From positions 93,674 through 157,673 of the forward strand of contig OMXS01000005.1 in NCBI GenBank assembly GCA_900315095.1: DNA of 64,000 nt. The letters are read 5' to 3'. The translations under genes and the position numbers were made by a program. Shown piece by piece: positions 1 through 64,000 of this stretch. The DNA comes from an uncultured Prevotellaceae bacterium (GTDB lineage Bacteria > Bacteroidota > Bacteroidia > Bacteroidales > Bacteroidaceae). The notes under the pieces were generated by a model. It saw only the letters and a program-made list of their open reading frames with translations, was not told the origin of the DNA and searched no databases. The stretch's first letter is position 1. Each line of letters opens with the position of its first letter.

Positions 1-36
1 AAAAGTAACCCTCCGTAGTGGAGGGTTACCTTTTTA
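1..36 (-). terminator. Rho-independent terminator of the xus-like operon
   Basis: A 10-bp perfect stem (GTAACCCTCC at 5-14, GGAGGGTTAC at 20-29) with a 5-nt loop is flanked by A and T runs on both sides. On the minus strand it lies just past the stop codon of the last gene of the operon. The symmetry means it could also stop transcription from the left. Confidence 0.8.
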
Positions 37-55
37 TAATTGAGATAAGGGATGT

Positions 56-2317
56 TTATTTGTTAATAAACTTCTTGCCATCCTGGATGACAATGCCCTT
101 GTAATCCTTATTCACACGCTGACCAGCAATGTTATAGAGAGCGCCGTTGCTCTTCACATTGTTGCCGTCAACAACATTCTCGATGCCTGTAGATGTGCCG
201 TACTCGTATGGAGCTGTGCCTGCACCAATCTTAACCCAGAAATTGCTTGTACCTGTTGCATTAATCAGATTATCCGGAGTCTTTCCTTCAGCATTACTAT
301 CGTCTTTCACATACCATTTAACATTCTTGATGGTATAGGTGCAAGCACCCTTGATCACAGCAAGGTCAAATGCGATAGACTGAGCATCTGTTATGGCATT
401 GCCACCCCAATCCGAAGCAGGAACAGTATAATCAACCTTGAGGTGCTGCAATTCAGTTGTGAAGGTGAAATCAGGGATAGCATTCTTTCTGTAGGCACCA
501 GGTGAAGCGTGGGTACCTGTTGTGGTGCCAGCTTCAGTAGTTGCTACATAGTCGAACTCAAGAACAGTTTCTTCGTTAGGCTCGAGAACTCGGTTAGCGA
601 CGATGAAGAACTGGTTGTCCCAAGTCTCGCCTGTACCACCTTCTTCTTCTCTAACGTTGTCTCCATCTGAGAGGTCATCACGCTCAACACCTTCAATAAT
701 AATCTCTGTTGGGTTAGTAACGATGTCTTTCTTCTCAATGGCTTCACCCTCGAGCATCTCGAATGCCATTGCTAAGTATGTAGGATCGAGGTAAATTTTC
801 CAGATACCGACACCTGGGAGGTTGAGTTTAGCCAAACTTGATTCGGTGTACGAAGCCCAGTCCTCAGGATCGTCAACAACATAATCAGGCTTCAGAGTAT
901 TGTTCTTGAATGCAGCATCATTACCACGAACGGTAGAAATCATAATCTGATTAACGTATGCTCCTGTCTCACCTACTGTAGCTGTGTAGATTCCCTCTTC
1001 GTCATCATACTCAAATGGGATAGCATTGTCGAGGTCATACTCAAGACCGTCAATAGTATTAGCACCTGCAACGAAGTAACCTTCGTCGAGTTTCATGCTC
1101 TGCCAAGAGAGGTCGTCGAAATAGAAATCAACAGCATCCTTAACTTCTGGATTCAAGTTGAAAGCGATAGACCAACCTGTATCATTATCACGAGCGCCAT
1201 CACCTGGCCATGAGAAAGTCTTTTCAAAAGTCTGCCACTCAGTAGTGAAGGTAACATCACCCACTGCAGACCAGTGCTGATAGTCTGACGGGTTCTGATG
1301 GTGAATCTGGGTATTGGTTTTTACGCCATCCATATTCGCTCTGTAACGGAAGCGTACCTTAATCTGGTCGCCTGCTTTCCACTGTTTTGGAGACTCAATC
1401 CAGAACTGGTTGTCCCATGCAGAAGGATCGCCCTCAGTAGTAGCTGGCTGGCCATGAACAACGAATACGTGGTTGTTTGCATCTGTTGGGTCAACCTCGA
1501 TGTTAGCGGGGAATGGATCCCAACCACCATCATCGTTCATGTTGCGACCCTTCTCCTTTGACCATGCGCAAATGAGATAGTTCTTATCAGCATCGTTGTA
1601 TGCTACATTAGGATCAGACCATGGAGTCTCTGCGTCACCCATGTACTTATCGTTAACAGCACCTTCTGACATAATGAATGGCTGGCCATCGCTGTTAAGC
1701 CACTCCTGCCATGTGGTAGGACGCTGTGCCTTCTGATTGTGAGAAACGGTAATGCTCTTCCACTCGATTGTTGCTGTTGAAGTACCAGGCTGTGCAATGA
1801 GAGAACAAGAATTTCCGCCAATGCCAGAGAACGTAACCTCTACCTCTGCCCATTCTGTACCAACAGCCAGTGTTCCTGTTGCAGGGTCTGCACCCCAACT
1901 CCAACGCATTTGTATTGGAACATTAACAGGCTCAGAAGCCTTTACCATTGCCACCACCTTGTAAGTACCGTCAATTTCTGTAGGAATACCGTCGGCAACG
2001 AAATACTGATGCCAATATGGGCCAGCACCTGTTACCTTCTGATACTCTGTTCCACCTTGGGTAGTAGTTGCACCAACAGAAGTCTCTCCGTCTTTCCATT
2101 TGGCATCACCATCACCGTCAAGATCAGCCTGTGTTGCATACCTGTAGTCTGCACCATAGTCGGTCATCACACCATTGATCCACTCTGGTACATAACCCAT
2201 TACGTAGAATGGGAAGCCAGTGTTAGTTGAGTAGTCGATCGTGTAGTCGGTCACCCACTCAGCCTTTGCCCCCATGAAGCATGCCAAGAGAGCAATAAGT
2301 GTAAACAATTTCTTCAT
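56..2317 (-). CDS. Secreted multi-CBM glycan-binding protein with C-terminal sorting-like tail
   Basis: This 753-aa protein has a type I signal peptide (cleavage near GAKA/EW) and no lipobox. I see three jelly-roll-like repeats of the CBM4/9/22 kind, at roughly residues 80-200, 285-410 and 560-680. The second and third share a WDNQF(W/F)I motif, and tryptophans are frequent as in glycan-binding faces. No glycosidase motif is visible. The C-terminus (roughly the last 45 residues, with YNIAGQRV) resembles the tail on many Prevotella secreted proteins and may be a sorting signal. It is the last gene of the SusC/D operon, after the GH10-like lipoprotein, so a xylan-binding surface role is likely. 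That role is inference from context. Confidence 0.7.
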   Translation of the reverse strand: MKKLFTLIALLACFMGAKAEWVTDYTIDYSTNTGFPFYVMGYVPEWINGVMTDYGADYRYATQADLDGDGDAKWKDGETSVGATTTQGGTEYQKVTGAGPYWHQYFVADGIPTEIDGTYKVVAMVKASEPVNVPIQMRWSWGADPATGTLAVGTEWAEVEVTFSGIGGNSCSLIAQPGTSTATIEWKSITVSHNQKAQRPTTWQEWLNSDGQPFIMSEGAVNDKYMGDAETPWSDPNVAYNDADKNYLICAWSKEKGRNMNDDGGWDPFPANIEVDPTDANNHVFVVHGQPATTEGDPSAWDNQFWIESPKQWKAGDQIKVRFRYRANMDGVKTNTQIHHQNPSDYQHWSAVGDVTFTTEWQTFEKTFSWPGDGARDNDTGWSIAFNLNPEVKDAVDFYFDDLSWQSMKLDEGYFVAGANTIDGLEYDLDNAIPFEYDDEEGIYTATVGETGAYVNQIMISTVRGNDAAFKNNTLKPDYVVDDPEDWASYTESSLAKLNLPGVGIWKIYLDPTYLAMAFEMLEGEAIEKKDIVTNPTEIIIEGVERDDLSDGDNVREEEGGTGETWDNQFFIVANRVLEPNEETVLEFDYVATTEAGTTTGTHASPGAYRKNAIPDFTFTTELQHLKVDYTVPASDWGGNAITDAQSIAFDLAVIKGACTYTIKNVKWYVKDDSNAEGKTPDNLINATGTSNFWVKIGAGTAPYEYGTSTGIENVVDGNNVKSNGALYNIAGQRVNKDYKGIVIQDGKKFINK

Positions 2318-2380
2318 AATAGAAATAATTTAGATTAATAATAAAAAGAATATAAAATTTAGGTATATATTTATTCAGTA

Positions 2381-2427
2381 GTTAAGGAGTTATGGAGTTA
2401 AGGAGTTATGAAGTCCTTAACTCCTTA
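2381..2427. repeat. 8-bp tandem repeat (x4) with hairpin in the intergenic gap
   Basis: Four octamers alternate GTTAAGGA and GTTATGGA/GTTATGAA between 2381 and 2412. They are followed by an inverted copy at 2414-2427, giving an 11-bp stem (2394-2404 with 2414-2424). The repeat fills most of the gap between the GH10-like gene and the CBM gene. There is no T-tract, so a terminator role is weak. Confidence 0.7.
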
Positions 2428-2430
2428 TTC

Positions 2431-4107
2431 TCAATTTCCGCTGAGAGCGTCGCAGAATGCCTTGTATGTGGCATTGCGAACCCAGTCCTTGCTGTCCTTG
2501 TCGATAGACCAAAGACCTACAGGGTCGCTGGTGTCAGCCATGTTACCCTTGCACATGCCTGCCTGTTTCTCGTGCGGAATCTTTTCCATGTAACTCTTGA
2601 TGACATAGCCGTAGTAGTCGGCCAGTTGCTGTCGCTCTGCTGCGGATATTTTGTCAGCTGTAACATTGAGACCCTCAGCATCCTGATACTTGATGTCAAA
2701 GTTAGACAGGCGAATCAGTTTGCCTGTAGCAGCAAGATTGTCAAGGAGAGTGTTCAGTTTAGCCACGTTGTCTGCCTGCGTTGCTGCGTCCTCGCTATAT
2801 ACGAGATTCAGTTTGGCATTGATACCGTCAATCTTGGCGCCCTTTGCATCCCAGATGTCAATCCAGTATTCGAGGCTCTCCATTTTCTTGGTATCGTCGA
2901 GTCCAGACTCGCTGACGAAGAATCTCAGCAGAGATGGGTCGCCATCATATCTTTCGTAGGCTTCGCTTGCTACCTTAGATACAACGGGAACATAGTTCTC
3001 ACTGCCAAGGATGTCCTGCCAGAAGACCTTCTCGGTAGAGTGCTTGAGGTCGTACATGCCGTTCTCGAGGGTTGCCTTCGAGTCAATTGCCTCATCGATG
3101 ATATCGAACGACTTGATGCGGCCCTTGTTAATCTTCATCAGACCGTCACACCATGTATAGATAGCGTAGTTGATGGTGTCTGTCACCTCCTCCTCAGTCT
3201 GTGGGCGGTGGTTGTCGGGATAGTAGCCAACTTCTACTTTCTGTATATAAAGGATACCTCCACGACCATTGTCAATTCTGAAGAAACCCTCTGTTGCATC
3301 TGGTGCGCTTTGTGCCTCAACAACAAGTTTTGTCCACTTGTCGCCCTTTGCTACCCATGTTCCGTTGGTTCCGCTTCCTTCAATATTGTTTCCTGAGAAG
3401 TTCACATTGAAGTTCACGTCCCTGTCTGCTCTTGATCCCTTTGCCCAGAACGTAATAGTGTATTTTGCTTTAGGGTCAACTTCGAAATCTTCAACAATGC
3501 GTACGTTAGTCGTATTATTTATCTGAAGTACGTTCTGACCATCGTATCTAACGATAGAGGCTTTTCCCTTATCATTTTCTATGGTACCAGTATATGGTCC
3601 AACGCTCATCTCGTTGAAGTCAACAGTTTTCCCCTCAACAAAATCGACTGGAATCTCGATGGGGGCAGTAAGTGTGGCAAGCCAATCGTCGCCCTGGTTG
3701 GCGTTGGCAAAGATAGGGCTGCCAAACACCTCGGCACCAATTTCGTCCACATGGTCGAGAAGGTCGCTCATGTCAAGGAAGTTCATAACACCCTTGGCAT
3801 TAATAATGTTGCCAGCCATCAGCGTTGTACCAAAAGCGACATTGTCGAAATTAGTGATTGCTGCAGCATGAGCCAATTCCTGCTTATTAAAGTCAGACAC
3901 TTTGAGCATTGTGCCAAGAGACATATTGGGGTACTTATCTCTGTCGATGTACGACTTAACAGGACCCAAGTCTTTGTACGGCTCAACAAAAGAAGGATCG
4001 GGCTCTGCACGGAAATCGTCTGTCACATTATAGTCGGCACAGGAAACAACAAGTGCACCTGCTGCCAACATCAAGAGACCATTCCAAAACTTTGAAATCT
4101 TTATCAT
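2431..4107 (-). CDS. GH10-like lipoprotein with CBM insertion, probably non-catalytic xylan-binding protein
   Basis: This 558-aa protein has a lipoprotein signal ending at Cys23. A GH10-like fold spans about 40-550, interrupted at about 155-295 by a CBM4/9-like jelly roll, as in Xyn10C-type enzymes of Prevotella and Bacteroides. The GH10 acid/base segment is recognisable as FDIIDEA (Glu339). The nucleophile segment reads RLSNFDI, with Asn469 where active GH10 enzymes have Glu (TELD). The -1 subsite segments are also lost: the usual N-E-M-K and H-x-L-V-W-H motifs read GTTLMAGN and SPIFANAN. The C-terminal GLWSIDKDS matches GH10 VWG.TD..S. It is the sixth gene of the operon, 11 nt after the DUF5627 gene. 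I infer a surface glycan-binding pseudoenzyme; an active xylanase seems unlikely. Confidence 0.75.
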   Translation of the reverse strand: MIKISKFWNGLLMLAAGALVVSCADYNVTDDFRAEPDPSFVEPYKDLGPVKSYIDRDKYPNMSLGTMLKVSDFNKQELAHAAAITNFDNVAFGTTLMAGNIINAKGVMNFLDMSDLLDHVDEIGAEVFGSPIFANANQGDDWLATLTAPIEIPVDFVEGKTVDFNEMSVGPYTGTIENDKGKASIVRYDGQNVLQINNTTNVRIVEDFEVDPKAKYTITFWAKGSRADRDVNFNVNFSGNNIEGSGTNGTWVAKGDKWTKLVVEAQSAPDATEGFFRIDNGRGGILYIQKVEVGYYPDNHRPQTEEEVTDTINYAIYTWCDGLMKINKGRIKSFDIIDEAIDSKATLENGMYDLKHSTEKVFWQDILGSENYVPVVSKVASEAYERYDGDPSLLRFFVSESGLDDTKKMESLEYWIDIWDAKGAKIDGINAKLNLVYSEDAATQADNVAKLNTLLDNLAATGKLIRLSNFDIKYQDAEGLNVTADKISAAERQQLADYYGYVIKSYMEKIPHEKQAGMCKGNMADTSDPVGLWSIDKDSKDWVRNATYKAFCDALSGN

Positions 4108-4118
4108 ATTCTATCCTC

Positions 4119-5321
4119 CTATTCTTTTACGTATTTTGGTGAGAAGAATTCTTTCTTGTTTGACTCGCGAGTCTGAACAACAAGCGTGTCGGTGGTAGTA
4201 ACCTGGACATCGTTCTCGAGAATCCAAGGTTGGTCTTTACCGTTGACGGTCTTTGTTCCGATAACCCTTCCTTTCTTGAAGTTCACCGTGTACGACAGGC
4301 GGAGAATGTCACGCTCATTTGGCTTGCCTTCTCCTTGCCACTGGTAGTCTTTGTACTCTGGCTTGCCACTTCCCTTAGGAATAAACTCACCTGAACCGGC
4401 AGAAGGTATTTCCTCGTCGTCGCCAGAGATGGTGCAGTTGTTGCCATCGAAGCTGAGAATAAGGTTACACTTCTGCGACGGGCGGGTTTCTCCCGTCGGG
4501 TCCTTACCGATATTCACCGATATGGGGAACACAGCCTGCGTCATGTTCTTTGTGATGATACCGCATACCTCGTCGTTCTGGTTTATCGGGTTCTCGGTGT
4601 AACGGTCAACATCGGAATTGACCAACGAGAAGTCCTTACGAACGATTTCGGTAGTGGTGCCGCCTTCTGTTACCAGATCAACACCACGGCGGATGTATTT
4701 GCCCTGCCATGGGTTCATGTACTTCACGCAGTAGAGCACATAGTCCTTAGCCAGAACATCCCAGTCTTCCACGTTCGTTCGAGAAGGAGTAAGACCTTCA
4801 CGAGGTGTGCCAGTAAGAATCCTGTCAATACCTTTTACACTCGTCATCACGAGAGGAATAACATAGGTATTCTCTAACGCTTTGGGATCCTGGAAGAACT
4901 TATCAGTAAACTTTACCTCCACATATCCACGGCTGTCGCCTTTGTAAGGAATGGTGTTGGACAGAAGTTCATAATAGTCTGATGGCATAGGAGTCACCAG
5001 CGTTGATGGATTTCCACCAGCATCAACAAAATAGAGGTTATCGCATAACGATTCATCTACAACAATACTTGCTACTGCGTCACGTCCGTGGTATGCTCCA
5101 CCCATTGTAGCCCATATTCGACACTTGTGTTCGTTGTCTATCGAGTTGTCGTATATATCGTTACCTAGTATGAGTGTACGCACTGGGTACTGATAGGCGA
5201 AATAGGCTGTTGTTCCTCCATCAAAGTCTGGAAACTCATTCTCTGAGTTGTAGCAGGATGCAAACGACAGAGTTAGAACTCCCAGAACTGCTCCGTATAT
5301 ATATCTCTTAAGTTTCATCAT
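4119..5321 (-). CDS. DUF5627-family lipoprotein (XusE-like surface glycan-binding protein)
   Basis: The lipoprotein signal MKLKRYIYGAVLGV..FASC places the lipid-bearing Cys near residue 22. I chose the first ATG of an ATG-ATG pair at 5321; the frame extends 7 codons upstream only from a TTG. The N-terminal half resembles DUF1735 (BT_3987-like): an immunoglobulin-like fold with F(T/D) K.F repeats. The C-terminal half resembles DUF5627, which is common behind SusC/D pairs of xylan loci. It lies between the second SusD and the GH10-like gene, the position of XusE in the Prevotella bryantii xus cluster. A starch-like or xylan-binding role at the surface is inferred; no enzyme motif is seen. Confidence 0.75.
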   Translation of the reverse strand: MMKLKRYIYGAVLGVLTLSFASCYNSENEFPDFDGGTTAYFAYQYPVRTLILGNDIYDNSIDNEHKCRIWATMGGAYHGRDAVASIVVDESLCDNLYFVDAGGNPSTLVTPMPSDYYELLSNTIPYKGDSRGYVEVKFTDKFFQDPKALENTYVIPLVMTSVKGIDRILTGTPREGLTPSRTNVEDWDVLAKDYVLYCVKYMNPWQGKYIRRGVDLVTEGGTTTEIVRKDFSLVNSDVDRYTENPINQNDEVCGIITKNMTQAVFPISVNIGKDPTGETRPSQKCNLILSFDGNNCTISGDDEEIPSAGSGEFIPKGSGKPEYKDYQWQGEGKPNERDILRLSYTVNFKKGRVIGTKTVNGKDQPWILENDVQVTTTDTLVVQTRESNKKEFFSPKYVKE

Positions 5322-5336
5322 TATAATATATTTAAT

Positions 5337-5374
5337 GTTCAAAGTTCAAAGTTCAAAGTTCAAAGTTCAAAGTT
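5337..5374. repeat. GTTCAAA heptamer tandem repeat (5 copies)
   Basis: Five perfect copies of GTTCAAA run from 5337 to 5371, followed by a partial GTT. The array fills the gap between the DUF5627 gene and SusD and touches the SusD stop codon. The same heptamer in inverse orientation (TTTGAAC) is found inside a coding region at 25258-25290. Confidence 0.9.
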
Positions 5375-7205
5375 ACTGCCATCCCTTGTTTTGCACGAGA
5401 TTGCTCCATTTGAGTATCTCGCTCTTTGGAATAGGACCGTACCACTGATAAGAACTATCAAAACCGCGAACCTCTACTTCATCGATAATACTATAAGTGA
5501 GTTCGTCAGTCTCGTTGTTGCGGGTAATCTTCATACCACGAATTGGCTCATTGAGTGGCATCTGCCAACGGCGAAGATCCCAGAAGCGCTTGTTCTCGAA
5601 GCAGAGTTCGATGCGGCGCTCGTTGCGGATAAGGTCTCTCATCTTGGTCTGGTCGCCAGCACACTCTTCCAGATACACATCGCCTTCAGCAAGCGGCTGT
5701 CCAATCTCGTTGGTTGCAAGGCCGGCACGCTCACGGATAGCCTTGATGACATCGTAGGCAGTGAAGCCGACACCAGTCGGGTCAGCCTTTGGTCCCCATG
5801 CATCGTTTGCTGCCTCTGCGTATGCGAGGAACAACTCTGTGTATCGTATGCGAGGATAGATGTGTTGCTGTTTCATCTCTGAAGCACTTGCTGCCGGGCT
5901 TACATCGTCACGAAGAAGTTTCTTCAAATAGTAACCAGTACGGGTTGATGAAGACGTTTTGTCGCGGGTGTCTTCTTTGTCGCCATAGTCACCTGTGATG
6001 ATAACATTTCTTCTGTAAGTGGTACCGTTATAGATGATATCATCACTAAGACGCGGGTCACGGTTGGCGTATGGGTCCTGTGGGTTGTAACCAGACTTCG
6101 GGTCTGAGATTGGAAGACCATTGCGCATTGGGAAAGCATCAACAAGATTCTGAGAAGGGTTAACGCGACCGAGTCCATACAATGAAGGCGGGAAGTTCTG
6201 GCTTTCCTGATTAGTGTCTTTTTCTTTACTTGACAAGCACCAAAGGATTTCGGGAATACCAGAAGTACCTTCTATAACACTCTTGAATGAAGACATAAAC
6301 CAATTCTTGTTTCCAGTCTTGTCAAATCCGTCCATACCACCAATGCGCTTAAGTACGTTAGCGCAAAGAGTTGCTGCCTCGGCAGAAGTAACACCACTCT
6401 GATCGCGGAATGCGGGACTTGCTGCAAGCAGTGCAATCTGTGCCTTTATTGCCTCAGCAATTTTTCCAGACATAAGGTCCTTTGAAGAAGAGCCAAACAC
6501 AGAGTTGTAAGCGGCATAATTAGCACCAATTTCAACATATTTTGCGGGAATCTCATCGTTACTGCTGATGTCAGCGTAGTCGGCGGGAAGAAGAGCCATG
6601 GCATTGTCGCAGTCCTGGAAGCACTGCTTGACACAGTCGGCAAAAGTTGCACGAGGCTGATTGTAGTCAGAACTACCGTCTTCGGGAGTAGTCAGCAAAG
6701 GCACACCGTAGAGCACTCCATCATTGGCATAACCACCGTGAGCCATCAACAGATAGTAATAGAGAAGGGCACGCAGTCCGTATGCCTCGCCTTTAAGACG
6801 GTCGGCGAACATCTGCTGTTTGGACATGGTACTGGGAGACCACTTCACTTTATCTACAATAGTAAGGAACAGGTTAACATACTGGATACCATCCTTACAA
6901 CTGTTCCATTGAGACATTGGGTCGTTGTCTGATGCCCACGCACCGGGAGTCATTGCAATTGTGCGGTATGTGCTGTTTGTATTGGTAACAGCATCATCTG
7001 TAGCAATGTCCGTCTCAGTGGTTCTAAAATATGGAAGACGGGCATAAGCGTAAATCAGCAAGCCGTGTGCATACTTGGACTCCTCGATAAAGTCTTCCAA
7101 CTGTCGATGGTTCTCTTCTGCCGGTTCAAACATGTCATTGCAAGAACAGAGAGCTAGAAGACCGAACAAATACAATATAATGTTTCTTATTTTCATTTTC
7201 TTCAT
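5373..7205 (-). CDS. SusD-like nutrient-binding outer-membrane lipoprotein (second pair)
   Basis: It is a RagB/SusD-family lipoprotein with the signal MKKMKIRNIILYLFGLLALCSC. I use the ATG at 7205; MKIRN nine bases further in is also possible. SusD hallmarks are present: an N-terminal Cys followed by a TPR-like helical domain, an NDP/GYNPQDPYANRDPR segment, and the C-terminal RNERRIELCFENKRFWDLRRW motif. It closes the second SusC/SusD pair (XusC/XusD position) and acts with the SusC below it as the lid of the transporter. It is directly followed by the heptamer array and the DUF5627 gene in the same operon. Confidence 0.92.
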   Translation of the reverse strand: MKKMKIRNIILYLFGLLALCSCNDMFEPAEENHRQLEDFIEESKYAHGLLIYAYARLPYFRTTETDIATDDAVTNTNSTYRTIAMTPGAWASDNDPMSQWNSCKDGIQYVNLFLTIVDKVKWSPSTMSKQQMFADRLKGEAYGLRALLYYYLLMAHGGYANDGVLYGVPLLTTPEDGSSDYNQPRATFADCVKQCFQDCDNAMALLPADYADISSNDEIPAKYVEIGANYAAYNSVFGSSSKDLMSGKIAEAIKAQIALLAASPAFRDQSGVTSAEAATLCANVLKRIGGMDGFDKTGNKNWFMSSFKSVIEGTSGIPEILWCLSSKEKDTNQESQNFPPSLYGLGRVNPSQNLVDAFPMRNGLPISDPKSGYNPQDPYANRDPRLSDDIIYNGTTYRRNVIITGDYGDKEDTRDKTSSSTRTGYYLKKLLRDDVSPAASASEMKQQHIYPRIRYTELFLAYAEAANDAWGPKADPTGVGFTAYDVIKAIRERAGLATNEIGQPLAEGDVYLEECAGDQTKMRDLIRNERRIELCFENKRFWDLRRWQMPLNEPIRGMKITRNNETDELTYSIIDEVEVRGFDSSYQWYGPIPKSEILKWSNLVQNKGWQ

Positions 7206-7212
7206 TTCTTTA

Positions 7213-7240
7213 ATTGTCAATTATCAATTGTCAATTATCA
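7213..7240. repeat. ATTRTCA heptamer tandem repeat (4 copies)
   Basis: Alternating ATTGTCA and ATTATCA units at 7213, 7220, 7227 and 7234 fill the SusC-SusD gap. A related four-unit array (TATCAAT type) occupies 10171-10198 next to the upstream SusC start. Confidence 0.85.
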
Positions 7241-7246
7241 ACTAAA

Positions 7247-10165
7247 TTAGAGGGTTACCTTTACACCAAGATTGTAGAAACGGGTCTGTGGAGCAGAGCC
7301 AATGCTCGTCTCCAACAACTTGCGCTCTTTTGCGATAGTGAGGAGGTCATTTCCGTTAATATAAACCGAGAGTTCCTTAACCCACTTGCCCTTGAACATT
7401 TCCTGAGGGAAGTCGTAGGTAAGTTGTACCTTGCGGAGATTGAAACGGTTGGTGCTGTAAATCCAGAATGTAGAAGGCGCAGCATCGTTTTGATTTGGAT
7501 CTGTGGTCAGACGTGGATGAGTGGCAACATCAGCCGTTTCTGGAGTCCAGCGTCCACGTGCATTAACAGAGTACTTAGCATCTCCACTCATATAATAGTA
7601 ACTGTTGCCATTATTCTTCATTCCGTTGGCACCGAACTGGCCATTGCCAACTACGAAGAGGGTGAAGTTATCATACTTAAGAGTAAGGTTCACACCCATT
7701 GTGAAAGGAGAACCGTATGTACCCCACTTGCCAATGACAACCTGGTCTTTGTTGTTGATGATGCCGTCACCGTTAACATCTGCGTACTTCAAATCGCCAG
7801 GACGTATTGTACCGCCGACAGACGGCTTAGGCAAGTCTGACTTAACACCAATAATCTTTCCTGTCTCCGGGTTGTAGTCAAAGTCGTCTTGAGTATAGAA
7901 GCCCAGGCACTGGTAGCCGCGCATAGCATCGATAGGCTGTCCCTCAACACGCTGATTTTCAAATTCAACCAGTTCGTCATACTTCTTATAGTTTGTCTTG
8001 AGATATGTGCCGACAACTCCGAGTTCAGCATAGACCTGACCAAACTGCTTACGTGCAGTAATGCTGAAGTCAAGACCCTTGCGGTTCTGAATGTTATTGT
8101 TTATTGTCGGTTTAAATGTACCTTGACTAAGACCTCCTGACAAATATGATGGGAATGTGGTCGGATTCTGGATGATAAGACCTGACATATCTGTATTGAA
8201 GAATGAGATGTCTGCACTAATCATCTTGTTGAAGAACGAGCCACGAAGGTTTACTGAGAACTCCTTGCGATGAACAAAGCCGAGGGCAGGGTTAACACCC
8301 GATTTCGAGTAAGTAGAGGAGGTTGTCCTTGACCCGTCATTCCATGAATAACCCGGACCATCATTAGCCCACTCTGAAACATAGAGGTAGTGATTTTTGT
8401 CATAATCATCACTCATATATACATCCATATCCTCGTTCAGGTTGCTGTATGATGCACTAAGCATCAGATCGTCAACAAAACTCCCCTTCATGAAGTCTTC
8501 CTTAGCCATGTTCCAGCCGAGTGTGAAAGAGTGTGAGAGGGCCTCGCGGTTTCCCTTAGGAAGGCGTGCAGAATGAACACCTGCAAACGAAACCTCTGCA
8601 AAGTAGCGCTTCATGAAGTCATAACCTACCTGCAGACCCAAGTTGGCGTTAGCATAACGATGGTACTGACCACTGGTAGTAGTCGTGAACATGTTTGCGA
8701 GCAGCATACCAGTAACGTGATGCTTGCCAGCGAAGATATTGTCATAGTCAAAATGTCCGTTCCAACTAATGGTCTGGCGATACTTTGAGTCTGACATGGT
8801 CATAGTACCTGTCACAATTTCATCGCCCTGCTGAGTAAGTGCTACGATAGCATCCTGAGAATTATAGTTACTCCAAGTAGGAATAAACACTGCGTACTTG
8901 TTGTTATAGGAAAGGCTGTAGTTGGCGGCATAGTCGATAGAGAACAATGTCTTAAATGACAAGCCCTTCACCAAATTGTTCATATCATAGATGATACCTG
9001 CATCAAACTGGAACTGACGACTAACGTCGCGTGTCTTACCGCCGAAATAGCAGTCAGCAATAGCATTAGACTGTGTTGTCTTTGTACCGCCAGGGAAAAA
9101 CTTTCCATCGAGAAGGTTGAGCGACTTGCCAAGGATTGAAAGAGCCTTGCTGCCATTGGGGTCAACCATTGAAAGAGGAAGCAGCGGCGCAGCGTTCTCT
9201 GGGAAATTGGGACGCATAGTTGCCGCCTCACCCCAAAAATTGCCCTTGTTCTTATGTGCATTGTAGAAGGTTGCACTGGCATTAGCATATCCCTTGACAA
9301 CCCTATTTACAACGAGATCCACATTTCCACGTACGCTGAAACGGTCGGTGTAGTTATCCTTTGCTGGACCGAAGTTGATGAGGTCCTCAAAGCGATAGTA
9401 GTTAATGTTCGTATAGAAGTGTGCACGCTGTCCGCCACCCTGTATCTCCACCGTTGCATCAGAGCGATTATATACCTTACGTACATAGTCGTCTGAATAG
9501 TAGTTTACGTTCGGATAACGATAAGGATTAAGACCAACGGCATGGTTATAGATGTCCATCTGGCTGTATCTTAGATCCTTACCGTCATTGAGACGTGCCT
9601 CGTTGTAGAGTGTCATATACTCTGCAGAACCGAGATACTCGGGGAACTCTTTTGCTACATGGAAGCCAGTGTTGGCATTTACATTAATCTGAAGTCCGTC
9701 AACCTTGCCACGTTTGGTGGTGATGAGGATAGCGCCCTTTGCACCTTTGGCACCATAGAGAATCACTGCTTGTGCACCCTTAAGGAAAGTGATTTGCTCA
9801 ATCTCAGAAGGGAGCACGTTGTTTGACGGACGCTTCACACCGTCGATTATAACGAGGGGAAGATTGCCGTTGTCATTGGTGTCAAGACGGTCGTTGTCCA
9901 TACCCCAAAGATTGTTGCCGTTCCATCCTCCAACAAGTGCATACATGTCTTCAAGGCTGCTCATCGTGTAATCCTTCTTCGACAACTCTTCCATGTCAAC
10001 ATAGGAGATGCCTCCGAGAAGATGTTCGGCATCCTTCTCGCCGAAAGCAACATGTACTTTCTTTTTTACCACGAGAGAGTCACCCTCATCAACAGTCTGT
10101 GCATTGACTGTCAGCGACGATGCCATCATGGCAAAGAGAAATATGTTTGTTTTTATATTCTTCAT
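7247..10165 (-). CDS. SusC-like TonB-dependent transporter lacking the CarboxypepD_reg domain (second pair)
   Basis: This is a TonB-dependent receptor of the SusC/RagA family, 972 aa from the ATG at 10165 (signal MKNIKTNIFLFAMMASSLTVNAQ). The plug carries the typical PLVIIDGVKR and GAKGAKGAILITTKRG motifs and the barrel ends in YNLGVKVTL. Unlike most SusC proteins it has no N-terminal beta-sandwich (CarboxypepD_reg) before the plug; only about 60 residues separate the signal peptide from it. It sits 21-38 nt after a SusD gene and before another, giving the tandem CDCD arrangement of xylan loci. It should import oligosaccharides together with the SusD at 5373-7205. Confidence 0.93.
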   Translation of the reverse strand: MKNIKTNIFLFAMMASSLTVNAQTVDEGDSLVVKKKVHVAFGEKDAEHLLGGISYVDMEELSKKDYTMSSLEDMYALVGGWNGNNLWGMDNDRLDTNDNGNLPLVIIDGVKRPSNNVLPSEIEQITFLKGAQAVILYGAKGAKGAILITTKRGKVDGLQINVNANTGFHVAKEFPEYLGSAEYMTLYNEARLNDGKDLRYSQMDIYNHAVGLNPYRYPNVNYYSDDYVRKVYNRSDATVEIQGGGQRAHFYTNINYYRFEDLINFGPAKDNYTDRFSVRGNVDLVVNRVVKGYANASATFYNAHKNKGNFWGEAATMRPNFPENAAPLLPLSMVDPNGSKALSILGKSLNLLDGKFFPGGTKTTQSNAIADCYFGGKTRDVSRQFQFDAGIIYDMNNLVKGLSFKTLFSIDYAANYSLSYNNKYAVFIPTWSNYNSQDAIVALTQQGDEIVTGTMTMSDSKYRQTISWNGHFDYDNIFAGKHHVTGMLLANMFTTTTSGQYHRYANANLGLQVGYDFMKRYFAEVSFAGVHSARLPKGNREALSHSFTLGWNMAKEDFMKGSFVDDLMLSASYSNLNEDMDVYMSDDYDKNHYLYVSEWANDGPGYSWNDGSRTTSSTYSKSGVNPALGFVHRKEFSVNLRGSFFNKMISADISFFNTDMSGLIIQNPTTFPSYLSGGLSQGTFKPTINNNIQNRKGLDFSITARKQFGQVYAELGVVGTYLKTNYKKYDELVEFENQRVEGQPIDAMRGYQCLGFYTQDDFDYNPETGKIIGVKSDLPKPSVGGTIRPGDLKYADVNGDGIINNKDQVVIGKWGTYGSPFTMGVNLTLKYDNFTLFVVGNGQFGANGMKNNGNSYYYMSGDAKYSVNARGRWTPETADVATHPRLTTDPNQNDAAPSTFWIYSTNRFNLRKVQLTYDFPQEMFKGKWVKELSVYINGNDLLTIAKERKLLETSIGSAPQTRFYNLGVKVTL

Positions 10166-10170
10166 AAAAC

Positions 10171-10198
10171 TATCAATTATCAATTTTCAATTATTAAT
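10171..10198. repeat. TATCAAT-type heptamer repeat (4 copies)
   Basis: Units TATCAAT, TATCAAT, TTTCAAT and TATTAAT at 10171, 10178, 10185 and 10192 fill the gap before the SusC start. A TTG in the repeat opens the reading frame upstream of the true ATG. Confidence 0.8.
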
Positions 10199-10203
10199 TG
10201 CGT

Positions 10204-12228
10204 TTACCATCCTGGATTTTGCTTATATTCTCCGAAGAGATAAACATCCTTGTCAGGAAGCGGGAACCAGTAGTGCTTTGTCTCCAGACGACGGGTTATC
10301 AAATCTTCCCTATGGAAGTTGCCAACCTTAGCGTCCTTTGGATCATGGCTCTTGAACCAGTCATCAGTCTCAAGACGCTCGAACTCATGAGAGTATTTCA
10401 CAGTGTAAGGAGGCTCGGTGAGGAGAAGCCAGCGCTGAAGGTCGCACCAGCGGAAGCCCTCGAAAGACAACTCTACAGCACGCTCACGACGTATCTCGTC
10501 CATAAAGTGTTCTCTCGTATCGCGGAGGTTGGCGGGCACGTGCTCCATTGGATAATCGGTAGAGTTTACGCGGTCGCGAAGCGCGTTGATAGCGTCAATT
10601 GCAGAGTACGACATACAATAATCTTTTGCACTAAGGTCTGCTGTACCTTTTGCAATAGCAGTCCTTGCTTCCGCATACATAAGATAAACATCAGCAAGAC
10701 GCATATAAGGGAGATATGTGTGGAGAGGGGCTCCGCCACCCCATGCATCATACCATCTGTCTCCTTCGTTGCACTGGTGAGGAACGAGTTTCTGAATGAA
10801 ATAACCCGTGCTACTTCCCTTGTCAACAAAGCGCATAGCGCCATCAGAGTATAAAGTACAATACTCATGTTTCTTTTGTTCTGCTGTCAAAATTTCTGTA
10901 TTGAGAACATAGTGGAAACCGTCGAAGACAATGTCGTGATAGAAACGCGGGTCACGGTTCTTGTATGGATGTTCAGGATCCCAACCAGACAGCGGGTTCA
11001 GCACCAACTCTCCGTTTCGCACGAGATAGATAGGCTGTCCGTTAGCCATACCGTACTGGTCGATCAGGTTGGCTGTTGGATGATGAATGATATTATCATG
11101 AGCAACAACTCCTGCAACCTTAGGACCAAAGAGTTTCGTACAGTTCCAGTTAGAGGTGTTTCCGTCCGGCGAGAGACCGCGGAAAATTGCCTCGCAAGTA
11201 CCTGGTAGTTTCCAGTCCTGATTGTATGTATAGAAGATGTCCGAATAGTTTGTATCGGATTTATCATCTTTTGTATGGTTATAAATGTCAGAATACTTAT
11301 ATTCTGCAAGTTTATAACTCACCTGTCCTCCCTTGACCATATCAAGTGCCTTGCCGAGAACCTCTGCAGCCTTCTTACAGTATGTCTCGTCATAATCGTA
11401 TGTCTTGCCGTTGCTGCTTGCGCCGAGGAGTTGTGCTACACCACCGTTCTTGGTTTTCTCAAACTCTTTCATGAGTGGCGAACCAGCCCAAAGATAGCAC
11501 TTGCCAAGGTAGCAGAGCGCCATGAACTTATTGATGCGCAGGTCGTTCTTTCCAGAAGTCTGCATACCAGCAAGTTTTTCGTCCCAGCCCTGAGGGTCGT
11601 TAGGAAGAAGATCGGCAGCCCTTTCAAAGTCTTCTGCGCATCGGTCGGCACATTCCTGGAAAGAAAGGCGTGGTAACGCAGGAATATTTTCAGAGTCAAA
11701 AGTTTGGTCAATGTAAGGAAGACCGCCAAAGTAGCACATCAGCTCGAAATGCCACCAAGCACGGAAGAAGTACAACTGTCCGAGCAGCAGGTCACGCTCC
11801 TCGTCAGTACCTATGAGCGACTTGATTTGCTCAATACCCATATTACACTTACGAATGCAGTACCATGAGTTCGTCCACATTGAACTTCTCGCTCCATTCA
11901 GCCAAAACTGGCCGTTGTTCCACCAGTTACGATAGTTTCCAAGATCCACCTGATGATCCATGTGTGCGTAACCTTCCGGGTTGTGAACAGCATCATCACC
12001 AAGATTCCATGAAGTACAATAGTTGATTTTTTCCTTGTCAGGAATCAGACTATATATTTCCTCAATATATCCCTGGAAGTTACGGTAGTTCTTGAATGCC
12101 TCATCCTCAGACACGATAGCCTCGGGATCTTTGTCAAGCCAATCGGTACATGAAGTGAGGGAAGCACTTGCAGCCAATAGGAGCATCGAACCACACAAAA
12201 GGGATTTGATGTTAATATAATATTTCAT
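10204..12228 (-). CDS. SusD-like nutrient-binding outer-membrane lipoprotein (first pair)
   Basis: It is a RagB/SusD-family protein of 674 aa with a lipoprotein signal (MKYYINIKSLLCGSMLL, lipobox SLTSC). I use the ATG at 12228. SusD features include the DKDPEAIVSEDEAFKN start, the GWDPEHPYKNRDPRFY segment and the C-terminal RRERAVELSFEGFRWCDLQRW motif. At 674 aa it is longer than typical SusD proteins (about 520-600 aa). It starts 16 nt after the stop of the first SusC and forms the first transporter pair (XusA/XusB position). Confidence 0.92.
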   Translation of the reverse strand: MKYYINIKSLLCGSMLLLAASASLTSCTDWLDKDPEAIVSEDEAFKNYRNFQGYIEEIYSLIPDKEKINYCTSWNLGDDAVHNPEGYAHMDHQVDLGNYRNWWNNGQFWLNGARSSMWTNSWYCIRKCNMGIEQIKSLIGTDEERDLLLGQLYFFRAWWHFELMCYFGGLPYIDQTFDSENIPALPRLSFQECADRCAEDFERAADLLPNDPQGWDEKLAGMQTSGKNDLRINKFMALCYLGKCYLWAGSPLMKEFEKTKNGGVAQLLGASSNGKTYDYDETYCKKAAEVLGKALDMVKGGQVSYKLAEYKYSDIYNHTKDDKSDTNYSDIFYTYNQDWKLPGTCEAIFRGLSPDGNTSNWNCTKLFGPKVAGVVAHDNIIHHPTANLIDQYGMANGQPIYLVRNGELVLNPLSGWDPEHPYKNRDPRFYHDIVFDGFHYVLNTEILTAEQKKHEYCTLYSDGAMRFVDKGSSTGYFIQKLVPHQCNEGDRWYDAWGGGAPLHTYLPYMRLADVYLMYAEARTAIAKGTADLSAKDYCMSYSAIDAINALRDRVNSTDYPMEHVPANLRDTREHFMDEIRRERAVELSFEGFRWCDLQRWLLLTEPPYTVKYSHEFERLETDDWFKSHDPKDAKVGNFHREDLITRRLETKHYWFPLPDKDVYLFGEYKQNPGW

Positions 12229-12243
12229 AATTATAATACACAA

Positions 12244-15200
12244 TTAAATATAAAGTTTTACTCCGAAATTATAACGTCTGACAGTTGGATAGGCACCGCC
12301 ACCGCCACCCCATCCGAAGTTACTCTCACGGTCGTCAGGCATCTTTGTAATAAGTAAAAGGTTATTACCATTCAGATAAATCTTAAGGCTTGAGAAACCA
12401 AGTTTCTTGATCCACCCCTTAGTCCAAGTGTAAGCGACTTCCACATTCTTTAGACGCAAATAAGAACCGTCAAAGAGGAACTGTGTACCGTCGTTGTAGG
12501 AAACCTGTGAGGCAAAGCGCGGAGGAACAACTTTTCCCGAACCATCTGCAGGATTCCACCAAGTTCCATTGTCAAATACAGTAAGGCGTTTATCTACGAA
12601 AGAAGCGAGGCCTACGTCACGTGTAACACCTGATGCACCATACCACTGTGCAAATATGCTGAATCCTTTCCATTCCCAACCGATTGTGGCATTGTAGGTG
12701 TGCTCTGGAGTGCCAGTGTATCCGTAAGGAGCTGGGTCGTTTGTCTCGTCCACTTTACCATCACCGTTGAAGTCAACAATGTAGTGGTCGCCGATAAGAA
12801 CTTGATCGTCGTTAGCATCACGTTCTGGCGCACTATAGAGTTCGTCGTATGTACGGATGAAACCATTGTCTATGAACGACGACATTTGTCCTTGAGAATA
12901 GCCTTCCGCCTTGCGGTAATTTGGAATCAAAGCTGGGTCATCTTTTTCTATAATTTTATTGTGTGCGTATGTATAGTTGGTGTTTGCCCAGAAACGCATG
13001 CCATTACTCAGCACTTTGTTGAAGCGAAGTTCAACTTCAAAACCAGTATTTCTAATCCTACCTTTGTTAACGTCTGGAGTCATTGCCGCTCCATAGTATG
13101 AAGGAACAGAACGGTTATTACCAGAAATGAAGATGTCTGAACGGTTATCACGGAACCAGTCGAAACTACCTGCAAACATACCGCCGAGGAATGCATAGTC
13201 GAAACCGATATTCATCTTTGTCACTTTTGCCCAACGCAAGTCAGGAGCAGCAACACCTGATTCCTTATAACCAGTGAATGGACTATCGGTATTGTCAATG
13301 GTAACTTTGTAAGGACCAACGACTGACCATTCTGTCATGTATGCAAAACGCTTACCTGCACTGTCGTCACCAATCTGACCGATAGAACCACGAATCTTGA
13401 ACATGTCAACAATGTGCTTGTCCTTGAGTTTTTTCATGAATTTCTCTTCAGAGAGCATCCAGCCGGCAGCACCTGAGCAGAAGAATGCAAAGCGGTAGTC
13501 GGGAGAGAATCTCTGAGAACCGTTATAAGCACCATTGAACTCTGCGAAGTATTTGCTATCGTAATCGTACGTGGTACGGAATACCCAGTCCTCACGACGC
13601 CACTCTAGGTCAGAGCCACTTGCATTGATACGGCGCTTCCAGTTACCCATGGCTGTCACATTATGTTTTCCAAGCTGACGCCCCCAGAAGAGTTGGAGCG
13701 ACATTTCGGTTGCACGATATGTAGAAGTTACTTTACCTTGTTCAGGTCTCCACTCAAGTTTTTCATAGAAATCGAAACCTGTATTTGCATCAACTGTACA
13801 ATTTTGACTCGGTAGGAACTCTCCATCCTCAGGAACGATAAGCGCTTCCTTTGCTTGATGCGTGTCATAAATACCACGCTCTCCTTCATTGAACTGATTG
13901 TCCCAAGAAATGGTACCGCGTGCTACAAGTCCCTTAGTAACAAAGTCGAGATTCTGCTCAAGCGCAAAGTCTGTGAATACACGCGTAATGGTATTCAGCG
14001 AATAACCTGACGTTGCAATGCTCTTAGGAGAGTTCACGACATTGGAAGCCTGGGCATAACCCCAAGAACCATCTGAGAACTGTACAGGGAAAATGTTTGG
14101 AGCCATACCATAGGCACCTGCCCAATTCTGCTGTTGGAAGAACTCACCATCATTACCCCAATAATAATGTGGAGTTTTTTGCTGGGCATTGGAACCCGCA
14201 AGGTTCACCTTGAACTGAGTTGTCTTAGTGATTTGGAAGTCCAAGTTAGAACGAACGTTCAGACGATTGTATGAATAACCGCCCTCATAACCCTGATGGT
14301 TATCCCAAATCCTAGTCATATCACCTTCGTTCTGGAAGTCGAAAGCCACGAAGTACTTCACGAAACTTGTACCACCAGAGAAGTTTATATATGTATTATA
14401 TGACAAAGCTGTGGTTTTGAACATCTCTTTCTGCCAATCCACGTTAGGATAACGCTCTGCCTGACTATAGTCGCCAAGGTAGTTGCCATCAGCATTATAG
14501 TTTGACCTAACTGTATAGTCCTGATTGCGGAAGAGATTAACGAAGGTCTGTGGACGGTAATAACTCCAAGAAGCAGCACCCGTAGGAAGCGCAAGCTCGT
14601 GCTCGATGGCCTGATTACGCAGCATATAGCCGTCGTAAGAGTCGTACTTGCGAGGGAGTTTTGACACCGCCTTCAACGTAGCGTTGAAGCCGACATCGAT
14701 TCTCGCCTTACCTTCCACACCACGCTTGGTGGTGATAAGGATAACGCCGTTAGCACCCTCCACACCGTAAACGGCTGTAGCGGATGCGTCCTTCAACACT
14801 GACACTGTTGCGACAGACGTGATGTCGACAGATTTGATTTCACGCTTCACACCATCGACGAGGATAAGAGGCTGGGCATCTTGGTTCCATGCAGCAGCGC
14901 CACGAATGTAGATACGTGGGTCTTCTTCACCAGGCTGACCTGTAGAAGCGATGGTCGCGATACCAGGGAGGTTACCGGTAAGTGCCGCACCGACACTACC
15001 AATACCTGCCGAACGCTCAAGAACCTCACCTGTCGTCTGTGTGATAGCACCCACGACAGAGGCTTTCTTCTGCTGACCGAAACCGACAACAACCACCTCG
15101 TTGAGTTGGTTATTGTCTTCACTCATCACAATCTTAAGCGTGCGCTGTCTGCCTACAGTAACCTCTTCGGCGTTCATACCAACGTATGTCACCTGGATTA

Positions 15201-15429
15201 CTGATCGCTCACTAGGAACGGTGATGTGGAAGTTTCCGTCGAAGTCGGTCACTGTACCAACGCCCTTCTGTCCCTTCACCGTCACCGTAGCGCCAATGAT
15301 GCTTTCGCCCGCTTCGTCTGTTACCTGTCCGCTGACAGCAATGCCTTGCGCATATGCACCAAGTGCACAACAAAGCAACAACGCCAACGTAGGAACGAAT
15401 CGTTTGAATAGGTTGTTAAATGTTTCCAT
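12244..15429 (-). CDS. SusC-like TonB-dependent transporter (first pair, operon head)
   Basis: This is a full-length SusC-family transporter of 1061 aa with the signal METFNNLFKRFVPTLALLL and start at 15429. A CarboxypepD_reg beta-sandwich spans roughly residues 30-105 (GQVTDEAGESIIGATV). It is followed by a TonB-box-like EVVVVGFG segment, a plug with ILVDGVKREIKS and GANGVILITTKRG, and a barrel ending in YNFGVKLYI. It is the first gene of the leftward operon and has a good promoter about 90 nt upstream. By analogy with xus and other CDCD loci it imports xylan-type oligosaccharides. The substrate is inferred from the neighbouring GH10-like and DUF5627 proteins. Confidence 0.93.
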   Translation of the reverse strand: METFNNLFKRFVPTLALLLCCALGAYAQGIAVSGQVTDEAGESIIGATVTVKGQKGVGTVTDFDGNFHITVPSERSVIQVTYVGMNAEEVTVGRQRTLKIVMSEDNNQLNEVVVVGFGQQKKASVVGAITQTTGEVLERSAGIGSVGAALTGNLPGIATIASTGQPGEEDPRIYIRGAAAWNQDAQPLILVDGVKREIKSVDITSVATVSVLKDASATAVYGVEGANGVILITTKRGVEGKARIDVGFNATLKAVSKLPRKYDSYDGYMLRNQAIEHELALPTGAASWSYYRPQTFVNLFRNQDYTVRSNYNADGNYLGDYSQAERYPNVDWQKEMFKTTALSYNTYINFSGGTSFVKYFVAFDFQNEGDMTRIWDNHQGYEGGYSYNRLNVRSNLDFQITKTTQFKVNLAGSNAQQKTPHYYWGNDGEFFQQQNWAGAYGMAPNIFPVQFSDGSWGYAQASNVVNSPKSIATSGYSLNTITRVFTDFALEQNLDFVTKGLVARGTISWDNQFNEGERGIYDTHQAKEALIVPEDGEFLPSQNCTVDANTGFDFYEKLEWRPEQGKVTSTYRATEMSLQLFWGRQLGKHNVTAMGNWKRRINASGSDLEWRREDWVFRTTYDYDSKYFAEFNGAYNGSQRFSPDYRFAFFCSGAAGWMLSEEKFMKKLKDKHIVDMFKIRGSIGQIGDDSAGKRFAYMTEWSVVGPYKVTIDNTDSPFTGYKESGVAAPDLRWAKVTKMNIGFDYAFLGGMFAGSFDWFRDNRSDIFISGNNRSVPSYYGAAMTPDVNKGRIRNTGFEVELRFNKVLSNGMRFWANTNYTYAHNKIIEKDDPALIPNYRKAEGYSQGQMSSFIDNGFIRTYDELYSAPERDANDDQVLIGDHYIVDFNGDGKVDETNDPAPYGYTGTPEHTYNATIGWEWKGFSIFAQWYGASGVTRDVGLASFVDKRLTVFDNGTWWNPADGSGKVVPPRFASQVSYNDGTQFLFDGSYLRLKNVEVAYTWTKGWIKKLGFSSLKIYLNGNNLLLITKMPDDRESNFGWGGGGGAYPTVRRYNFGVKLYI

Positions 15430-15821
15430 AAAGTTAATATTTATTTGTATTGTCATCTACATAATTTTTACGCTAGACATGGTAAAGAATGCTAGTGTTA
15501 CTATTACAAGGTTTTGCAAAGTTAAAAGGATTTAACTGATTGTCCAAATATTTTTGGTTAAAATCTTGGGGGTTTAGCCAAAATAAGAGACAAAAACAAA
15601 AAAATGCAACATGAAACAAAAAAACGCATACATAACGACTTCCAATAAAGACGTATTATTACACTTATTCCTTAATGCTACTATTATAAGACTCAGAAAG
15701 TACAATCATTCACATTTCACAACTACAAACATCCGCTAATGTCTGTTGAGAGTAATGAGAACACTTTCCGTACACAGTCATACATTTATGCATGTAACAT
15801 TCAACAAAGTGACTGGCGGCA
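15430..15821. other. Gene-free leader and promoter region of the xus-like operon
   Basis: This 392-nt AT-rich stretch separates the first SusC from the beta-propeller remnant. It holds the operon promoter at 15517-15547 and a leader of about 80 nt. The rest (about 15550-15821) shows no ORF, tRNA or clear hairpin that I can support. No operator can be assigned; the regulator gene for this operon is not in the window. Confidence 0.6.
15517..15547 (-). promoter_or_regulatory. Bacteroidota-type promoter of the xus-like operon
   Basis: On the minus strand the -7 box TAACTTTG (15517-15524) is preceded after exactly 20 nt by TTG (15545-15547). This matches the TTG/TTTG-N19-20-TAnnTTTG consensus. 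Transcription would start near 15511, giving an 80-nt leader before SusC. Confidence 0.75.
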
Positions 15822-16760
15822 TTATTTAAGACGCTCGTCACTCTCAATGCGGCGACTAATCTCACGGGAATCAAGACTGACGGCACGAGAGGTGAAGTCC
15901 GGGGTGTTATAAGAGTACATCAGGCGGCGATAGAATGTCTTGGGGTCGCGCTGTGGCAGCAGGAAAGGTTTGGTGACACGTCCCTTATCGTCAACAGATG
16001 CAAAATAAAGGCGGGTGTAAAGACCATCGTCGCGACGACTGGTAAAGAGGAACCAATGGCTGTTGGCACTCCAGTTGTGGAAACTCTCGGCACGCTTGCT
16101 GTTCACTTCATCGATGCTTCGTGTCTCGCCTGTCCTAAGGTAGAGCATCCACAGGTCGCTCTCCTCATGCCATATAGAGAAGTACCCATAGTTTGCTCGC
16201 GTGTACATTATATATTTACCATCATACGAGGGGCGTGGCCATGTGACGCTCTTTTCCTCCTGTGAGGCACGAACGAGAGTGTCCACAGTCTCGCCTATCT
16301 TACCTGTCTTTTCGTCAAAAGCCACACGGCAGAGGTCATATCGTTCCTTGTCGTAGTCGGTGGGATATACTTGACGCTTGGCTGTAATGAAGTAGAGCCA
16401 CTTGCCGTCGGGCGAGAACACCGGACAGTTCTCAGCCCAATATTTTTTCATTATCAGAGTGTCGCTCAGCGTCTGGTTTGTCTGTGTATCATATACGAAG
16501 ACATCCGATGAGGAGTCGTAAACTTCGATGCGCTTATTGCTCGCCATATGGAACATCTGCGATGTCTTATTTGTGGAGAAGGCGCAGTAACGGCCACCTG
16601 GATGCCAGTAGGGATATACCATCGAACCACCAAGCACTTCGTTCTTCGCCTTCAGAAGCACTTCCTTGCCATCGCGGTGGATTATCGTTGCCCCGTGCTC
16701 GCCACGCGCATGGAACACATACTGGTCGGGATTTGTGCGGTTGAGCCATGGTGCAACCAC
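15822..16760 (-). pseudogene. N-terminally truncated beta-propeller (PD40/TolB-like) remnant
   Basis: This 312-aa frame opens only from a GTG and lacks the signal peptide and about 200 N-terminal residues of its paralogs at 19696 and 22742. Upstream of the GTG the frame reads S-H-A-S-N directly after a TAG. That point aligns with the CxxCH region of the paralogs, so the Cys is gone and the 5' half is missing. The remaining part has the PD40 repeats (YPYWHPGGRY, PVFSPDGKWLYF) and the conserved SVTWPRPSYDGKYIMYT and LFTSRRDDGLYTR motifs, very close to the chimera at 18806. It appears to be a decayed copy of the propeller gene; translation as a cytoplasmic fragment cannot be excluded. Confidence 0.75.
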
Positions 16761-16841
16761 GTTCGTTTCCCGTCCCGAGGAGTTGCTGGCATGGGACTAA
16801 ACGCAAATGAGTGTGTATAATACGTTTTTACTTCCTAAAAC

Positions 16842-16872
16842 TTGCAGCATTCAGTAAATTGTCGTACCTTTG
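16842..16872 (+). promoter_or_regulatory. Promoter of the secreted esterase gene
   Basis: TTG at 16842-16844, a 20-nt spacer and TACCTTTG at 16865-16872 match the Bacteroidota housekeeping consensus. The predicted start near 16879 leaves a leader of about 48 nt before the ATG at 16927. Confidence 0.75.
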
Positions 16873-16926
16873 CGTACCCTTATATATAATAATGTATTAC
16901 AAGCATAAATAATAACTACAACAAAT

Positions 16927-18720
16927 ATGAAACGATCTTTTCTTTTAACTATTTACATTTCACTACTGCTCTTTTCACTACAGGCTTCTGCCTATGAGCA
17001 ATTGTCTATTGACATTAACGTAAATGGTCAGCAGCGAAACATGGTGGTCTTTATTCCAGATGTACTGCCTGCAAAATCACCGCTGTTCATCGTCACCCAT
17101 GGTATGAACCAAGACCCGGAATACCAGTATGGCTCCGACAAGATGTACATGCTGATTGACACCGAGAAGTTCGTCGTAGCATACCTGCGCAGCGATGGCA
17201 ATACATGGGATACCGGCGGCACGAAAGACCAGAACTTCGTCATCAAGGCAATCGATGAATTGGCAAACCTCTATGACATCGACAAAGACCGTGTGTATTG
17301 GTCTGGCTTCTCCATGGGTTCGATGCTCATCCACCATTGCATCGCCAACATGCAAAACAAGATTGCTGCCTTTGCTCCCACGAGCGGCATACAGTTCTCT
17401 GAGGAGCCCTGGAACAACTGCAGTAAGCCCGTAAACCTGCTTGAGGTCATTGCCTACGGCGACGAGACGTTCGGCTACGAGGAATATAATATTCATGGTT
17501 ACATCGAGAACTACGCCTTGCACGACAATCACACCCAGTACTCGAAAACCATAGGCTACAAGCCCACCAGTGGCAGTTGGTTTGACGGTGACCTGGAGAA
17601 ATGGACGGGAGGTCCAAACGGTGGCGAGGTGTGGCTCTATTCATATAACAACGGCGGCCACTGGCCCAATGATATTAATCCACGTCTCATCTGGAACTTC
17701 TGCAAACGCTTCACGCTTAATCAGCCCAAGGCGAGAATCACTCAGCCAGCAGGAGAGACTACCTATTTATATATGGGACCTGATGGCGAGGCCACATTCC
17801 CCGACATCACCATAGAAGCCACCGCTACGGCTACCGTTGGTGAGGTAGAGAAGGTAGAGTTCTATGATGGCAACACTCTATTAGAGACACTTACAGCCCA
17901 GCCTTACACCGCAACGCTGACTGCCCCACAAGCCGGACAACATGAGTTGCGCGTCGTGGTGACCGACACCAATGGAAAGAAGGGAGAGAGTTCGTGCGTG
18001 GTGAACTGCGTCGCTTCTACCAACTACGACATGATTCAGACGTTCACCACCGAGGGCATTGTGCCACAGAACTGGTACGTGTGCAACGGCAAGATTAAAC
18101 GTGTGGGCGGCGGACTTCCCTATTCCAATGGTTGTCGCCTTCTGCACTTCACGAACACGAAACGAGGCTTCGAATATGGACTCCTCGTGCAGAACCCTGG
18201 TGGCAAGGAAAAAAAAGCATGGGCTAAATTTGGCGACAATGCCGCACGTTCGTACATGACACTGCATGCAGGACATTATTCTATCAAAAGCAGGGTATGT
18301 AACTGGGACCAGCCAGATTTTACATCAGTCACCTACACCATAGAGGACCTCAACGGACAGGAAATGGCATCCAAGACTTTCACGCCCACCGTTAATATCG
18401 GTGGCGACACAAGCAACAGTTTCTCTGGCGGTAGGGGACAGACTTTCGATTTCGACATTCCTGAAACAGGTGAATATGTCTTCACTGTTTATACCGATGC
18501 CGTAAAGAATGCCGACTTCGTACTTGGAATGTCCACTATACAGGCCAAGTCGTTCGTTACAACAGGTATCAAGGAGATAAACACCAACTCTGAAAAAGTA
18601 CAGTCAAAGAAGAGCGGATGCTATGACCTCAGCGGTCGCAAGGTATCAGAAAGCAATACAACGAATGGTCTGAAACCAGGCATTTACATCATCAACGGAC
18701 GCAAAACCGTCATCCGATAA
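16927..18720 (+). CDS. Secreted CE1-like esterase with Ig-like and CBM-like domains and C-terminal tail
   Basis: This 597-aa protein has a type I signal peptide (cleavage after QASA). Residues about 25-260 form an alpha/beta hydrolase of the PHB-depolymerase/feruloyl-esterase (CE1) type. Visible are an oxyanion HGM segment, nucleophile Ser129 in GFSMG, a GDET acid segment and the NGGHWP histidine. An Ig-like domain follows (about 270-360, with VEKVEFYDGNTLLETLT), then a jelly-roll-like region (about 365-540). The last 35 residues (YDLSGRKV...GLKPGIYIINGR) match the Prevotella sorting-like tail. It probably removes feruloyl or acetyl groups from xylan side chains. It has its own promoter and runs against its neighbours, between two damaged propeller genes, which suggests it was inserted there. 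Confidence 0.8.
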   Translation: MKRSFLLTIYISLLLFSLQASAYEQLSIDINVNGQQRNMVVFIPDVLPAKSPLFIVTHGMNQDPEYQYGSDKMYMLIDTEKFVVAYLRSDGNTWDTGGTKDQNFVIKAIDELANLYDIDKDRVYWSGFSMGSMLIHHCIANMQNKIAAFAPTSGIQFSEEPWNNCSKPVNLLEVIAYGDETFGYEEYNIHGYIENYALHDNHTQYSKTIGYKPTSGSWFDGDLEKWTGGPNGGEVWLYSYNNGGHWPNDINPRLIWNFCKRFTLNQPKARITQPAGETTYLYMGPDGEATFPDITIEATATATVGEVEKVEFYDGNTLLETLTAQPYTATLTAPQAGQHELRVVVTDTNGKKGESSCVVNCVASTNYDMIQTFTTEGIVPQNWYVCNGKIKRVGGGLPYSNGCRLLHFTNTKRGFEYGLLVQNPGGKEKKAWAKFGDNAARSYMTLHAGHYSIKSRVCNWDQPDFTSVTYTIEDLNGQEMASKTFTPTVNIGGDTSNSFSGGRGQTFDFDIPETGEYVFTVYTDAVKNADFVLGMSTIQAKSFVTTGIKEINTNSEKVQSKKSGCYDLSGRKVSESNTTNGLKPGIYIINGRKTVIR

Positions 18721-18729
18721 TAGGATTAT

Positions 18730-18788
18730 TACTACGAATTACACGGATTGTCATTTTAAGATTCGTTCAATTCGCGTAATTCGTAGTA
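18730..18788. repeat. Imperfect inverted repeat downstream of the esterase
   Basis: The arm TACTACGAATTACACGGATT (18730-18749) pairs with AATTCGCGTAATTCGTAGTA (18769-18788), with two mismatches. This is a familiar dispersed intergenic repeat type. It starts 10 nt after the esterase stop codon and could end transcription from both sides. Confidence 0.75.
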
Positions 18789-18805
18789 TATATATAACTC
18801 GAAGT

Positions 18806-19690
18806 TTATTTAGTACTTACACGTTCCTCACTCTCGATTCTCCTGCTCATATCACGGGAATCGAGGTCCAAGGGGCGTGTGGCAAAGTCTGGAGTGTTAT
18901 ACGAATAGAGCAACCGGCGATAATACTGCTTGGGGTTGTGCTGTGGTAATAGGAAAGGCTTGGTGGCCTTACCATTCTCATCCAGGCAGGAGAAGTAGAT
19001 ACGGGTATAGAGACCATCGTCACGGCGACTGGTGAAAAGGAACCAGCGGCTGCCAGTGCTCCAGTTGTGCAGGCTCTCAGTCTGAGGGCTGTTCACGGTG
19101 TCCATAGGACGCGTCTCGCCAGTCTTCATGTCGAGTAGCCACAGGTCAGCCTCGGGATGCCATACCGAGAAATAGCCAAAGTCAGTCTGGGTGTACATGA
19201 TGTAGCGTCCGTCGTAAGAGGGACGGGGCCACGTAACGCTCTTGCCTGTGACAGTAGTATTGATGAGGGTATCAACCTGCTCGCCCAGACGTCCTGTATG
19301 GGCATTAAAGGCGACGCGACAGAGACTGTAACACTCTTTGTCATAGTCGGTGGGATAGAACTGCCGCTTGTCCTTGATATTTGGGAAGAACTGTCGAAGC
19401 AGTTTGGAAGAAAGCTTCTGGGCGAGAACGAAAAGAATGGCATAGGCCAAAGCCCCGTTGACAGGATTCAGGAAAAACTGTGCAATACATTCGCCCAAAT
19501 ACTGAGCCATTCCGCCTGGCAGCACAAGGCGCTCTGTCAGATAGTCGCAGTTCCATAGGAACAATACTGACATCTCCCTTGCCACTGGTATGAATGGATA
19601 GCCGAATAGCCAGAAACAGAACACCACGATGGCCAAAAGAGCCACCGCTACATGTTCCAAGTATCGGAATATGATGGCTTTTATACTCAT
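18806..19690 (-). CDS. Chimeric protein: DUF6057-like membrane N-terminus fused to beta-propeller C-terminus
   Basis: Residues 1 to about 104 match the N-terminus of the DUF6057-like proteins at 21183 and 24264: membrane segments and the LVLPGGMAQYLGECIAQFF motif. From about residue 108 (KRQFYPTDYDKE) the sequence switches in frame to the C-terminal half of the beta-propeller family, nearly the same as the remnant at 15822. The join is near 19365-19380. Everything from the rest of the membrane protein to the CxxCH motif of the propeller is missing. The simplest explanation is a deletion between an adjacent DUF6057-like gene and a propeller gene. The frame is open and starts 5 nt after the preceding gene, so it may still be translated. 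Function is unknown and probably lost. Confidence 0.8.
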   Translation of the reverse strand: MSIKAIIFRYLEHVAVALLAIVVFCFWLFGYPFIPVAREMSVLFLWNCDYLTERLVLPGGMAQYLGECIAQFFLNPVNGALAYAILFVLAQKLSSKLLRQFFPNIKDKRQFYPTDYDKECYSLCRVAFNAHTGRLGEQVDTLINTTVTGKSVTWPRPSYDGRYIMYTQTDFGYFSVWHPEADLWLLDMKTGETRPMDTVNSPQTESLHNWSTGSRWFLFTSRRDDGLYTRIYFSCLDENGKATKPFLLPQHNPKQYYRRLLYSYNTPDFATRPLDLDSRDMSRRIESEERVSTK

Positions 19691-19695
19691 AAGCT

Positions 19696-21186
19696 TTACT
19701 TGCGCACGCCTATGTCCTTGCGGTACTCATCGTTGATGACACTACTAGCCTTATTACCGTCAAAGCGAGTTGGACCAATGATGAAATCGGGCACATTGAA
19801 GGAAAGGAAACGGTCGCGATAGAAACGGCGCGGGTTTCGCTGCGGCAACATAAAAGCTTTGGTAACATTACCCTTGGCATCTATGTGACAAAAATAGGGC
19901 CGTGTGAAGAGACCATCGTCACGTCGTGAGCTGAGCACCATCCAACGTGAGTTCGTGCTCCAGTTGTGGAACGATTCGGTATCTTTAGAGTTAGCCGCAG
20001 TCATGGGACGGCTCTCCCCCGTAGAGAGGTCGAGCAGATAGAGGTCGGCCTCGTGATGCCAAATGCTGAATTGCCCGTAGTCGGAGAGAGTGTAACAGAG
20101 GTAACGCCCGTCGTAGGAGGGACGAGGGAAAGACACCGACTTATGTTGAGCCTCAGCATCGATAATGGTTTCTATACTGTCACCAAAGGTGCCTGTTGCG
20201 GGATCGAAATCGACGCGACAGAGGTTATAGCGTATTGAGTCAAGCTGATGACTGCCCTCAGGCAGAGCGCGTGCTGAACAGAAATAAAGCGAACGACCGT
20301 CAGCCGAGAAAACGGGGAATGTCTCATATATAGAGTCATTTTTGAGAAGGGGCGAGAGCAACAGCTCATTTTTCTCAACGTCATAGACCTGAAGGTCGGA
20401 GGCTGTATCAAAGACCTCGATGCGGTTGTGGTTGGCACTATGGAACAACTGGTTCGTAGTATTTGTAGAATAAGCGATATATCGTCCCGAAGGATGCCAG
20501 TATGGATAGACGCAAAGGCCGAGAGTCTGGTCGGTCTTAGTGTTGTAAGCGGTGACAGGGCCATAGTTTTGGCGCAGCAGCGTGGCACCATGAGGTCCAC
20601 GGATATGAAGACTCATGTCAGCAGGGTTACCACGGTTGAAGCTATGGCAGTTGACACATCCCTCGAACTGGGTGTTCTCAATCAACGGACGCTCATCGAA
20701 TGAGGAGAGGTCGCGTTCATAAATGCCCATCTTACTCCACACCTCGTAACCAGGCTCTATAAGACGATAACAGATGCCGTAGTCAATGCTGTCAGGACTG
20801 ACATATATTGAAAAAGGACGATAGGTGTGCCAGCCGTCGTCATACTTCGCCGAGACAGTAATGCTGAGCGAGCCACCACGGTTCTGCCCGAGCATATCTT
20901 TCCAGTCGTCAATGTCGAAATCGACAGACTCTTTTCCTTGGCTATGCAGGTTGTTTCCGTGACTATCTGTTATGACCGCATCGATACATGAAGCCTTCTC
21001 ATCTGCCATACAGAAGTCGAGAGGAGCAATGTTCACGGGTATAGTGACCCCGATGTAATCGGGATAGATATTAGGCTGAGCCGTCTCTTGCTTGGCATCG
21101 CTGACAGTCTCTGTACAAGCTGCCACGAGGTAAGAGGCAAGGAGCAAGAGGCAAGAGGCAAGAAGTATATGTAGAGTTCTTTTCAT
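19696..21186 (-). CDS. Beta-propeller (PD40/TolB-like) lipoprotein with CxxCH motif, copy B
   Basis: This 496-aa lipoprotein has a signal ending in LVAAC. After an Ig-like N-terminal part (about 40-150) comes CVNCHSF, a CxxCH motif of the c-type haem kind. Beta-propeller repeats follow (YPYWHPSGRYIAYSTN, PVFSADGRSLYF, SFPRPSYDGRYLCYT, LSSRRDDGLFTRPYF). Its ATG overlaps the TGA of the upstream membrane-protein gene by 4 nt (ATGA), so the two are translationally coupled. The hydrophobic core of the signal peptide is encoded by a heptamer repeat. The family occurs next to DUF6057 proteins in Bacteroidota; I know of no established function. Haem binding is inferred only from the motif. Confidence 0.75.
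   Translation of the reverse strand: MKRTLHILLASCLLLLASYLVAACTETVSDAKQETAQPNIYPDYIGVTIPVNIAPLDFCMADEKASCIDAVITDSHGNNLHSQGKESVDFDIDDWKDMLGQNRGGSLSITVSAKYDDGWHTYRPFSIYVSPDSIDYGICYRLIEPGYEVWSKMGIYERDLSSFDERPLIENTQFEGCVNCHSFNRGNPADMSLHIRGPHGATLLRQNYGPVTAYNTKTDQTLGLCVYPYWHPSGRYIAYSTNTTNQLFHSANHNRIEVFDTASDLQVYDVEKNELLLSPLLKNDSIYETFPVFSADGRSLYFCSARALPEGSHQLDSIRYNLCRVDFDPATGTFGDSIETIIDAEAQHKSVSFPRPSYDGRYLCYTLSDYGQFSIWHHEADLYLLDLSTGESRPMTAANSKDTESFHNWSTNSRWMVLSSRRDDGLFTRPYFCHIDAKGNVTKAFMLPQRNPRRFYRDRFLSFNVPDFIIGPTRFDGNKASSVINDEYRKDIGVRK
21127..21165. repeat. GAGGCAA heptamer repeat inside a signal-peptide coding region
   Basis: Heptamers GAGGTAA, GAGGCAA, GGAGCAA, GAGGCAA and GAGGCAA begin at 21127, 21134, 21141, 21148 and 21155, with a partial unit after them. 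On the minus strand they encode LLASCLLLLASY of the propeller lipoprotein signal peptide. Confidence 0.85.
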
Positions 21187-22721
21187 TGCTTGGTGGAAGT
21201 GTTTAATAGTAATTTATTATATCTTTCACGGTCATTTGTCAGTATATAGTAGGCCACCAGATATTGATATGCCAAACTATTGTCTTTGTTGCTGAAGTAA
21301 AGGCTTTCGAGCATATCAGGCGTCACATGGTCGCTGAAAAAAGCATTATCTTTATAGACAGACTTGCGCAGGTGTCCGTATTCGGGATGCTTGGCTATCG
21401 CCTCTTCATTACCCAACAGTTGTAATGTCTCATTCGCCCAGTCACTATAGAAAAGTGTCTTCTGCAGGGCCGTGAGATATTTTCGTGCCACCTCATAATT
21501 GCCGTTTATCAGGTTGGTCTGAGCCAATCGTTTGTAGCATCGTCCACTCTTCTGGAAGTCAAGAATCGCTTCCTGGGCCTCGAACACCGTTCGCTGTGCG
21601 ACATTTATCATACCCAACTGATAGAAGGCCTCGGCAGTAGGCAGAGGACTGGTAGCATCGCTTTGGACATCGGGTAAGAGACCCAAGATGCCGTTCTGGT
21701 TAAATTCAAACAGGTGGTCAGCGAGCAGACCATGCATACCCAAGGCAAGATTCTGCACCGTCACTCCAATCTGATTGTTAGGTTTTTCAGCGTTGATGGT
21801 GGCGAGTATGCGGTTCCATTGCTGGTGGCGCGCCATGAAGTCATATTGCATCACCTTCTCTGCCTTGAGATTGCTGTATTTCCATACAGCACAGAGACCA
21901 CAGAGGAAACAGAGGGCACAGAGTATAAGGGTTTTGAGGTTTTGAGACTTTGATGTTGCTGGTTTATTACAGAAACGGGCAATGAGTGCAAGGACGAAGA
22001 CTGACAGGGCAGCAGACCATAGCAGGACAGGAATCACCGTCGGGTAACGATAGTAATGTATGCCTGTCCATAGACTGCGGGGGGATACAGGAAGATGTGT
22101 TGACAGAATAACTATCATTATTCCCAACAGTACAATCGCTCCATAATACCATATAGAGTATTTATGTCGTGGAATCTGCAAAAGAAAGAACACCACACAT
22201 ACAGGACCCACTATCCAATAGAGTATAGGAACGGCGGCAAAGAGAAGAATGAGCCGCAGCCAGGGGGTTGGATGTTTGGGAGATTGGTCGTCTGGTCGTT
22301 CAGGAACTAGGGCAAAGAGGCATGAGGCGAGAAGAGTGAGCAAGACAGCCCAGACGCCGCCCAACAGCGCATTCTCGTCGAGCAAGAAAAGCCAAAGCAG
22401 AAACGAAGGGATGAAAGAAGCCCCCTCCCAACCTCCCCCCAAGGGGGAGAAGAGCCGCAGGACGAGGAGCTGTATGGCAGAGAGTAGGAGTGCGATGATC
22501 AGAGCGCCCACCCAGGCATAAAGGAAAAACTGCGTGCAGAAGCGTCCCAGCAGGTCGGCAACGCCGCCTGGCAGCCTGACGATGTCCCACACGTATGTGC
22601 TATCGAAAAGGAAAAGCTGATACTGCTCCTGATAATGCAGATGATGCGGATAGGCCAGCCCGAAAAAGAGAAGGACCGCCACACCGAAAAGGAGAGTATA
22701 TATACCACGCAGGTTCTTCAT
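21183..22721 (-). CDS. DUF6057-like polytopic membrane protein, copy B
   Basis: This 512-aa protein has about ten predicted hydrophobic helices in the first 270 residues and a soluble helical, TPR-like C-terminus (about 280-510, with GMINVAQRTVFEAQEAI and LLGNEEAIAKHPEYGHLRKSVY). The start shares the YPHHLHYQEQYQLFLF and RLPGGVADLLGRFCTQFF signature with its paralogs. I assign it to the DUF6057 group from memory of that signature. Four kinds of dispersed repeats are embedded in frame: a 9-bp tandem repeat (21890-21925), stretches near 22263-22336 and a C-rich palindrome (22421-22449). It overlaps the propeller gene downstream by 4 nt. Function unknown; a membrane partner of the propeller lipoprotein is the reasonable guess. 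Confidence 0.75.
   Translation of the reverse strand: MKNLRGIYTLLFGVAVLLFFGLAYPHHLHYQEQYQLFLFDSTYVWDIVRLPGGVADLLGRFCTQFFLYAWVGALIIALLLSAIQLLVLRLFSPLGGGWEGASFIPSFLLWLFLLDENALLGGVWAVLLTLLASCLFALVPERPDDQSPKHPTPWLRLILLFAAVPILYWIVGPVCVVFFLLQIPRHKYSIWYYGAIVLLGIMIVILSTHLPVSPRSLWTGIHYYRYPTVIPVLLWSAALSVFVLALIARFCNKPATSKSQNLKTLILCALCFLCGLCAVWKYSNLKAEKVMQYDFMARHQQWNRILATINAEKPNNQIGVTVQNLALGMHGLLADHLFEFNQNGILGLLPDVQSDATSPLPTAEAFYQLGMINVAQRTVFEAQEAILDFQKSGRCYKRLAQTNLINGNYEVARKYLTALQKTLFYSDWANETLQLLGNEEAIAKHPEYGHLRKSVYKDNAFFSDHVTPDMLESLYFSNKDNSLAYQYLVAYYILTNDRERYNKLLLNTSTKQ
21890..21925. repeat. 9-bp tandem repeat (CACAGAGNN x4) inside a coding region
   Basis: Units CACAGAGAC, CACAGAGGA, AACAGAGGG and CACAGAGTA follow each other without gaps. 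On the minus strand they encode the periodic peptide LCALCFLCGLCA within a membrane helix of the DUF6057-like protein. Confidence 0.85.
22421..22449. repeat. C-rich palindromic dispersed repeat inside a coding region
   Basis: The stretch CCCCCTCCCAACCTCCCC plus CCAAGGGGGAG is the kind of C-rich/G-rich repeat common between genes in Bacteroidota. Related sequence occurs at 27553-27594 and 35.9-36.7 kb. Here it is translated as SPLGGGWEGA in a loop of the membrane protein. Confidence 0.75.
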
Positions 22722-22741
22722 CTCTTAATTCTTAACTATTA

Positions 22742-24256
22742 TTACTTGTCAAATACCTTACTGAATTCATCTACAGTGATCTTGACTGGCTCAACCATGA
22801 ACTCTGGACGGTTGTAACTCTTCAAAAGACTGATATGCAACTCGGGGTCTTCCTGCGGCATGAGGAATGCCTTTTCCACCTTCCCATTGTTGAAATAGGC
22901 GAAATAGACACGGCTGTAGTTGTCATCGTCACGGCGACTGGCAAGCATAATCCAATGTCCGTTGCTCGACCACGAGGGATAACTGTCAGAATAGTCCTTG
23001 CTGTTCAGTCTCGAGAGGTCAATGGGCGAAGAGGTTTCCCAAGTGAGGGCAGTACCGGCATACTTGTCTATAGGGATGCAAACGATGTCGGCATCATGGT
23101 GTCTGCTGTGAAAACAGCCATACTGACCCAGAGCAAACAACAGATAGTGGCCATCGGGGCTGATGCGTGGCAACGTGACGCTCTTATTGGCGGAGGCTGC
23201 ATCATAGACGAGTTCCTCCTCGCCGAAGTTGTGCGTCTTCAGGTCGAACGAACGTCGAACGAGATTATATTGTATCTTTTGATAGGTGGTTCTGATATCT
23301 TTATCGCGCATTTCCTCAGGAAGCGGCACCGACTTGCAGTAATAGAGGTACTTGCCATCGGGCGACCAAGTAGGATACACCTCCAAGAGCGTGGAATCGT
23401 TGCTGACAATGCTTACCGAGTCGGTCTCAACATCATAGAGTATCATATCACTCGCCAAATCATAAACCTCAATTTTGTTAGGATTTGACGTGTGGAATGC
23501 CTGTCGTGTCAGATTGGTAGAGAAGGCTACCAACTTGGCAGTAGGATGCCATGACGGATAGACACCACCGGAAATGGTATAGTCGCGCTTCATATTGACT
23601 TTCGAGACCTTGCCATCGTTCACAATAACGGTACCTGCATTGGATAGACGCACATGAAAGAGCATGTTGTCAGTCTTGTAGTTCTGATAACTGTGGCAGT
23701 TAATGCACTGTCCCTTTTCCCTATCATTCATTGTAATCTCGTTGTTGAAAATCTGTGTTTCCTCAAACGAGATGAGGTTGCGCTGGGCAATCTCCATGAA
23801 GGTCCATGCAACATACGACGGTTCTATGAGACGATACGACACATATTCATCAATAGGCTCTTTAGCAACATGTATCTCAAACGGACTGAACAACAGCCAT
23901 TTGCCTTCTTTCTGGCCCCATACCTCTACCTTGATACTCTTACCCTTCGAGGCATTGAGCATGTCGTGCCATTCATCCTCTTGTATCTGAACCTTCACAC
24001 CGTTGCCGTAGGTCTGCTGCTTGCCATCGGGAGTAGTGAGACGTGCCACGCACTCTTCGTACTGGTCAACTGGGAGCATGAAATTTAGTGGTGCGATGTT
24101 GCAAGGCACGGTGACATCACAATAATCAGGGAAGATTGGTGGCAGCACTGAAGACGCGGAGGCGTCGGAGGGCACAGAGGGATGATTTGCGCACGATGAG
24201 AGGAACATCACGGCAAAGCCCAGCAATACAATGTAGGAGGATATAAATCTTTTCAT
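22742..24256 (-). CDS. Beta-propeller (PD40/TolB-like) lipoprotein with CxxCH motif, copy A
   Basis: This lipoprotein of about 504 aa starts best at 24256 (MKRFISSYIVLLGFAVMFLSSC); two upstream in-frame starts would overlap the preceding gene. The layout matches copy B: an Ig-like N-terminal part, CINCHSY (CxxCH), then propeller blades (YPSWHPTAKLVAFSTN, YPTWSPDGKYLYYC, TLPRISPDGHYLLFAL, LASRRDDDNYSRVYF). It lies 7 nt after the DUF6057-like gene at 24264 and 20 nt before the next one, so it belongs to the same transcript. It is the most diverged of the propeller copies. Function is not established; haem binding is inferred only from the motif. Confidence 0.75.
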   Translation of the reverse strand: MKRFISSYIVLLGFAVMFLSSCANHPSVPSDASASSVLPPIFPDYCDVTVPCNIAPLNFMLPVDQYEECVARLTTPDGKQQTYGNGVKVQIQEDEWHDMLNASKGKSIKVEVWGQKEGKWLLFSPFEIHVAKEPIDEYVSYRLIEPSYVAWTFMEIAQRNLISFEETQIFNNEITMNDREKGQCINCHSYQNYKTDNMLFHVRLSNAGTVIVNDGKVSKVNMKRDYTISGGVYPSWHPTAKLVAFSTNLTRQAFHTSNPNKIEVYDLASDMILYDVETDSVSIVSNDSTLLEVYPTWSPDGKYLYYCKSVPLPEEMRDKDIRTTYQKIQYNLVRRSFDLKTHNFGEEELVYDAASANKSVTLPRISPDGHYLLFALGQYGCFHSRHHDADIVCIPIDKYAGTALTWETSSPIDLSRLNSKDYSDSYPSWSSNGHWIMLASRRDDDNYSRVYFAYFNNGKVEKAFLMPQEDPELHISLLKSYNRPEFMVEPVKITVDEFSKVFDK

Positions 24257-24263
24257 TGTTTTC

Positions 24264-26075
24264 TTACGATTGAACTTCATGACCAATATTTCCATTATTT
24301 ATAATATAAGACTTTCTTCCGAAAATGTTGTACCACCAATAGGTATCTCCATATTCTTTACGCATCTCTTCACCAACCGATTTAAGTGTCATACCAGGTA
24401 TTGCATAGGTTTTCAAGGTTGCCCAAAACTGTTTGTAACGCTCATAAACAGACCGTTCGACAGGGAGCATCATACGTTTCTCTTCTGGAGCCTTGTCCAT
24501 GTACAGAATATAGGCCTCCATGGCATGCAGAGGAAATTGCTCATCAAGATGCAACTTCACATAATTGCGTAGGGATGGCCAGAAGCGACGGGAGTCGCAA
24601 CGTATCATGGAATAGAACAAAGCCTGTTCTGAAGCCAACTTGCTGTCAGATTCGTACCAGAGACTAATACTGTTGACAATATAACTATCGCTGTTCTCAA
24701 CGCCACTGAGCTCATCAGGATAGCATTTCTGCAGTTCCTTAACCTTTGCTGAGACCGGTGCCGGTTGCCAATTTCCGTAAAACGGACGATGATGCAGTAT
24801 GGTGGTATAGCGTTCTACCAATTTCTTATCTCCTGTAGCCAAGGCACATCTGGTAAGCATCTTCAAGTAGAAGGGCGAGAAACCCGCCTGTATGGCGTTC
24901 TCAAAACTCAGGCGGATGGATTCATTCACCATGCCGTAATTATAATATACCAGAGGCGATGCTATGTCCAAAAGGGTGACGTGGAGCGTATCTGGATTGT
25001 TAATATTTACATCATCGTTGCCCAACTTGAATGAACGGTCGAGTAAACCACCTTCATTCATCAGTGCAATATTCTTAAGAAATACCATCGTGCTGGTTGG
25101 TTTCTTGTTCTCTTCAGACATACGAAGAACCTCCTTCCAGTTGTCGTCGTAAGCATAGCGTACCATGCGCATTTCGTTAATGTAATTACGATCGTAGTAC
25201 ATGAGCGACCAGGTAAAGACAATACCTGCAAAGACACATAGGACCGGCACAAGTATACTTTGAACTTTGAACTTTAAACTTTGAACTTTAGTTGGCAGAT
25301 ATTTGCTAAACAACGCAAAGAGCAAAGAAGCGCCACCAAGCACCCAAAACGGGACTGAAAGACGTCCAGTACTGTCGCTTGGCGTTTCAAAACGAGGCAG
25401 TCCTGCCAGCATGACATCATCGAATTTCAGGTTCGAATATAACTGGGTATGCCAGATGCTGGCGGTAAAGACAAGCAAGACAATGCCTATAAGTTCGCGC
25501 CACGTCAGTTTCTCGGCAACCACCAGACAAAGCATGAAAAGCAAGGCGAACCATCCTAATATTGGATAGATGCAAAAGCCCAGCACATACCATAATAGAT
25601 GCCATTTGCGTGAAGTACTTCGTGCTGCCCATAAAAGCAAAAGCATGACGAGATAGCCTACCGACTGAGAGAACCAATAGCCTCTAATCGTGGATATATA
25701 AATCCAATATCCCAAATCAACAACCGATGTAAGCAGACAGGCGATTGGCAGGAGCATCAGTGCAGAAGTACTCGCCTGTAACCTGAAAGCCTTGGTTCCC
25801 ACATAGAATATGAGGGTCCAAATAACTATCATTACACTAGCACCTAACAACGGCCTATAGCATAGTTGTGTGAGCCATGCTCCCACGTACTGCATCAGAC
25901 CGAAGGGCTTCGACATAAGGGTATGGAAGAATGGCGCTCCAAAGATGAACTCGGAACGGTCGTGTGCCGTATAAAACACCTCCCGATTAATATATAGTAT
26001 ATATACCGCAAATGCTATGAAAGCCAGCAGGCTCACATAGAGAATGATCTTAGATACTTTGTTGTTATTAATCAT
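24264..26075 (-). CDS. DUF6057-like polytopic membrane protein, copy A
   Basis: The start is taken at the ATG at 26075 (MINNNKVSKIILYVSLLAF), which leaves 19 nt after the ATPase gene; the longer frame would overlap it. The 603-aa protein has about ten to twelve hydrophobic helices up to residue 320 and then a soluble helical C-terminus with TPR-like spacing, ending near YWWYNIFGRKSY. The signature KPFGLMQYVGAWLTQLCY corresponds to PGGVADLLGRFCTQFF in copy B. A TTTGAAC heptamer array is embedded at 25258-25290 and translated as KVQSLKFKVQS between two helices. It is followed 7 nt later by its propeller partner. Function unknown. Confidence 0.75.
   Translation of the reverse strand: MINNNKVSKIILYVSLLAFIAFAVYILYINREVFYTAHDRSEFIFGAPFFHTLMSKPFGLMQYVGAWLTQLCYRPLLGASVMIVIWTLIFYVGTKAFRLQASTSALMLLPIACLLTSVVDLGYWIYISTIRGYWFSQSVGYLVMLLLLWAARSTSRKWHLLWYVLGFCIYPILGWFALLFMLCLVVAEKLTWRELIGIVLLVFTASIWHTQLYSNLKFDDVMLAGLPRFETPSDSTGRLSVPFWVLGGASLLFALFSKYLPTKVQSLKFKVQSILVPVLCVFAGIVFTWSLMYYDRNYINEMRMVRYAYDDNWKEVLRMSEENKKPTSTMVFLKNIALMNEGGLLDRSFKLGNDDVNINNPDTLHVTLLDIASPLVYYNYGMVNESIRLSFENAIQAGFSPFYLKMLTRCALATGDKKLVERYTTILHHRPFYGNWQPAPVSAKVKELQKCYPDELSGVENSDSYIVNSISLWYESDSKLASEQALFYSMIRCDSRRFWPSLRNYVKLHLDEQFPLHAMEAYILYMDKAPEEKRMMLPVERSVYERYKQFWATLKTYAIPGMTLKSVGEEMRKEYGDTYWWYNIFGRKSYIINNGNIGHEVQS
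25258..25290. repeat. TTTGAAC heptamer repeat inside a coding region
   Basis: Units TTTGAAC, TTTGAAC, TTTAAAC and TTTGAAC begin at 25259, 25266, 25273 and 25280. It is the same heptamer as the intergenic array at 5337-5374, read on the other strand. Confidence 0.9.
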
Positions 26076-26094
26076 GCTCAGAATAATATGAAAC

Positions 26095-27225
26095 CTATAT
26101 AAATCTTTTCCTAAACCACAATGCAAAAACAGGATCCGTAACATTGAGTTGGCGTAGTTCTGAATATATCAGATCGCGTTCAATAAGTGCTTTACGCAAG
26201 CGTACAATGTTTGAAGGAGCCCCCAAATCGAACTGAGAGCGGACACGTTTTTCATTAAACCCAGAGTGTACACCAGAAACGATAGCCCTAAGCATATTCA
26301 TCTGATAACTGGACAATGGCTCTATCTGTTGCATATACAGAGCCTCATTAGTACTTATCAATTCTGCCACTGCCTGCGGCATCATATCTTCAGTTACGGT
26401 ACCGCCTTGAGGCAGAAGGTTGAGAAGTATTGAAGAGAGGTGCTGTACGTACGACGGATAGTTATCTACAGTCTCGCATATCCGCGCTACCATTTGCTCA
26501 GAAATATGCTTACCTGCCGCCTCAAAATGACTTATGATATAGTCAATCCAATCGTTAGTTGGTATTTTCTGTAACCAAAGCAAGTCACCAAACTGATAGA
26601 AAGGCATACTGCGATTCAGAAATATATCACTCATCATATGCCGTTTACTGCCATACAAGCAATACGATGTGTAGTGATGGTGTTGCCAAACCGAACGAAG
26701 TCTGGCCTGGACTTCCTTTGTATTCTCAAATTCACCTATTTGCTGAAACTCATCTATGCATACCACAACATGGCGTTTCTTCTTTTGGGCAATGATTTCT
26801 ACAACATTAAGAATCTCCTCTGGAGAATGCGTTTCAGGAGTTATGCCTAAAGAAACACTAATTTCAGACATAGGGTCAACAGGAATACCAATTTTGGGAG
26901 TAAGACGAGCCAGAAAGCTGCGAGCTTCATCCATCCATAGCTGAATCTTAGATGCTGTTTGCTTCAACACAGCCACGGCCAAGGCGTTATAAAATTCATA
27001 TTCCGACTTGCATCCAAATATATCCAAGCGTACCGTAATAACATCACTACTGGCCAGTTGTTGACAAACATGGTCAACCAACGATGTTTTCCCCCATCGT
27101 CTAGGAGAAATCAATATAGAATTAACTCCGCCTTCGAAGTTGGCTTTCAGACGACGTGTTTCCTCAATTCTACCAGTAAAATTGTAGTCTGTGACAGCTA
27201 TTCCATATACAAAACTTTTCTCCAT
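26095..27225 (-). CDS. AAA/STAND-type ATPase (archaeal-type ATPase family)
   Basis: This 376-aa cytoplasmic protein has a Walker A motif SPRRWGKTSL near residue 40 and a Walker B motif VVVCIDEFQQ near residue 155. A YGSKRH sensor-like stretch follows, then a C-terminal winged-helix-like region (QFDLGAPSNIVRLRKALIERDLI) and a terminal DPVFALWFRKRF. This is the pattern of the archaeal-type ATPase family (PF01637) found widely in Bacteroidota, whose roles are mostly unknown. It is the first gene after a good promoter and is followed 19 nt later by the DUF6057-like gene, so it may share that operon. Confidence 0.75.
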   Translation of the reverse strand: MEKSFVYGIAVTDYNFTGRIEETRRLKANFEGGVNSILISPRRWGKTSLVDHVCQQLASSDVITVRLDIFGCKSEYEFYNALAVAVLKQTASKIQLWMDEARSFLARLTPKIGIPVDPMSEISVSLGITPETHSPEEILNVVEIIAQKKKRHVVVCIDEFQQIGEFENTKEVQARLRSVWQHHHYTSYCLYGSKRHMMSDIFLNRSMPFYQFGDLLWLQKIPTNDWIDYIISHFEAAGKHISEQMVARICETVDNYPSYVQHLSSILLNLLPQGGTVTEDMMPQAVAELISTNEALYMQQIEPLSSYQMNMLRAIVSGVHSGFNEKRVRSQFDLGAPSNIVRLRKALIERDLIYSELRQLNVTDPVFALWFRKRFI

Positions 27226-27244
27226 AACTTACTCATTTTGAACG

Positions 27245-27275
27245 CAAAGATATGAATTTCATCAAAGTTTCACAA
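27245..27275 (-). promoter_or_regulatory. Promoter of the ATPase/DUF6057/propeller operon
   Basis: On the minus strand TATCTTTG (27245-27252) lies 20 nt after TTG (27273-27275), a near-perfect Bacteroidota promoter. The start would be near 27239, so the ATPase mRNA has a leader of only about 14 nt. Confidence 0.75.
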
Positions 27276-27552
27276 ACTTGTGAATCACTAATGTGTGATA
27301 TTTAAGTTTTTTTATCCTTGGATACTTTGTTTAGGTAGTTCTTTTCCATAGATAGATGAAACTGTACTCTATTTCGATGCAAATTTACGAAAAGTAGAGA
27401 GCAAAACAAAGAAAATGTTTCTTTTTTTTGCCAAGACGAAGTAAATTAGCCCTTATTTTTTTCCTAAACCCAAGCAATTATCTAAAAAAGATTATCCGCT
27501 TTGGATAATGACAAGTGACCATTTTTACTAACCATAAATTGTCCACAGCAGA

Positions 27553-27594
27553 ATCTAAAACCCCTCTCTACGGGAGAGGGGAAGGGGTGAGGCC
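27553..27594. repeat. Dispersed C/G-rich palindromic repeat
   Basis: AAACCCCTCTCTACGGGAGA is followed by GGGGAAGGGGTGAGGCCCC. The central CCCTCTC-TACG-GGAGAGGG part is palindromic. It belongs to the same broad class as the arms of the 144-bp elements at 35.9 and 36.5 kb. Confidence 0.7.
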
Positions 27595-27595
27595 C

Positions 27596-27634
27596 CAAAA
27601 AAGGCTGACTCATTTTACTGAGTCAGCCTATTAT
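27596..27634 (-). terminator. Rho-independent terminator of the second SusC/D operon
   Basis: A perfect 11-bp stem (AGGCTGACTCA at 27602-27612 and its complement at 27619-27629) with a 6-nt loop is followed on the minus strand by six T residues. It lies about 45 nt after the FISUMP gene. Confidence 0.85.
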
Positions 27635-27677
27635 TTATTGTCCTGTAAGTATTATAATAAAGCACTTACATCAAACA

Positions 27678-28916
27678 TCATTTCGCTACAGGTCTGATAG
27701 AAACTCCGAAACTGGTACTCAGGTTGTTGTAGATGTCCAGAGAATTATACAGACCATTCTGGAAGATTAACATATTTGGCATGTTTTCATTTCCATTAAT
27801 AGCACCTTCTGAGCCATTAACCTGGTCTGCCATCGATGGGAAATGGTATGTACCGGTAATCTCTCCAGTAGCATAATAGCCTGAATTTCCATTACCAAAC
27901 AACTTATTCCCGTATCGATAACCTGCAGCCGGGAAGAATATACTATTTCCATTAGGACCAGTTACTCTATATCCAGAACCAACAAATTCCCATTCACACT
28001 CTTCAAGCAACTCTACGAATTCTATGGTTGTTGGCATTCTCCAGTTGCTGCCCCAGTTTGCAGTAGCAGGATCATGAGTAGCATCTGATACAATGCTATA
28101 AGCAGGAACGAAGGTTAAGTTATTCTTCTTCTTTGCGTCAAGTCTATCTTTCGGAGCATTTCCAATATCACCACCAGCGTAGTCCTTACGCATCACGGTA
28201 CCAAACTGATCTTTGATTTCAGTATAATTATTGGCTAAAGGAGACTCATAGAAATTGACATCTGTAGAATTAATCTGAGTAATGGTAAGAGTAGTTACCT
28301 TCTCGTAATCAAACGCCTGGAAAGCATCGTCACCTGGCAATCTCTCAACAAACTCAGAACCATCCCAATCTATGACACCCTCAAACTCATCATTGATAAG
28401 TGTTGCCTCAAGGAAACCTGAATAAGACGATTTGAGTTCATCCAATTTGTCCTTCATGAACGAAACAATCTTGTCCTTTTTCTGATTATCACTTACACTC
28501 GATAAGTCTATAAGCTTAGGCTGAGAGGTTGTAACGATATTTGTCGTGTCGCATATCGTTCCTGTCTTCTCATCACCTTTGTACAGATTAAACAAATCAG
28601 ATACCGGTGTAAGACTTGTAACATCTGTATATGTCGCATCATTGTTTGCCATAACCTGTGTACCTGTTATGTCACCCCATACGAAGAGGATACCATTGTC
28701 TGTTTCCGAAGTCGCACCAACATTCATGTTAGCCCACTTGGTACCACTTGGGAGCCCCAAATCTACAGCCTGACCAGCATTTTTTATATTGCTTGTGTTC
28801 GCTGTATATTGAGTATCTACAGTATTTTCGGTAATCTCCTCACTACAAGCCACAAACATACTTGATAAAATAAGCGTGGAGATTGCGAACTTACTAAAAT
28901 TCATTAAATTTTTCAT
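27678..28916 (-). CDS. FISUMP-domain lipoprotein
   Basis: This 412-aa lipoprotein has a lipobox at MFVACSE. It opens with AVDLGLPSGTKWANMNVGA, the hallmark of the Fibrobacter succinogenes major paralogous (FISUMP) domain. It ends with the paired NWRMPT..EF.ELLEECEW and GPNGNSIFFPAAGYR motifs of that domain. Between them lies an unusual insert of roughly 150 residues (about 115-265), which breaks the domain in two. It is the last gene of the second SusC/D operon, so a surface glycan-binding or adhesion role is plausible. The actual ligand is unknown. Confidence 0.8.
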   Translation of the reverse strand: MKNLMNFSKFAISTLILSSMFVACSEEITENTVDTQYTANTSNIKNAGQAVDLGLPSGTKWANMNVGATSETDNGILFVWGDITGTQVMANNDATYTDVTSLTPVSDLFNLYKGDEKTGTICDTTNIVTTSQPKLIDLSSVSDNQKKDKIVSFMKDKLDELKSSYSGFLEATLINDEFEGVIDWDGSEFVERLPGDDAFQAFDYEKVTTLTITQINSTDVNFYESPLANNYTEIKDQFGTVMRKDYAGGDIGNAPKDRLDAKKKNNLTFVPAYSIVSDATHDPATANWGSNWRMPTTIEFVELLEECEWEFVGSGYRVTGPNGNSIFFPAAGYRYGNKLFGNGNSGYYATGEITGTYHFPSMADQVNGSEGAINGNENMPNMLIFQNGLYNSLDIYNNLSTSFGVSIRPVAK

Positions 28917-28954
28917 TATAACGGATGTTTAAATATTATACATATAAGAACCTC

Positions 28955-30058
28955 TTATTCCTCATAGTAAACAGCTTTGAGAGTCATAGAGCCACTATAC
29001 AGCATGAGGTCAAGGTCACGGCCTTCACCGCCCTTAGCACACTCATCAGCCATGGTCTGGGTAATCTGAAGTTCATTCAAACCATCTATCCACTTAACAT
29101 GGTCGTAATAGGTGTTACTCCACCAACCATTCATAACCTTCAGATCAAAATTATCTGTAACATCTGATACGTCGAAGATCAGAGTCTTCAGACCGAAGTA
29201 AACCTCATCAGGAATAGTGGGCAGATGTGCACCTTCGGTAGAACTGAAACGCATAGCTGCAGCATCCCAAGCACCAGGCTTGAATGGCAGTTGTGGATCT
29301 TCTGCTTTTTCATCTTCTGACCTATTAGGATCACCATAGATATAGTACTTAATAAGCGGATTACTGATTTCTTCACACTCTACAGGGTATTTAACAGTAA
29401 GCACAGTACCGTCAGCACAAAGAGCGGTGAGAACAACTGTGTACGGAGTAGAAACATAATCACCATTCTCATCCCACTTAAGTTTCATCTTCTTCGATGC
29501 ATAGTTGCCGACAAACTCCTTATCACCGACATACCACTTTGCATTGACAGGAGCAGAGGTTTGACAGGTAATAACATTACCGAACTTACCATCTATGCCA
29601 GGAGCCGTCTTAGCACCATAGGTTTTGAAAATGCCTTTGGTGATGATACTGCTAACTTGGTTGGGGTTTTTGGTTTGCCTTATAACGATTTTTGGCAGGA
29701 TACCGTCAACCGCCTTGTCGCCAATTACACTCCTATAGACTGAAACATTTTTTGGAATACTCTCAAAGCTTTCGCCATTCAAGGATATCTCCCAATAATC
29801 ATCAGGAATGGGATCTGCAAAGTAAATGACAATACCCTCGCAGTCTTTTACGTCAACATTCTCCATCAAGACCGTTTCTTGATTAGCCTTAATGGTTTGC
29901 TGCCGTTCAATCTGGATTACTTTGTCAACAACTACAGTAGACATTGCCTTGAGCTCGTCAGCAGTGATGTGACCGCCATTGCCGATATCCTCATGAACAG
30001 GATCACAAGCAGCAAAAGCGCATACTGTGACAACAAGCAAAAATAATATCTTTTTCAT
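28955..30058 (-). CDS. Surface glycan-binding-protein-like lipoprotein of the second PUL
   Basis: This 367-aa lipoprotein has its lipobox at AFAAC. I do not recognise a named family. The predicted content is beta-rich, with an Ig-like middle part (about 150-230, NVITCQTSAPVNAKWYVGDKEF) and a C-terminal part with aromatic residues (NGWWSNTYYDHVKWIDG). Its place directly after SusD is typical of SusE/SGBP proteins, which bind the polysaccharide next to the transporter. Function is inferred from context. Confidence 0.65.
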   Translation of the reverse strand: MKKILFLLVVTVCAFAACDPVHEDIGNGGHITADELKAMSTVVVDKVIQIERQQTIKANQETVLMENVDVKDCEGIVIYFADPIPDDYWEISLNGESFESIPKNVSVYRSVIGDKAVDGILPKIVIRQTKNPNQVSSIITKGIFKTYGAKTAPGIDGKFGNVITCQTSAPVNAKWYVGDKEFVGNYASKKMKLKWDENGDYVSTPYTVVLTALCADGTVLTVKYPVECEEISNPLIKYYIYGDPNRSEDEKAEDPQLPFKPGAWDAAAMRFSSTEGAHLPTIPDEVYFGLKTLIFDVSDVTDNFDLKVMNGWWSNTYYDHVKWIDGLNELQITQTMADECAKGGEGRDLDLMLYSGSMTLKAVYYEE

Positions 30059-30077
30059 GTTTATTTCTTTTTTAATT

Positions 30078-31967
30078 TTAATAAAGAACTTTATATTGTG
30101 TCTCTTGATCAGCTAAATCCCATCCTGGGTTCTGCTCCATCTTACCATTCATCAGAGTAATCTGTGCCTGAGGCTTAGGCAAGAAACCGTTGGTAGCAGC
30201 GTAACGCTTAGCCCAAGAACAGGTCATGTGAGCCATATTCATAGAATTCTTTTTGCCCCTAACAGTAATAACCTTACCACTTTGAGCCTGAAGAGCCTTC
30301 GCGGCGTATGAACTCTCACCAGAGTCTATACCAGACCAACGACGCATATCGTTGAAGCGAAGACCCTCTAATGCAAACTCCCAACGACGCTCGTTCTGAA
30401 CATTCTTCAAAGAGTAAGGTGTCTGAGGCACACCTGCACGCTTTTGAACCTGGTTCATATACTGGGCATCACCTGTGACTTCGGTGAGCATCAGCAGCAC
30501 GTCAGCATAACGCATCAGGTAGAAGTCCTCGAAGTGGTCACCTTGCTGCTTGTTGTCAAGTGAACTGGATGAATAGCCCTCTGTCTTTGACCACCAAGAA
30601 TCGTTGTCAGCAGCGCAAGCATCGAGGTTAACATCAGCGTACTTCTTAACTGCATAGCCTGACTCCTCGCAGTCGTCCTTCTCGTAAGTATAGGAAGCAA
30701 GCTCATTATCAAGGTCAATCAAAGAACCGAGTTTACGGATGTCAGTATAACTACCGGCAGTCTCTGCAGCTGTCCAATCATCCCAGAGATTGCGTGAAGG
30801 AGTACCCTGACCCCAACCCTGGTTGAATGGATAAGTCTTGTCGCGCTTACCATTGTCATTGGTTGCGCCATTACGAAGACCCCAGAAACAAGACAGGTAG
30901 TTAGAATACATACGTGGGTTGTTGTATGTACCACCAATGGCCCACTTAGAAGCATTCATGAACTGAATCTGGAAGATTTCCTCAGTGTTACCATTACCCA
31001 TGCCAGGCATGTCGAAACAGTTGCTACGGTCCATATCTGCGATGAAATCATAGGAATGGCCCTTGCCATCGTGTGCCTCATCCCAGAGAAGGCTGTTAGA
31101 ATACTGCCAGAGTGAACGGTAGTCCGGGCAAAGCTTGTAACCGCCATTGTTAACAATATCCTTAAGAGCAGCTATGACATCAGCCTTTGCGAGAGTACCT
31201 CCAGGGCAACCCTCCTGCTCCACGAGTTCAATAGTAGCATCGCCAGTAGCGAGTTCACCAACCTTCTTATAGAAGCCTGCCCAGAACATCCATGCACGTG
31301 CGATAAATGCCTCGGCAGCGAACTTGTCAGCATGTCCGGAACCATTAGCCCTTTCTGGCTTCATGAGATTCTTTGCAGAAACAAAGTCAGAGATAATCTG
31401 TGGATAAATAAACTCCTCAGCACTTACCTGCTGCTGCATATCATCAGTAATAACAGTAGAGGTAATCAAAGGTACATCGCCGTACAACTGTGAGAGCCAC
31501 ATATAGTAGAGACCACGCATGAAGTAGCCCTCGCCGAGCAACTGATTGCGCTGAACGGTATTGTTTGTCCAATCAACATTATCGATGGTCTCAATCTGGT
31601 TGTTGGCGCGTGAAATACCACCATAGAGAAGGATGAAGTCCTGTTCATACTGGTTGGCACTTGCCGTTGTAAAATGATGGAGTGACTTAGCCACATTGTC
31701 CTGCAAACCACCACTGCCGTAGCAGTCGTCTGACATAAGTGACCACCAATAGAAAGGATTATTTAATATACCACTTTGGTCACCACCACCCAGCGTATTC
31801 ATGATACTGTAGGTAGCAGCATTCAATGCCTCAACATCTGCAGGTTTACCTGGGAATGTAGCCGCAGTCAACTCTGTAACACGCGGATCGGTGTCCAGAC
31901 TGTCGTTACAGGCTGTGAATATAGTAGCTGTCAAAACAACTACTGCAGATAAAATATATTTCTTCAT
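30078..31967 (-). CDS. SusD-like nutrient-binding outer-membrane lipoprotein (second PUL)
   Basis: This 629-aa RagB/SusD-family protein has a lipoprotein signal with lipobox IFTAC. It has the DTDPRVTELTA start, the TPR-like N-terminal helices, and the C-terminal NVQNERRWEFALEGLRFNDMRRW motif. It starts 14 nt after the SusC stop codon and acts as the lid of that transporter. Confidence 0.93.
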   Translation of the reverse strand: MKKYILSAVVVLTATIFTACNDSLDTDPRVTELTAATFPGKPADVEALNAATYSIMNTLGGGDQSGILNNPFYWWSLMSDDCYGSGGLQDNVAKSLHHFTTASANQYEQDFILLYGGISRANNQIETIDNVDWTNNTVQRNQLLGEGYFMRGLYYMWLSQLYGDVPLITSTVITDDMQQQVSAEEFIYPQIISDFVSAKNLMKPERANGSGHADKFAAEAFIARAWMFWAGFYKKVGELATGDATIELVEQEGCPGGTLAKADVIAALKDIVNNGGYKLCPDYRSLWQYSNSLLWDEAHDGKGHSYDFIADMDRSNCFDMPGMGNGNTEEIFQIQFMNASKWAIGGTYNNPRMYSNYLSCFWGLRNGATNDNGKRDKTYPFNQGWGQGTPSRNLWDDWTAAETAGSYTDIRKLGSLIDLDNELASYTYEKDDCEESGYAVKKYADVNLDACAADNDSWWSKTEGYSSSSLDNKQQGDHFEDFYLMRYADVLLMLTEVTGDAQYMNQVQKRAGVPQTPYSLKNVQNERRWEFALEGLRFNDMRRWSGIDSGESSYAAKALQAQSGKVITVRGKKNSMNMAHMTCSWAKRYAATNGFLPKPQAQITLMNGKMEQNPGWDLADQETQYKVLY

Positions 31968-31981
31968 AACTTATTGTCGAA

Positions 31982-34900
31982 TTAGAATTTAATACTTGCA
32001 CCAATCAAATATGTACGAGATGGTGGGTAAAGACCCAAGTCAATACCAGAAGCCCAACCTGAACCACCAGCAGTGTTACCAACCTCAGGATCAAGACCAG
32101 AGTAACCAGTGAAGGTGACGAGATTCTGAGCCTGAACATAGAGACGGAGTTGCTGGAATGGACAGTTCTTCCATACATTCTTGAAGTCGTAACCGAGAGT
32201 AACGGTCTTGATCTTGAAGTAGTCAGCATTCTCCATATAACGGGTAGATACCCAGTTTACGTTCTCACTACCTGTACTTGTAATATGTGGCTGGGCGTTT
32301 GAAGAACCTTCACCAACCCAACGCTCCAGAATAGAGGTATCATAGTTCTGATAAGGAGCATCACTGAATGAACGGTAAGAACGCATAATCTGCTGACCAA
32401 ATGCACCAGCACCGTTTATAGCAAAGTCGAAGCCCTTCCATGTACAACCGAGGTTGATACCGAGCATAATGTCTGGGTTAGGATTACCAATCTCATGGCG
32501 GTCGCAATTGTCACCTTCTGCGAAAGTGATTACTCCATCACCATTCCAGTCATCCCAGATCATATCACCAGGCTGTGCACCGTCAAGAACAGCCTTGCCA
32601 GCAGCACGTGCATCATCAATCTGATCCTGATTCTGCCAGATACCGCTGTAAGACATTCCATAGAAGTAACCGATAGGCTTGCCTTCCTCAGCACGGTAGA
32701 TGTAATCTGTACCCTGTGAGAGGACGCCAGAAGGACCATTGATATAGTGGTTGTCATTAGCGATACGAGTAACCTTGTTCTTGTTGGTAGCAAAGTTAAC
32801 ACCTACGTTATATCTGAAGTCGCTACCAATTCTATCGTTCCAAGTAAGAGCAAGCTCAACACCTGTATTCTGAACGTCACCACCATTGATGGCTGCAGGG
32901 TTGGTACCATTGATGGCAATCTGTGGACCTGTAATCAGCCAGTCTTTAGTCATCTTCTTATACCAGTCGAAGTTTACACCCAAACGGTTGTCGAGCAAAC
33001 GAGCGTCAAAACCGAAGTCAAGCTGCTCTGATGTCTCCCAAGTAAGGTCAGGATTAGGTACGATGTTAGCGTAAGCACCAACATTTGGAGAACCTGCAAC
33101 AGAAGTTGCCAAGTCAGAACCAAACTTGTATCCACTGTCGCCAGAGTCGCCTGACAGAGCGATTGTAGCCAGATACTGGTACTTGCTGATAGCGCAGTTA
33201 CCGTTCTGACCCCAAGATGCACGGAGTTTGAAGAAGTCCAACCAGCTCTTTGTACTCTCCATGAAAGGCTCATTGCTGATTACCCAACCAGCAGATACTG
33301 ATGGGAACCAACCCCAGCGCTTGCCATCGGTAAAGATACTTGAACCATCATAACGTAAAGTAGCAGTTGCCATATAGGTCTCATTGTAGTCCCAACTTAC
33401 ACGGCCGAACCAAGAAGCGAGATACTCTTCATCATTCGGATTACCGGTGAGAGTCATGTCTGTAGCATTTACTAGTTTAATATTTGACAGCCATGCTGAA
33501 TCCCAACCCTTAAGAGTTGCGAGTTGCTCACCCCAGTTAACCTTATTAGATCCACCAACGTTAAAGCTCCAAGCAGTGCTCTGGAAAGACTGACCTACCA
33601 TTGCGCTGATCTTATGACCATTGATGATTGGTAAATCATAAGTAAGAGTGTTCTCAATAGACCAATTAGTATTCAACCAAGCACTCTGATTAACACTATA
33701 AATAACAGATGTAGCATTTCCATAACCAGAAGAACGTGGCTCATTGTAGTTGCGATATGCGCCAGAACCCCAGTTGTAGTTGAACTGTGAACGGAGTCTC
33801 AGACCCCTGATAGGCTGAATAACTGCGAAAACAGTTGCGCTGGTATTGATGCTGCGGCTCTCTGCCTTAGAGTTGAAGCCACCCTTAGAAAGGTTCTCCC
33901 ATGGGTTGCTGAACAAAGAAGAGTTCCAGCCCTGACCATAAGTAACGTTACCGTTGAAATCCTGATATGCGTAGTTATCGCCATTATAAGCGTACTGTGG
34001 AACGAATGGACAAGTCTGGAGCAAGCTGTGGATATAACTCCAATACATACCGTCCTCAGCCAAGTCGTGACTCTTGGTGTAACCAATAGAGATATTCTCA
34101 CCGATGGTGATAGCGTCGAAGTCCTTAACTCTCAAAAGCACATGATCGCTGTTGATGCGGACTGTATGGCGCTTGTAGTAAGATGCCATTTCAGCACCCA
34201 TGATACCTTCGTTACCAGTATAGGTGTAAGACATCGCGAACTTAGAACGGTCTGAACCACCAGTCAATGTTACAGAATGGTTGTTCTGCAAAGCGTTCTT
34301 GTTTTCGAATGCACCCCACCAATCAGTACCAGTCCAACCACTGTTAACCTTGGTAAGAATGTCCTGTGGAACAAAGCCGGCCCAATCCATCTTCTGACCT
34401 GAGGTATTGAAGGTGTACTCATCAATAATAGTCATGTACTGCTGAGCGTTGAGCACTTGTGGACGCTTGTAAGCGTTAGACCAACCGATAGCACCGTTGT
34501 AGCTGAGCTCGATCTTACCAGCCTTACCCTGCTTTGTGGTAACGAGGATAACGCCGTTTGCAGCACGGGCACCATAGATGGCAGCCGAAGCAGCATCCTT
34601 GAGGACGTCGATGCTCTCGATATCGTTAGGGTTAATTCCGTCAAGGCTTCCACCAGCCACACCGTCGATAACGTAAAGAGGAGAAGCCGAACCAGTGGTA
34701 CCGATACCACGGATGTAAACCTTGTATCCCTTACCTGGCTGTGTAGATGACTGTGTGATCTGTACACCTGGGGTGCTTGACTGCATAGCCTCAAGTGCGT
34801 TTGTTGTGTTCAGTTTGGCGATGTCCTCACCCTTTACCTGAACAGTAGCACCAGTCACCAGTTTTTTCTTCATTGTACCGTAACCGATGACAACCACGTC

Positions 34901-35218
34901 GTTCAGAGTAGTGTTGTCCTCAGCCATCGTTACATTGATGGTGCTTCTTCCACCTACGTTAACCTCCTGTGGTACATAACCAACATAGGAGAAACTTAGA
35001 GTAGCGTTAGAGGCTGCCTTTACGCTGTAATTTCCTTCGAAATCGGTAATGGCGCCCTCATTGCTTCCCTGTACTTTGACTGTCGCACCAATTACTGGTT
35101 CGCCAGCCTCATCAGTCACTGTTCCGCGTACAACGCTCTGAGCGGCTATTCCCAATGGGAACAGACACAGCAAAAACAGCGACATCAAGAAAGTTTTTAA
35201 AGGTCTTGAATTACTCAT
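31982..35218 (-). CDS. SusC-like TonB-dependent transporter (second PUL)
   Basis: This full-length SusC-family protein (1078 aa) has a signal peptide ending GIAAQ. The CarboxypepD_reg domain (about 30-105, GTVTDEAGEPVIGATV) is followed by DVVVIGYGT, a plug with PLYVIDGVAGGSLDGI and GARAANGVILVTTKQG, and a barrel ending in YLIGASIKF. It heads the second leftward operon: SusC, SusD, SGBP-like and FISUMP. No glycosidase is co-directional right behind it, so the enzyme genes at 38-53 kb may serve this transporter. Confidence 0.93.
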   Translation of the reverse strand: MSNSRPLKTFLMSLFLLCLFPLGIAAQSVVRGTVTDEAGEPVIGATVKVQGSNEGAITDFEGNYSVKAASNATLSFSYVGYVPQEVNVGGRSTINVTMAEDNTTLNDVVVIGYGTMKKKLVTGATVQVKGEDIAKLNTTNALEAMQSSTPGVQITQSSTQPGKGYKVYIRGIGTTGSASPLYVIDGVAGGSLDGINPNDIESIDVLKDAASAAIYGARAANGVILVTTKQGKAGKIELSYNGAIGWSNAYKRPQVLNAQQYMTIIDEYTFNTSGQKMDWAGFVPQDILTKVNSGWTGTDWWGAFENKNALQNNHSVTLTGGSDRSKFAMSYTYTGNEGIMGAEMASYYKRHTVRINSDHVLLRVKDFDAITIGENISIGYTKSHDLAEDGMYWSYIHSLLQTCPFVPQYAYNGDNYAYQDFNGNVTYGQGWNSSLFSNPWENLSKGGFNSKAESRSINTSATVFAVIQPIRGLRLRSQFNYNWGSGAYRNYNEPRSSGYGNATSVIYSVNQSAWLNTNWSIENTLTYDLPIINGHKISAMVGQSFQSTAWSFNVGGSNKVNWGEQLATLKGWDSAWLSNIKLVNATDMTLTGNPNDEEYLASWFGRVSWDYNETYMATATLRYDGSSIFTDGKRWGWFPSVSAGWVISNEPFMESTKSWLDFFKLRASWGQNGNCAISKYQYLATIALSGDSGDSGYKFGSDLATSVAGSPNVGAYANIVPNPDLTWETSEQLDFGFDARLLDNRLGVNFDWYKKMTKDWLITGPQIAINGTNPAAINGGDVQNTGVELALTWNDRIGSDFRYNVGVNFATNKNKVTRIANDNHYINGPSGVLSQGTDYIYRAEEGKPIGYFYGMSYSGIWQNQDQIDDARAAGKAVLDGAQPGDMIWDDWNGDGVITFAEGDNCDRHEIGNPNPDIMLGINLGCTWKGFDFAINGAGAFGQQIMRSYRSFSDAPYQNYDTSILERWVGEGSSNAQPHITSTGSENVNWVSTRYMENADYFKIKTVTLGYDFKNVWKNCPFQQLRLYVQAQNLVTFTGYSGLDPEVGNTAGGSGWASGIDLGLYPPSRTYLIGASIKF

Positions 35219-35322
35219 GTTTTGTTAAGTTAATGAAAGGTTATTAAAAATGATTATTAAAAATTTTGGTTATTTCTATACTTTTTTCAATAGGTTTACA
35301 ACAACAGATGCTGAAATCGGGG

Positions 35323-35330
35323 CAAAGTTA
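35323..35330 (-). promoter_or_regulatory. -7 box of the second SusC/D operon
   Basis: TAACTTTG on the minus strand matches the TAnnTTTG consensus, about 105 nt before the SusC ATG. No TTG is found at the usual distance, which would fit an activator-dependent promoter. Confidence 0.5.
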
Positions 35331-35763
35331 AATATTATTTAATAAATGGGGTTTGCGCTGCATTTCAAAGTCTTTACTTCACGTAACATTTACTTACAAT
35401 TTAATCACAGACTCCATTACACATAACATCCAACTTGCTAAAAGCATATTATACAGTTTATAATAAAACTGGCTGCTCACGTCGATTACATTATTATAAA
35501 TGTTTTCATCAGGCTGGGCAAACAACCCATTAGCATCTTATATATTATACCACTAATTAATTCGGCGCAAAATTACAAAAGTATTTGATAAACTCCAAAC
35601 ATTTCAGCAACTTTTTCAAAAAAATGAGAACAATTGTAAACGAAACTAAAAAGAAATGACACTTTATTAGACAGCATCGGCAAAATGTTCTTTGCAGAAA
35701 TATGCCCTTTGCCCGCACAAAGATGCGGAAGCATGGGCAGGGTGCATGAATGGGAGTGCGAAA

Positions 35764-35851
35764 AGCCACAAGTGAGAGGGCAAGAAGGCACAAGTGAGAG
35801 GCTAAAGAAGCACAAGTGAGGCGGCCAGGAGGCATAAGTGGGAGCGGCGTG
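35764..35851. repeat. 22-bp degenerate tandem repeat (4 units)
   Basis: The core CACAAGTGAG (CATAAGTGGG in the last unit) recurs with exact 22-nt spacing; AAGTG(A/G)G begins near 35770, 35792, 35814 and 35836. The rest of each unit is purine-rich and diverged. There are no spacers, so it is a minisatellite and not a CRISPR array. Confidence 0.8.
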
Positions 35852-35919
35852 ATGAAAGTGTCTGTAGAGAAGAATGAGGACTAATTGTACAGAGTAGCCA
35901 CAATTAGACCCCATTTTAC

Positions 35920-36063
35920 GACTCCCCGCCCCTGTAGGGGAGGGGCAGGGGTGGGGTCAGTGTCTTTTTAACCCCCCATAACTCCATTTATTTCCATCTA
36001 TCTCTTTTCTTTTTGATATTACCAACCCCGCCCCTATCCCCGCCCCTGCATGGGTGGGGAACC
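35920..36063. mobile_element. 144-bp MITE-like inverted-repeat element, copy 1
   Basis: The ends (35920-35956 and 36025-36063) are imperfect inverted repeats of about 38 bp built of CCCCGCCCCTG / CAGGGGTGGGG blocks, each arm itself partly palindromic. The centre contains ATTTCCATCTATCT, which is also in copy 2. No coding capacity. Mobility is inferred from the duplicate copy of identical length. Confidence 0.6.
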
Positions 36064-36158
36064 AGCATGCAGGCATTTTACGGAATACCATCCATAGTAG
36101 GGACTAATATTATATAATTGCCCTAATCGTATATAGCAGCCTAAAAAAAGAAAAATCG

Positions 36159-36462
36159 AAAAAAGACCTCACCACCTCACTTTTCCTTCCAAAACCCCTT
36201 TATTTAAAGGGCTTTTCGCGAGTGAGGTGTTTGCCAAACACCTCACTCAACACCTCACCTAACACCTCCCTCTTTTTATTCTGCATCTATCCTTTCCCTG
36301 AACACATTACTTCCGAAAATCTGATAGAGGCGGGAGTACGAGGAGAAAAAGTGACCTGTTGAGGGAGGTGTTGAGTGACCTCTTTGAGAAACACCTCCCT
36401 CTCTGAACCACTAGCAAACAAAGGCATCTTAGACAAAAAAGTGAGGTGGTGAGGTCTTTTTT
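36159..36462. repeat. Long nested hairpin element with CACCTCAC-type repeats
   Basis: A perfect 26-bp inverted repeat (36159-36184 with 36437-36462) encloses a second inverted pair (36243-36276 with 36346-36378, imperfect). It also encloses a separate 13-bp hairpin with a 3-nt loop (36220-36232 with 36236-36248). All arms are built of CACCTC/GAGGTG motifs. A transcript would fold into a branched rod of about 300 nt. A similar architecture with unrelated sequence occurs at 62451-62820. Confidence 0.75.
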
Positions 36463-36547
36463 GAAATTCTCTAAAATAACCGAATGCTCAACCCGCGAGG
36501 GCACTTGCAAGAAAAGAATAAAGGGATTATATATTAATATGTTCTAT

Positions 36548-36691
36548 GGTTCCCCGCCCCTGAAGGGGAGGGGCCAGGGGTGGGGACTGTGTTGACCTCT
36601 ATTTCCATCTATCTACCCTTATCTCCATTTATCTTCTTCCTTTATATCACCGACCCCGCCCCTATCCCCGCCCCTGCAGGGGTGGGGAACC
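36548..36691. mobile_element. 144-bp MITE-like inverted-repeat element, copy 2
   Basis: The ends GGTTCCCCGCCCCTG (36548 on) and CAGGGGTGGGGAACC (to 36691) are inverted repeats of about 39 bp. It has the same length, orientation and arms as copy 1, 628 bp away, with a diverged centre that shares ATTTCCATCTATCT. A fragment of an arm recurs at 36721-36741. Confidence 0.6.
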
Positions 36692-36795
36692 GCGGTTGCG
36701 CAACTGTCAGTAAGCAGACACTCCCCTTTAGGGGCGGGGAAGCGAAGTTCGCTAGCGAAGGAAATGCAGTCATTAGCAATGAGGGCTTATAGCAT

Positions 36796-36957
36796 ATAAA
36801 AAGAAAAGGCGCATCTCCCGACGCGCCTGAACTCTAAAAATGAAAAAACTAACTGCTAATAACTAATACTTAACTATTGTAACCTTAAAAATGCGTATTG
36901 TATGTTTTTTGGCTTGGTTCACACCAAACTATCTAAAACTCTTTTGCGATTTTTTCA
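36796..36957 (-). ncRNA. Candidate small RNA with own promoter and terminator (about 160 nt)
   Basis: A strong promoter (36963-36993) predicts a start near 36957 on the minus strand. The transcript would run to an intrinsic terminator: stem AGGCGC-GUC paired with GAU-GCGCCU around a GGGA (GNRA-type) loop (36807-36828), followed by TTTTCTTTTTT. No ORF of useful length lies in between. A GGTGTGAACC stretch and A/T-rich single-stranded segments are in the body. I do not recognise it as tmRNA, 6S or a riboswitch. No gene follows on this strand until the SusC promoter 1.5 kb away, so a leader RNA is unlikely and a trans-acting sRNA is the best guess. Confidence 0.6.
36801..36828 (-). terminator. 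Intrinsic terminator of the candidate small RNA
   Basis: A 9-bp GC-rich stem with a GGGA loop is followed on the minus strand by an eleven-base T-rich tract interrupted by one C. Confidence 0.75.
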
Positions 36958-36962
36958 CGTTG

Positions 36963-36993
36963 CAAAGGTAATAACTTATTTCACACATGTCAA
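36963..36993 (-). promoter_or_regulatory. Promoter of the candidate small RNA
   Basis: On the minus strand TTG (36991-36993), a 20-nt spacer and TACCTTTG (36963-36970) match the Bacteroidota consensus exactly. Confidence 0.75.
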
Positions 36994-37259
36994 GTTTTAA
37001 AGTGTCATAAACTTTACGTTATGTTGCAAGTATATAATTCAATACCACAAATGCATCATTTTTCACCTTTTTCTCACTTAATTACTTGATTAAAAGACAG
37101 AAGAAGAAAGAAAAAGAAGGAACAAAACCATGAATGTTAGTCATTTGTCAAAGGGTGCGTCTCTTTTTTCACGGACACACAAATTTGTCTTTATGTATCA
37201 AAGTAGCCTTTTTCGTCGAAAACGATAGGCGAAATATTTCATGTTAAAAAAATATTTCG

Positions 37260-37267
37260 TATATTTG
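37260..37267 (+). promoter_or_regulatory. -7 box upstream of the 37320 operon
   Basis: TATATTTG fits TAnnTTTG and lies 52 nt before the ATG at 37320. No TTG is seen at the proper distance, so activation by a regulator such as the hybrid sensor at 53032 is possible. Confidence 0.45.
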
Positions 37268-37319
37268 TATCGATTTTTGACTTTTAAACATGTAATCTTT
37301 TACCCTATTATTATTAATA

Positions 37320-38006
37320 ATGTATAAGCACAATCTAAAAAAAGCGTTTCTTGCCATCGCTATTGCTATGGCAACATCGTGGTCCACTGCCTCAGCGCAG
37401 TTGAATGACTACTTCTCAAAACCAGCAAGTGCCACATCAACACCCGACGATAAGGGTTTCATCAGGCGCTGGATGTTACTTGAACCTATTGTGAAGGAGA
37501 ATCGCACGAACATCGTCTTTACCGACAGTTATCTTCGCGATGCATTCAATCACGAGTATTTCAAAGGTCAGAAGACCGTATTGCCCAAGGATGGAGCGAA
37601 AGTGAAAGTGGGCGACGAGACATTGCTGTGGCATTCTCTCGAGAGCAACCTTTACAACATCAAGCTCTTCCGTTTCGGCGAGGCAACAAAGAGCCGTCTC
37701 TATGGCGTGCTCTATTGGGCTGTCACCGTAGTTAAGTGCGCCGAGGACATTCCTAACGTACGTCTGGCTGTGGGCAGCAACTCGGCATCAATGTGGTGGG
37801 TGAACGGCGAGGAGGCTCTTCTTCTCTCTGGCGACCGCCGTATGGTAGTAGATGACGCCATGAGCCATCGCATCACTCTGAAGAAAGGCACAAACATCAT
37901 TCGCGGCGCCGTAATCAACGGTCCTGGCATGAGTGATTTCTGCGTGCGCTTCGTTAACGAGAAAGGAGAACCGATAAAGAATATTGAAATTATTAACCCT
38001 AGATAA
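37320..38006 (+). CDS. Secreted galactose-binding-like (PA14/jelly-roll) domain protein
   Basis: This 228-aa secreted protein has a signal peptide ending in ASA. The mature part is a single beta-sandwich-like domain with FIRRWMLLEPI near the start and WWVNGEEALLL..GDRRMVVDDAMSHRITLKKGTNIIRG. That is the pattern of galactose-binding-like accessory domains attached to carbohydrate esterases. No hydrolase motif is present, so it looks like an accessory domain encoded on its own. It precedes a GH43 gene by 55 nt on the same strand and may help dock that enzyme on the polysaccharide. Family name not certain. Confidence 0.65.
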   Translation: MYKHNLKKAFLAIAIAMATSWSTASAQLNDYFSKPASATSTPDDKGFIRRWMLLEPIVKENRTNIVFTDSYLRDAFNHEYFKGQKTVLPKDGAKVKVGDETLLWHSLESNLYNIKLFRFGEATKSRLYGVLYWAVTVVKCAEDIPNVRLAVGSNSASMWWVNGEEALLLSGDRRMVVDDAMSHRITLKKGTNIIRGAVINGPGMSDFCVRFVNEKGEPIKNIEIINPR

Positions 38007-38007
38007 T

Positions 38008-38054
38008 CTAGAAAGACTAGACGGTCTAGAAAGGCTAGAAACACTAGAAAAACA
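38008..38054. repeat. CTAGAAAGN tandem repeat in the intergenic gap
   Basis: Five CTAGA-containing units of about 8-10 bp (CTAGAAAGA, CTAGACGGT, CTAGAAAGG, CTAGAAACA, CTAGAAAAA) fill the space between the two genes. They are another member of the short tandem-repeat class seen across the window. Confidence 0.75.
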
Positions 38055-38061
38055 GATAATC

Positions 38062-39492
38062 ATGAAAAAATACATCAGCATAATGGTTGCCATTGCATTG
38101 GCACAGGCGGCTTCTGCACAGACAGGAAAGCCGTTTATACACGACCCGTCAACGATACAGGAGTGTGACGGGAAATACTACACTTTCGGCACAGGACAGG
38201 GAGGATTAAGCTCAGAGGACGGATGGACATGGGACATGGACGCTGTGCGTCCTGGCGGCGGCGCTGCTCCTGACGTACTGAAAATCGGCGACCGCTATCT
38301 TGTAGCATACGGCGCAACGGGCGGCGGTCTCGGTGGTGGCCACAACGGACGAATCCTCACCATGTGGAACAAGACTCTCGACCCAAAATCACCTGACTTC
38401 AAGTACTCTGAGCCTATAATGGTGGCTGACACCGACGGCAACGAGGATTGCGACGCCATTGACCCGGGAATGCTGCTCGACCCCACCACAGGACGTCTGT
38501 GGCTGAGCTACGGCACATATTTCGGTTTCATTCGTCTCGTGGAACTTGACCCGAATACAGGAAAACGCGTTGAAGGCAACAAAGCCATAAATATCGCTAT
38601 CGACTGCGAGGCTACAGACCTTATATATCGCGACGGCTGGTATTACCTGCTGGGCACTCACGGCACATGCTGCGACGGCGTGAACTCAACATACAACATC
38701 GTTGTAGGACGCTCACGTAGTGTGACAGGTCCTTATATCGACAACGTGGGACGTTCTATGCTTGAAGGCGGCGGACGCATGGTTATCGCCGCTCACGAGC
38801 GCGTTACAGGCCCTGGTCACTTCGGACGCATCGTAGAGGAAGAGGGAGTTGAGAAGATGTCGTGCCACTTTGAGGCTGACTTCGACCAAGGCGGTTATAG
38901 TGTGCTTGGCATTCGCCCTCTGCTGTGGAAGAACGGATGGCCTGAGGCTGGCGACCCATTCCACGAAGGCACCTACTCTATCATCTCTGAGCGTCGCGGC
39001 TATGCGCTGGAACTGGCTGTCGACTTCACTCGCATCGAGCAAGCCCGCCGTTGGTTCCGTCGCGATCCTAACCAGGAAATAACTCCTATCGACATGCAGA
39101 AACTCGACGACGTGAAGGACTCATGGGCAAAGGGTGATATCGCTGTACGCTGCGGCGACAATATGGTACGCCCACACCAGCGCTGGACCATCACCGCCGT
39201 TCCCGATGTCGGCGGTTATCTGGGACAGCCATATTACAAGATTGAGATTGAGGGCACACACCGCGCACTTGCTGCAACAGCCGACTGCGAGGTGACCAGC
39301 GTGGAGAACTTCACCGCTGCTCCTGAACAGCTGTGGCGCATCGACCAGTTAATTGACGGCACCTTCCGCATCATGCCTAAGAAAGTGCCTGGAACAGACC
39401 GCAAACTAGCTCTCGTTTCAATAGCAGACAGCACCCCTACCCTCGCAGAGTTCGACTTCAATAGCGACAACTCTAAGTGGAGACTGAAATAA
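38062..39492 (+). CDS. GH43 arabinan endo-1,5-alpha-L-arabinosidase-type hydrolase with C-terminal trefoil-like domain
   Basis: The start at 38062 (MKKYISIMVAIALAQAASAQ) gives a clean signal peptide; the 26 upstream in-frame codons are repeat sequence. The 476-aa protein has the GH43 triad: base Asp28 (IHDPS), pKa-modulating Asp134 (AIDPG) and acid Glu183 (CEATD). The motif GTHGTCCDGVNSTYNIVVGRS is typical of the arabinanase-like GH43 group. A C-terminal domain (about 385-476) has the trefoil (RICIN/CBM13-like) repeat character, with WRIDQ and KWRL. It probably cleaves alpha-linked arabinan or arabinoxylan side chains. It is followed by an esterase gene on the same strand. Confidence 0.85.
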   Translation: MKKYISIMVAIALAQAASAQTGKPFIHDPSTIQECDGKYYTFGTGQGGLSSEDGWTWDMDAVRPGGGAAPDVLKIGDRYLVAYGATGGGLGGGHNGRILTMWNKTLDPKSPDFKYSEPIMVADTDGNEDCDAIDPGMLLDPTTGRLWLSYGTYFGFIRLVELDPNTGKRVEGNKAINIAIDCEATDLIYRDGWYYLLGTHGTCCDGVNSTYNIVVGRSRSVTGPYIDNVGRSMLEGGGRMVIAAHERVTGPGHFGRIVEEEGVEKMSCHFEADFDQGGYSVLGIRPLLWKNGWPEAGDPFHEGTYSIISERRGYALELAVDFTRIEQARRWFRRDPNQEITPIDMQKLDDVKDSWAKGDIAVRCGDNMVRPHQRWTITAVPDVGGYLGQPYYKIEIEGTHRALAATADCEVTSVENFTAAPEQLWRIDQLIDGTFRIMPKKVPGTDRKLALVSIADSTPTLAEFDFNSDNSKWRLK

Positions 39493-39580
39493 GATGACGG
39501 ATATTGGTGTTGGCGGGCGCAAACATTTGTGCACCCGCCAACATAATAATTCTAAACAATAAAAATAAAATAACTATCTC

Positions 39581-40537
39581 ATGAAAAAAATAACCGTAAT
39601 TATCGCGCTTGCACTCTTCACCTTGGGTGTAAAAGCACAAATGCCGGGTGGCTTTGGCTTCGGCGGACAGCAGCTTTCTGCAGAGGATATGCATTACTCG
39701 CAGAAGTTCAGCGATATCAACTACGCTGGGGACAATGAGGCGTACCACACTCTCGACATTTATCTGCCGGAGAAGAAACAAGACAAATACCCCGTAGTGA
39801 TACATATCTACGGCAGCGCTTGGTTCAGCAACAGCAGCAAGGGAATGGCCGACCTCGGCACCATCTGCACAGCATTGCTGAAGGCAGGCTATGCTGTGGT
39901 GACACCAAACCACCGCTCAAGCATGGACGCTAAGTATCCAGCACAGATTCACGATATAAAGGCAGTTATAAGATTCTTGCGCGCAAAGGCTGACGACTAT
40001 AACCTCGACACCTCGTTCATCGCCACATCAGGATTCTCTTCAGGTGGCCATCTCTCGTCGCTTGCTGGCGCAACATCAGGCACAACGACAGAGACAATAG
40101 GCACAGAGACCATCGACCTTGAAGGCAACGTGGGTCTTTACTCTGACTACAGCAGCCGAGTGGATGCCGCTGTTGACTGGTCTGGCCCTATCGACCTTCT
40201 CCACATGGACTGCGGCGAGGGAATGAAGATGGAGGTAAGTCCTGAGGAAGTGCTGCTGGGAGTGAAGAAAGAGGATAATCCCGACCGTTACAAGACGCTC
40301 TCGCCTATTTCTTATCTCGATGCTGACGATGTGCCTATCATCGTTTTCCACGGCACAGTAGATAATGTGGTGCCTTTCTGTCAAGGCGAGATTTTCGCCC
40401 GCGCGCTGCAGGATAAGGGTGTGAAACATGAGTTTTACCCTGTTGAGGGCGGCGGTCATGGTTTCAATATGTACAACGAGGAGAACCTTTCGCGCATGTT
40501 GACATTCCTCAACAAGGCACGCGAAGCACAAGAATAA
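39581..40537 (+). CDS. Secreted alpha/beta hydrolase, BD-FAE-like esterase
   Basis: This 318-aa protein has a signal peptide ending VKAQ. The alpha/beta-hydrolase fold has nucleophile Ser153 in GFSSG, the acid in GTVDNVV and the histidine in GGGHGF. The usual HGGG oxyanion motif is replaced by YGSAW, as seen in the BD-FAE (bifunctional feruloyl and acetyl-xylan esterase) group. Its position after a GH43 gene fits removal of ester groups from hemicellulose. It ends at a strong bidirectional terminator. Confidence 0.8.
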   Translation: MKKITVIIALALFTLGVKAQMPGGFGFGGQQLSAEDMHYSQKFSDINYAGDNEAYHTLDIYLPEKKQDKYPVVIHIYGSAWFSNSSKGMADLGTICTALLKAGYAVVTPNHRSSMDAKYPAQIHDIKAVIRFLRAKADDYNLDTSFIATSGFSSGGHLSSLAGATSGTTTETIGTETIDLEGNVGLYSDYSSRVDAAVDWSGPIDLLHMDCGEGMKMEVSPEEVLLGVKKEDNPDRYKTLSPISYLDADDVPIIVFHGTVDNVVPFCQGEIFARALQDKGVKHEFYPVEGGGHGFNMYNEENLSRMLTFLNKAREAQE

Positions 40538-40565
40538 CAGACCTTTATAGTCTGTTCCAATTAAC

Positions 40566-40607
40566 AAGAAAGCCTGTTTTGCATTACAAAACAGGCTTTC
40601 TTTATTC
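40566..40607. terminator. Bidirectional terminator between convergent genes
   Basis: A long perfect stem (AAGAAAGCCTGTTTTG paired with CAAAACAGGCTTTCTT) with a short loop sits between the rightward esterase and the leftward GH97 gene. T-rich ends occur on both strands. Confidence 0.9.
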
Positions 40608-40642
40608 CTTTTAATGCCTATGAGACTCTAAAACGGCATCTC

Positions 40643-42637
40643 TTATTGAGTGATAACTATACCTCCGTTACAAGGGATGGTTACCTTTATCTGCTGTTTC
40701 TTGTTCTGACGGGCAGTTTTCACGCTTCCGTTGAGTTCGCCGTCGTCGCTATAGACGCACATGTCAGAGCCTGCTGCGAACATCGGGAGAGTAAGAGTGG
40801 TCTGCAACGGTTTCTTCTCAGCGTTTATTCCAACGACAAACCAATGGCTGCCGCTGCGACGTGCCATTATGACATATTTGCCGGGATAACCGTCGATGAA
40901 ACGAGTCTCGTCCCATGTCGTTGGCACTTGCTTCATGAAGTCCATTGCCCATGAAGGCGCATCGGTAAGGTTGTTTGGTGCAAGAGCGAAATGCTGCACC
41001 GCACTCTGGAAGAGGACCGCGAGAGCAAGGGCAAAGACATCGCTCGTGCGGCGTATATTGCCGTGTTTGTTGTCTGCTCCATAGTATTTGTTGAGTGCCG
41101 AGCCACCAAAGTCCATAGAACCCACAGTATTGCGAATGAACGGATGTATGCAGGCGTTACGCGCCTCGGCATCGCACATTCCCTGTGAGAAATGAAGGTT
41201 TTCCGATGCGAGCACCGCCTCAGAAGCAGCATAGTTGGGGTACATGCGCTCCCATCCACGCGGCAGAGTACAGCCGTGGAATATAACCAACAACCCGTAG
41301 TCGTTGGCATCGGCAAGAATGTCCTCATAGAGCTGCAGCATCTGCTGCTTGTCGCCACCGAAGAAATCGACCTTTATTCCGCGTATTCCGGTATCGTGCA
41401 TCCATTTCATTTCTTTACGTCGCTCAATGGCGTTGTTCATCTTTCCCAGCGGGCTCTGCGGAGCATCGTTCCACGAGCCGTTGCTGTTATACCAAAGGAA
41501 GAGCGCAACGTTCTTCTCCTTGCCGTAACGAGCCAAACGCTCAATGCCTTCATAACCTATCTGCTGGTCCCACAAGGCATCTACGAGCACGGTCTGATAA
41601 CCCATGTCTGCTGAGAAATCGATATAACGCTTCTGCTCATCGTAGTTGCAGCTGGGGTCCATACCTATAATCCACGACCATGAGCCTTTTCCGTAAATAT
41701 ACTCCTGTGAAGCCTTATATTTCGGGGCGGTGACATCGAAAGGCACAGTTGTCTCAACGATATTAGCCAGCGGTCCCACAGTAATAGTACGCCACGGGGT
41801 GGTTGCTGGAAGCGGCATCGACGGTGTGACAGAGCCTATGCCGTTTGCCTCGCCCTCCTGAGGGAAGCCGATGCGATAGAGTCCGCCATTCTCGTTGAGA
41901 AGGCGACAACCGCAATAACTGCCGTCGGTTCCTGTTTCGCTTATCAGCACCCAGTTGTTGAGTGCTGATTGCTGAGCGTTGAGTGAAGCTTTTTTGCTGT
42001 TGCTGCGCTCTGCGCTCAATCCAACCTTAAACAGACATGGGAACGTGAAACCCTCGCCCCATCCATTTTTGCCCATAGGGGCATCTGTCTCGTAGTTCGT
42101 CTCGTAACTCGGCGCTGTATTGGCAAAGCCTGTCATCGGTTTTGATTGCGGGCAAAGGAACGTGGTGGTGCCGTCTGGCAAGCGGAATCCCGTTGCCTCG
42201 CTCTTTATTACGCACGAACGCTTGTTGCCCTGCGGGAAGATGACATAGCGGAAAGCCACATCGCGGTTGCTCACCCAGAAGATAACGTCCATTACCTGCT
42301 TGTCTCCCTGACTGAAATGGCACACCGCACGTGTTGCCTCAACGTTAACGTTACTTTGCTTTATGTTGCGCAGAGTATAGTTGGCAACAGTCTTTTCTGT
42401 CTCACATTTTCCCAGCGTGAGACCCTGCGTGAGGTCTTGTTTCTCTGTGGTGATGCCAAGTGGTGATGACAGAAGCATCGCATTGCCGTTATAATCTACC
42501 TTGTAAGTAGGTTTACCCTCGGCATCGCTTACGGTCACTATCAACTTCCCGTCGGGACTTGTTATTTTTTCTTCGCCCGAGGCATAAGAGGCAACACTTA
42601 TTACTGCAAATAATACTGTAAATAAAAAACTTTTCAT
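40643..42637 (-). CDS. GH97 retaining glycosidase (alpha-galactosidase or beta-L-arabinopyranosidase type)
   Basis: This 664-aa secreted protein has the three GH97 parts: N-terminal beta-sandwich (about 25-290), catalytic barrel (about 295-570) and C-terminal domain. Asp424 in IRGIKVDFFGGD is the nucleophile found in retaining GH97 enzymes such as BtGal97b; the inverting SusB-type glucosidases lack it. Glu473 in SEAV is the likely acid/base. So it is an alpha-galactosidase or beta-L-arabinopyranosidase more likely than an alpha-glucosidase. Residues about 207-227 (LSAERSNSKKASLNAQQSAL) look like a translated repeat inserted between VG and NNWVLISETG. It is the last gene of the operon starting at the double GH43. 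Confidence 0.88.
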   Translation of the reverse strand: MKSFLFTVLFAVISVASYASGEEKITSPDGKLIVTVSDAEGKPTYKVDYNGNAMLLSSPLGITTEKQDLTQGLTLGKCETEKTVANYTLRNIKQSNVNVEATRAVCHFSQGDKQVMDVIFWVSNRDVAFRYVIFPQGNKRSCVIKSEATGFRLPDGTTTFLCPQSKPMTGFANTAPSYETNYETDAPMGKNGWGEGFTFPCLFKVGLSAERSNSKKASLNAQQSALNNWVLISETGTDGSYCGCRLLNENGGLYRIGFPQEGEANGIGSVTPSMPLPATTPWRTITVGPLANIVETTVPFDVTAPKYKASQEYIYGKGSWSWIIGMDPSCNYDEQKRYIDFSADMGYQTVLVDALWDQQIGYEGIERLARYGKEKNVALFLWYNSNGSWNDAPQSPLGKMNNAIERRKEMKWMHDTGIRGIKVDFFGGDKQQMLQLYEDILADANDYGLLVIFHGCTLPRGWERMYPNYAASEAVLASENLHFSQGMCDAEARNACIHPFIRNTVGSMDFGGSALNKYYGADNKHGNIRRTSDVFALALAVLFQSAVQHFALAPNNLTDAPSWAMDFMKQVPTTWDETRFIDGYPGKYVIMARRSGSHWFVVGINAEKKPLQTTLTLPMFAAGSDMCVYSDDGELNGSVKTARQNKKQQIKVTIPCNGGIVITQ

Positions 42638-42667
42638 TGAGGATATTAAGAAACTTTTTTGTTATTA

Positions 42668-43168
42668 CTATTTAACCATCCACACCAGCAGCGACAGGTA
42701 TTCCATTGTTGACCTGCCTGGCCTGCACACGAAGATGGCATTGTTAAGAAACTCATATTTCGAACCATGAGGTGCCTCGAAATGAGGGGAAGTGAAGAAA
42801 TATGGCGCGCTGCCCTCATTCATCACTATGAGTCCCGCATTACGAATGTGAATATTCACGCCGTCATCGGTGCGGATGCAGTAGATTGCCTCTATCTCTG
42901 TGCGATGCGTTAGCTCGTCGCCCATCTGATAGTCGGCACCGCCACTGAGTATCTCGCCTTTGAGTTTCGGTCCTTCAAAGGTACCGCCCAAGATAGGGAT
43001 GATTGTGCGTTGTCCATGTGGAGTTCTGCCCACTTGGAACGGCTTGTCTATTTTCACACGCAGTTCCATTACAAACTCCAGAGTCGGCTGTTCCTGCTGT
43101 TGCTGTGCCCTTGCGCCTATAGTAATGAAAAGGGCAAGCAGAAGCATTATAGTTCTGCTTTTTCTCAT
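42668..43168 (-). CDS. Secreted DUF3237-like protein
   Basis: This 166-aa protein has a signal peptide ending ARAQ. The mature part (about 28-165) matches the DUF3237 pattern: LEFVMELRVKIDKPFQVGRTPHGQR, IPILGGTFEGPKLKGEILSGGADYQ and HIRNAGL. It is a small beta-barrel of unknown function. It sits 30 nt before GH97 within the leftward operon. A role as a sugar-derivative-binding or processing protein is only a guess. Confidence 0.75.
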   Translation of the reverse strand: MRKSRTIMLLLALFITIGARAQQQQEQPTLEFVMELRVKIDKPFQVGRTPHGQRTIIPILGGTFEGPKLKGEILSGGADYQMGDELTHRTEIEAIYCIRTDDGVNIHIRNAGLIVMNEGSAPYFFTSPHFEAPHGSKYEFLNNAIFVCRPGRSTMEYLSLLVWMVK

Positions 43169-43198
43169 AGATAGTTGCTTTGTTTTAATTACAGGCTA

Positions 43199-43525
43199 TT
43201 ATGCATTTGCAACCGTACGGCGACGGTAAGCAATGGCAAGTGAAACACATGCGATAAGAGCAACTACGGCTATCAGTACTGTCCACATAGACATAGACGA
43301 TGAGGAACCGCCCACGCCAGTATCCAACAGCACGGACTGCGCCTGCGAAAGGGTGTCTACCACTTGATCGCCTGCCTGCTGCAAGGTGTCGACTACAGAA
43401 TTGCCTCCATCATTCAGGCTATCTGTCTTCTGAATATCATCCACTCTGCCGACTACAACATCGTGAATAACTCTGGGAGGTCTGCGACCCCCAGGTACAA
43501 TAAGGTCTAATAATAATGAGTTCAT
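43199..43525 (-). CDS. Small protein with C-terminal membrane anchor
   Basis: This 108-aa protein is not recognised. It has a hydrophilic N-terminal part with VPGGRRPPRVIHD and a Ser/Asp/Gln-rich stretch with repeated VVDTL. One hydrophobic helix follows (about 80-98, MWTVLIAVVALIACVSLAI), then YRRRTVANA. The TM-then-basic tail gives a tail-anchored topology. It is in the operon between a 112-aa membrane protein and the DUF3237 gene. The reading frame is supported by gene spacing only. Confidence 0.55.
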   Translation of the reverse strand: MNSLLLDLIVPGGRRPPRVIHDVVVGRVDDIQKTDSLNDGGNSVVDTLQQAGDQVVDTLSQAQSVLLDTGVGGSSSSMSMWTVLIAVVALIACVSLAIAYRRRTVANA

Positions 43526-43536
43526 AATTCTATTAT

Positions 43537-43875
43537 TTAAGTTAAATTATTATCAATGCCGAAAATGATGACTCCCGTGAGGAAACTGATAGCGTTGCAC
43601 AATACGCTATATACCACAGCCTGACTCACCTTGCCTACAAATAGGCAATACCATAAGGCTTCAACTATCACCACAACTGTCTCGCCGATGACTACAGACG
43701 GAACACTTATCCCCACATTTTGCATCACAATGTTCAACGGGGCATTGGTTATGGTGTTTATCACCACCGATGCGATAATCACCTTGCGGCGTTTCTCCCC
43801 CATCAACAACAGCACCGCAATCTCTACGAGTATCGTTATCACGAGTGCCGTTAGGAGTAACATCACATTCTCCAT
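43537..43875 (-). CDS. Small polytopic membrane protein
   Basis: This 112-aa protein has four hydrophobic helices (about 3-24, 32-52, 58-80 and 84-107) with a GEKRRK loop after the first. I do not recognise a family. It starts 13 nt after the MFS-like stop codon and is followed by the anchored small protein. The tight spacing supports co-expression with the transporter and suggests a partner subunit, which is inference. Confidence 0.6.
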   Translation of the reverse strand: MENVMLLLTALVITILVEIAVLLLMGEKRRKVIIASVVINTITNAPLNIVMQNVGISVPSVVIGETVVVIVEALWYCLFVGKVSQAVVYSVLCNAISFLTGVIIFGIDNNLT

Positions 43876-43888
43876 ATCGCTTTACGGC

Positions 43889-44872
43889 TTAACTTTTCAG
43901 TAGATATCCTGGCATGAGCGCCGCAGCAAGGATTCCAAAGGCAAGACCTTCCCTTCCTGGCAGCACATAATTGGCGAGATAGAGAGTTATAGGCATGGTG
44001 CAGTTTATCATGAACAGGCCAAGCAACAGCACCATAAGGCTTTTGCTCCCCGTAAGCATGCAGACGAGAACTATTACTAGCATCACTATCAACGCGCGCA
44101 ATATGCCGAACCAACGCGAAAACCAACCGCCTGCCATCTTGCCTAACATCGATGTGGAACCTATTGCCAACAGCACGAAATCGCTCTTTTCTGTGCCAAA
44201 AGCGAATTCGGTGCCTATGTAGGAACGAAACATCACGAAGGCGGCGAGAGCTGTTAGGGCGATTAAATGTTGAGCGTTGAACGATGAACGTTCTTGCAAG
44301 CCGAGCGGAGCGATATTTGTTTCGTGGAGGGATGAATTGTTAACCTGACTGTCCGTCATAATATATATGGTGGCAAGAATACATATTGCAAGAAGGAAGA
44401 CATAGAGAAGCGTCCACGAGCAAAACACCATAGCAACGGAGAGACCGAAGACTCCTGTTGAGACAAAAACGCCAAGACAGCGGATGTCATTACCGACCTT
44501 CATGACCACTTGCTTGCCGCCCCACACATGGAACAAAGAGTTGCCGATGCCTAATAACATGGCAACAACAAATAGCTCCATCTTGCCGCCTGACGTAACA
44601 AAGAACGGAGTAAGCAGAACTGCAAGAGAAAGTAACGCCACAGAAAAGAGCAGCATCCAATGTTTCCGGCTTATCCTGTCGGCCATCCAGCCGGTAAGGG
44701 GCTGCGTCAAGAACGCAAGGATATTATATGTAACGAACAGCCATAGCAGATTATTAAGCTCAAAGGGGGCAGTCAACAGGTATATGCAACATAGGCACAA
44801 CCCGTCGACAAGGAAATGAAGCACCGTGCCGATGCCCACAAAAACATAGCCTTTGTCTGCTATACCACCCAT
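43889..44872 (-). CDS. MFS-like transporter, short form
   Basis: This 327-aa protein has about ten hydrophobic helices and the MFS loop signature TGWMADRISRKHW after the second. At 327 aa it is shorter than most MFS proteins (about 400 aa), so it may lack the last two helices; the C-terminus ends abruptly at PGYLLKS. Its middle loop (SSLHETNIAPLGLQERSSFN) is encoded by repeat-like sequence. It follows the double GH43 gene by 34 nt and precedes two small membrane genes. A role in moving released sugar is plausible but unproven. Confidence 0.65.
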   Translation of the reverse strand: MGGIADKGYVFVGIGTVLHFLVDGLCLCCIYLLTAPFELNNLLWLFVTYNILAFLTQPLTGWMADRISRKHWMLLFSVALLSLAVLLTPFFVTSGGKMELFVVAMLLGIGNSLFHVWGGKQVVMKVGNDIRCLGVFVSTGVFGLSVAMVFCSWTLLYVFLLAICILATIYIMTDSQVNNSSLHETNIAPLGLQERSSFNAQHLIALTALAAFVMFRSYIGTEFAFGTEKSDFVLLAIGSTSMLGKMAGGWFSRWFGILRALIVMLVIVLVCMLTGSKSLMVLLLGLFMINCTMPITLYLANYVLPGREGLAFGILAAALMPGYLLKS

Positions 44873-44906
44873 AATTTCACGTTTGACAACCAGAATATTG
44901 CCCCGA

Positions 44907-47543
44907 TTACTTCATCTCCCACCAATCCCATTGGAAGAGGTCTGTGCCGACACCTTTGAAGACAAAGAAGAGATCGTGAACACCCTTGGCGTCCTTCATC
45001 TTGCATGAGGCAGTCTTCCATGCGTCAAGACTTCTTGTAGCAGGCACTTTCAACGTGCCCACAAGCGGTCCATCAACATTATCGAGGTGTATCTCTATAG
45101 TGTTTCCTGCTTTTAGCGAGGCAACGCAGGCTGTGAATTTCTTTGCACCACTATTGCCAAAGTCCACATTACGCAGCATCAGCGACTCTCCGTTGTCGAT
45201 GTTGCATAACTGTATGCTCTTTGGGAATGTGGAAGACTCACGTGTCTTCAAACCATATCCCCATGCCATCGTCTCTGCCTCCACCTTACGGAAGGGATTG
45301 AACGCTGCCAAAGGTGTCGTAACGTTCTCTCGGAAATAAGGCACTTCCTGAATGGTGCCGTCAGCATTATAATGCACCTCTGCACACGACACCGAGCGAC
45401 GTTCCGAGTGTTCCTCTGTCATCAGGCGCAGCATGTCATAGTTCAGTCCGAAAACGTATGAATGTCCTTTATAATCAATAATGCCAGGATGATTGCCGCG
45501 CGTCTTATAAGTGTGGTTCATGATGTGTCCCTTATATTCCCACGGTCCCGTTATCTTGTCGCTCATAGCATAGCCTATGCCCTCCGGGCAGCAGGTGGAA
45601 GCAAAAGCGAGATAATATTTCGCGTTCTTCTTATAAATCCAAGGACCTTCCTGATAATCATTAATATGGGGGAGTTGTTGGATTTCGCCCGAGGTGCTTA
45701 TCATATCCTCGTTAAGTTTGATATAATAAGTATGAGGGTTACCCCAGTACATATATGCCTGACCGTCATCGTCTATCCACACCGAAGGATCGATGTCATA
45801 CCAATGCTCCTTCTGCCACACCAACGGCTTGCCGATGGGATCGTGGAAAGGACCATAGGGAGAATCGGCTACAAGCACTCCAATGCCGTGGCCGTGAATA
45901 GGGCAATACATATAAAATTTCCCGTTCCGTTCGATGACCTGCTCTGCCCATGCGCCGTTGTCACCATCGTACCACTTGAAGTCCTTTAGCGACGCTACAG
46001 CACCGTGATCTTCCCAGTTAACCATATCCTCAGAGGTGTACAGCAGCCAGTCCTTCATCTTGAACTCATAGCCGCGGGCATCATCCTCGTCGTGAGTGGT
46101 ATAGAGAAACACCTTGCCATCGTACACCAGAGGTGCAGGATCGGCGGTGAACTTCGTCTGCACTACAGGCATCTGAGCGCAGAACTGCACATAGTCTATC
46201 TCTGCCTTTCCGCTCTCCATCTCCACGCAGAGAGTTGAGAGCGGAGAGATGTGAGATGAGAAACTATCTTTGATTAAGGACGTTATTTCCGACTCGAAAT
46301 GCTGGCGTGCGGGGATAGCAACACGGGCAACACACTCCCCATTGAGCATCACCTTAGCCACGGCGCCCTGCTCAGAACGTGCGTTTACAATAACCATCTG
46401 CGGCTGTGTCTTGAACTCAATGTCGCGGTATTCCACCCATCCGCCTTCGCTCATAATGGTCTTCCATCCTGCAAAGGTGTTCTTCTCATCGAGGTAAGCA
46501 ATACTGGTGTTGCTATCGGAAATACCAGAATAGCGGTCTATCTGTATGCGTTCAAAGGCATTAGAGATGCCAACGCCACGAAGTGTCGGCTTCACCTCTT
46601 GTATGGTACCGTCAGCATTAAAGAATAGCTTCTCTATCTGTACTGAACGACGCTTGTCGTCTTTAGGTGAATAAGCATTATGATGATAGAACAGATACCA
46701 CTGGCCTTTGTAATTCACAATGCTGTGGTGATTGGTCCAGCAACCGTTGGCATGCTCTGCCATTATAAGTCCCTTGTACTCGTATGGTCCCATAGGATTC
46801 TTGCTCATTGCATAACCGAGAACCTCGGTGCTGTCCCTCACATAAGGATAAGTAAGGTAGTAGTTGCCGTTATACTCGAAAGCAAAAGGGCCTTCCGCCT
46901 GACGGCTGGGCAGACCTTTGAGGCAGTTCACACCAAGCATTTCAAACTCGCGGTCACCCCACTTGACAGTTTCCTTCGGAGTGTCTTCGGCAAGTTCCTT
47001 CATGTTTTCTTTTAGCTTAGCGCAGCGTCCAGCACCCCAGAATATATAAGCATTACCATCGGATGCCAAGAGAACACAAGGGTCAATGCCGTTGATGCCC
47101 TTAATAGGCTCCGGCTCAGGGATAAACGGTCCCTCAGGTCTGTCAGCTATTGCAACACCTACTCCGAAGCCACGCATAGCCCCATTAGGAGCTGACGGGA
47201 AATAGAAATAGTACTTCCCATTTCTCTCAACACAGTCGGGCGCCCACATGGAATAGGAATTAGGTCTCACCCAAGGCACCTTGTTCTGCGTGACTATCAT
47301 GCCGTGATCGGTCCAGTCGACAAGGTTATCTGAAGAGAATACATGGTAGTCCTCCATGCAGAACCAGTCCTGGCGCTGCCCCTCTGGGGGAACGATGTCA
47401 TGCGAGGGATATAGATATACCCTTCCATTGAACACTCGTGCCGTTGGGTCGGCAGTAAACTGATTGCGTATCACAGGATTCTGTGCCTTTGCTCCCATGA
47501 TGCAAAGGAAGAAAAGAACAACTGAGGTAAGTAAGGTTTTCAT
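44907..47543 (-). CDS. Double GH43 glycosidase with CBM6-like modules
   Basis: This 878-aa secreted protein has two complete GH43 five-blade propellers. The first (about 22-325) has base Asp32 (TADPT), Asp154 (GIDPC) and acid Glu217 (QAEGP). The second (about 458-755) has Asp468 (TADPA), Asp585 (DIDPS) and Glu632 (YQEGP). Each is followed by a jelly-roll of the CBM6 kind (about 345-455 and 760-878, the latter ending QWDWWEMK). Both triads are intact. The pattern is that of paired alpha-L-arabinofuranosidase/xylosidase enzymes of xylan and arabinan loci; specificity is not determined. A repeat-like stretch (46230-46260) is translated in the first CBM. It has its own promoter and begins a six-gene operon. 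Confidence 0.85.
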   Translation of the reverse strand: MKTLLTSVVLFFLCIMGAKAQNPVIRNQFTADPTARVFNGRVYLYPSHDIVPPEGQRQDWFCMEDYHVFSSDNLVDWTDHGMIVTQNKVPWVRPNSYSMWAPDCVERNGKYYFYFPSAPNGAMRGFGVGVAIADRPEGPFIPEPEPIKGINGIDPCVLLASDGNAYIFWGAGRCAKLKENMKELAEDTPKETVKWGDREFEMLGVNCLKGLPSRQAEGPFAFEYNGNYYLTYPYVRDSTEVLGYAMSKNPMGPYEYKGLIMAEHANGCWTNHHSIVNYKGQWYLFYHHNAYSPKDDKRRSVQIEKLFFNADGTIQEVKPTLRGVGISNAFERIQIDRYSGISDSNTSIAYLDEKNTFAGWKTIMSEGGWVEYRDIEFKTQPQMVIVNARSEQGAVAKVMLNGECVARVAIPARQHFESEITSLIKDSFSSHISPLSTLCVEMESGKAEIDYVQFCAQMPVVQTKFTADPAPLVYDGKVFLYTTHDEDDARGYEFKMKDWLLYTSEDMVNWEDHGAVASLKDFKWYDGDNGAWAEQVIERNGKFYMYCPIHGHGIGVLVADSPYGPFHDPIGKPLVWQKEHWYDIDPSVWIDDDGQAYMYWGNPHTYYIKLNEDMISTSGEIQQLPHINDYQEGPWIYKKNAKYYLAFASTCCPEGIGYAMSDKITGPWEYKGHIMNHTYKTRGNHPGIIDYKGHSYVFGLNYDMLRLMTEEHSERRSVSCAEVHYNADGTIQEVPYFRENVTTPLAAFNPFRKVEAETMAWGYGLKTRESSTFPKSIQLCNIDNGESLMLRNVDFGNSGAKKFTACVASLKAGNTIEIHLDNVDGPLVGTLKVPATRSLDAWKTASCKMKDAKGVHDLFFVFKGVGTDLFQWDWWEMK

Positions 47544-47591
47544 CTGTAATGTAGTTTAAAATAACCATGCCGAGACTCTGCCGACACTTTG

Positions 47592-47623
47592 CAAAGTTAC
47601 AAAAAAGTTTTATACAACCGCAA
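47592..47623 (-). promoter_or_regulatory. Promoter of the GH43-MFS-GH97 operon
   Basis: On the minus strand TAACTTTG (47592-47599) follows TTG (47621-47623) after 21 nt. The ATG is about 50 nt downstream. Confidence 0.65.
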
Positions 47624-47727
47624 CACACACCTCAGCTTTCTCCTTATATAATATAAAAAGAGACAAGAAACAAAGCATTTGATACCAAGAAAAATCTTAA
47701 CGTATTGCAATAGATATTTCTCAAATA

Positions 47728-50124
47728 TCAGAACTTTACTTTCTTTGCTTTGCCGCTATACTTCACAGTCTTTGTCTTGCCATTAGCGAGGCGTATGGTG
47801 AACGTGCGTGATGCAGTCATACCCGGGAAGGAACCTGTACGATTGCCTATTGTTAGCGTACGCTTGCTGTCGTTCCACGTCATAGGAATAGAAGAGCATA
47901 CACCTTGCTCGCAGCTGTAGTTATCGCCCTCGTCCTCATAGAGCGTGAAAGAGGCATCATTGCCGGGATAGACAAGCAACGTGCGGGCATCTGGATCTTG
48001 GTCGGCATACTCCACATCAGCACCAAGAGGCACAATGCTGCCGTCACGAACAAAGAGAGGAATGCGATTTATAGGAGCATCAGCCGTCATATGCTGACCG
48101 CCAGCGTAGTGCACGCCCGTATAAAAGTCTGTCCAACCGCTGCCCATAGGAAGATAAACGCTGCGCGAAGTGCCTTTCTTAGTCATCGGAGCCACAAGGA
48201 ACGAAGGACCAAAAAGGAACTCATCCTTGATGTCAAACACTTGGATGTCACGCGGGAAATCGAACGCAAGGGCGCGAGTCATTGTGTAGCCGTCGTGAGT
48301 AACGCGTGCCGCCAACGAATATATGTATGGAAGAAGACTGTAGCGCAGGCGTATGCTGCTAAGAATACTCTCATAGAATGGCTCACCAGGATTGCCGAAC
48401 TGCCAGGGTTCGCGCGGCGTCTCGGTGCCGTGACTGCGCATCACGGGCAGGAAAGTGGCATATTGCAGCATGCGACAATAGAGTTCACGATATTCCGGGT
48501 CTTTGCAACCATCGGGATATTCACCTTTATGGAACCATTGCCACGTGCTGGAATTTGTGAAGAAAGCACCTACATCGATGCTCCAGTAGGGACATCCGGT
48601 AGCCATGAAGTTCAGTCCTGCGGGAATCATCTGTGCAAACGACTTCCACGAAGCATAGGTGTCGCCGTTCCAAGTGATGGTTGAATAGCGCTGCTGTCCT
48701 GCGTAACTGGAGCGTGTGAGGTTAACCACGCGCTTCTTGTCTGTCGCTAGTCGTTGATTCTCATATATACCCTGCGCATGATATAACGAGAAAAGCTGGC
48801 TGCGCTCAGCACCCAGCGCTGCACTTAGAGCATCAGTACTGAGTTGCCAGCGCCACTTCTGGTTTGTAGGGTCATAGCCTTTCGGGAACGAGTTCCAGTC
48901 GGCATCTATCGGCTCTGACGAGTCACACCACCACGCATCGAAGCCGTTGCTGAAGAACTCGCGGTTGGCATACTGCCAGTAGAGGTCACGCGCCTCCTTC
49001 TTGAACGCGTCATAAACGGTAGTACCAGGGAAAAGCAGACCACGGTCGCGGAAATCCTCCCATTGAGGACTGTTCATAGCATTGGGCCATATGGAAATCA
49101 TGAGGCGCGCATGCATGCTGTGAATGGAATCTGTAAGCGCACGCTTGTCAGGATAAAACTCAGGAACCATAGTCATCGTGCCCCATTGTCCTCCTGGCCA
49201 ATAGTTCCAGTCCTGCACTATCATATCAACGGGGATATGCCTCTCGCGGAATGTTTTCAGCGTTTTCAGCAAGTCATCGCTGCTAACATAACGCTCCTTA
49301 GACTGCGTATAGCCAAAGAGATAGCGCGGCATCATTGGTGCCTCGCCCGTAAGCCATCGGTAACGCTCAACGGTCTTGTCCATAGTTGCGCCCTTCATGA
49401 AGTAATAGTCTATCTCTGACGCAGCATCAAGCATTATTCCGTGCTCGGTATCGTCGTAGAACTGCATGGCACATCCTGCATCAACAAGCAGTCCGTAGCC
49501 TGCAGTGGAGTTAATTACAGGCACCATCGCCTTGAGATTATGCTGACATAGGTAAAGGCGCTTGCCACGAAGGTTCATATAGTCCTCCATGTGCGAGCCA
49601 AGGCCATAGAGAGCCTCGTCTTGCTGCCACTGAAGGTTAAGACGGCATCGCCAAGTGTAACCTATTGTGTCGCGACGCACCTCTTTCATCTTCTGCACAT
49701 CACCATTTGCGGTATGTATCACCTCGCGTGAGTCCTCGCCGTAAGTCACTTTCTCTATCCATTGTTTCTCAGCACTATGCGGACAAGCGGCATCCTCGGC
49801 AAGCAACAGACGTCCGTTGCGGTCGTAGAACGTCACGGCACCAACATTGCTAACGCGCACCTCAAGGCTGTCGGAGACGATGCTGCGGTAACCGTTGCCC
49901 TCGCTCACCTGCAATGGAATATCGCTCTGGGTATGTGGTACACACACACCTGTGTTATTGCTGCGAAACTCTCCGTCAGGGGAATACTGAACACGAACGA
50001 TGTCAGGAGTGATGAAGCTGACCTTCAACTGTCCACCCTGAACACTGTAACTAAAATCGTTTGCCGCCATGACATGCAAGGCAGCAAACGACATTATTAT
50101 CATTAACACTAAAGTCTTTCTCAT
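47728..50124 (-). CDS. GH31 alpha-xylosidase/alpha-glucosidase-type enzyme
   Basis: The ATG at 50124 (MRKTLVLMIIMSFAALHVMA) gives a proper signal peptide; the longer frame has a poor N-terminus that crosses the promoter. The 798-aa enzyme has the GH31 barrel with nucleophile Asp401 (AWWCDSSEP) and acid/base Asp488 (TWNGDTYASW). GYTQSKERY starts the barrel. The beta-sandwich domains lie on both sides, with no large inserts. It is most like alpha-xylosidases and alpha-glucosidases of xylan and xyloglucan loci. It lies between GH3 and double GH43, all leftward. Confidence 0.88.
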   Translation of the reverse strand: MRKTLVLMIIMSFAALHVMAANDFSYSVQGGQLKVSFITPDIVRVQYSPDGEFRSNNTGVCVPHTQSDIPLQVSEGNGYRSIVSDSLEVRVSNVGAVTFYDRNGRLLLAEDAACPHSAEKQWIEKVTYGEDSREVIHTANGDVQKMKEVRRDTIGYTWRCRLNLQWQQDEALYGLGSHMEDYMNLRGKRLYLCQHNLKAMVPVINSTAGYGLLVDAGCAMQFYDDTEHGIMLDAASEIDYYFMKGATMDKTVERYRWLTGEAPMMPRYLFGYTQSKERYVSSDDLLKTLKTFRERHIPVDMIVQDWNYWPGGQWGTMTMVPEFYPDKRALTDSIHSMHARLMISIWPNAMNSPQWEDFRDRGLLFPGTTVYDAFKKEARDLYWQYANREFFSNGFDAWWCDSSEPIDADWNSFPKGYDPTNQKWRWQLSTDALSAALGAERSQLFSLYHAQGIYENQRLATDKKRVVNLTRSSYAGQQRYSTITWNGDTYASWKSFAQMIPAGLNFMATGCPYWSIDVGAFFTNSSTWQWFHKGEYPDGCKDPEYRELYCRMLQYATFLPVMRSHGTETPREPWQFGNPGEPFYESILSSIRLRYSLLPYIYSLAARVTHDGYTMTRALAFDFPRDIQVFDIKDEFLFGPSFLVAPMTKKGTSRSVYLPMGSGWTDFYTGVHYAGGQHMTADAPINRIPLFVRDGSIVPLGADVEYADQDPDARTLLVYPGNDASFTLYEDEGDNYSCEQGVCSSIPMTWNDSKRTLTIGNRTGSFPGMTASRTFTIRLANGKTKTVKYSGKAKKVKF

Positions 50125-50169
50125 TGTCTTAGTAGTCTTGATATGATTATGGTCTTTGTCAATGTTGTG

Positions 50170-50198
50170 CAAAGATACGAAAAAAAACTTTTGTACAA
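50170..50198 (-). promoter_or_regulatory. Promoter of the GH31 gene
   Basis: TATCTTTG on the minus strand (50170-50177) fits the -7 consensus; TTG at 50196-50198 is 18 nt upstream. The predicted start near 50164 lies 40 nt before the chosen ATG and excludes the longer frame. Confidence 0.6.
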
Positions 50199-50311
50199 TC
50201 ATTTTCCACAGGCCATTTCCCACTTTCAAGCGAAAAAGACACAACCCGCAAAGTATTTGTTACCAAGATATAACAAAGCAGCCATCGGATGTAGCACCCC
50301 AAACCGCGATA

Positions 50312-52891
50312 CTACCTGTTTATCTTGATGCTCTTCAGGTCCTTGTCGGCGCTGCTCGTGCCCACGAACAACTGCCAGTCACCATTCATTGGGCGCACAG
50401 TATTGCTCTGCTCATCGAACCACTCAAAGTCCTCATCACCAAGCGAGAAGGTGACAACGCGACTCTCACCAGCCTTCAGAGGAACACGCTGGAAACCGCG
50501 CAATGACTTCGATGGTCCTTCCTTGTCGGCGAGGTTCTTCAGATATAACTGCACCACCTCTGTTCCCTCGCGGCTACCTGTGTTCTTCACCTCGACTGTT
50601 ACCTTTCCACCACTATACGACGGGGTGCCAACAGCAAATGTTGTGTAACTCAGACCGTAGCCAAAAGGATAGAGTGCATCATTGAAATAACGGTAGGTGC
50701 GTCCCTTCATAGAGTAGTCCTCGAAGTCGGGCAACTGACTGCTGTTCTTATAGAACGTCACAGGGAGCTTAGCACTTGGATTTACCTTACCATAGAGAAT
50801 CTCTGCAATGGCTGTTCCTCCCTGCTCTCCTGCATACCATGCCTGAACGATGGCATCGCAGCGGTCAGCCTCTGGCTGCAGCGCTATGGCAGAGCCTGAG
50901 CAGTTGATATAGACAATCTTCTTACCGGTATCGCGAAGAGCCTTGATGAAGTTACGTTGAACAGCAGGCAACTCGATATCTGTGCGGTCACCACCCTTGA
51001 ATCCCTTAATCTCGACGGGCATCTCCTCGCCCTCGAGAGCAGGACTGATGCCACCAACGAAGACCACCTTGTCAATGCCCTTCAACTGGTCGATAGCAGC
51101 CTGATAGTCGATGGGCGACTCCTTGCCGAGGTCGAACTTAAGGTTGGCAGCCCAAGTCTGAACGTCGGCATAGAGAATCTCTATCTTGTACTCACGACCT
51201 TTCTCCACAGGGATAATGGTGCGTGTCTCTGTAGTGCGCCAAGTGTGATCTTTGTACACCGACTTTCCGTCAACGAGGAGTTCAAAGTCTGAGCATCCTG
51301 TCATCGCTAGGAGGATGTCACACGTCTCCTTTGCCTTCAGCACCGTCTCATACTTAGCCGAGAAGTTCTCTATATTCACGTTAGGACCGAAGTTATGCTG
51401 TCCGTATGTGGTGACATTCACAGGGTGCTGCACCTGGATGGTGCTCACGGGCTGTCCCTCACGGGTGCGGTTGTTCCAGAATGTGGCCTTCATACCTTTC
51501 TTGCCATTGAAAGAGCAGAGGTCGAACCAACTCTCTAATGTCTGGTCGTTGGTGAGGTCGCAGCCACGCAGATACTTCACGTTGCCCTTGCCCACCTGCT
51601 GTTGTATTCCCTCAAGGATGGTGACTGTCTGGTTTGGTGTTCCATTGTAGTTGCCCCACATCATTGTCTCATTGTCGGCATTAGGTCCGATAACTGCAAT
51701 CTTTCCTTTCTGCAGCGGCAGTATGCCGTTGTTCTGCAAGAGAACAACACTCTGACGCGCCATGTCGAGCGCTATCTGCTGATGCTCCTTGCAGTTGAGT
51801 TTGCTTGCTGGAATCTTCGACCACGACACAAGGGAAGGGTCGTCCATCTCTCCAAGCGAGAAGCGTCCCTCAAGGAGTCGCAGCACATGCTTGTCTATCT
51901 CCTTCTCTGAGATAAGGCCTTTGCGAACTGCCTCAGGAAGGTTATTGTAAGCATAACCAAAGCCACACTCAACATCGGTGCCGGCTATCACGCCCTTGGC
52001 AGCGGCATGAGTGGCATCTGACGATGTCTTGTGAGAAGTGTAGAAATCGGCAATTGCACCACAGTCGGATACCACCATATACTTGAATCCCCATTCATCG
52101 CGCAGTATCTGCTGTAACAGACGGTTGCTGCCGCAACAAGGGTCATCGTCCCAACGCTGATAAGCGCACATCACCTCACGCACATCACCCTTCTGCACCA
52201 AAGTCTTGAATGCCGGCATATATGTCTCCCACAGGTCGCGCGGCGAGACATCGGTAAGGTTAGCAACATGGCGGCTCCACTCTGGTCCGCTATGCACAGC
52301 ATAGTGCTTGGCACAGGCAAGCAGTTTAAGGTACTTTGAATTACTGCTGCTATAGCCTAACTTTCCTTGGGCTGTCCCCTGTAAGCCAGCAACGACAGAG
52401 AGTCCCATCCTACTGGTCAGATACGGGTCTTCTCCGTATGTCTCCTGTCCCCTGCCCCATCGCGGGTCGCGGAATATGTTCACGTTAGGTGTCCACACCG
52501 AGAGACTGTGGAACTTCTGGTCCTCGCCGCCGTTAAGCATGCGGTCGTTATACTGTGCGCGCATCTCCGTGCTGGCAGCATCGAAGACATTATACAGCAG
52601 AGCGTCGTTGAACGATGACGCCATAGCAATAGGTTCTGGGAACACCGTCACATTACCCATGTTGGCCGCACCGTGAAGTGCCTCGCTCCACCAGAAGAAC
52701 TTCTTGATGCCGAGTCTGGGGATAGCCTCCGACTCATCACACATCAGCAGTGCCTTTTCCTCGAGAGTGAGACGACTCAACAAGTCCTTTGCCCTTTCTG
52801 CATTGCTGAGCGAAGGGTTCTGATAAGGATACTGCGCCATCATCGAAACCGAAATGGCAAGAGATACTAATGTTAAAATTACATGTTTCAT
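50312..52891 (-). CDS. GH3 beta-xylosidase-type enzyme with PA14 insert
   Basis: This 859-aa secreted enzyme has GH3 N-terminal (about 30-330) and C-terminal domains, with nucleophile Asp276 in VVSDCGAI. SEALHGAAN and GRGQETYGEDPYL mark the xylosidase-type GH3 group. A PA14-like module (about 460-595) is inserted in the C-terminal domain, and a fibronectin-III-like domain ends the protein (about 750-840). It resembles Prevotella Xyl3-type beta-xylosidases. It lies between the hybrid regulator and GH31 on the same strand. The activity is inferred. Confidence 0.88.
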   Translation of the reverse strand: MKHVILTLVSLAISVSMMAQYPYQNPSLSNAERAKDLLSRLTLEEKALLMCDESEAIPRLGIKKFFWWSEALHGAANMGNVTVFPEPIAMASSFNDALLYNVFDAASTEMRAQYNDRMLNGGEDQKFHSLSVWTPNVNIFRDPRWGRGQETYGEDPYLTSRMGLSVVAGLQGTAQGKLGYSSSNSKYLKLLACAKHYAVHSGPEWSRHVANLTDVSPRDLWETYMPAFKTLVQKGDVREVMCAYQRWDDDPCCGSNRLLQQILRDEWGFKYMVVSDCGAIADFYTSHKTSSDATHAAAKGVIAGTDVECGFGYAYNNLPEAVRKGLISEKEIDKHVLRLLEGRFSLGEMDDPSLVSWSKIPASKLNCKEHQQIALDMARQSVVLLQNNGILPLQKGKIAVIGPNADNETMMWGNYNGTPNQTVTILEGIQQQVGKGNVKYLRGCDLTNDQTLESWFDLCSFNGKKGMKATFWNNRTREGQPVSTIQVQHPVNVTTYGQHNFGPNVNIENFSAKYETVLKAKETCDILLAMTGCSDFELLVDGKSVYKDHTWRTTETRTIIPVEKGREYKIEILYADVQTWAANLKFDLGKESPIDYQAAIDQLKGIDKVVFVGGISPALEGEEMPVEIKGFKGGDRTDIELPAVQRNFIKALRDTGKKIVYINCSGSAIALQPEADRCDAIVQAWYAGEQGGTAIAEILYGKVNPSAKLPVTFYKNSSQLPDFEDYSMKGRTYRYFNDALYPFGYGLSYTTFAVGTPSYSGGKVTVEVKNTGSREGTEVVQLYLKNLADKEGPSKSLRGFQRVPLKAGESRVVTFSLGDEDFEWFDEQSNTVRPMNGDWQLFVGTSSADKDLKSIKINR

Positions 52892-53031
52892 AAGTTATAC
52901 TGCTTTTATTCTATTGTGCGTAGTTAGATATCATCGTTCTGCTTCCCCTCCTGCATTCACACAAGAGGGGAATACAACTCATTTCAAAAGACGCCCGCAG
53001 GCTCTCTACTTAGAGGATATGAGGTGGCAGC

Positions 53032-56000
53032 CTACTCTTCTTCTTTCTTGCTATGTTCCCTCGTGTACTCCTTCGGCGACACGCCATAGAAGTTCTTGAA
53101 CATCGTGGAGAACGAGGCTGCATTCTGCATTCCCACAGCATACATCACCTCTGTGACGTTCTGATTGCCGCTGGCCAAGAGGTTTGCCGCCTGTTTCAAT
53201 CGTATGTTGCGTATAAAGTCACGCGGACTCTGGTTAGTGAGTTCCTTCAGCTTGCGGTGCAGATGTGCACGGCTGATTCCAACTTCCTGTGAGATAAACT
53301 CCACACTAAGGTCAGGGTTAGAGATGTTGGAGTTGATTGTCGACATGATGCGTTCCAGCAGGCGCTCGTCGGGAGTCTTCAGTTTCACCTGCTCTACCTT
53401 TTCCGTCTGTGCCTCCTTGCCCGTGAACTTGTTCCTAAGCACCTGTCGGCTTTGTATTAGGTTGGCTGCCGCACGCGACAGGATCTCGACATTAAACGGT
53501 TTCACGATATAAGCGTCTGCCCCTGCTCCCAATCCTTCCAGACGGTCCTCGTCGGAGGTCTTCGCCGTGAGCATTATCACGGGTACATGATTAGTGTTCA
53601 CGTTTCGTTTCAGTTTCTGACACAACGTGTAGCCGTCCATCACAGGCATCATGAGGTCAGTGATCACGAGGTCGGGCACATGCTTCAGCGCATGCTCCAG
53701 TCCCTCTTTGCCGTTAGTGCACTCCTCTACGGCATACTGCTGTGAGAACTCACCGGCGAGGTATTGCCTTATCTCGTCATCATCCTCCACTATGAGTATT
53801 GTCTTGCGTCGCGATGACGATGCCGCCTCGCCCTGAGTCTCTTCAACATTGGCCACCGTCTCTTCGACAACAGCAACAGCCTTTCCCGCCTGCTCCTTCA
53901 CGTCGCTTGCTGTCTCGGACAATGCCTGGCCTTGCTTCAGCGGCAGCGTGATGAGGAAGTAGCATCCGTCACCCTCCATATTATGCGCCGTGATAGTACC
54001 GCCGTGCAGCATCACCAGCGAGCGAGTCAGGTGCAGTCCGATTCCTGTGCCGCCGAACGGGCTGCCAGTATTGTTTACCTGATAGAACCTGTCAAAGATG
54101 CGCTCCAGTTCCTCTGGTGCTATGCCGTTGCCACTGTTGGCTATCTTCAGCGTGAAGGTGTCGCGCTGACGGTCGAGCTCTGCGGTTATCCATCCTCCGT
54201 CGGGCACATACTTATAAGCGTTGCCCAGCACGTTCATCACTATCTTGTCGAACGCCACGCGGTCGATGTCGGCATACAACGTTTCTTCCCTTGATGTGAA
54301 GGTGTCTTTTATGTTACGCTCTGTCGCTTGATAGGCAAAAAGACCGTGTATCTCTTTCAGCATCGCAACCACATCGGTCTGCTTGAATTTCATCTGCATC
54401 ATTCCCTTGTCTATCTTGCGAAGGTCCATCAACTGGTCAATAAGACTCTGTATGCGCTTTCCGTTGCGCTCCATCAGACTGTACTGCTTCTGTCTTGCGG
54501 CATCCTTGTCGGTAGTGATGAGTTTCTGCAGCGGCGACATGATGAGCGTCATAGGCGTGCGTATGTCGTGACTGATGTTCATGAAGAACTGTATCTTCGC
54601 CTCGTTCAGTTGCTCTGCATGTATATGCTCCTGCAGTCGCAGGCGTTCCTGCTCCTTGCGGCGTCTCTGGCGCATGATATACCATATCAGAGCAGCGGCG
54701 AGAAGTGCATAGACGAGATATGCCCATATAGAGGCGTACCATGCTGGATGCACCACGATAGTGAATGTCCTCTCGTCTGAGTATATCTCGTTATAACGCG
54801 AGCGCACAGCGAAATGATATGTTCCCGACGGAAGGTTGCTGAATGTCACCTCACTCATACCGTGACTGAGGCTCACCCACTCGCCGTTGTTGATGCGGTA
54901 CTCGTATTTCACTTGCTCGGGGAATGCAAACTCCATTGCCGAGAAACGCAGCGTGAACGAGTTATTCTCCTGCGCCAGGTCGAAGCGCTGAGCATCGATG
55001 ACCGCAGTATCCACAATGTTGTAGATGCCCGACTTCATTCCCTTCACCACTTTCTGTTCAGCGGTGCGCATCTCCACAAGATGCACAGCCATCTTCTTCT
55101 TAGTTTGCAAGATGTCCTCGTTGCGGAAGAAGGTGATACCATTGTTGCCGCCGAAGGCAAAACGCCCCTCATGGAAGCACGAAGCGCTGTTAGAGAACTC
55201 GTTGCCCTGCAGTCCGTTGCCCATACCGTAGTTCACGAAGGTCTCCTTCTTGATGTCCATATGCGAGAGTCCGCGGTTGGTGCTTATCCAGAGGTATCCG
55301 TCGCCATCAATCTCCACCGAGCGCACGGTGTTGTTTGGCATTCCGTCGGCAGTGGTGTACACCTTGATGTCCTTTCCGTGATTGCGTATGCGGTAGAGTC
55401 CGTCGCCTGCACCCACCCACAGCGTGCCGTCAGAAGTCTCATGAACGTTATTTATCTGCAGTCCAGGGAGCACAGCTTTCTTGCCGAACTCGCTGATGAA
55501 ACTCTTCTTTACCTTATCGTAGCATGCCAGACCGTCGCAGGTGGCAAGATACACTTTGTTGCCGTCGTGCGAGAAAGAGAGCGACACCATATAGTCGGTA
55601 ATCAGCGCATCGGCTTTCTTGCTGTCTGCGTGGAAGGTCTCCACCTCGCCGCTGGCGATGTCGTATACCTTCAGACCGTCGCCCAGTGTAGCCATCCACA
55701 CCTTGCCTTTCTTGTCGGCTTTCACTCCGAAGACATTCTTAGCAAGTCCTGTGAACGATGTCAGACGTGTGTATGCTCCTGTTGCGGTGTTCAGCATTCC
55801 AGCACCTTCAAGGTAAGAGCCTAGCCAGATGTTGTGGTTCTCGTCTTCAGTCAGACACAACACGGTGGCAGGTATGCCTCCCTGGCCAGCTGCATAGTGC
55901 GCCTTGCAAGTGCCGTCGCTATTGATGGAATAGAGTCCGTCTTGGTCGGTGCCCACCCACAGCACGCCGTTGGCACCCGATGTCATCGACATCACACAGT

Positions 56001-57024
56001 AGTTGCCGATGCAGTTGAATGTAGAGGAGCGGTGACCTATATATCCGAAACCTCCAGAGTCGGACGGAACGAAGAACGCACCTTTCTGGAATAGCGCCAG
56101 CCAGATGTTGCCCGACTCGTCTTCCATTATGCTGTGCACCTTCGCACGGTTGATGTTTATATCGTTGCTGTAGAAGCTGGCGTTGCGTATGCCCTTCGTC
56201 ATCGGACTGTAAACGAGCATACCATTGCCCTCGGTGCCTATGTATAGGTTGCCGTCTCGTGCCTGTTTCACGTCGGTGATGTTAACTCCGCTAGTCACCT
56301 CCAACTGCTCAAACTCACCCGTCGAGTTGTTCAGCACGAAGAGTCCGTCAGTAAGCGTAGAGACAATGACGTTGCCGTCTCTGTCTTCCATAATCTTATA
56401 GGCTGTGCCGCGATGCTTGTCATCGGCAAGAAATTGCTTCTTCTTGTTGCCTGCAATCATGAAGAGACCGTCGTTGTCGGTGGAGAGCCACACACGTCCG
56501 TGAGAGTCCTCAAGAATGTAACGAAGATAGTCACTGCACGTGTCCTTTAGCGGTTCAGCCTTCAGCGTGCCTGCCTTTATCCTGTATGCTCCGTGGCCTG
56601 AGGTACTCACCAGTATGTCACCGTTCTTACACTCCTCTATAGCAGTTATAAAGGCAGTGCTGTCATTGCCGTTCGTCATCGGCAGCACTATGATATTGAA
56701 ATGAGAGGTGTTGAAGTTGAACACCTGCAGTCCCTCACCGGTTCCCACGAATATTTTCTTGTCACTCGCCACACAGACGCAATGAACGTCATTGCTTACT
56801 AGACCGCTTTCATCTCCCTTGTGGAAAACGGTCATGTGGTTAGAGTCGTAACAGTTAAGTCCATCTTGTGTCGCTATCCATACAAAACCTTTTTTGTCTT
56901 GCTTGATGTCATTCACAAGACTGCTTGACAACAAATCGTCTGGGGTGTATAATCTACCGAACTGGGCAAGGCACACAGTCCTACCCAATACAAGTAGCAT
57001 AATAAAGCACGTTATTTGTCGCAT
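53032..57024 (-). CDS. Hybrid two-component system regulator (HTCS)
   Basis: This 1330-aa protein joins a periplasmic sensor and a DNA-binding output. After the signal, about 14 two-component-propeller repeats (GFVWIATQDGLNCYD, GNIWLALFQKGAFF) form two beta-propellers to about residue 690, followed by a Y_Y_Y domain (about 700-770) and one TM helix (about 780). The kinase part has phospho-His819 (NISHDIRTPM), HATPase (about 925-1030, NVLGNAYKY and GTGIGL), a receiver with Asp1123 (DLVITDLMMP) and an AraC HTH (about 1230-1325). Such regulators bind oligosaccharides and activate the adjacent locus; a xylan- or arabinan-derived ligand is likely here. Confidence 0.95.
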   Translation of the reverse strand: MRQITCFIMLLVLGRTVCLAQFGRLYTPDDLLSSSLVNDIKQDKKGFVWIATQDGLNCYDSNHMTVFHKGDESGLVSNDVHCVCVASDKKIFVGTGEGLQVFNFNTSHFNIIVLPMTNGNDSTAFITAIEECKNGDILVSTSGHGAYRIKAGTLKAEPLKDTCSDYLRYILEDSHGRVWLSTDNDGLFMIAGNKKKQFLADDKHRGTAYKIMEDRDGNVIVSTLTDGLFVLNNSTGEFEQLEVTSGVNITDVKQARDGNLYIGTEGNGMLVYSPMTKGIRNASFYSNDININRAKVHSIMEDESGNIWLALFQKGAFFVPSDSGGFGYIGHRSSTFNCIGNYCVMSMTSGANGVLWVGTDQDGLYSINSDGTCKAHYAAGQGGIPATVLCLTEDENHNIWLGSYLEGAGMLNTATGAYTRLTSFTGLAKNVFGVKADKKGKVWMATLGDGLKVYDIASGEVETFHADSKKADALITDYMVSLSFSHDGNKVYLATCDGLACYDKVKKSFISEFGKKAVLPGLQINNVHETSDGTLWVGAGDGLYRIRNHGKDIKVYTTADGMPNNTVRSVEIDGDGYLWISTNRGLSHMDIKKETFVNYGMGNGLQGNEFSNSASCFHEGRFAFGGNNGITFFRNEDILQTKKKMAVHLVEMRTAEQKVVKGMKSGIYNIVDTAVIDAQRFDLAQENNSFTLRFSAMEFAFPEQVKYEYRINNGEWVSLSHGMSEVTFSNLPSGTYHFAVRSRYNEIYSDERTFTIVVHPAWYASIWAYLVYALLAAALIWYIMRQRRRKEQERLRLQEHIHAEQLNEAKIQFFMNISHDIRTPMTLIMSPLQKLITTDKDAARQKQYSLMERNGKRIQSLIDQLMDLRKIDKGMMQMKFKQTDVVAMLKEIHGLFAYQATERNIKDTFTSREETLYADIDRVAFDKIVMNVLGNAYKYVPDGGWITAELDRQRDTFTLKIANSGNGIAPEELERIFDRFYQVNNTGSPFGGTGIGLHLTRSLVMLHGGTITAHNMEGDGCYFLITLPLKQGQALSETASDVKEQAGKAVAVVEETVANVEETQGEAASSSRRKTILIVEDDDEIRQYLAGEFSQQYAVEECTNGKEGLEHALKHVPDLVITDLMMPVMDGYTLCQKLKRNVNTNHVPVIMLTAKTSDEDRLEGLGAGADAYIVKPFNVEILSRAAANLIQSRQVLRNKFTGKEAQTEKVEQVKLKTPDERLLERIMSTINSNISNPDLSVEFISQEVGISRAHLHRKLKELTNQSPRDFIRNIRLKQAANLLASGNQNVTEVMYAVGMQNAASFSTMFKNFYGVSPKEYTREHSKKEEE

Positions 57025-57406
57025 ACTAGTTAAGTGTAGTTATGGTAAGTTTTTTTATTTCGTTGCAAAATTAGCAAAAGTTACGACATGCTCAAAATCT
57101 TTTTAAAAGAGAATTCCAAAATATATATAAAAAACCATACAATGTTACACAAAATAAAGTAAATGTTACACTACAAGATAAAACAAACGATGTAAAAACA
57201 CCGAAAAAAGACGGAAACATAAGGATTCTTGCGATATTTTCACTCCTTAAATTATTTTTCCGAATACTTAACAATGTTACACAACATAAACTTCTAATCG
57301 TTATGTCTCACACCGCTTTCGGTCTTTTTATTATGTTACATTTGCGAAAAACGCAAAATATTTGTTATCTTTGCCCCATCATAATAACAAAAATCTTTAC
57401 ACCACC
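57025..57406. other. Divergent promoter region between regulator and esterase
   Basis: This 382-nt AT-rich gap holds a minus-strand -7 box TAATTTTG (57066-57073) for the regulator and a plus-strand promoter for the esterase (57342-57373). Between them are A/T runs with several GTTACA words (near 57140, 57160 and 57270) and no ORF. No clear operator can be named. Confidence 0.5.
57342..57373 (+). promoter_or_regulatory. Promoter of the esterase gene at 57407
   Basis: TTG (57342-57344), 21 nt and TATCTTTG (57366-57373) fit the consensus. The start would be near 57380, 27 nt before the ATG, which also rules out the longer frame. Confidence 0.7.
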
Positions 57407-58204
57407 ATGAGAAGAACATTCACAGCAGTTTTATTATCGCTCATCGTCACCATGACATGGGCACAAGGATATCGAACCATAACAGACATCTCCTACACCG
57501 AAAAGACCGACGACTACGCTCGCGAACGTCTGAAACTAGACATATACTATCCCGAAACGAAGACAGGATGCCCAGTCATAGTGTGGTTTCACGGAGGTGG
57601 AATAGAGGCGGGCAACAAGGAAATACCCGAGCAACTGAAGGAAAAAGGCTATGTTGTGGTAGGTGCCAACTACCGTCTGCTGCCCAAGGTTACTATCGAC
57701 AAGACCCTCGACGATGCAGCAGAGGCCGTGGCATGGGTATTCCGTCATGCTTCAGAATACGGCGGCGACCCTAAGAAGATAGTGGTTACAGGACATTCCG
57801 CAGGCGGATATCTCGGAATGTTGCTTTGCCTCAACAAGGCGTGGCTTGCGAGATATAAGGTGGATGCCGATGATGTGATGTTGTACGCACCGTTCAGCGG
57901 ACAGGCAGTAACACACTATAACGTACGCAAGATGCAAGGACTGTCCCCTCTGAAAGTAACCATCGACGAGTATGCGCCCATCTACTGGGTGCGCCCCGAC
58001 TGCCCTCCCTTCGTACTTATCTGTGGAGACCGCGAGCAGGAACTCTTCGGGCGTTATGACGAGAATCAGTATCTTGCGCGCATGATGAAACTCGTGGGAC
58101 ACAAGCAAACCTACCTCTATGAGATAGGCGGTCACGATCACGGGGCAATGGTTGGGCCCTCCTTCCATATATTAGAAGCACACATAAAGAAGGCCGTAGA
58201 ATAG
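57407..58204 (+). CDS. Secreted alpha/beta hydrolase (HSL/BD-FAE-like carbohydrate esterase)
   Basis: This 265-aa enzyme starts at 57407 (MRRTFTAVLLSLIVTMTWAQ), with a clean signal peptide. The oxyanion HGGG is at 62-65, nucleophile Ser131 in GHSAG, the acid segment in ICGDREQELFG and the histidine in GGHDHGAM. This is the hormone-sensitive-lipase-like group, which includes acetyl and feruloyl esterases of polysaccharide loci. It is divergent from the regulator and ends in its own terminator. Substrate not determined. Confidence 0.8.
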   Translation: MRRTFTAVLLSLIVTMTWAQGYRTITDISYTEKTDDYARERLKLDIYYPETKTGCPVIVWFHGGGIEAGNKEIPEQLKEKGYVVVGANYRLLPKVTIDKTLDDAAEAVAWVFRHASEYGGDPKKIVVTGHSAGGYLGMLLCLNKAWLARYKVDADDVMLYAPFSGQAVTHYNVRKMQGLSPLKVTIDEYAPIYWVRPDCPPFVLICGDREQELFGRYDENQYLARMMKLVGHKQTYLYEIGGHDHGAMVGPSFHILEAHIKKAVE

Positions 58205-58216
58205 AACTACGGCCTT
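58190..58216 (+). terminator. Terminator overlapping the esterase stop codon
   Basis: AAGGCCGTAG (58190-58199) pairs with CTACGGCCTT (58207-58216). The stop codon lies in the loop and TTTAT follows, a compact intrinsic terminator. Confidence 0.8.
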
Positions 58217-58243
58217 TATCTTAAGGATATAGAAGGGGATTTT

Positions 58244-59368
58244 CTATTCTCTCTTTCCCGCCATTCTCATGCGTGCAGCCACAGGAGTAGGATTAACCGG
58301 TATGATGTCCGCGGTGCGTACCTCACGCTGAATGCCATCGATATCGAACTGCAGCGTGGCACCATCATTGCGCACGTCGATGGTGACTGGCGCACCCATA
58401 ACGAGCGGAAGATTTACGTCACCATGACCGCCAGGATAACCGCACATAACAGGGATATGATACTCCGCCAACATTTCATGAAGCATGGCTTCCACACTCT
58501 CGTAGGTAAACTCCGTACCACAGTCTGTAAACTCTCCGAGGATTATTCCCCTGCAGCGGTCGAGTACACCGTTCATCTGCAATATACGCATTTGGCGGTC
58601 GATGTTATGCATCGACTCCTCCACCTCCTCAACAAAGAGAATGAGGTCCTTGCCCTTGGTGGCATCGGCCTGCGAACCAAGATTAGGAACGTAAGTGCAA
58701 AGATTGCCGCCCACAAGCACACCACTTGCCCTTCCCGTGATATTCTCCTTATGCGCAGGCAACTCATAGCGAGGTACCTGTCCCATCAACAGGTCACGCA
58801 TCAGGGTGCTTGTTTCGTCAGTGCCACCCTTAGCGAGGAACGAGCTCATCGTTCCGTGAATGCTCATCACTCCAGCGCGATTGAGCAGTCCATGTAGCGT
58901 TGAGATGTCGCTGAATCCCACCAGCCATTTCGGCGATGCTTTCAGTTCTGCGTACGTCAGCAGGTCAATGAGTTGAATGGTGCCGTAACCTCCTCGGTTG
59001 CAGATGATAGCCTTGATACTGGGGTCTCTTAGTGCCCATTGTATGTCGCTTATTCGTTCGGCCACAGTTCCTGCATACTGTCCGTCAACTTTTTTGCCCA
59101 CGTTAGGACCGACAACAGGCTCCAGCCCCCATGAGCGCAGCAGGTCGGCAGTCTTTTCAACGTTTTCCATCGGTGTGAAATACGACGGCGATATCAGCGC
59201 CACCTTATCGCCAGCCACCAGATAGTCGGGCTTCACACAGTTTATAACCACCGGTTCCTCGGAAGGAGTCGGAATAACAATTATGTCGTCATCACTACAC
59301 GATGTCAGCATTGTGATACCGCCTAATAACATCACAGTGACAATTAATCTAAATTTCATCTTTTTCAT
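58244..59368 (-). CDS. Peptidase family S66 (LD-carboxypeptidase-like) lipoprotein
   Basis: This 374-aa protein has a lipoprotein signal (lipobox MLTSC). Residues about 45-340 match the S66 family: VALISPSY at the start, NRGGYGT, nucleophile Ser153 in GFSD, Glu247 in LFVEEV and His315 in YPGGHGDVNLPL, so the Ser-Glu-His triad is complete. Classical LdcA enzymes are cytoplasmic and trim murein tetrapeptides. A lipidated member would act on peptidoglycan in the periplasm or outside the cell, or on another peptide. It appears to be outside the glycan locus. Confidence 0.85.
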   Translation of the reverse strand: MKKMKFRLIVTVMLLGGITMLTSCSDDDIIVIPTPSEEPVVINCVKPDYLVAGDKVALISPSYFTPMENVEKTADLLRSWGLEPVVGPNVGKKVDGQYAGTVAERISDIQWALRDPSIKAIICNRGGYGTIQLIDLLTYAELKASPKWLVGFSDISTLHGLLNRAGVMSIHGTMSSFLAKGGTDETSTLMRDLLMGQVPRYELPAHKENITGRASGVLVGGNLCTYVPNLGSQADATKGKDLILFVEEVEESMHNIDRQMRILQMNGVLDRCRGIILGEFTDCGTEFTYESVEAMLHEMLAEYHIPVMCGYPGGHGDVNLPLVMGAPVTIDVRNDGATLQFDIDGIQREVRTADIIPVNPTPVAARMRMAGKRE

Positions 59369-59395
59369 TTTGTCTTTTTTATATTACTCCTTTAT

Positions 59396-60712
59396 TTATC
59401 TCTTCTTACGTTTCTTCTTCGCTTTCTTCGCTTTATTTCCCTTTTTCAAAGTTGTGTCCGGTTTATGATAAGTCTCGCGCTTCAGCACCTGAGTCATACA
59501 GTGGGCGGCACCATAGCCGTCGATAAGGCTCTCCAGCGGCACCCATTCGACGTTCACGCCAGCCTCGCGCAACCGCCGCTGAAAATCCTCCGACTGTCCT
59601 CCTACAGCCATGATATGCCGCGGGCCGATGGTTAGAAAGTTGTTGGCATAGTGCATCTCGTCGTTATAGTCTACAGGGATGATGTCGTATCCTCGCCCGC
59701 GCATGTATTCCACAAAAGGTACATCACGCCTCCACAACGAATACTCCTTTTTCCCAGGTTTACGCGCCCAAATGTCACAAGTGTTATATTCTGGGTCGCC
59801 GGGCTTTGCATACAGTCTACTGCTAACCATTGTGCAGAGGTCCTTGTCAATGATGTTGAAATGTGTGTCCAAGTGCATCTGCATCTGCCACAGTTTATGG
59901 TCACGCACCACCACGATGGTATCATGCCCAAAAGCGTCTGCCTCCATTATCTGACGTATCCCCTCGTCGTTGGTGCGCATGCCGCAGCCTATCAGCGAGA
60001 TGTTGCCAGCAGGGATGTAGTCACCGCCCTCCAAGCGTCCCTCGCCGCTGATTTCCAATATCGGCTTCAGTCCCATATGTTCATAGCACAAACGTATTAT
60101 CTCGGTCTCAGGTGCGCGTTGGTTGCTGTTCATATTACATATAATGTGACCTCGTGGCGTAGTGATACTTTGGTCACGCGTGAAGTAGAGGTTCATCAGC
60201 GGATTCTGCAGATACTGTGCCTCATAGCCCGTGTTATTATCCGTCCTCGACAACTTCACTGTTGGTTGCAGCATCACACAACGAATCAGGTCGGCACGGC
60301 TCATCTTCATCAGTATCTCTTGCCTATATGCCTCAGTTGCCGCTGTGTCAGCGTCTGCTATACCCGTGATGTCGTAGCGCAGCACCTTTCCGGCAAGAGA
60401 CCTCAGACTGTCGATGCCCACCTCTTCAAGTATCTCCTTCACCGTATGCACCTTGATGCCGTTCGCCTGCAGCATGTCGATGTATCCGCGATGCTCTGCG
60501 GCCGCCTTATCCACATCGAAATAGTCCTCGAACAGTCCTGCCGAGGGGTGTATCACGCCGTTGAACAGTTCCTGTCCTGGAGTGTGCATCAGGATGTCAC
60601 CCGCCTGAGTCCATTCCGCCTGCGGGAGTTGCATCCCCGCTTTCTCCTGTGCAATAGTCCTAACCGCAAACAGCGTCAGCACGACAACAATACAAAAAGT
60701 TCCTCTTTTCAT
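59396..60712 (-). CDS. Secreted arginine deiminase-like (guanidino-modifying) protein
   Basis: The start at 60712 (MKRGTFCIVVVLTLFAVRTIAQ) gives a signal peptide and removes an overlap with the next gene. The 438-aa protein has motifs of the arginine deiminase/amidinotransferase superfamily: FTRDQS, RLEGGDY, MHLDTHFNIID and GAAHCMTQ with the catalytic Cys near residue 411. It therefore may hydrolyse arginine or peptidyl/agmatine-like guanidino groups outside the cytoplasm. The C-terminal 20 residues are almost all Lys and Arg, an odd tail. It lies 24 nt after the NUDIX gene. Confidence 0.75.
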   Translation of the reverse strand: MKRGTFCIVVVLTLFAVRTIAQEKAGMQLPQAEWTQAGDILMHTPGQELFNGVIHPSAGLFEDYFDVDKAAAEHRGYIDMLQANGIKVHTVKEILEEVGIDSLRSLAGKVLRYDITGIADADTAATEAYRQEILMKMSRADLIRCVMLQPTVKLSRTDNNTGYEAQYLQNPLMNLYFTRDQSITTPRGHIICNMNSNQRAPETEIIRLCYEHMGLKPILEISGEGRLEGGDYIPAGNISLIGCGMRTNDEGIRQIMEADAFGHDTIVVVRDHKLWQMQMHLDTHFNIIDKDLCTMVSSRLYAKPGDPEYNTCDIWARKPGKKEYSLWRRDVPFVEYMRGRGYDIIPVDYNDEMHYANNFLTIGPRHIMAVGGQSEDFQRRLREAGVNVEWVPLESLIDGYGAAHCMTQVLKRETYHKPDTTLKKGNKAKKAKKKRKKR

Positions 60713-60735
60713 GTTACTTCTTAGCATATAATAAA

Positions 60736-61203
60736 TCACTTCACCTTTACCCGCTTTAACGCCTCTACCACTTCCAAATCTGCCGGCAACCATTTCACAC
60801 TACCAAGTTCATCCATCAGCAACCATTTTGCCGCCTCGTGCTCGTTCAGGTGCAGCGTCTCAGATTGCAGAGAGCAAAGGAAGCAATGCATTGTCAAGTG
60901 GAAAGCTGCGGTTGAGCGAGATGGGAGAATAGGTTGCTTTGGCTCTTCCGAGCGTGAGCAGACTCGGCCTGAGGCCAACATCGGGTAGTCATATTCTACT
61001 GTACAAAGAAACTCGTCAACGCTGATGTCAGCCGACAGCTCCTCGCGTATCTCGCGCCTCAGAGCCTCCTCTGGTGTTTCCCCGTCTTCCATCTTACCGC
61101 CAGGAAACTCCCACCAGTCTTTCCAGTCGCCATATCCTCTTTGTGTGGCAAATATCATGTCTCCCTTGCGGATAATCGCAGCTACTACCTCTATATGTTT
61201 CAT
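60736..61203 (-). CDS. NUDIX hydrolase (MutT-like) with repeat-derived insert
   Basis: This 155-aa protein carries the full Nudix box, starting GGKMEDGETPEEAL and ending REIREEL (residues 36-56). The typical MutT/NudG sequence YDYP-FHLTMHCFLC is split after YDYP by a 26-residue insert, residues 75-100 (MLASGRVCSRSEEP...STAA), coded by 60904-60981. The insert has unusual composition and looks like a translated dispersed repeat. Without it the length (129 aa) is that of standard MutT. It probably cleans oxidised dGTP or other nucleotides. Its ATG overlaps the preceding TGA by 4 nt. Confidence 0.85.
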   Translation of the reverse strand: MKHIEVVAAIIRKGDMIFATQRGYGDWKDWWEFPGGKMEDGETPEEALRREIREELSADISVDEFLCTVEYDYPMLASGRVCSRSEEPKQPILPSRSTAAFHLTMHCFLCSLQSETLHLNEHEAAKWLLMDELGSVKWLPADLEVVEALKRVKVK

Positions 61204-61631
61204 TTATCCAACATCTCAATAAGTTCTTCCACAGAGCAGCACACCCCAGAGAACAGTTTATACATCAGTTCCGGCTCCTGACGTTCAGGAATCAAGACAA
61301 CGGTAGTGCGTCCCTTGCCTGCAAACCATCCCGCTTCAGTATGTGCACTCCTCCCACAGGGCAGCACCAGCACACAGGTGTCACAATCCTCCATCGCCAC
61401 GATGTCATTATGAAACTGTCGCTCAGCCTTAGGATGTTGCAGCATGTCGCGATACTGCTGTGGCGACCACTCCATGTAGTCTTCGCTCACACTGCTCCAC
61501 TTAAATCCCGGGTCGCCAGACGGCGGGTTACGGAAGTCGTACACCTCGTGGCCCGCCTCCTTCAGTCTGTCCACCACTTCAGGGTAATACCCGTTGCGCC
61601 AACTGCTCGCCACATATATCTTTCGTTTCAT
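61200..61631 (-). CDS. Nucleoside 2-deoxyribosyltransferase-like protein
   Basis: I start this protein at the ATG at 61631 (MKRKIYVASSWRNGYYP); a promoter -7 box at 61650-61657 excludes the longer frame. At 143 aa it has the deoxyribosyltransferase-like pattern: SSWRN, GHEVYDFRNP, a DCDTCVLVLPCGRSAHTEAGW segment with the catalytic-type Glu, and VVLIPE. It is coupled to the NUDIX gene by an ATGA overlap, suggesting a nucleotide-handling pair. The true substrate is unknown; related proteins also act in NAD or nucleoside metabolism. Confidence 0.7.
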   Translation of the reverse strand: MKRKIYVASSWRNGYYPEVVDRLKEAGHEVYDFRNPPSGDPGFKWSSVSEDYMEWSPQQYRDMLQHPKAERQFHNDIVAMEDCDTCVLVLPCGRSAHTEAGWFAGKGRTTVVLIPERQEPELMYKLFSGVCCSVEELIEMLDK

Positions 61632-61649
61632 AACCATATTTTCTTTTTG

Positions 61650-61679
61650 CAAAGATACAACTTTTTGCGAAATCTTCAA
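61650..61679 (-). promoter_or_regulatory. Promoter of the deoxyribosyltransferase/NUDIX operon
   Basis: TATCTTTG on the minus strand (61650-61657) follows TTG (61677-61679) after 19 nt. Start near 61644, a leader of about 13 nt. Confidence 0.7.
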
Positions 61680-61748
61680 CAAACATTTGGATGATTTGAA
61701 GATAAGTCGTAATTTAGTACCCTATAAGGAGGCGAAAAGTGTACCATT

Positions 61749-62246
61749 ATGAAAAGAATCATCAGAGAAGCGCGCCCATCAGACATGACTGAGATTATGC
61801 AGGTAATGACCGCTGCAAAAGCCATTATGCGGCAATCGGGTAACATACATCAGTGGGGAGAGGACTACCCTTCAAAGACCGTAATCACAGCCGATATGGA
61901 GAAGCACGGCGCCTATGTCATCGAGGAAAATGGTCAGGTGGTGGCATACTTCGCATTTCTTCCGTCGCCAGAACCCACCTACAGCACCATCCACGATGGC
62001 GAATGGATTGATGACACACAGCCCTATCATGTGATTCACCGTATTACCAGTTATCCTCATGTTCACGACATCTTCAGCAGCATCATGGACTACTGTTTCT
62101 CCCAAGACACCAACATCCGCATAGACACCCATCGCGACAACCACATCATGCAGCACAACACCCTCAAGCACGGCTTCACATACTGCGGCATCATCCATCT
62201 CTTGTCCGGCGATGAGCGCTTAGCATATCAGAAAGCAACGAAATAG
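61749..62246 (+). CDS. GNAT-family N-acetyltransferase
   Basis: This 165-aa cytoplasmic protein opens with IREARPSDMTEIMQV, the GNAT beta1-alpha1 pattern. It has the acceptor region AYVIEENGQVVAYFAF and a C-terminal RIDTHRDNHIMQHNTLKHGFTYCGI, where small GNATs have the beta5-alpha4 NxxMQ motif. The substrate is unknown. It is divergent from the NUDIX operon. Confidence 0.8.
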   Translation: MKRIIREARPSDMTEIMQVMTAAKAIMRQSGNIHQWGEDYPSKTVITADMEKHGAYVIEENGQVVAYFAFLPSPEPTYSTIHDGEWIDDTQPYHVIHRITSYPHVHDIFSSIMDYCFSQDTNIRIDTHRDNHIMQHNTLKHGFTYCGIIHLLSGDERLAYQKATK

Positions 62247-62450
62247 GATAGAGATTATTCATATGATGCCCTTTCACACCCTGTAAGATATACCTTTGGG
62301 GATGCCAAATGTATACTACTGGGGATGCCGATGATGGCTTTTGGCACATCGAAAGCACGTCTGTTGAAAGCTCTGCCGCCTATTCGAGTGCTTGTGAGTC
62401 CTAAGAAAACGGAGTGTTAGGGGCTGGTGGTCAATACTATGAACTATTAG

Positions 62451-62820
62451 CCATCACCTAACACCTATCATCTATCACCCTACACCAAAAGCGACAAATG
62501 CGACAAAAACGACAAACGACAAAACGACAAATAGGGTTTTTGAGATTCGCATGTCTCTTTCCAGATTTTGGTTGACATCAGACTAGCACGCGGAGATAAA
62601 GAGTCAAAAATATATGTATATATATTTTATATTATATATATATTATAATATATATATAATATAAGAAATGAGACACCTAAAAATCCTGAATCCAGAAAAG
62701 GGCTTTTGTCGTTTTGTCGTTTGTCGCTTTTGTCGCATTTTACCATCTCCACCGTGCGAATTATTTTTACACAACTCTCGTAAACCGTTGAGATAAAAGG
62801 TGATGGGTATAGGTGATGAG
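62451..62820. repeat. Long hairpin element with CGACAAA/TTTGTCG arms
   Basis: A 35-bp inverted repeat (62497-62531 with 62705-62739, one mismatch) is built of GCGACAAA-type words. It encloses a partly complementary inner segment and an AT core (62608-62665). Outer ATCACCTA-type words (62451-62486) have inverted partners at 62799-62820. The plan is like that of 36159-36462 although the arm sequences differ. Confidence 0.75.
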
Positions 62821-62821
62821 A

Positions 62822-62852
62822 AAATAAAAAGAGAACCGCTTTGCGATTCTCT
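62822..62852 (-). terminator. Terminator of the original tRNA gene
   Basis: On the minus strand AGAGAATCGC and GCGGTTCTCT form a 10-bp stem (one mismatch) with a 3-nt loop, followed by TTTTTATTTT. It lies 4 nt past the tRNA 3' end. Confidence 0.8.
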
Positions 62853-62856
62853 TAGG

Positions 62857-62902
62857 TGGACCAGACAGGGCTTGAACCTGTGACCTCCAGATTATGAGTC
62901 TG
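62857..62902 (-). other. 3' half of tRNA-Met(CAT): putative attL site of an integrated element
   Basis: Minus-strand bases read anticodon arm CAGACTCATAATCTGG, variable loop, T-arm ACAGGTTCAAGCCCTGT and the 3' acceptor strand with discriminator A. The anticodon is CAT, so the source is a tRNA-Met or tRNA-Ile2. The 5' acceptor strand, D-arm and first stem base are absent; sequence past 62902 is unrelated AT-rich DNA. It keeps the tRNA terminator. A tyrosine integrase gene starts 190 nt further in. This is what the outer att site of an element inserted in the tRNA 3' end should look like. Confidence 0.8.
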
Positions 62903-62952
62903 TTAAAATAAAATTTTTTGAGGTTTCATAAAATTTTTCTTGGCTTTGTAAG

Positions 62953-62982
62953 TTGCTGTCTCACAATTATTTTGTAACTTTG
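62953..62982 (+). promoter_or_regulatory. Promoter of the integrase gene
   Basis: TTG (62953-62955), 19 nt and TAACTTTG (62975-62982) match the consensus. The leader to the ATG is about 103 nt. Confidence 0.7.
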
Positions 62983-63091
62983 CAGCGCAAAAGTGAAACT
63001 TTAATAAACCTCAATTAATGGGCGATTTTGTTCGCATTTTGTTCGCAAATTGTTCGCAAGATTCCCATGAACGAAGCAACAGACTATAGAT

Positions 63092-64000
63092 ATGAAGGCA
63101 GAAAAGACATCAATCAAGTGCGGAAAGGTGGACAACTGTTCACTTACTTTAGTACTCGACAAACGTACCAATAAGAGTACAGATGTATACCCACTGGCCA
63201 TTTGTTTCCAGATAGCAGCCAAACGGTATTACTACAAGCTGAAGGATATGGACTATCAGAGCGAGAAGTACTTCAATGACGTATGTAGCGTGAAAGGTGC
63301 AAAAAGTTCACTCATGCCAATTCATGTCGAATGGCAAAAGGTGTTAGAAAGCTACAGGGAGAAACTGGAGAAACTAAGCAAGAAGCAGACCTTAACGCTT
63401 GACCTTATCCGTACCTATCTGACAGGTGCAGAAATAGAATATGATAAGGCCACATCTTTTGTAGGTGTTTGGGAAAGTATTATTGCTAGGATGAAAGCAG
63501 AAGAAAGGGTTGGAACCGCAGAGAACTACCAGTGGGCACTTAACTCCTTCCTTAAATACGTTGGTAATGTGAAGGGGTTCATGGTCGGCAAAAACGTTAT
63601 TGACAAGTGGAATGATGTTATGAAGAATGGCGTGGTCGAAAACGGCAAGGTCGTCGGAAAGATTGCCGATGCCACCCGTGGCATGTATCTTCGAACCTGC
63701 CGTGTTGTTTGGAATGAATGTATCCGCCAAGGTTTTTTGACCGAAGACAAATACCCATTCTCAAACAAGGACAATACGCTCATCTCTATTCCACGAGGTA
63801 AACGTCGCCAGCAATCATACCTTAGTGTTGATGAAATGACGGAACTATATAAAGTCTTCATTGAGAAACGCTACCCCGAAGGATGGGATTCTGCGTATAA
63901 AAAACGTGCCCATGATTCTTTGGGCCTATTCCTGGCACAATATCTGTGCAATGGATTCAATCTTGCCGATGCAGGACGTTTGACCTACAACCGTACTTAC
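63092..64000 (+). CDS. Tyrosine recombinase/integrase (cut by window edge)
   Basis: The frame runs open from the ATG at 63092 through the last base (303 codons). The N-terminal arm-binding domain (about 1-95, LVLDKRTNKSTDVYPLAICFQ) and the SAM-like core-binding domain (about 110-235, FVGVWESIIARMK, NYQWALNSFLKYV) are typical of Bacteroidota tyrosine integrases of conjugative transposons and phages. GKRRQQSYLSVDEM begins the catalytic domain and LCNGFNLADAGRL is its first conserved part. The Arg-His-Tyr core lies mostly beyond the window. It reads away from the tRNA fragment into the element. It integrates the element at that tRNA. Confidence 0.88.
   Translation, partial: MKAEKTSIKCGKVDNCSLTLVLDKRTNKSTDVYPLAICFQIAAKRYYYKLKDMDYQSEKYFNDVCSVKGAKSSLMPIHVEWQKVLESYREKLEKLSKKQTLTLDLIRTYLTGAEIEYDKATSFVGVWESIIARMKAEERVGTAENYQWALNSFLKYVGNVKGFMVGKNVIDKWNDVMKNGVVENGKVVGKIADATRGMYLRTCRVVWNECIRQGFLTEDKYPFSNKDNTLISIPRGKRRQQSYLSVDEMTELYKVFIEKRYPEGWDSAYKKRAHDSLGLFLAQYLCNGFNLADAGRLTYNRTY

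Follow-up and report, generated by a model that had tools for sequence, protein, structure and literature searches.

Gene pairs and remnants at the locus

In the window, i.e. the whole analysed stretch of 64,000 nucleotides, a SusC gene, a SusD gene, a lipoprotein-like gene and then a series of gene pairs follow each other on one strand (minus; all features below lie on this strand unless stated otherwise). Each pair encodes D, a membrane protein with a DUF6057 match, together with P, a PD40 propeller lipoprotein that contains a CxNCH motif. In pair A, D (24264..26075, 603 aa, Pfam E 3.8e-68) is predicted to combine a GT-C-like membrane half with a TPR half. It is separated by 7 nt from a P of 504 aa (22742..24256, PD40 above cut-off), in which a CINCH motif can be read at 23693..23707. 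In pair B, D has 512 aa (21183..22721, Pfam E 2.1e-141) and is joined by an ATGA overlap, as read directly from the sequence, to a P of 496 aa (19696..21186, PD40 above cut-off) with CVNCH at 20644..20658 (residues 177-181). This D ends about 75 residues early. Since the same short form recurs in loci L067-L074, it represents a short-tailed subfamily, and a truncated or damaged copy was ruled out.

Two further copies are damaged. The open reading frame at 18806..19690 is a third pair fused by an in-frame deletion. Its residues 11-103 match DUF6057 (Pfam E 7.8e-20), and the approximately 103 residues of D are followed by the last third of P, from about residue 300-320, with loss of CxNCH. The counterparts in L152 and L153 are two separate open genes with a D side of 417 aa and 67-76% identity. 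Of a fourth propeller only the C-terminal part remains (15822..16760, PD40 above cut-off), beginning just past CxNCH. The DUF6057 matches in the window score 473, 231 and 71.7 bits (PF19529, Pfam cut-off 29.8 bits). Two intact pairs, two damaged copies and both modes of gene coupling had been named in a preliminary description, and coordinates, translations, Pfam matches to DUF6057 and PD40 and the sequence at the junctions confirmed them. The upstream genes for SusC, SusD and a lipoprotein are not named in that description. Between both damaged copies, an esterase-like protein (PHB depolymerase-type match, Big_7) is encoded on the opposite strand (16927-18720, plus).

The SusC gene (31982..35218) encodes a TonB-dependent transporter, the nearest solved structures of which are 8aa4 and 5t3r by sequence search; in the tree described below it is a member of a well supported clade adjoining D-P pairs. 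A SusD-like lipoprotein (30078..31967) is followed by the lipoprotein-like protein w367 (28955..30058), located between SusD and the pairs and with a relative in 28 of 80 compared loci, and by w412 (27678..28916, 412 aa), an optional lipoprotein-like protein with a relative in 7 of the 80. Neither w367 nor w412 has an NCBIfam match. An AAA ATPase gene (26095..27225), which had been counted as part of the operon, does lie on the same strand, 19 nt upstream of pair A, but tblastn (E 1e-3) found no match to it in 135 loci, many of them short-flanked (L019-L021, L024-L155). It was consequently dropped as a third component; the ATPase, of unclear family, is perhaps a recent arrival.

Outside the window, the same genome carries three further full pairs (two in L019, one in L020). 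It also contains a solo DUF6057 of 385 aa with a shortened membrane part and without a propeller (L021, 7676-8833), which directly follows a gene that reads as branching-enzyme-like. Several P-less relatives show weak double matches to DUF6057, which suggests that such a solo branch is common. The closest named relatives of the window are rumen Prevotella MAGs, with a best identity of 88% for P.

Pairing and co-evolution of D and P

For comparison, 80 loci from named genomes were taken from a search with a propeller profile. Because these are the best matches to the query propeller, about 33 of them are closely orthologous to the locus in the window. All 143 full-length P in these loci, four P fragments being left out, contain CxxCH. 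A D match lies directly upstream (same strand, with a spacing of -400 to 600 nt measured from one stop-to-stop frame to the other) in 131 of them, and conversely 132 of 139 D matches longer than 350 aa have P downstream. Among the 12 P without D by this distance rule, five lie in frames overlapping with that of D (L077, L107, L108, L109, L131), two are situated at a locus end (L105, L149) and three are separated from D by an intervening gene (L102, L118, L128). Only L103 and L112 proved on reading to be truly without an adjacent D.

The spacing is at most 30 nt in 112 of 116 neighbouring full-length pairs. Mirror trees of these 116 pairs, calculated with full-length D only, correlate with r 0.962, as opposed to a mean r of 0.167 (maximum 0.46) when partners are swapped within loci. 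In the 42 loci with at least two pairs, the correct partner was retained in all 88 tests. D and P are hence an obligate one-to-one, multi-copy and co-evolving unit with conserved gene company. The proposed composition of a DUF6057-propeller system thus stood the neighbourhood check as regards the pairing and the CxxCH; as a complete inventory it fell short, as the pair is also linked to SusC/SusD, to CcsBA and to a chorismatase-like protein.

In the family of the window, D exceeds the Pfam cut-off in 223 of 251 sampled genomes. This co-evolving envelope pair, scored by P (E 1e-20), occurs in 189 of the 251, and its named relatives are largely rumen or gut records. Several of these genomes have 4-7 propeller matches each, so that the repeated duplication seen in the window is ordinary; D-P pairs, often in multiple copies, are a feature of Prevotella- and Bacteroides-like gut bacteria. 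A phylum-wide draw of 296 genomes yielded D above the cut-off in three, namely the genome of the window and two outside the class. Both out-of-class genomes contain D-P pairs with CMNCH.

Predicted folds, the CxNCH motif and gene company

The fold of D was modelled for pair B only and suggests a GT-C-like membrane half followed by a TPR half. All 90 full-length D have Asp or Glu at position 32 or 33 in the first outer loop, and E32 aligns with the Glu of the 'DE' in PMT_2. For the profile comparisons, sets of four proteins (MFS control), 30 proteins (PMT_2, some under the Pfam cut-off) and 20 proteins (TMEM260-like) were used. The hhalign match of D to O-mannosyltransferases is weak, with a probability of 36 for the whole protein and of 16 for the membrane half. 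TMEM260-like proteins as the nearest relatives of D were unsupported (2.5%). No GT-C family of Pfam occurs among the best 25 of 56 families listed for 90 D members. In the fold lists, a missing family was not counted as absence. A sequence search of solved structures with DUF6057 gave a TPR-type subunit as best match (E 0.009).

Sixteen of the 131 D partners are shorter than 450 aa, some being cut by a contig end. Nine of them (346-356 aa; L107-L110, L113, L115, L116, L119, L150) consist of the TPR part only, which agrees with the TPR-like C-terminus that had been noticed in the membrane partner. Eight with coordinates match the D profile from approximately 286-305 to 591, and the ninth was placed by its E-value. 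Three of the nine start with a lipoprotein-like signal and six with one basic-ended hydrophobic stretch. Either start places the TPR domain outside the cytoplasm, in agreement with the loop charges of full-length D. Since the membrane half is dispensable for some P, these partners lower the standing of a transferase reading. The TPR half may be the constant part of D. Most TPR-only loci also contain a full-length D nearby, and in six (L107-L110, L115, L116) a GH5-BACON enzyme adjoins the pair.

The model of P (pair B) suggests a six-bladed TolB-like propeller lipoprotein, which is probably periplasmic. Scores with TolB (NCBIfam TIGR02800) are 33.6 and 27.1 bits and remain under the cut-off of 343. 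The Foldseek matches include metal propellers, among them 3pe7, an oligogalacturonate lyase, and 6g5m, a thiocyanate dehydrogenase, with low TM-scores (0.31 and 0.38). In the alignment of 93 P, the CxxCH columns are occupied in all 93, and three other propeller histidines are conserved (H231 98%, H377 96%, H407 85%). In this model, which has a pLDDT of 95, CxNCH lies within a β-strand (177-184), which counts against an ordinary haem c. Model confidence is lowest for residues 141-150 (mean pLDDT 72), which include the invariant R141 and P145; the low pLDDT could reflect a missing ligand, or not. Of the 93 members, three match Magnetochrome (best E 0.027) and four match Paired_CXXCH (best E 0.082); these matches were taken as chance.

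We tentatively infer that P carries haem. In the 251 genomes, P and CcsA (PF01578) occur together in 176, P only in 13, CcsA only in 46 and neither in 16; one genome without P (G238) was scored CcsA-positive on a weak match. The CcsA-less genomes were searched again, i.e. all 13 with P and 12 of the 16 without P (G310, G312, G322 and G402 omitted). With the CcsB pieces added, 179 P genomes have the system and 10 do not. Among genomes that are at least 90% complete, a cytochrome c system is present in 104 of 105 with P versus 35 of 47 without P. The association between P and CcsA also holds within genera (p 0.002 to 0.004).

A second gene that accompanies P encodes a chorismatase-like protein, by Pfam of the FkbO/Hyg5 family. 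Four members reach 141.5, 154.2, 151.6 and 51.4 bits with NCBIfam TIGR04444 and remain under its cut-off of 325. The motifs R-x-W, A-x-TGI, SGTASI and CR...L-x-E are conserved in 15 of 15 proteins, in which C371 and E378, close to the C-terminus, are likewise invariant. One member matches Hyg5 (5ag3) with E 3e-27, the alignment stopping in the stretch DVCR..LLVEIE. Roles for Glu-334 of Hyg5 and for a subfamily Cys in chorismatases are given in PMC7170507.

The gene is present in 14 of the 80 loci, 13 times in one run with P and once one gene apart from D, and it adjoins the pair in L212 and in both out-of-class genomes (L210, L211). Genome-wide it was found in 175 of 189 P genomes versus 12 of 62 others (both 175, P only 14, chorismatase-like only 12, neither 50). 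Within nine genera, P and the chorismatase-like gene coincide in 82 cases versus 67.9 expected. Among the matches listed (150 chorismatase-like, about 150 CcsA), it lies within 4 kb of CcsA in 54 of 93 rows from genomes with both genes listed. In the genome of the window, a chorismatase-like match near a contig end contains one stop codon and an open frame of 340 aa.

Eight loci picked for their proximity to CcsA (L219-L226) show the chorismatase-like gene adjoining CcsBA in 8/8 and a protein with two CxxCH in 7/8. A protein of about 235-246 aa with one CxxCH is encoded in L219, L221, L222 and L225. The L222 stretch (1493-10511) further contains Pfam matches to a porin, imelysin and the di-haem protein DHOR, and L223 contains imelysin.

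SusC is matched in 52 and SusD in 53 of the 80 loci, about 33 of which are orthologues of the window locus. A tree was calculated from 36 of 47 SusC, all from P-bearing genomes; the other 11, near-copies of the window type, were omitted. In this tree, a clade supported at 100/100 comprises 18 rows of SusC near D-P; 14 of these were labelled so by script, and L088, L113, L119 and L150 were added from gene order. Outside the clade are the labelled L146 and L153 as well as SusC that follow P or a P remnant (L076, L081, L084, L096 and 12244-15456 in the window). The D-P label requires 5 changes on the tree versus 12.1 when shuffled, with 0 of 500 shuffles as low, a figure that is favoured by near-copies. 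In the stretches fetched from L210 and L211, outside the class, phmmer found no SusC/SusD match.

Among 69 further downstream genes from both locus types, Pfam assigned eight to GH43, six to GH3, four to esterases, three to SASA esterases and two to GH26. The nearer genes include GH5-BACON (6/69) and GH130 (3/69), one GH26, an epimerase and a sugar transporter. From these families we read the D-P loci as putatively xylan- and mannan-type. A TlpA-like thioredoxin as partner was rejected; the recurrent neighbour of about 200 aa has DUF4369 alone.

Interpretation and comparison with known systems

From pairing, co-evolution, motif, co-occurrence, gene order and model folds, all obtained by computation, we tentatively infer a haem-bearing lipoprotein bound to a TPR domain in the periplasm, which as a rule is fused to a GT-C-type membrane enzyme. 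The unit would span the inner membrane and the periplasm. P would face the periplasm as a lipoprotein in which a β-rich domain at the N-terminus is followed by a six-bladed TolB-like propeller, and its invariant CxNCH would most likely hold one covalent haem attached by CcsBA. D would usually reside in the inner membrane with its GT-C-like first half, whose first outer loop contains the conserved acid. Its periplasmic TPR domain would bind P and, in one branch, be the sole remnant on a lipid or single-helix anchor. Where present, the GT-C half may act as a transferase using a lipid-linked donor at the periplasmic face, and haem-bearing P could couple the transfer reaction, or an acceptor presented by P, to the redox or haem state. 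In Bacteroidales, D-P would serve the SusC/SusD transporter clade within xylan- and mannan-type loci, with the chorismatase-like enzyme and CcsBA as putative functional partners, encoded adjacent or elsewhere in the genome. The gene company suggests a haem-bearing complex that aids the use of plant-wall sugars. As a whole, an undescribed envelope system is conceivable, in which a haem c propeller lipoprotein is permanently partnered with a periplasmic, usually GT-C-fused TPR domain, is supported by the chorismatase-like enzyme and CcsBA, and in Bacteroidales assists SusC/SusD in hemicellulose uptake, depending on redox state or haem; we put this forward with low confidence.

We give equal weight to a possible reading in which CxNCH is not a haem site. 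Its Cys, Asn and His, on the presumed inner strand of blade 2, would then constitute a catalytic or metal site, comparable to that of propeller enzymes whose channel contains a metal, and D would anchor or feed P. The β-strand at the motif in a confident model, the conserved histidines elsewhere in the propeller and the metal propellers found by Foldseek, albeit with low TM-score, agree with this. The strictness of CxxCH in all 143 P and the genome-wide link to CcsA/CcsBA and the chorismatase-like gene, on the other hand, would be expected of a c-type haem protein.

Like BamD and BamB, a TPR protein and a propeller protein, D-P might serve the assembly or handling of its SusC/SusD, or of a periplasmic glycan, with the GT-C-like half acting as no more than an anchor. 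We consider this unlikely: the TPR plus propeller architecture, the dispensable membrane half and the single clade of most pair-adjacent SusC fit such a role, but the two out-of-class pairs lack a SusC/SusD match in the stretches fetched, the acidic loop residue of all 90 full-length D is unexpected for a plain anchor, and CxxCH is left unexplained. We regard it as rather improbable that D-P resembles TMTC/TMEM260 and acts as a pair for glycosyl transfer in the periplasm, in which D would O-glycosylate envelope proteins, P would be the acceptor or its chaperone, and the haem link would be indirect. The GT-C-like fold, TPR domain and tight partner specificity would suit such a pair, whereas D has no sequence link to TMEM260-like proteins, some partners are without the GT-C half, and the invariant CxxCH and the links to CcsBA and the chorismatase-like gene would have no explanation.

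Returning to the haem-bearing lipoprotein complex, a search of open-licence papers found nothing on DUF6057, nothing on PD40 with CxxCH in Bacteroidota, nothing linking PD40, cytochrome c, SusD and lipoprotein, and no role for D-P in SusC/SusD polysaccharide utilisation loci. Because no system of such composition is described in these papers, we regard D-P as a new kind of system. With SusC/SusD polysaccharide utilisation loci the D-P loci share the SusC-SusD pair and nearby GH3, GH43, GH26, GH130 and GH5, but D-P also occurs without a SusC/SusD match in the out-of-class stretches. If the haem reading is true, a c-type haem protein is placed in loci for plant-sugar uptake, which ties cytochrome maturation to glycan foraging.

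In contrast to TolB propellers, P is a lipoprotein with CxNCH and stays under the NCBIfam cut-off; the α subunit of hydrazine synthase (5c2v) belongs to a different reaction and different organisms. The chorismatase-like partner shares its family motifs (15/15) with FkbO/Hyg5 chorismatases but scores only 51 to 154 bits (four members) against 325. TMTC1-4 and TMEM260 combine GT-C and TPR architecture. Like them and like O-mannosyltransferases and other GT-C enzymes, D is predicted to have a GT-C-like membrane half; its first outer loop contains an acid, and its second half is TPR. Its sequence gives no firm match to these enzymes (hhalign probability 36 at best), and the putative transferase differs from them in its dedicated lipoprotein partner and in a branch without the membrane half. 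If D were an ordinary protein glycosyltransferase, D-P would fall within an already known kind; if the GT-C reading is true, a transferase with a fixed lipoprotein partner joins the envelope biology of Bacteroidota.
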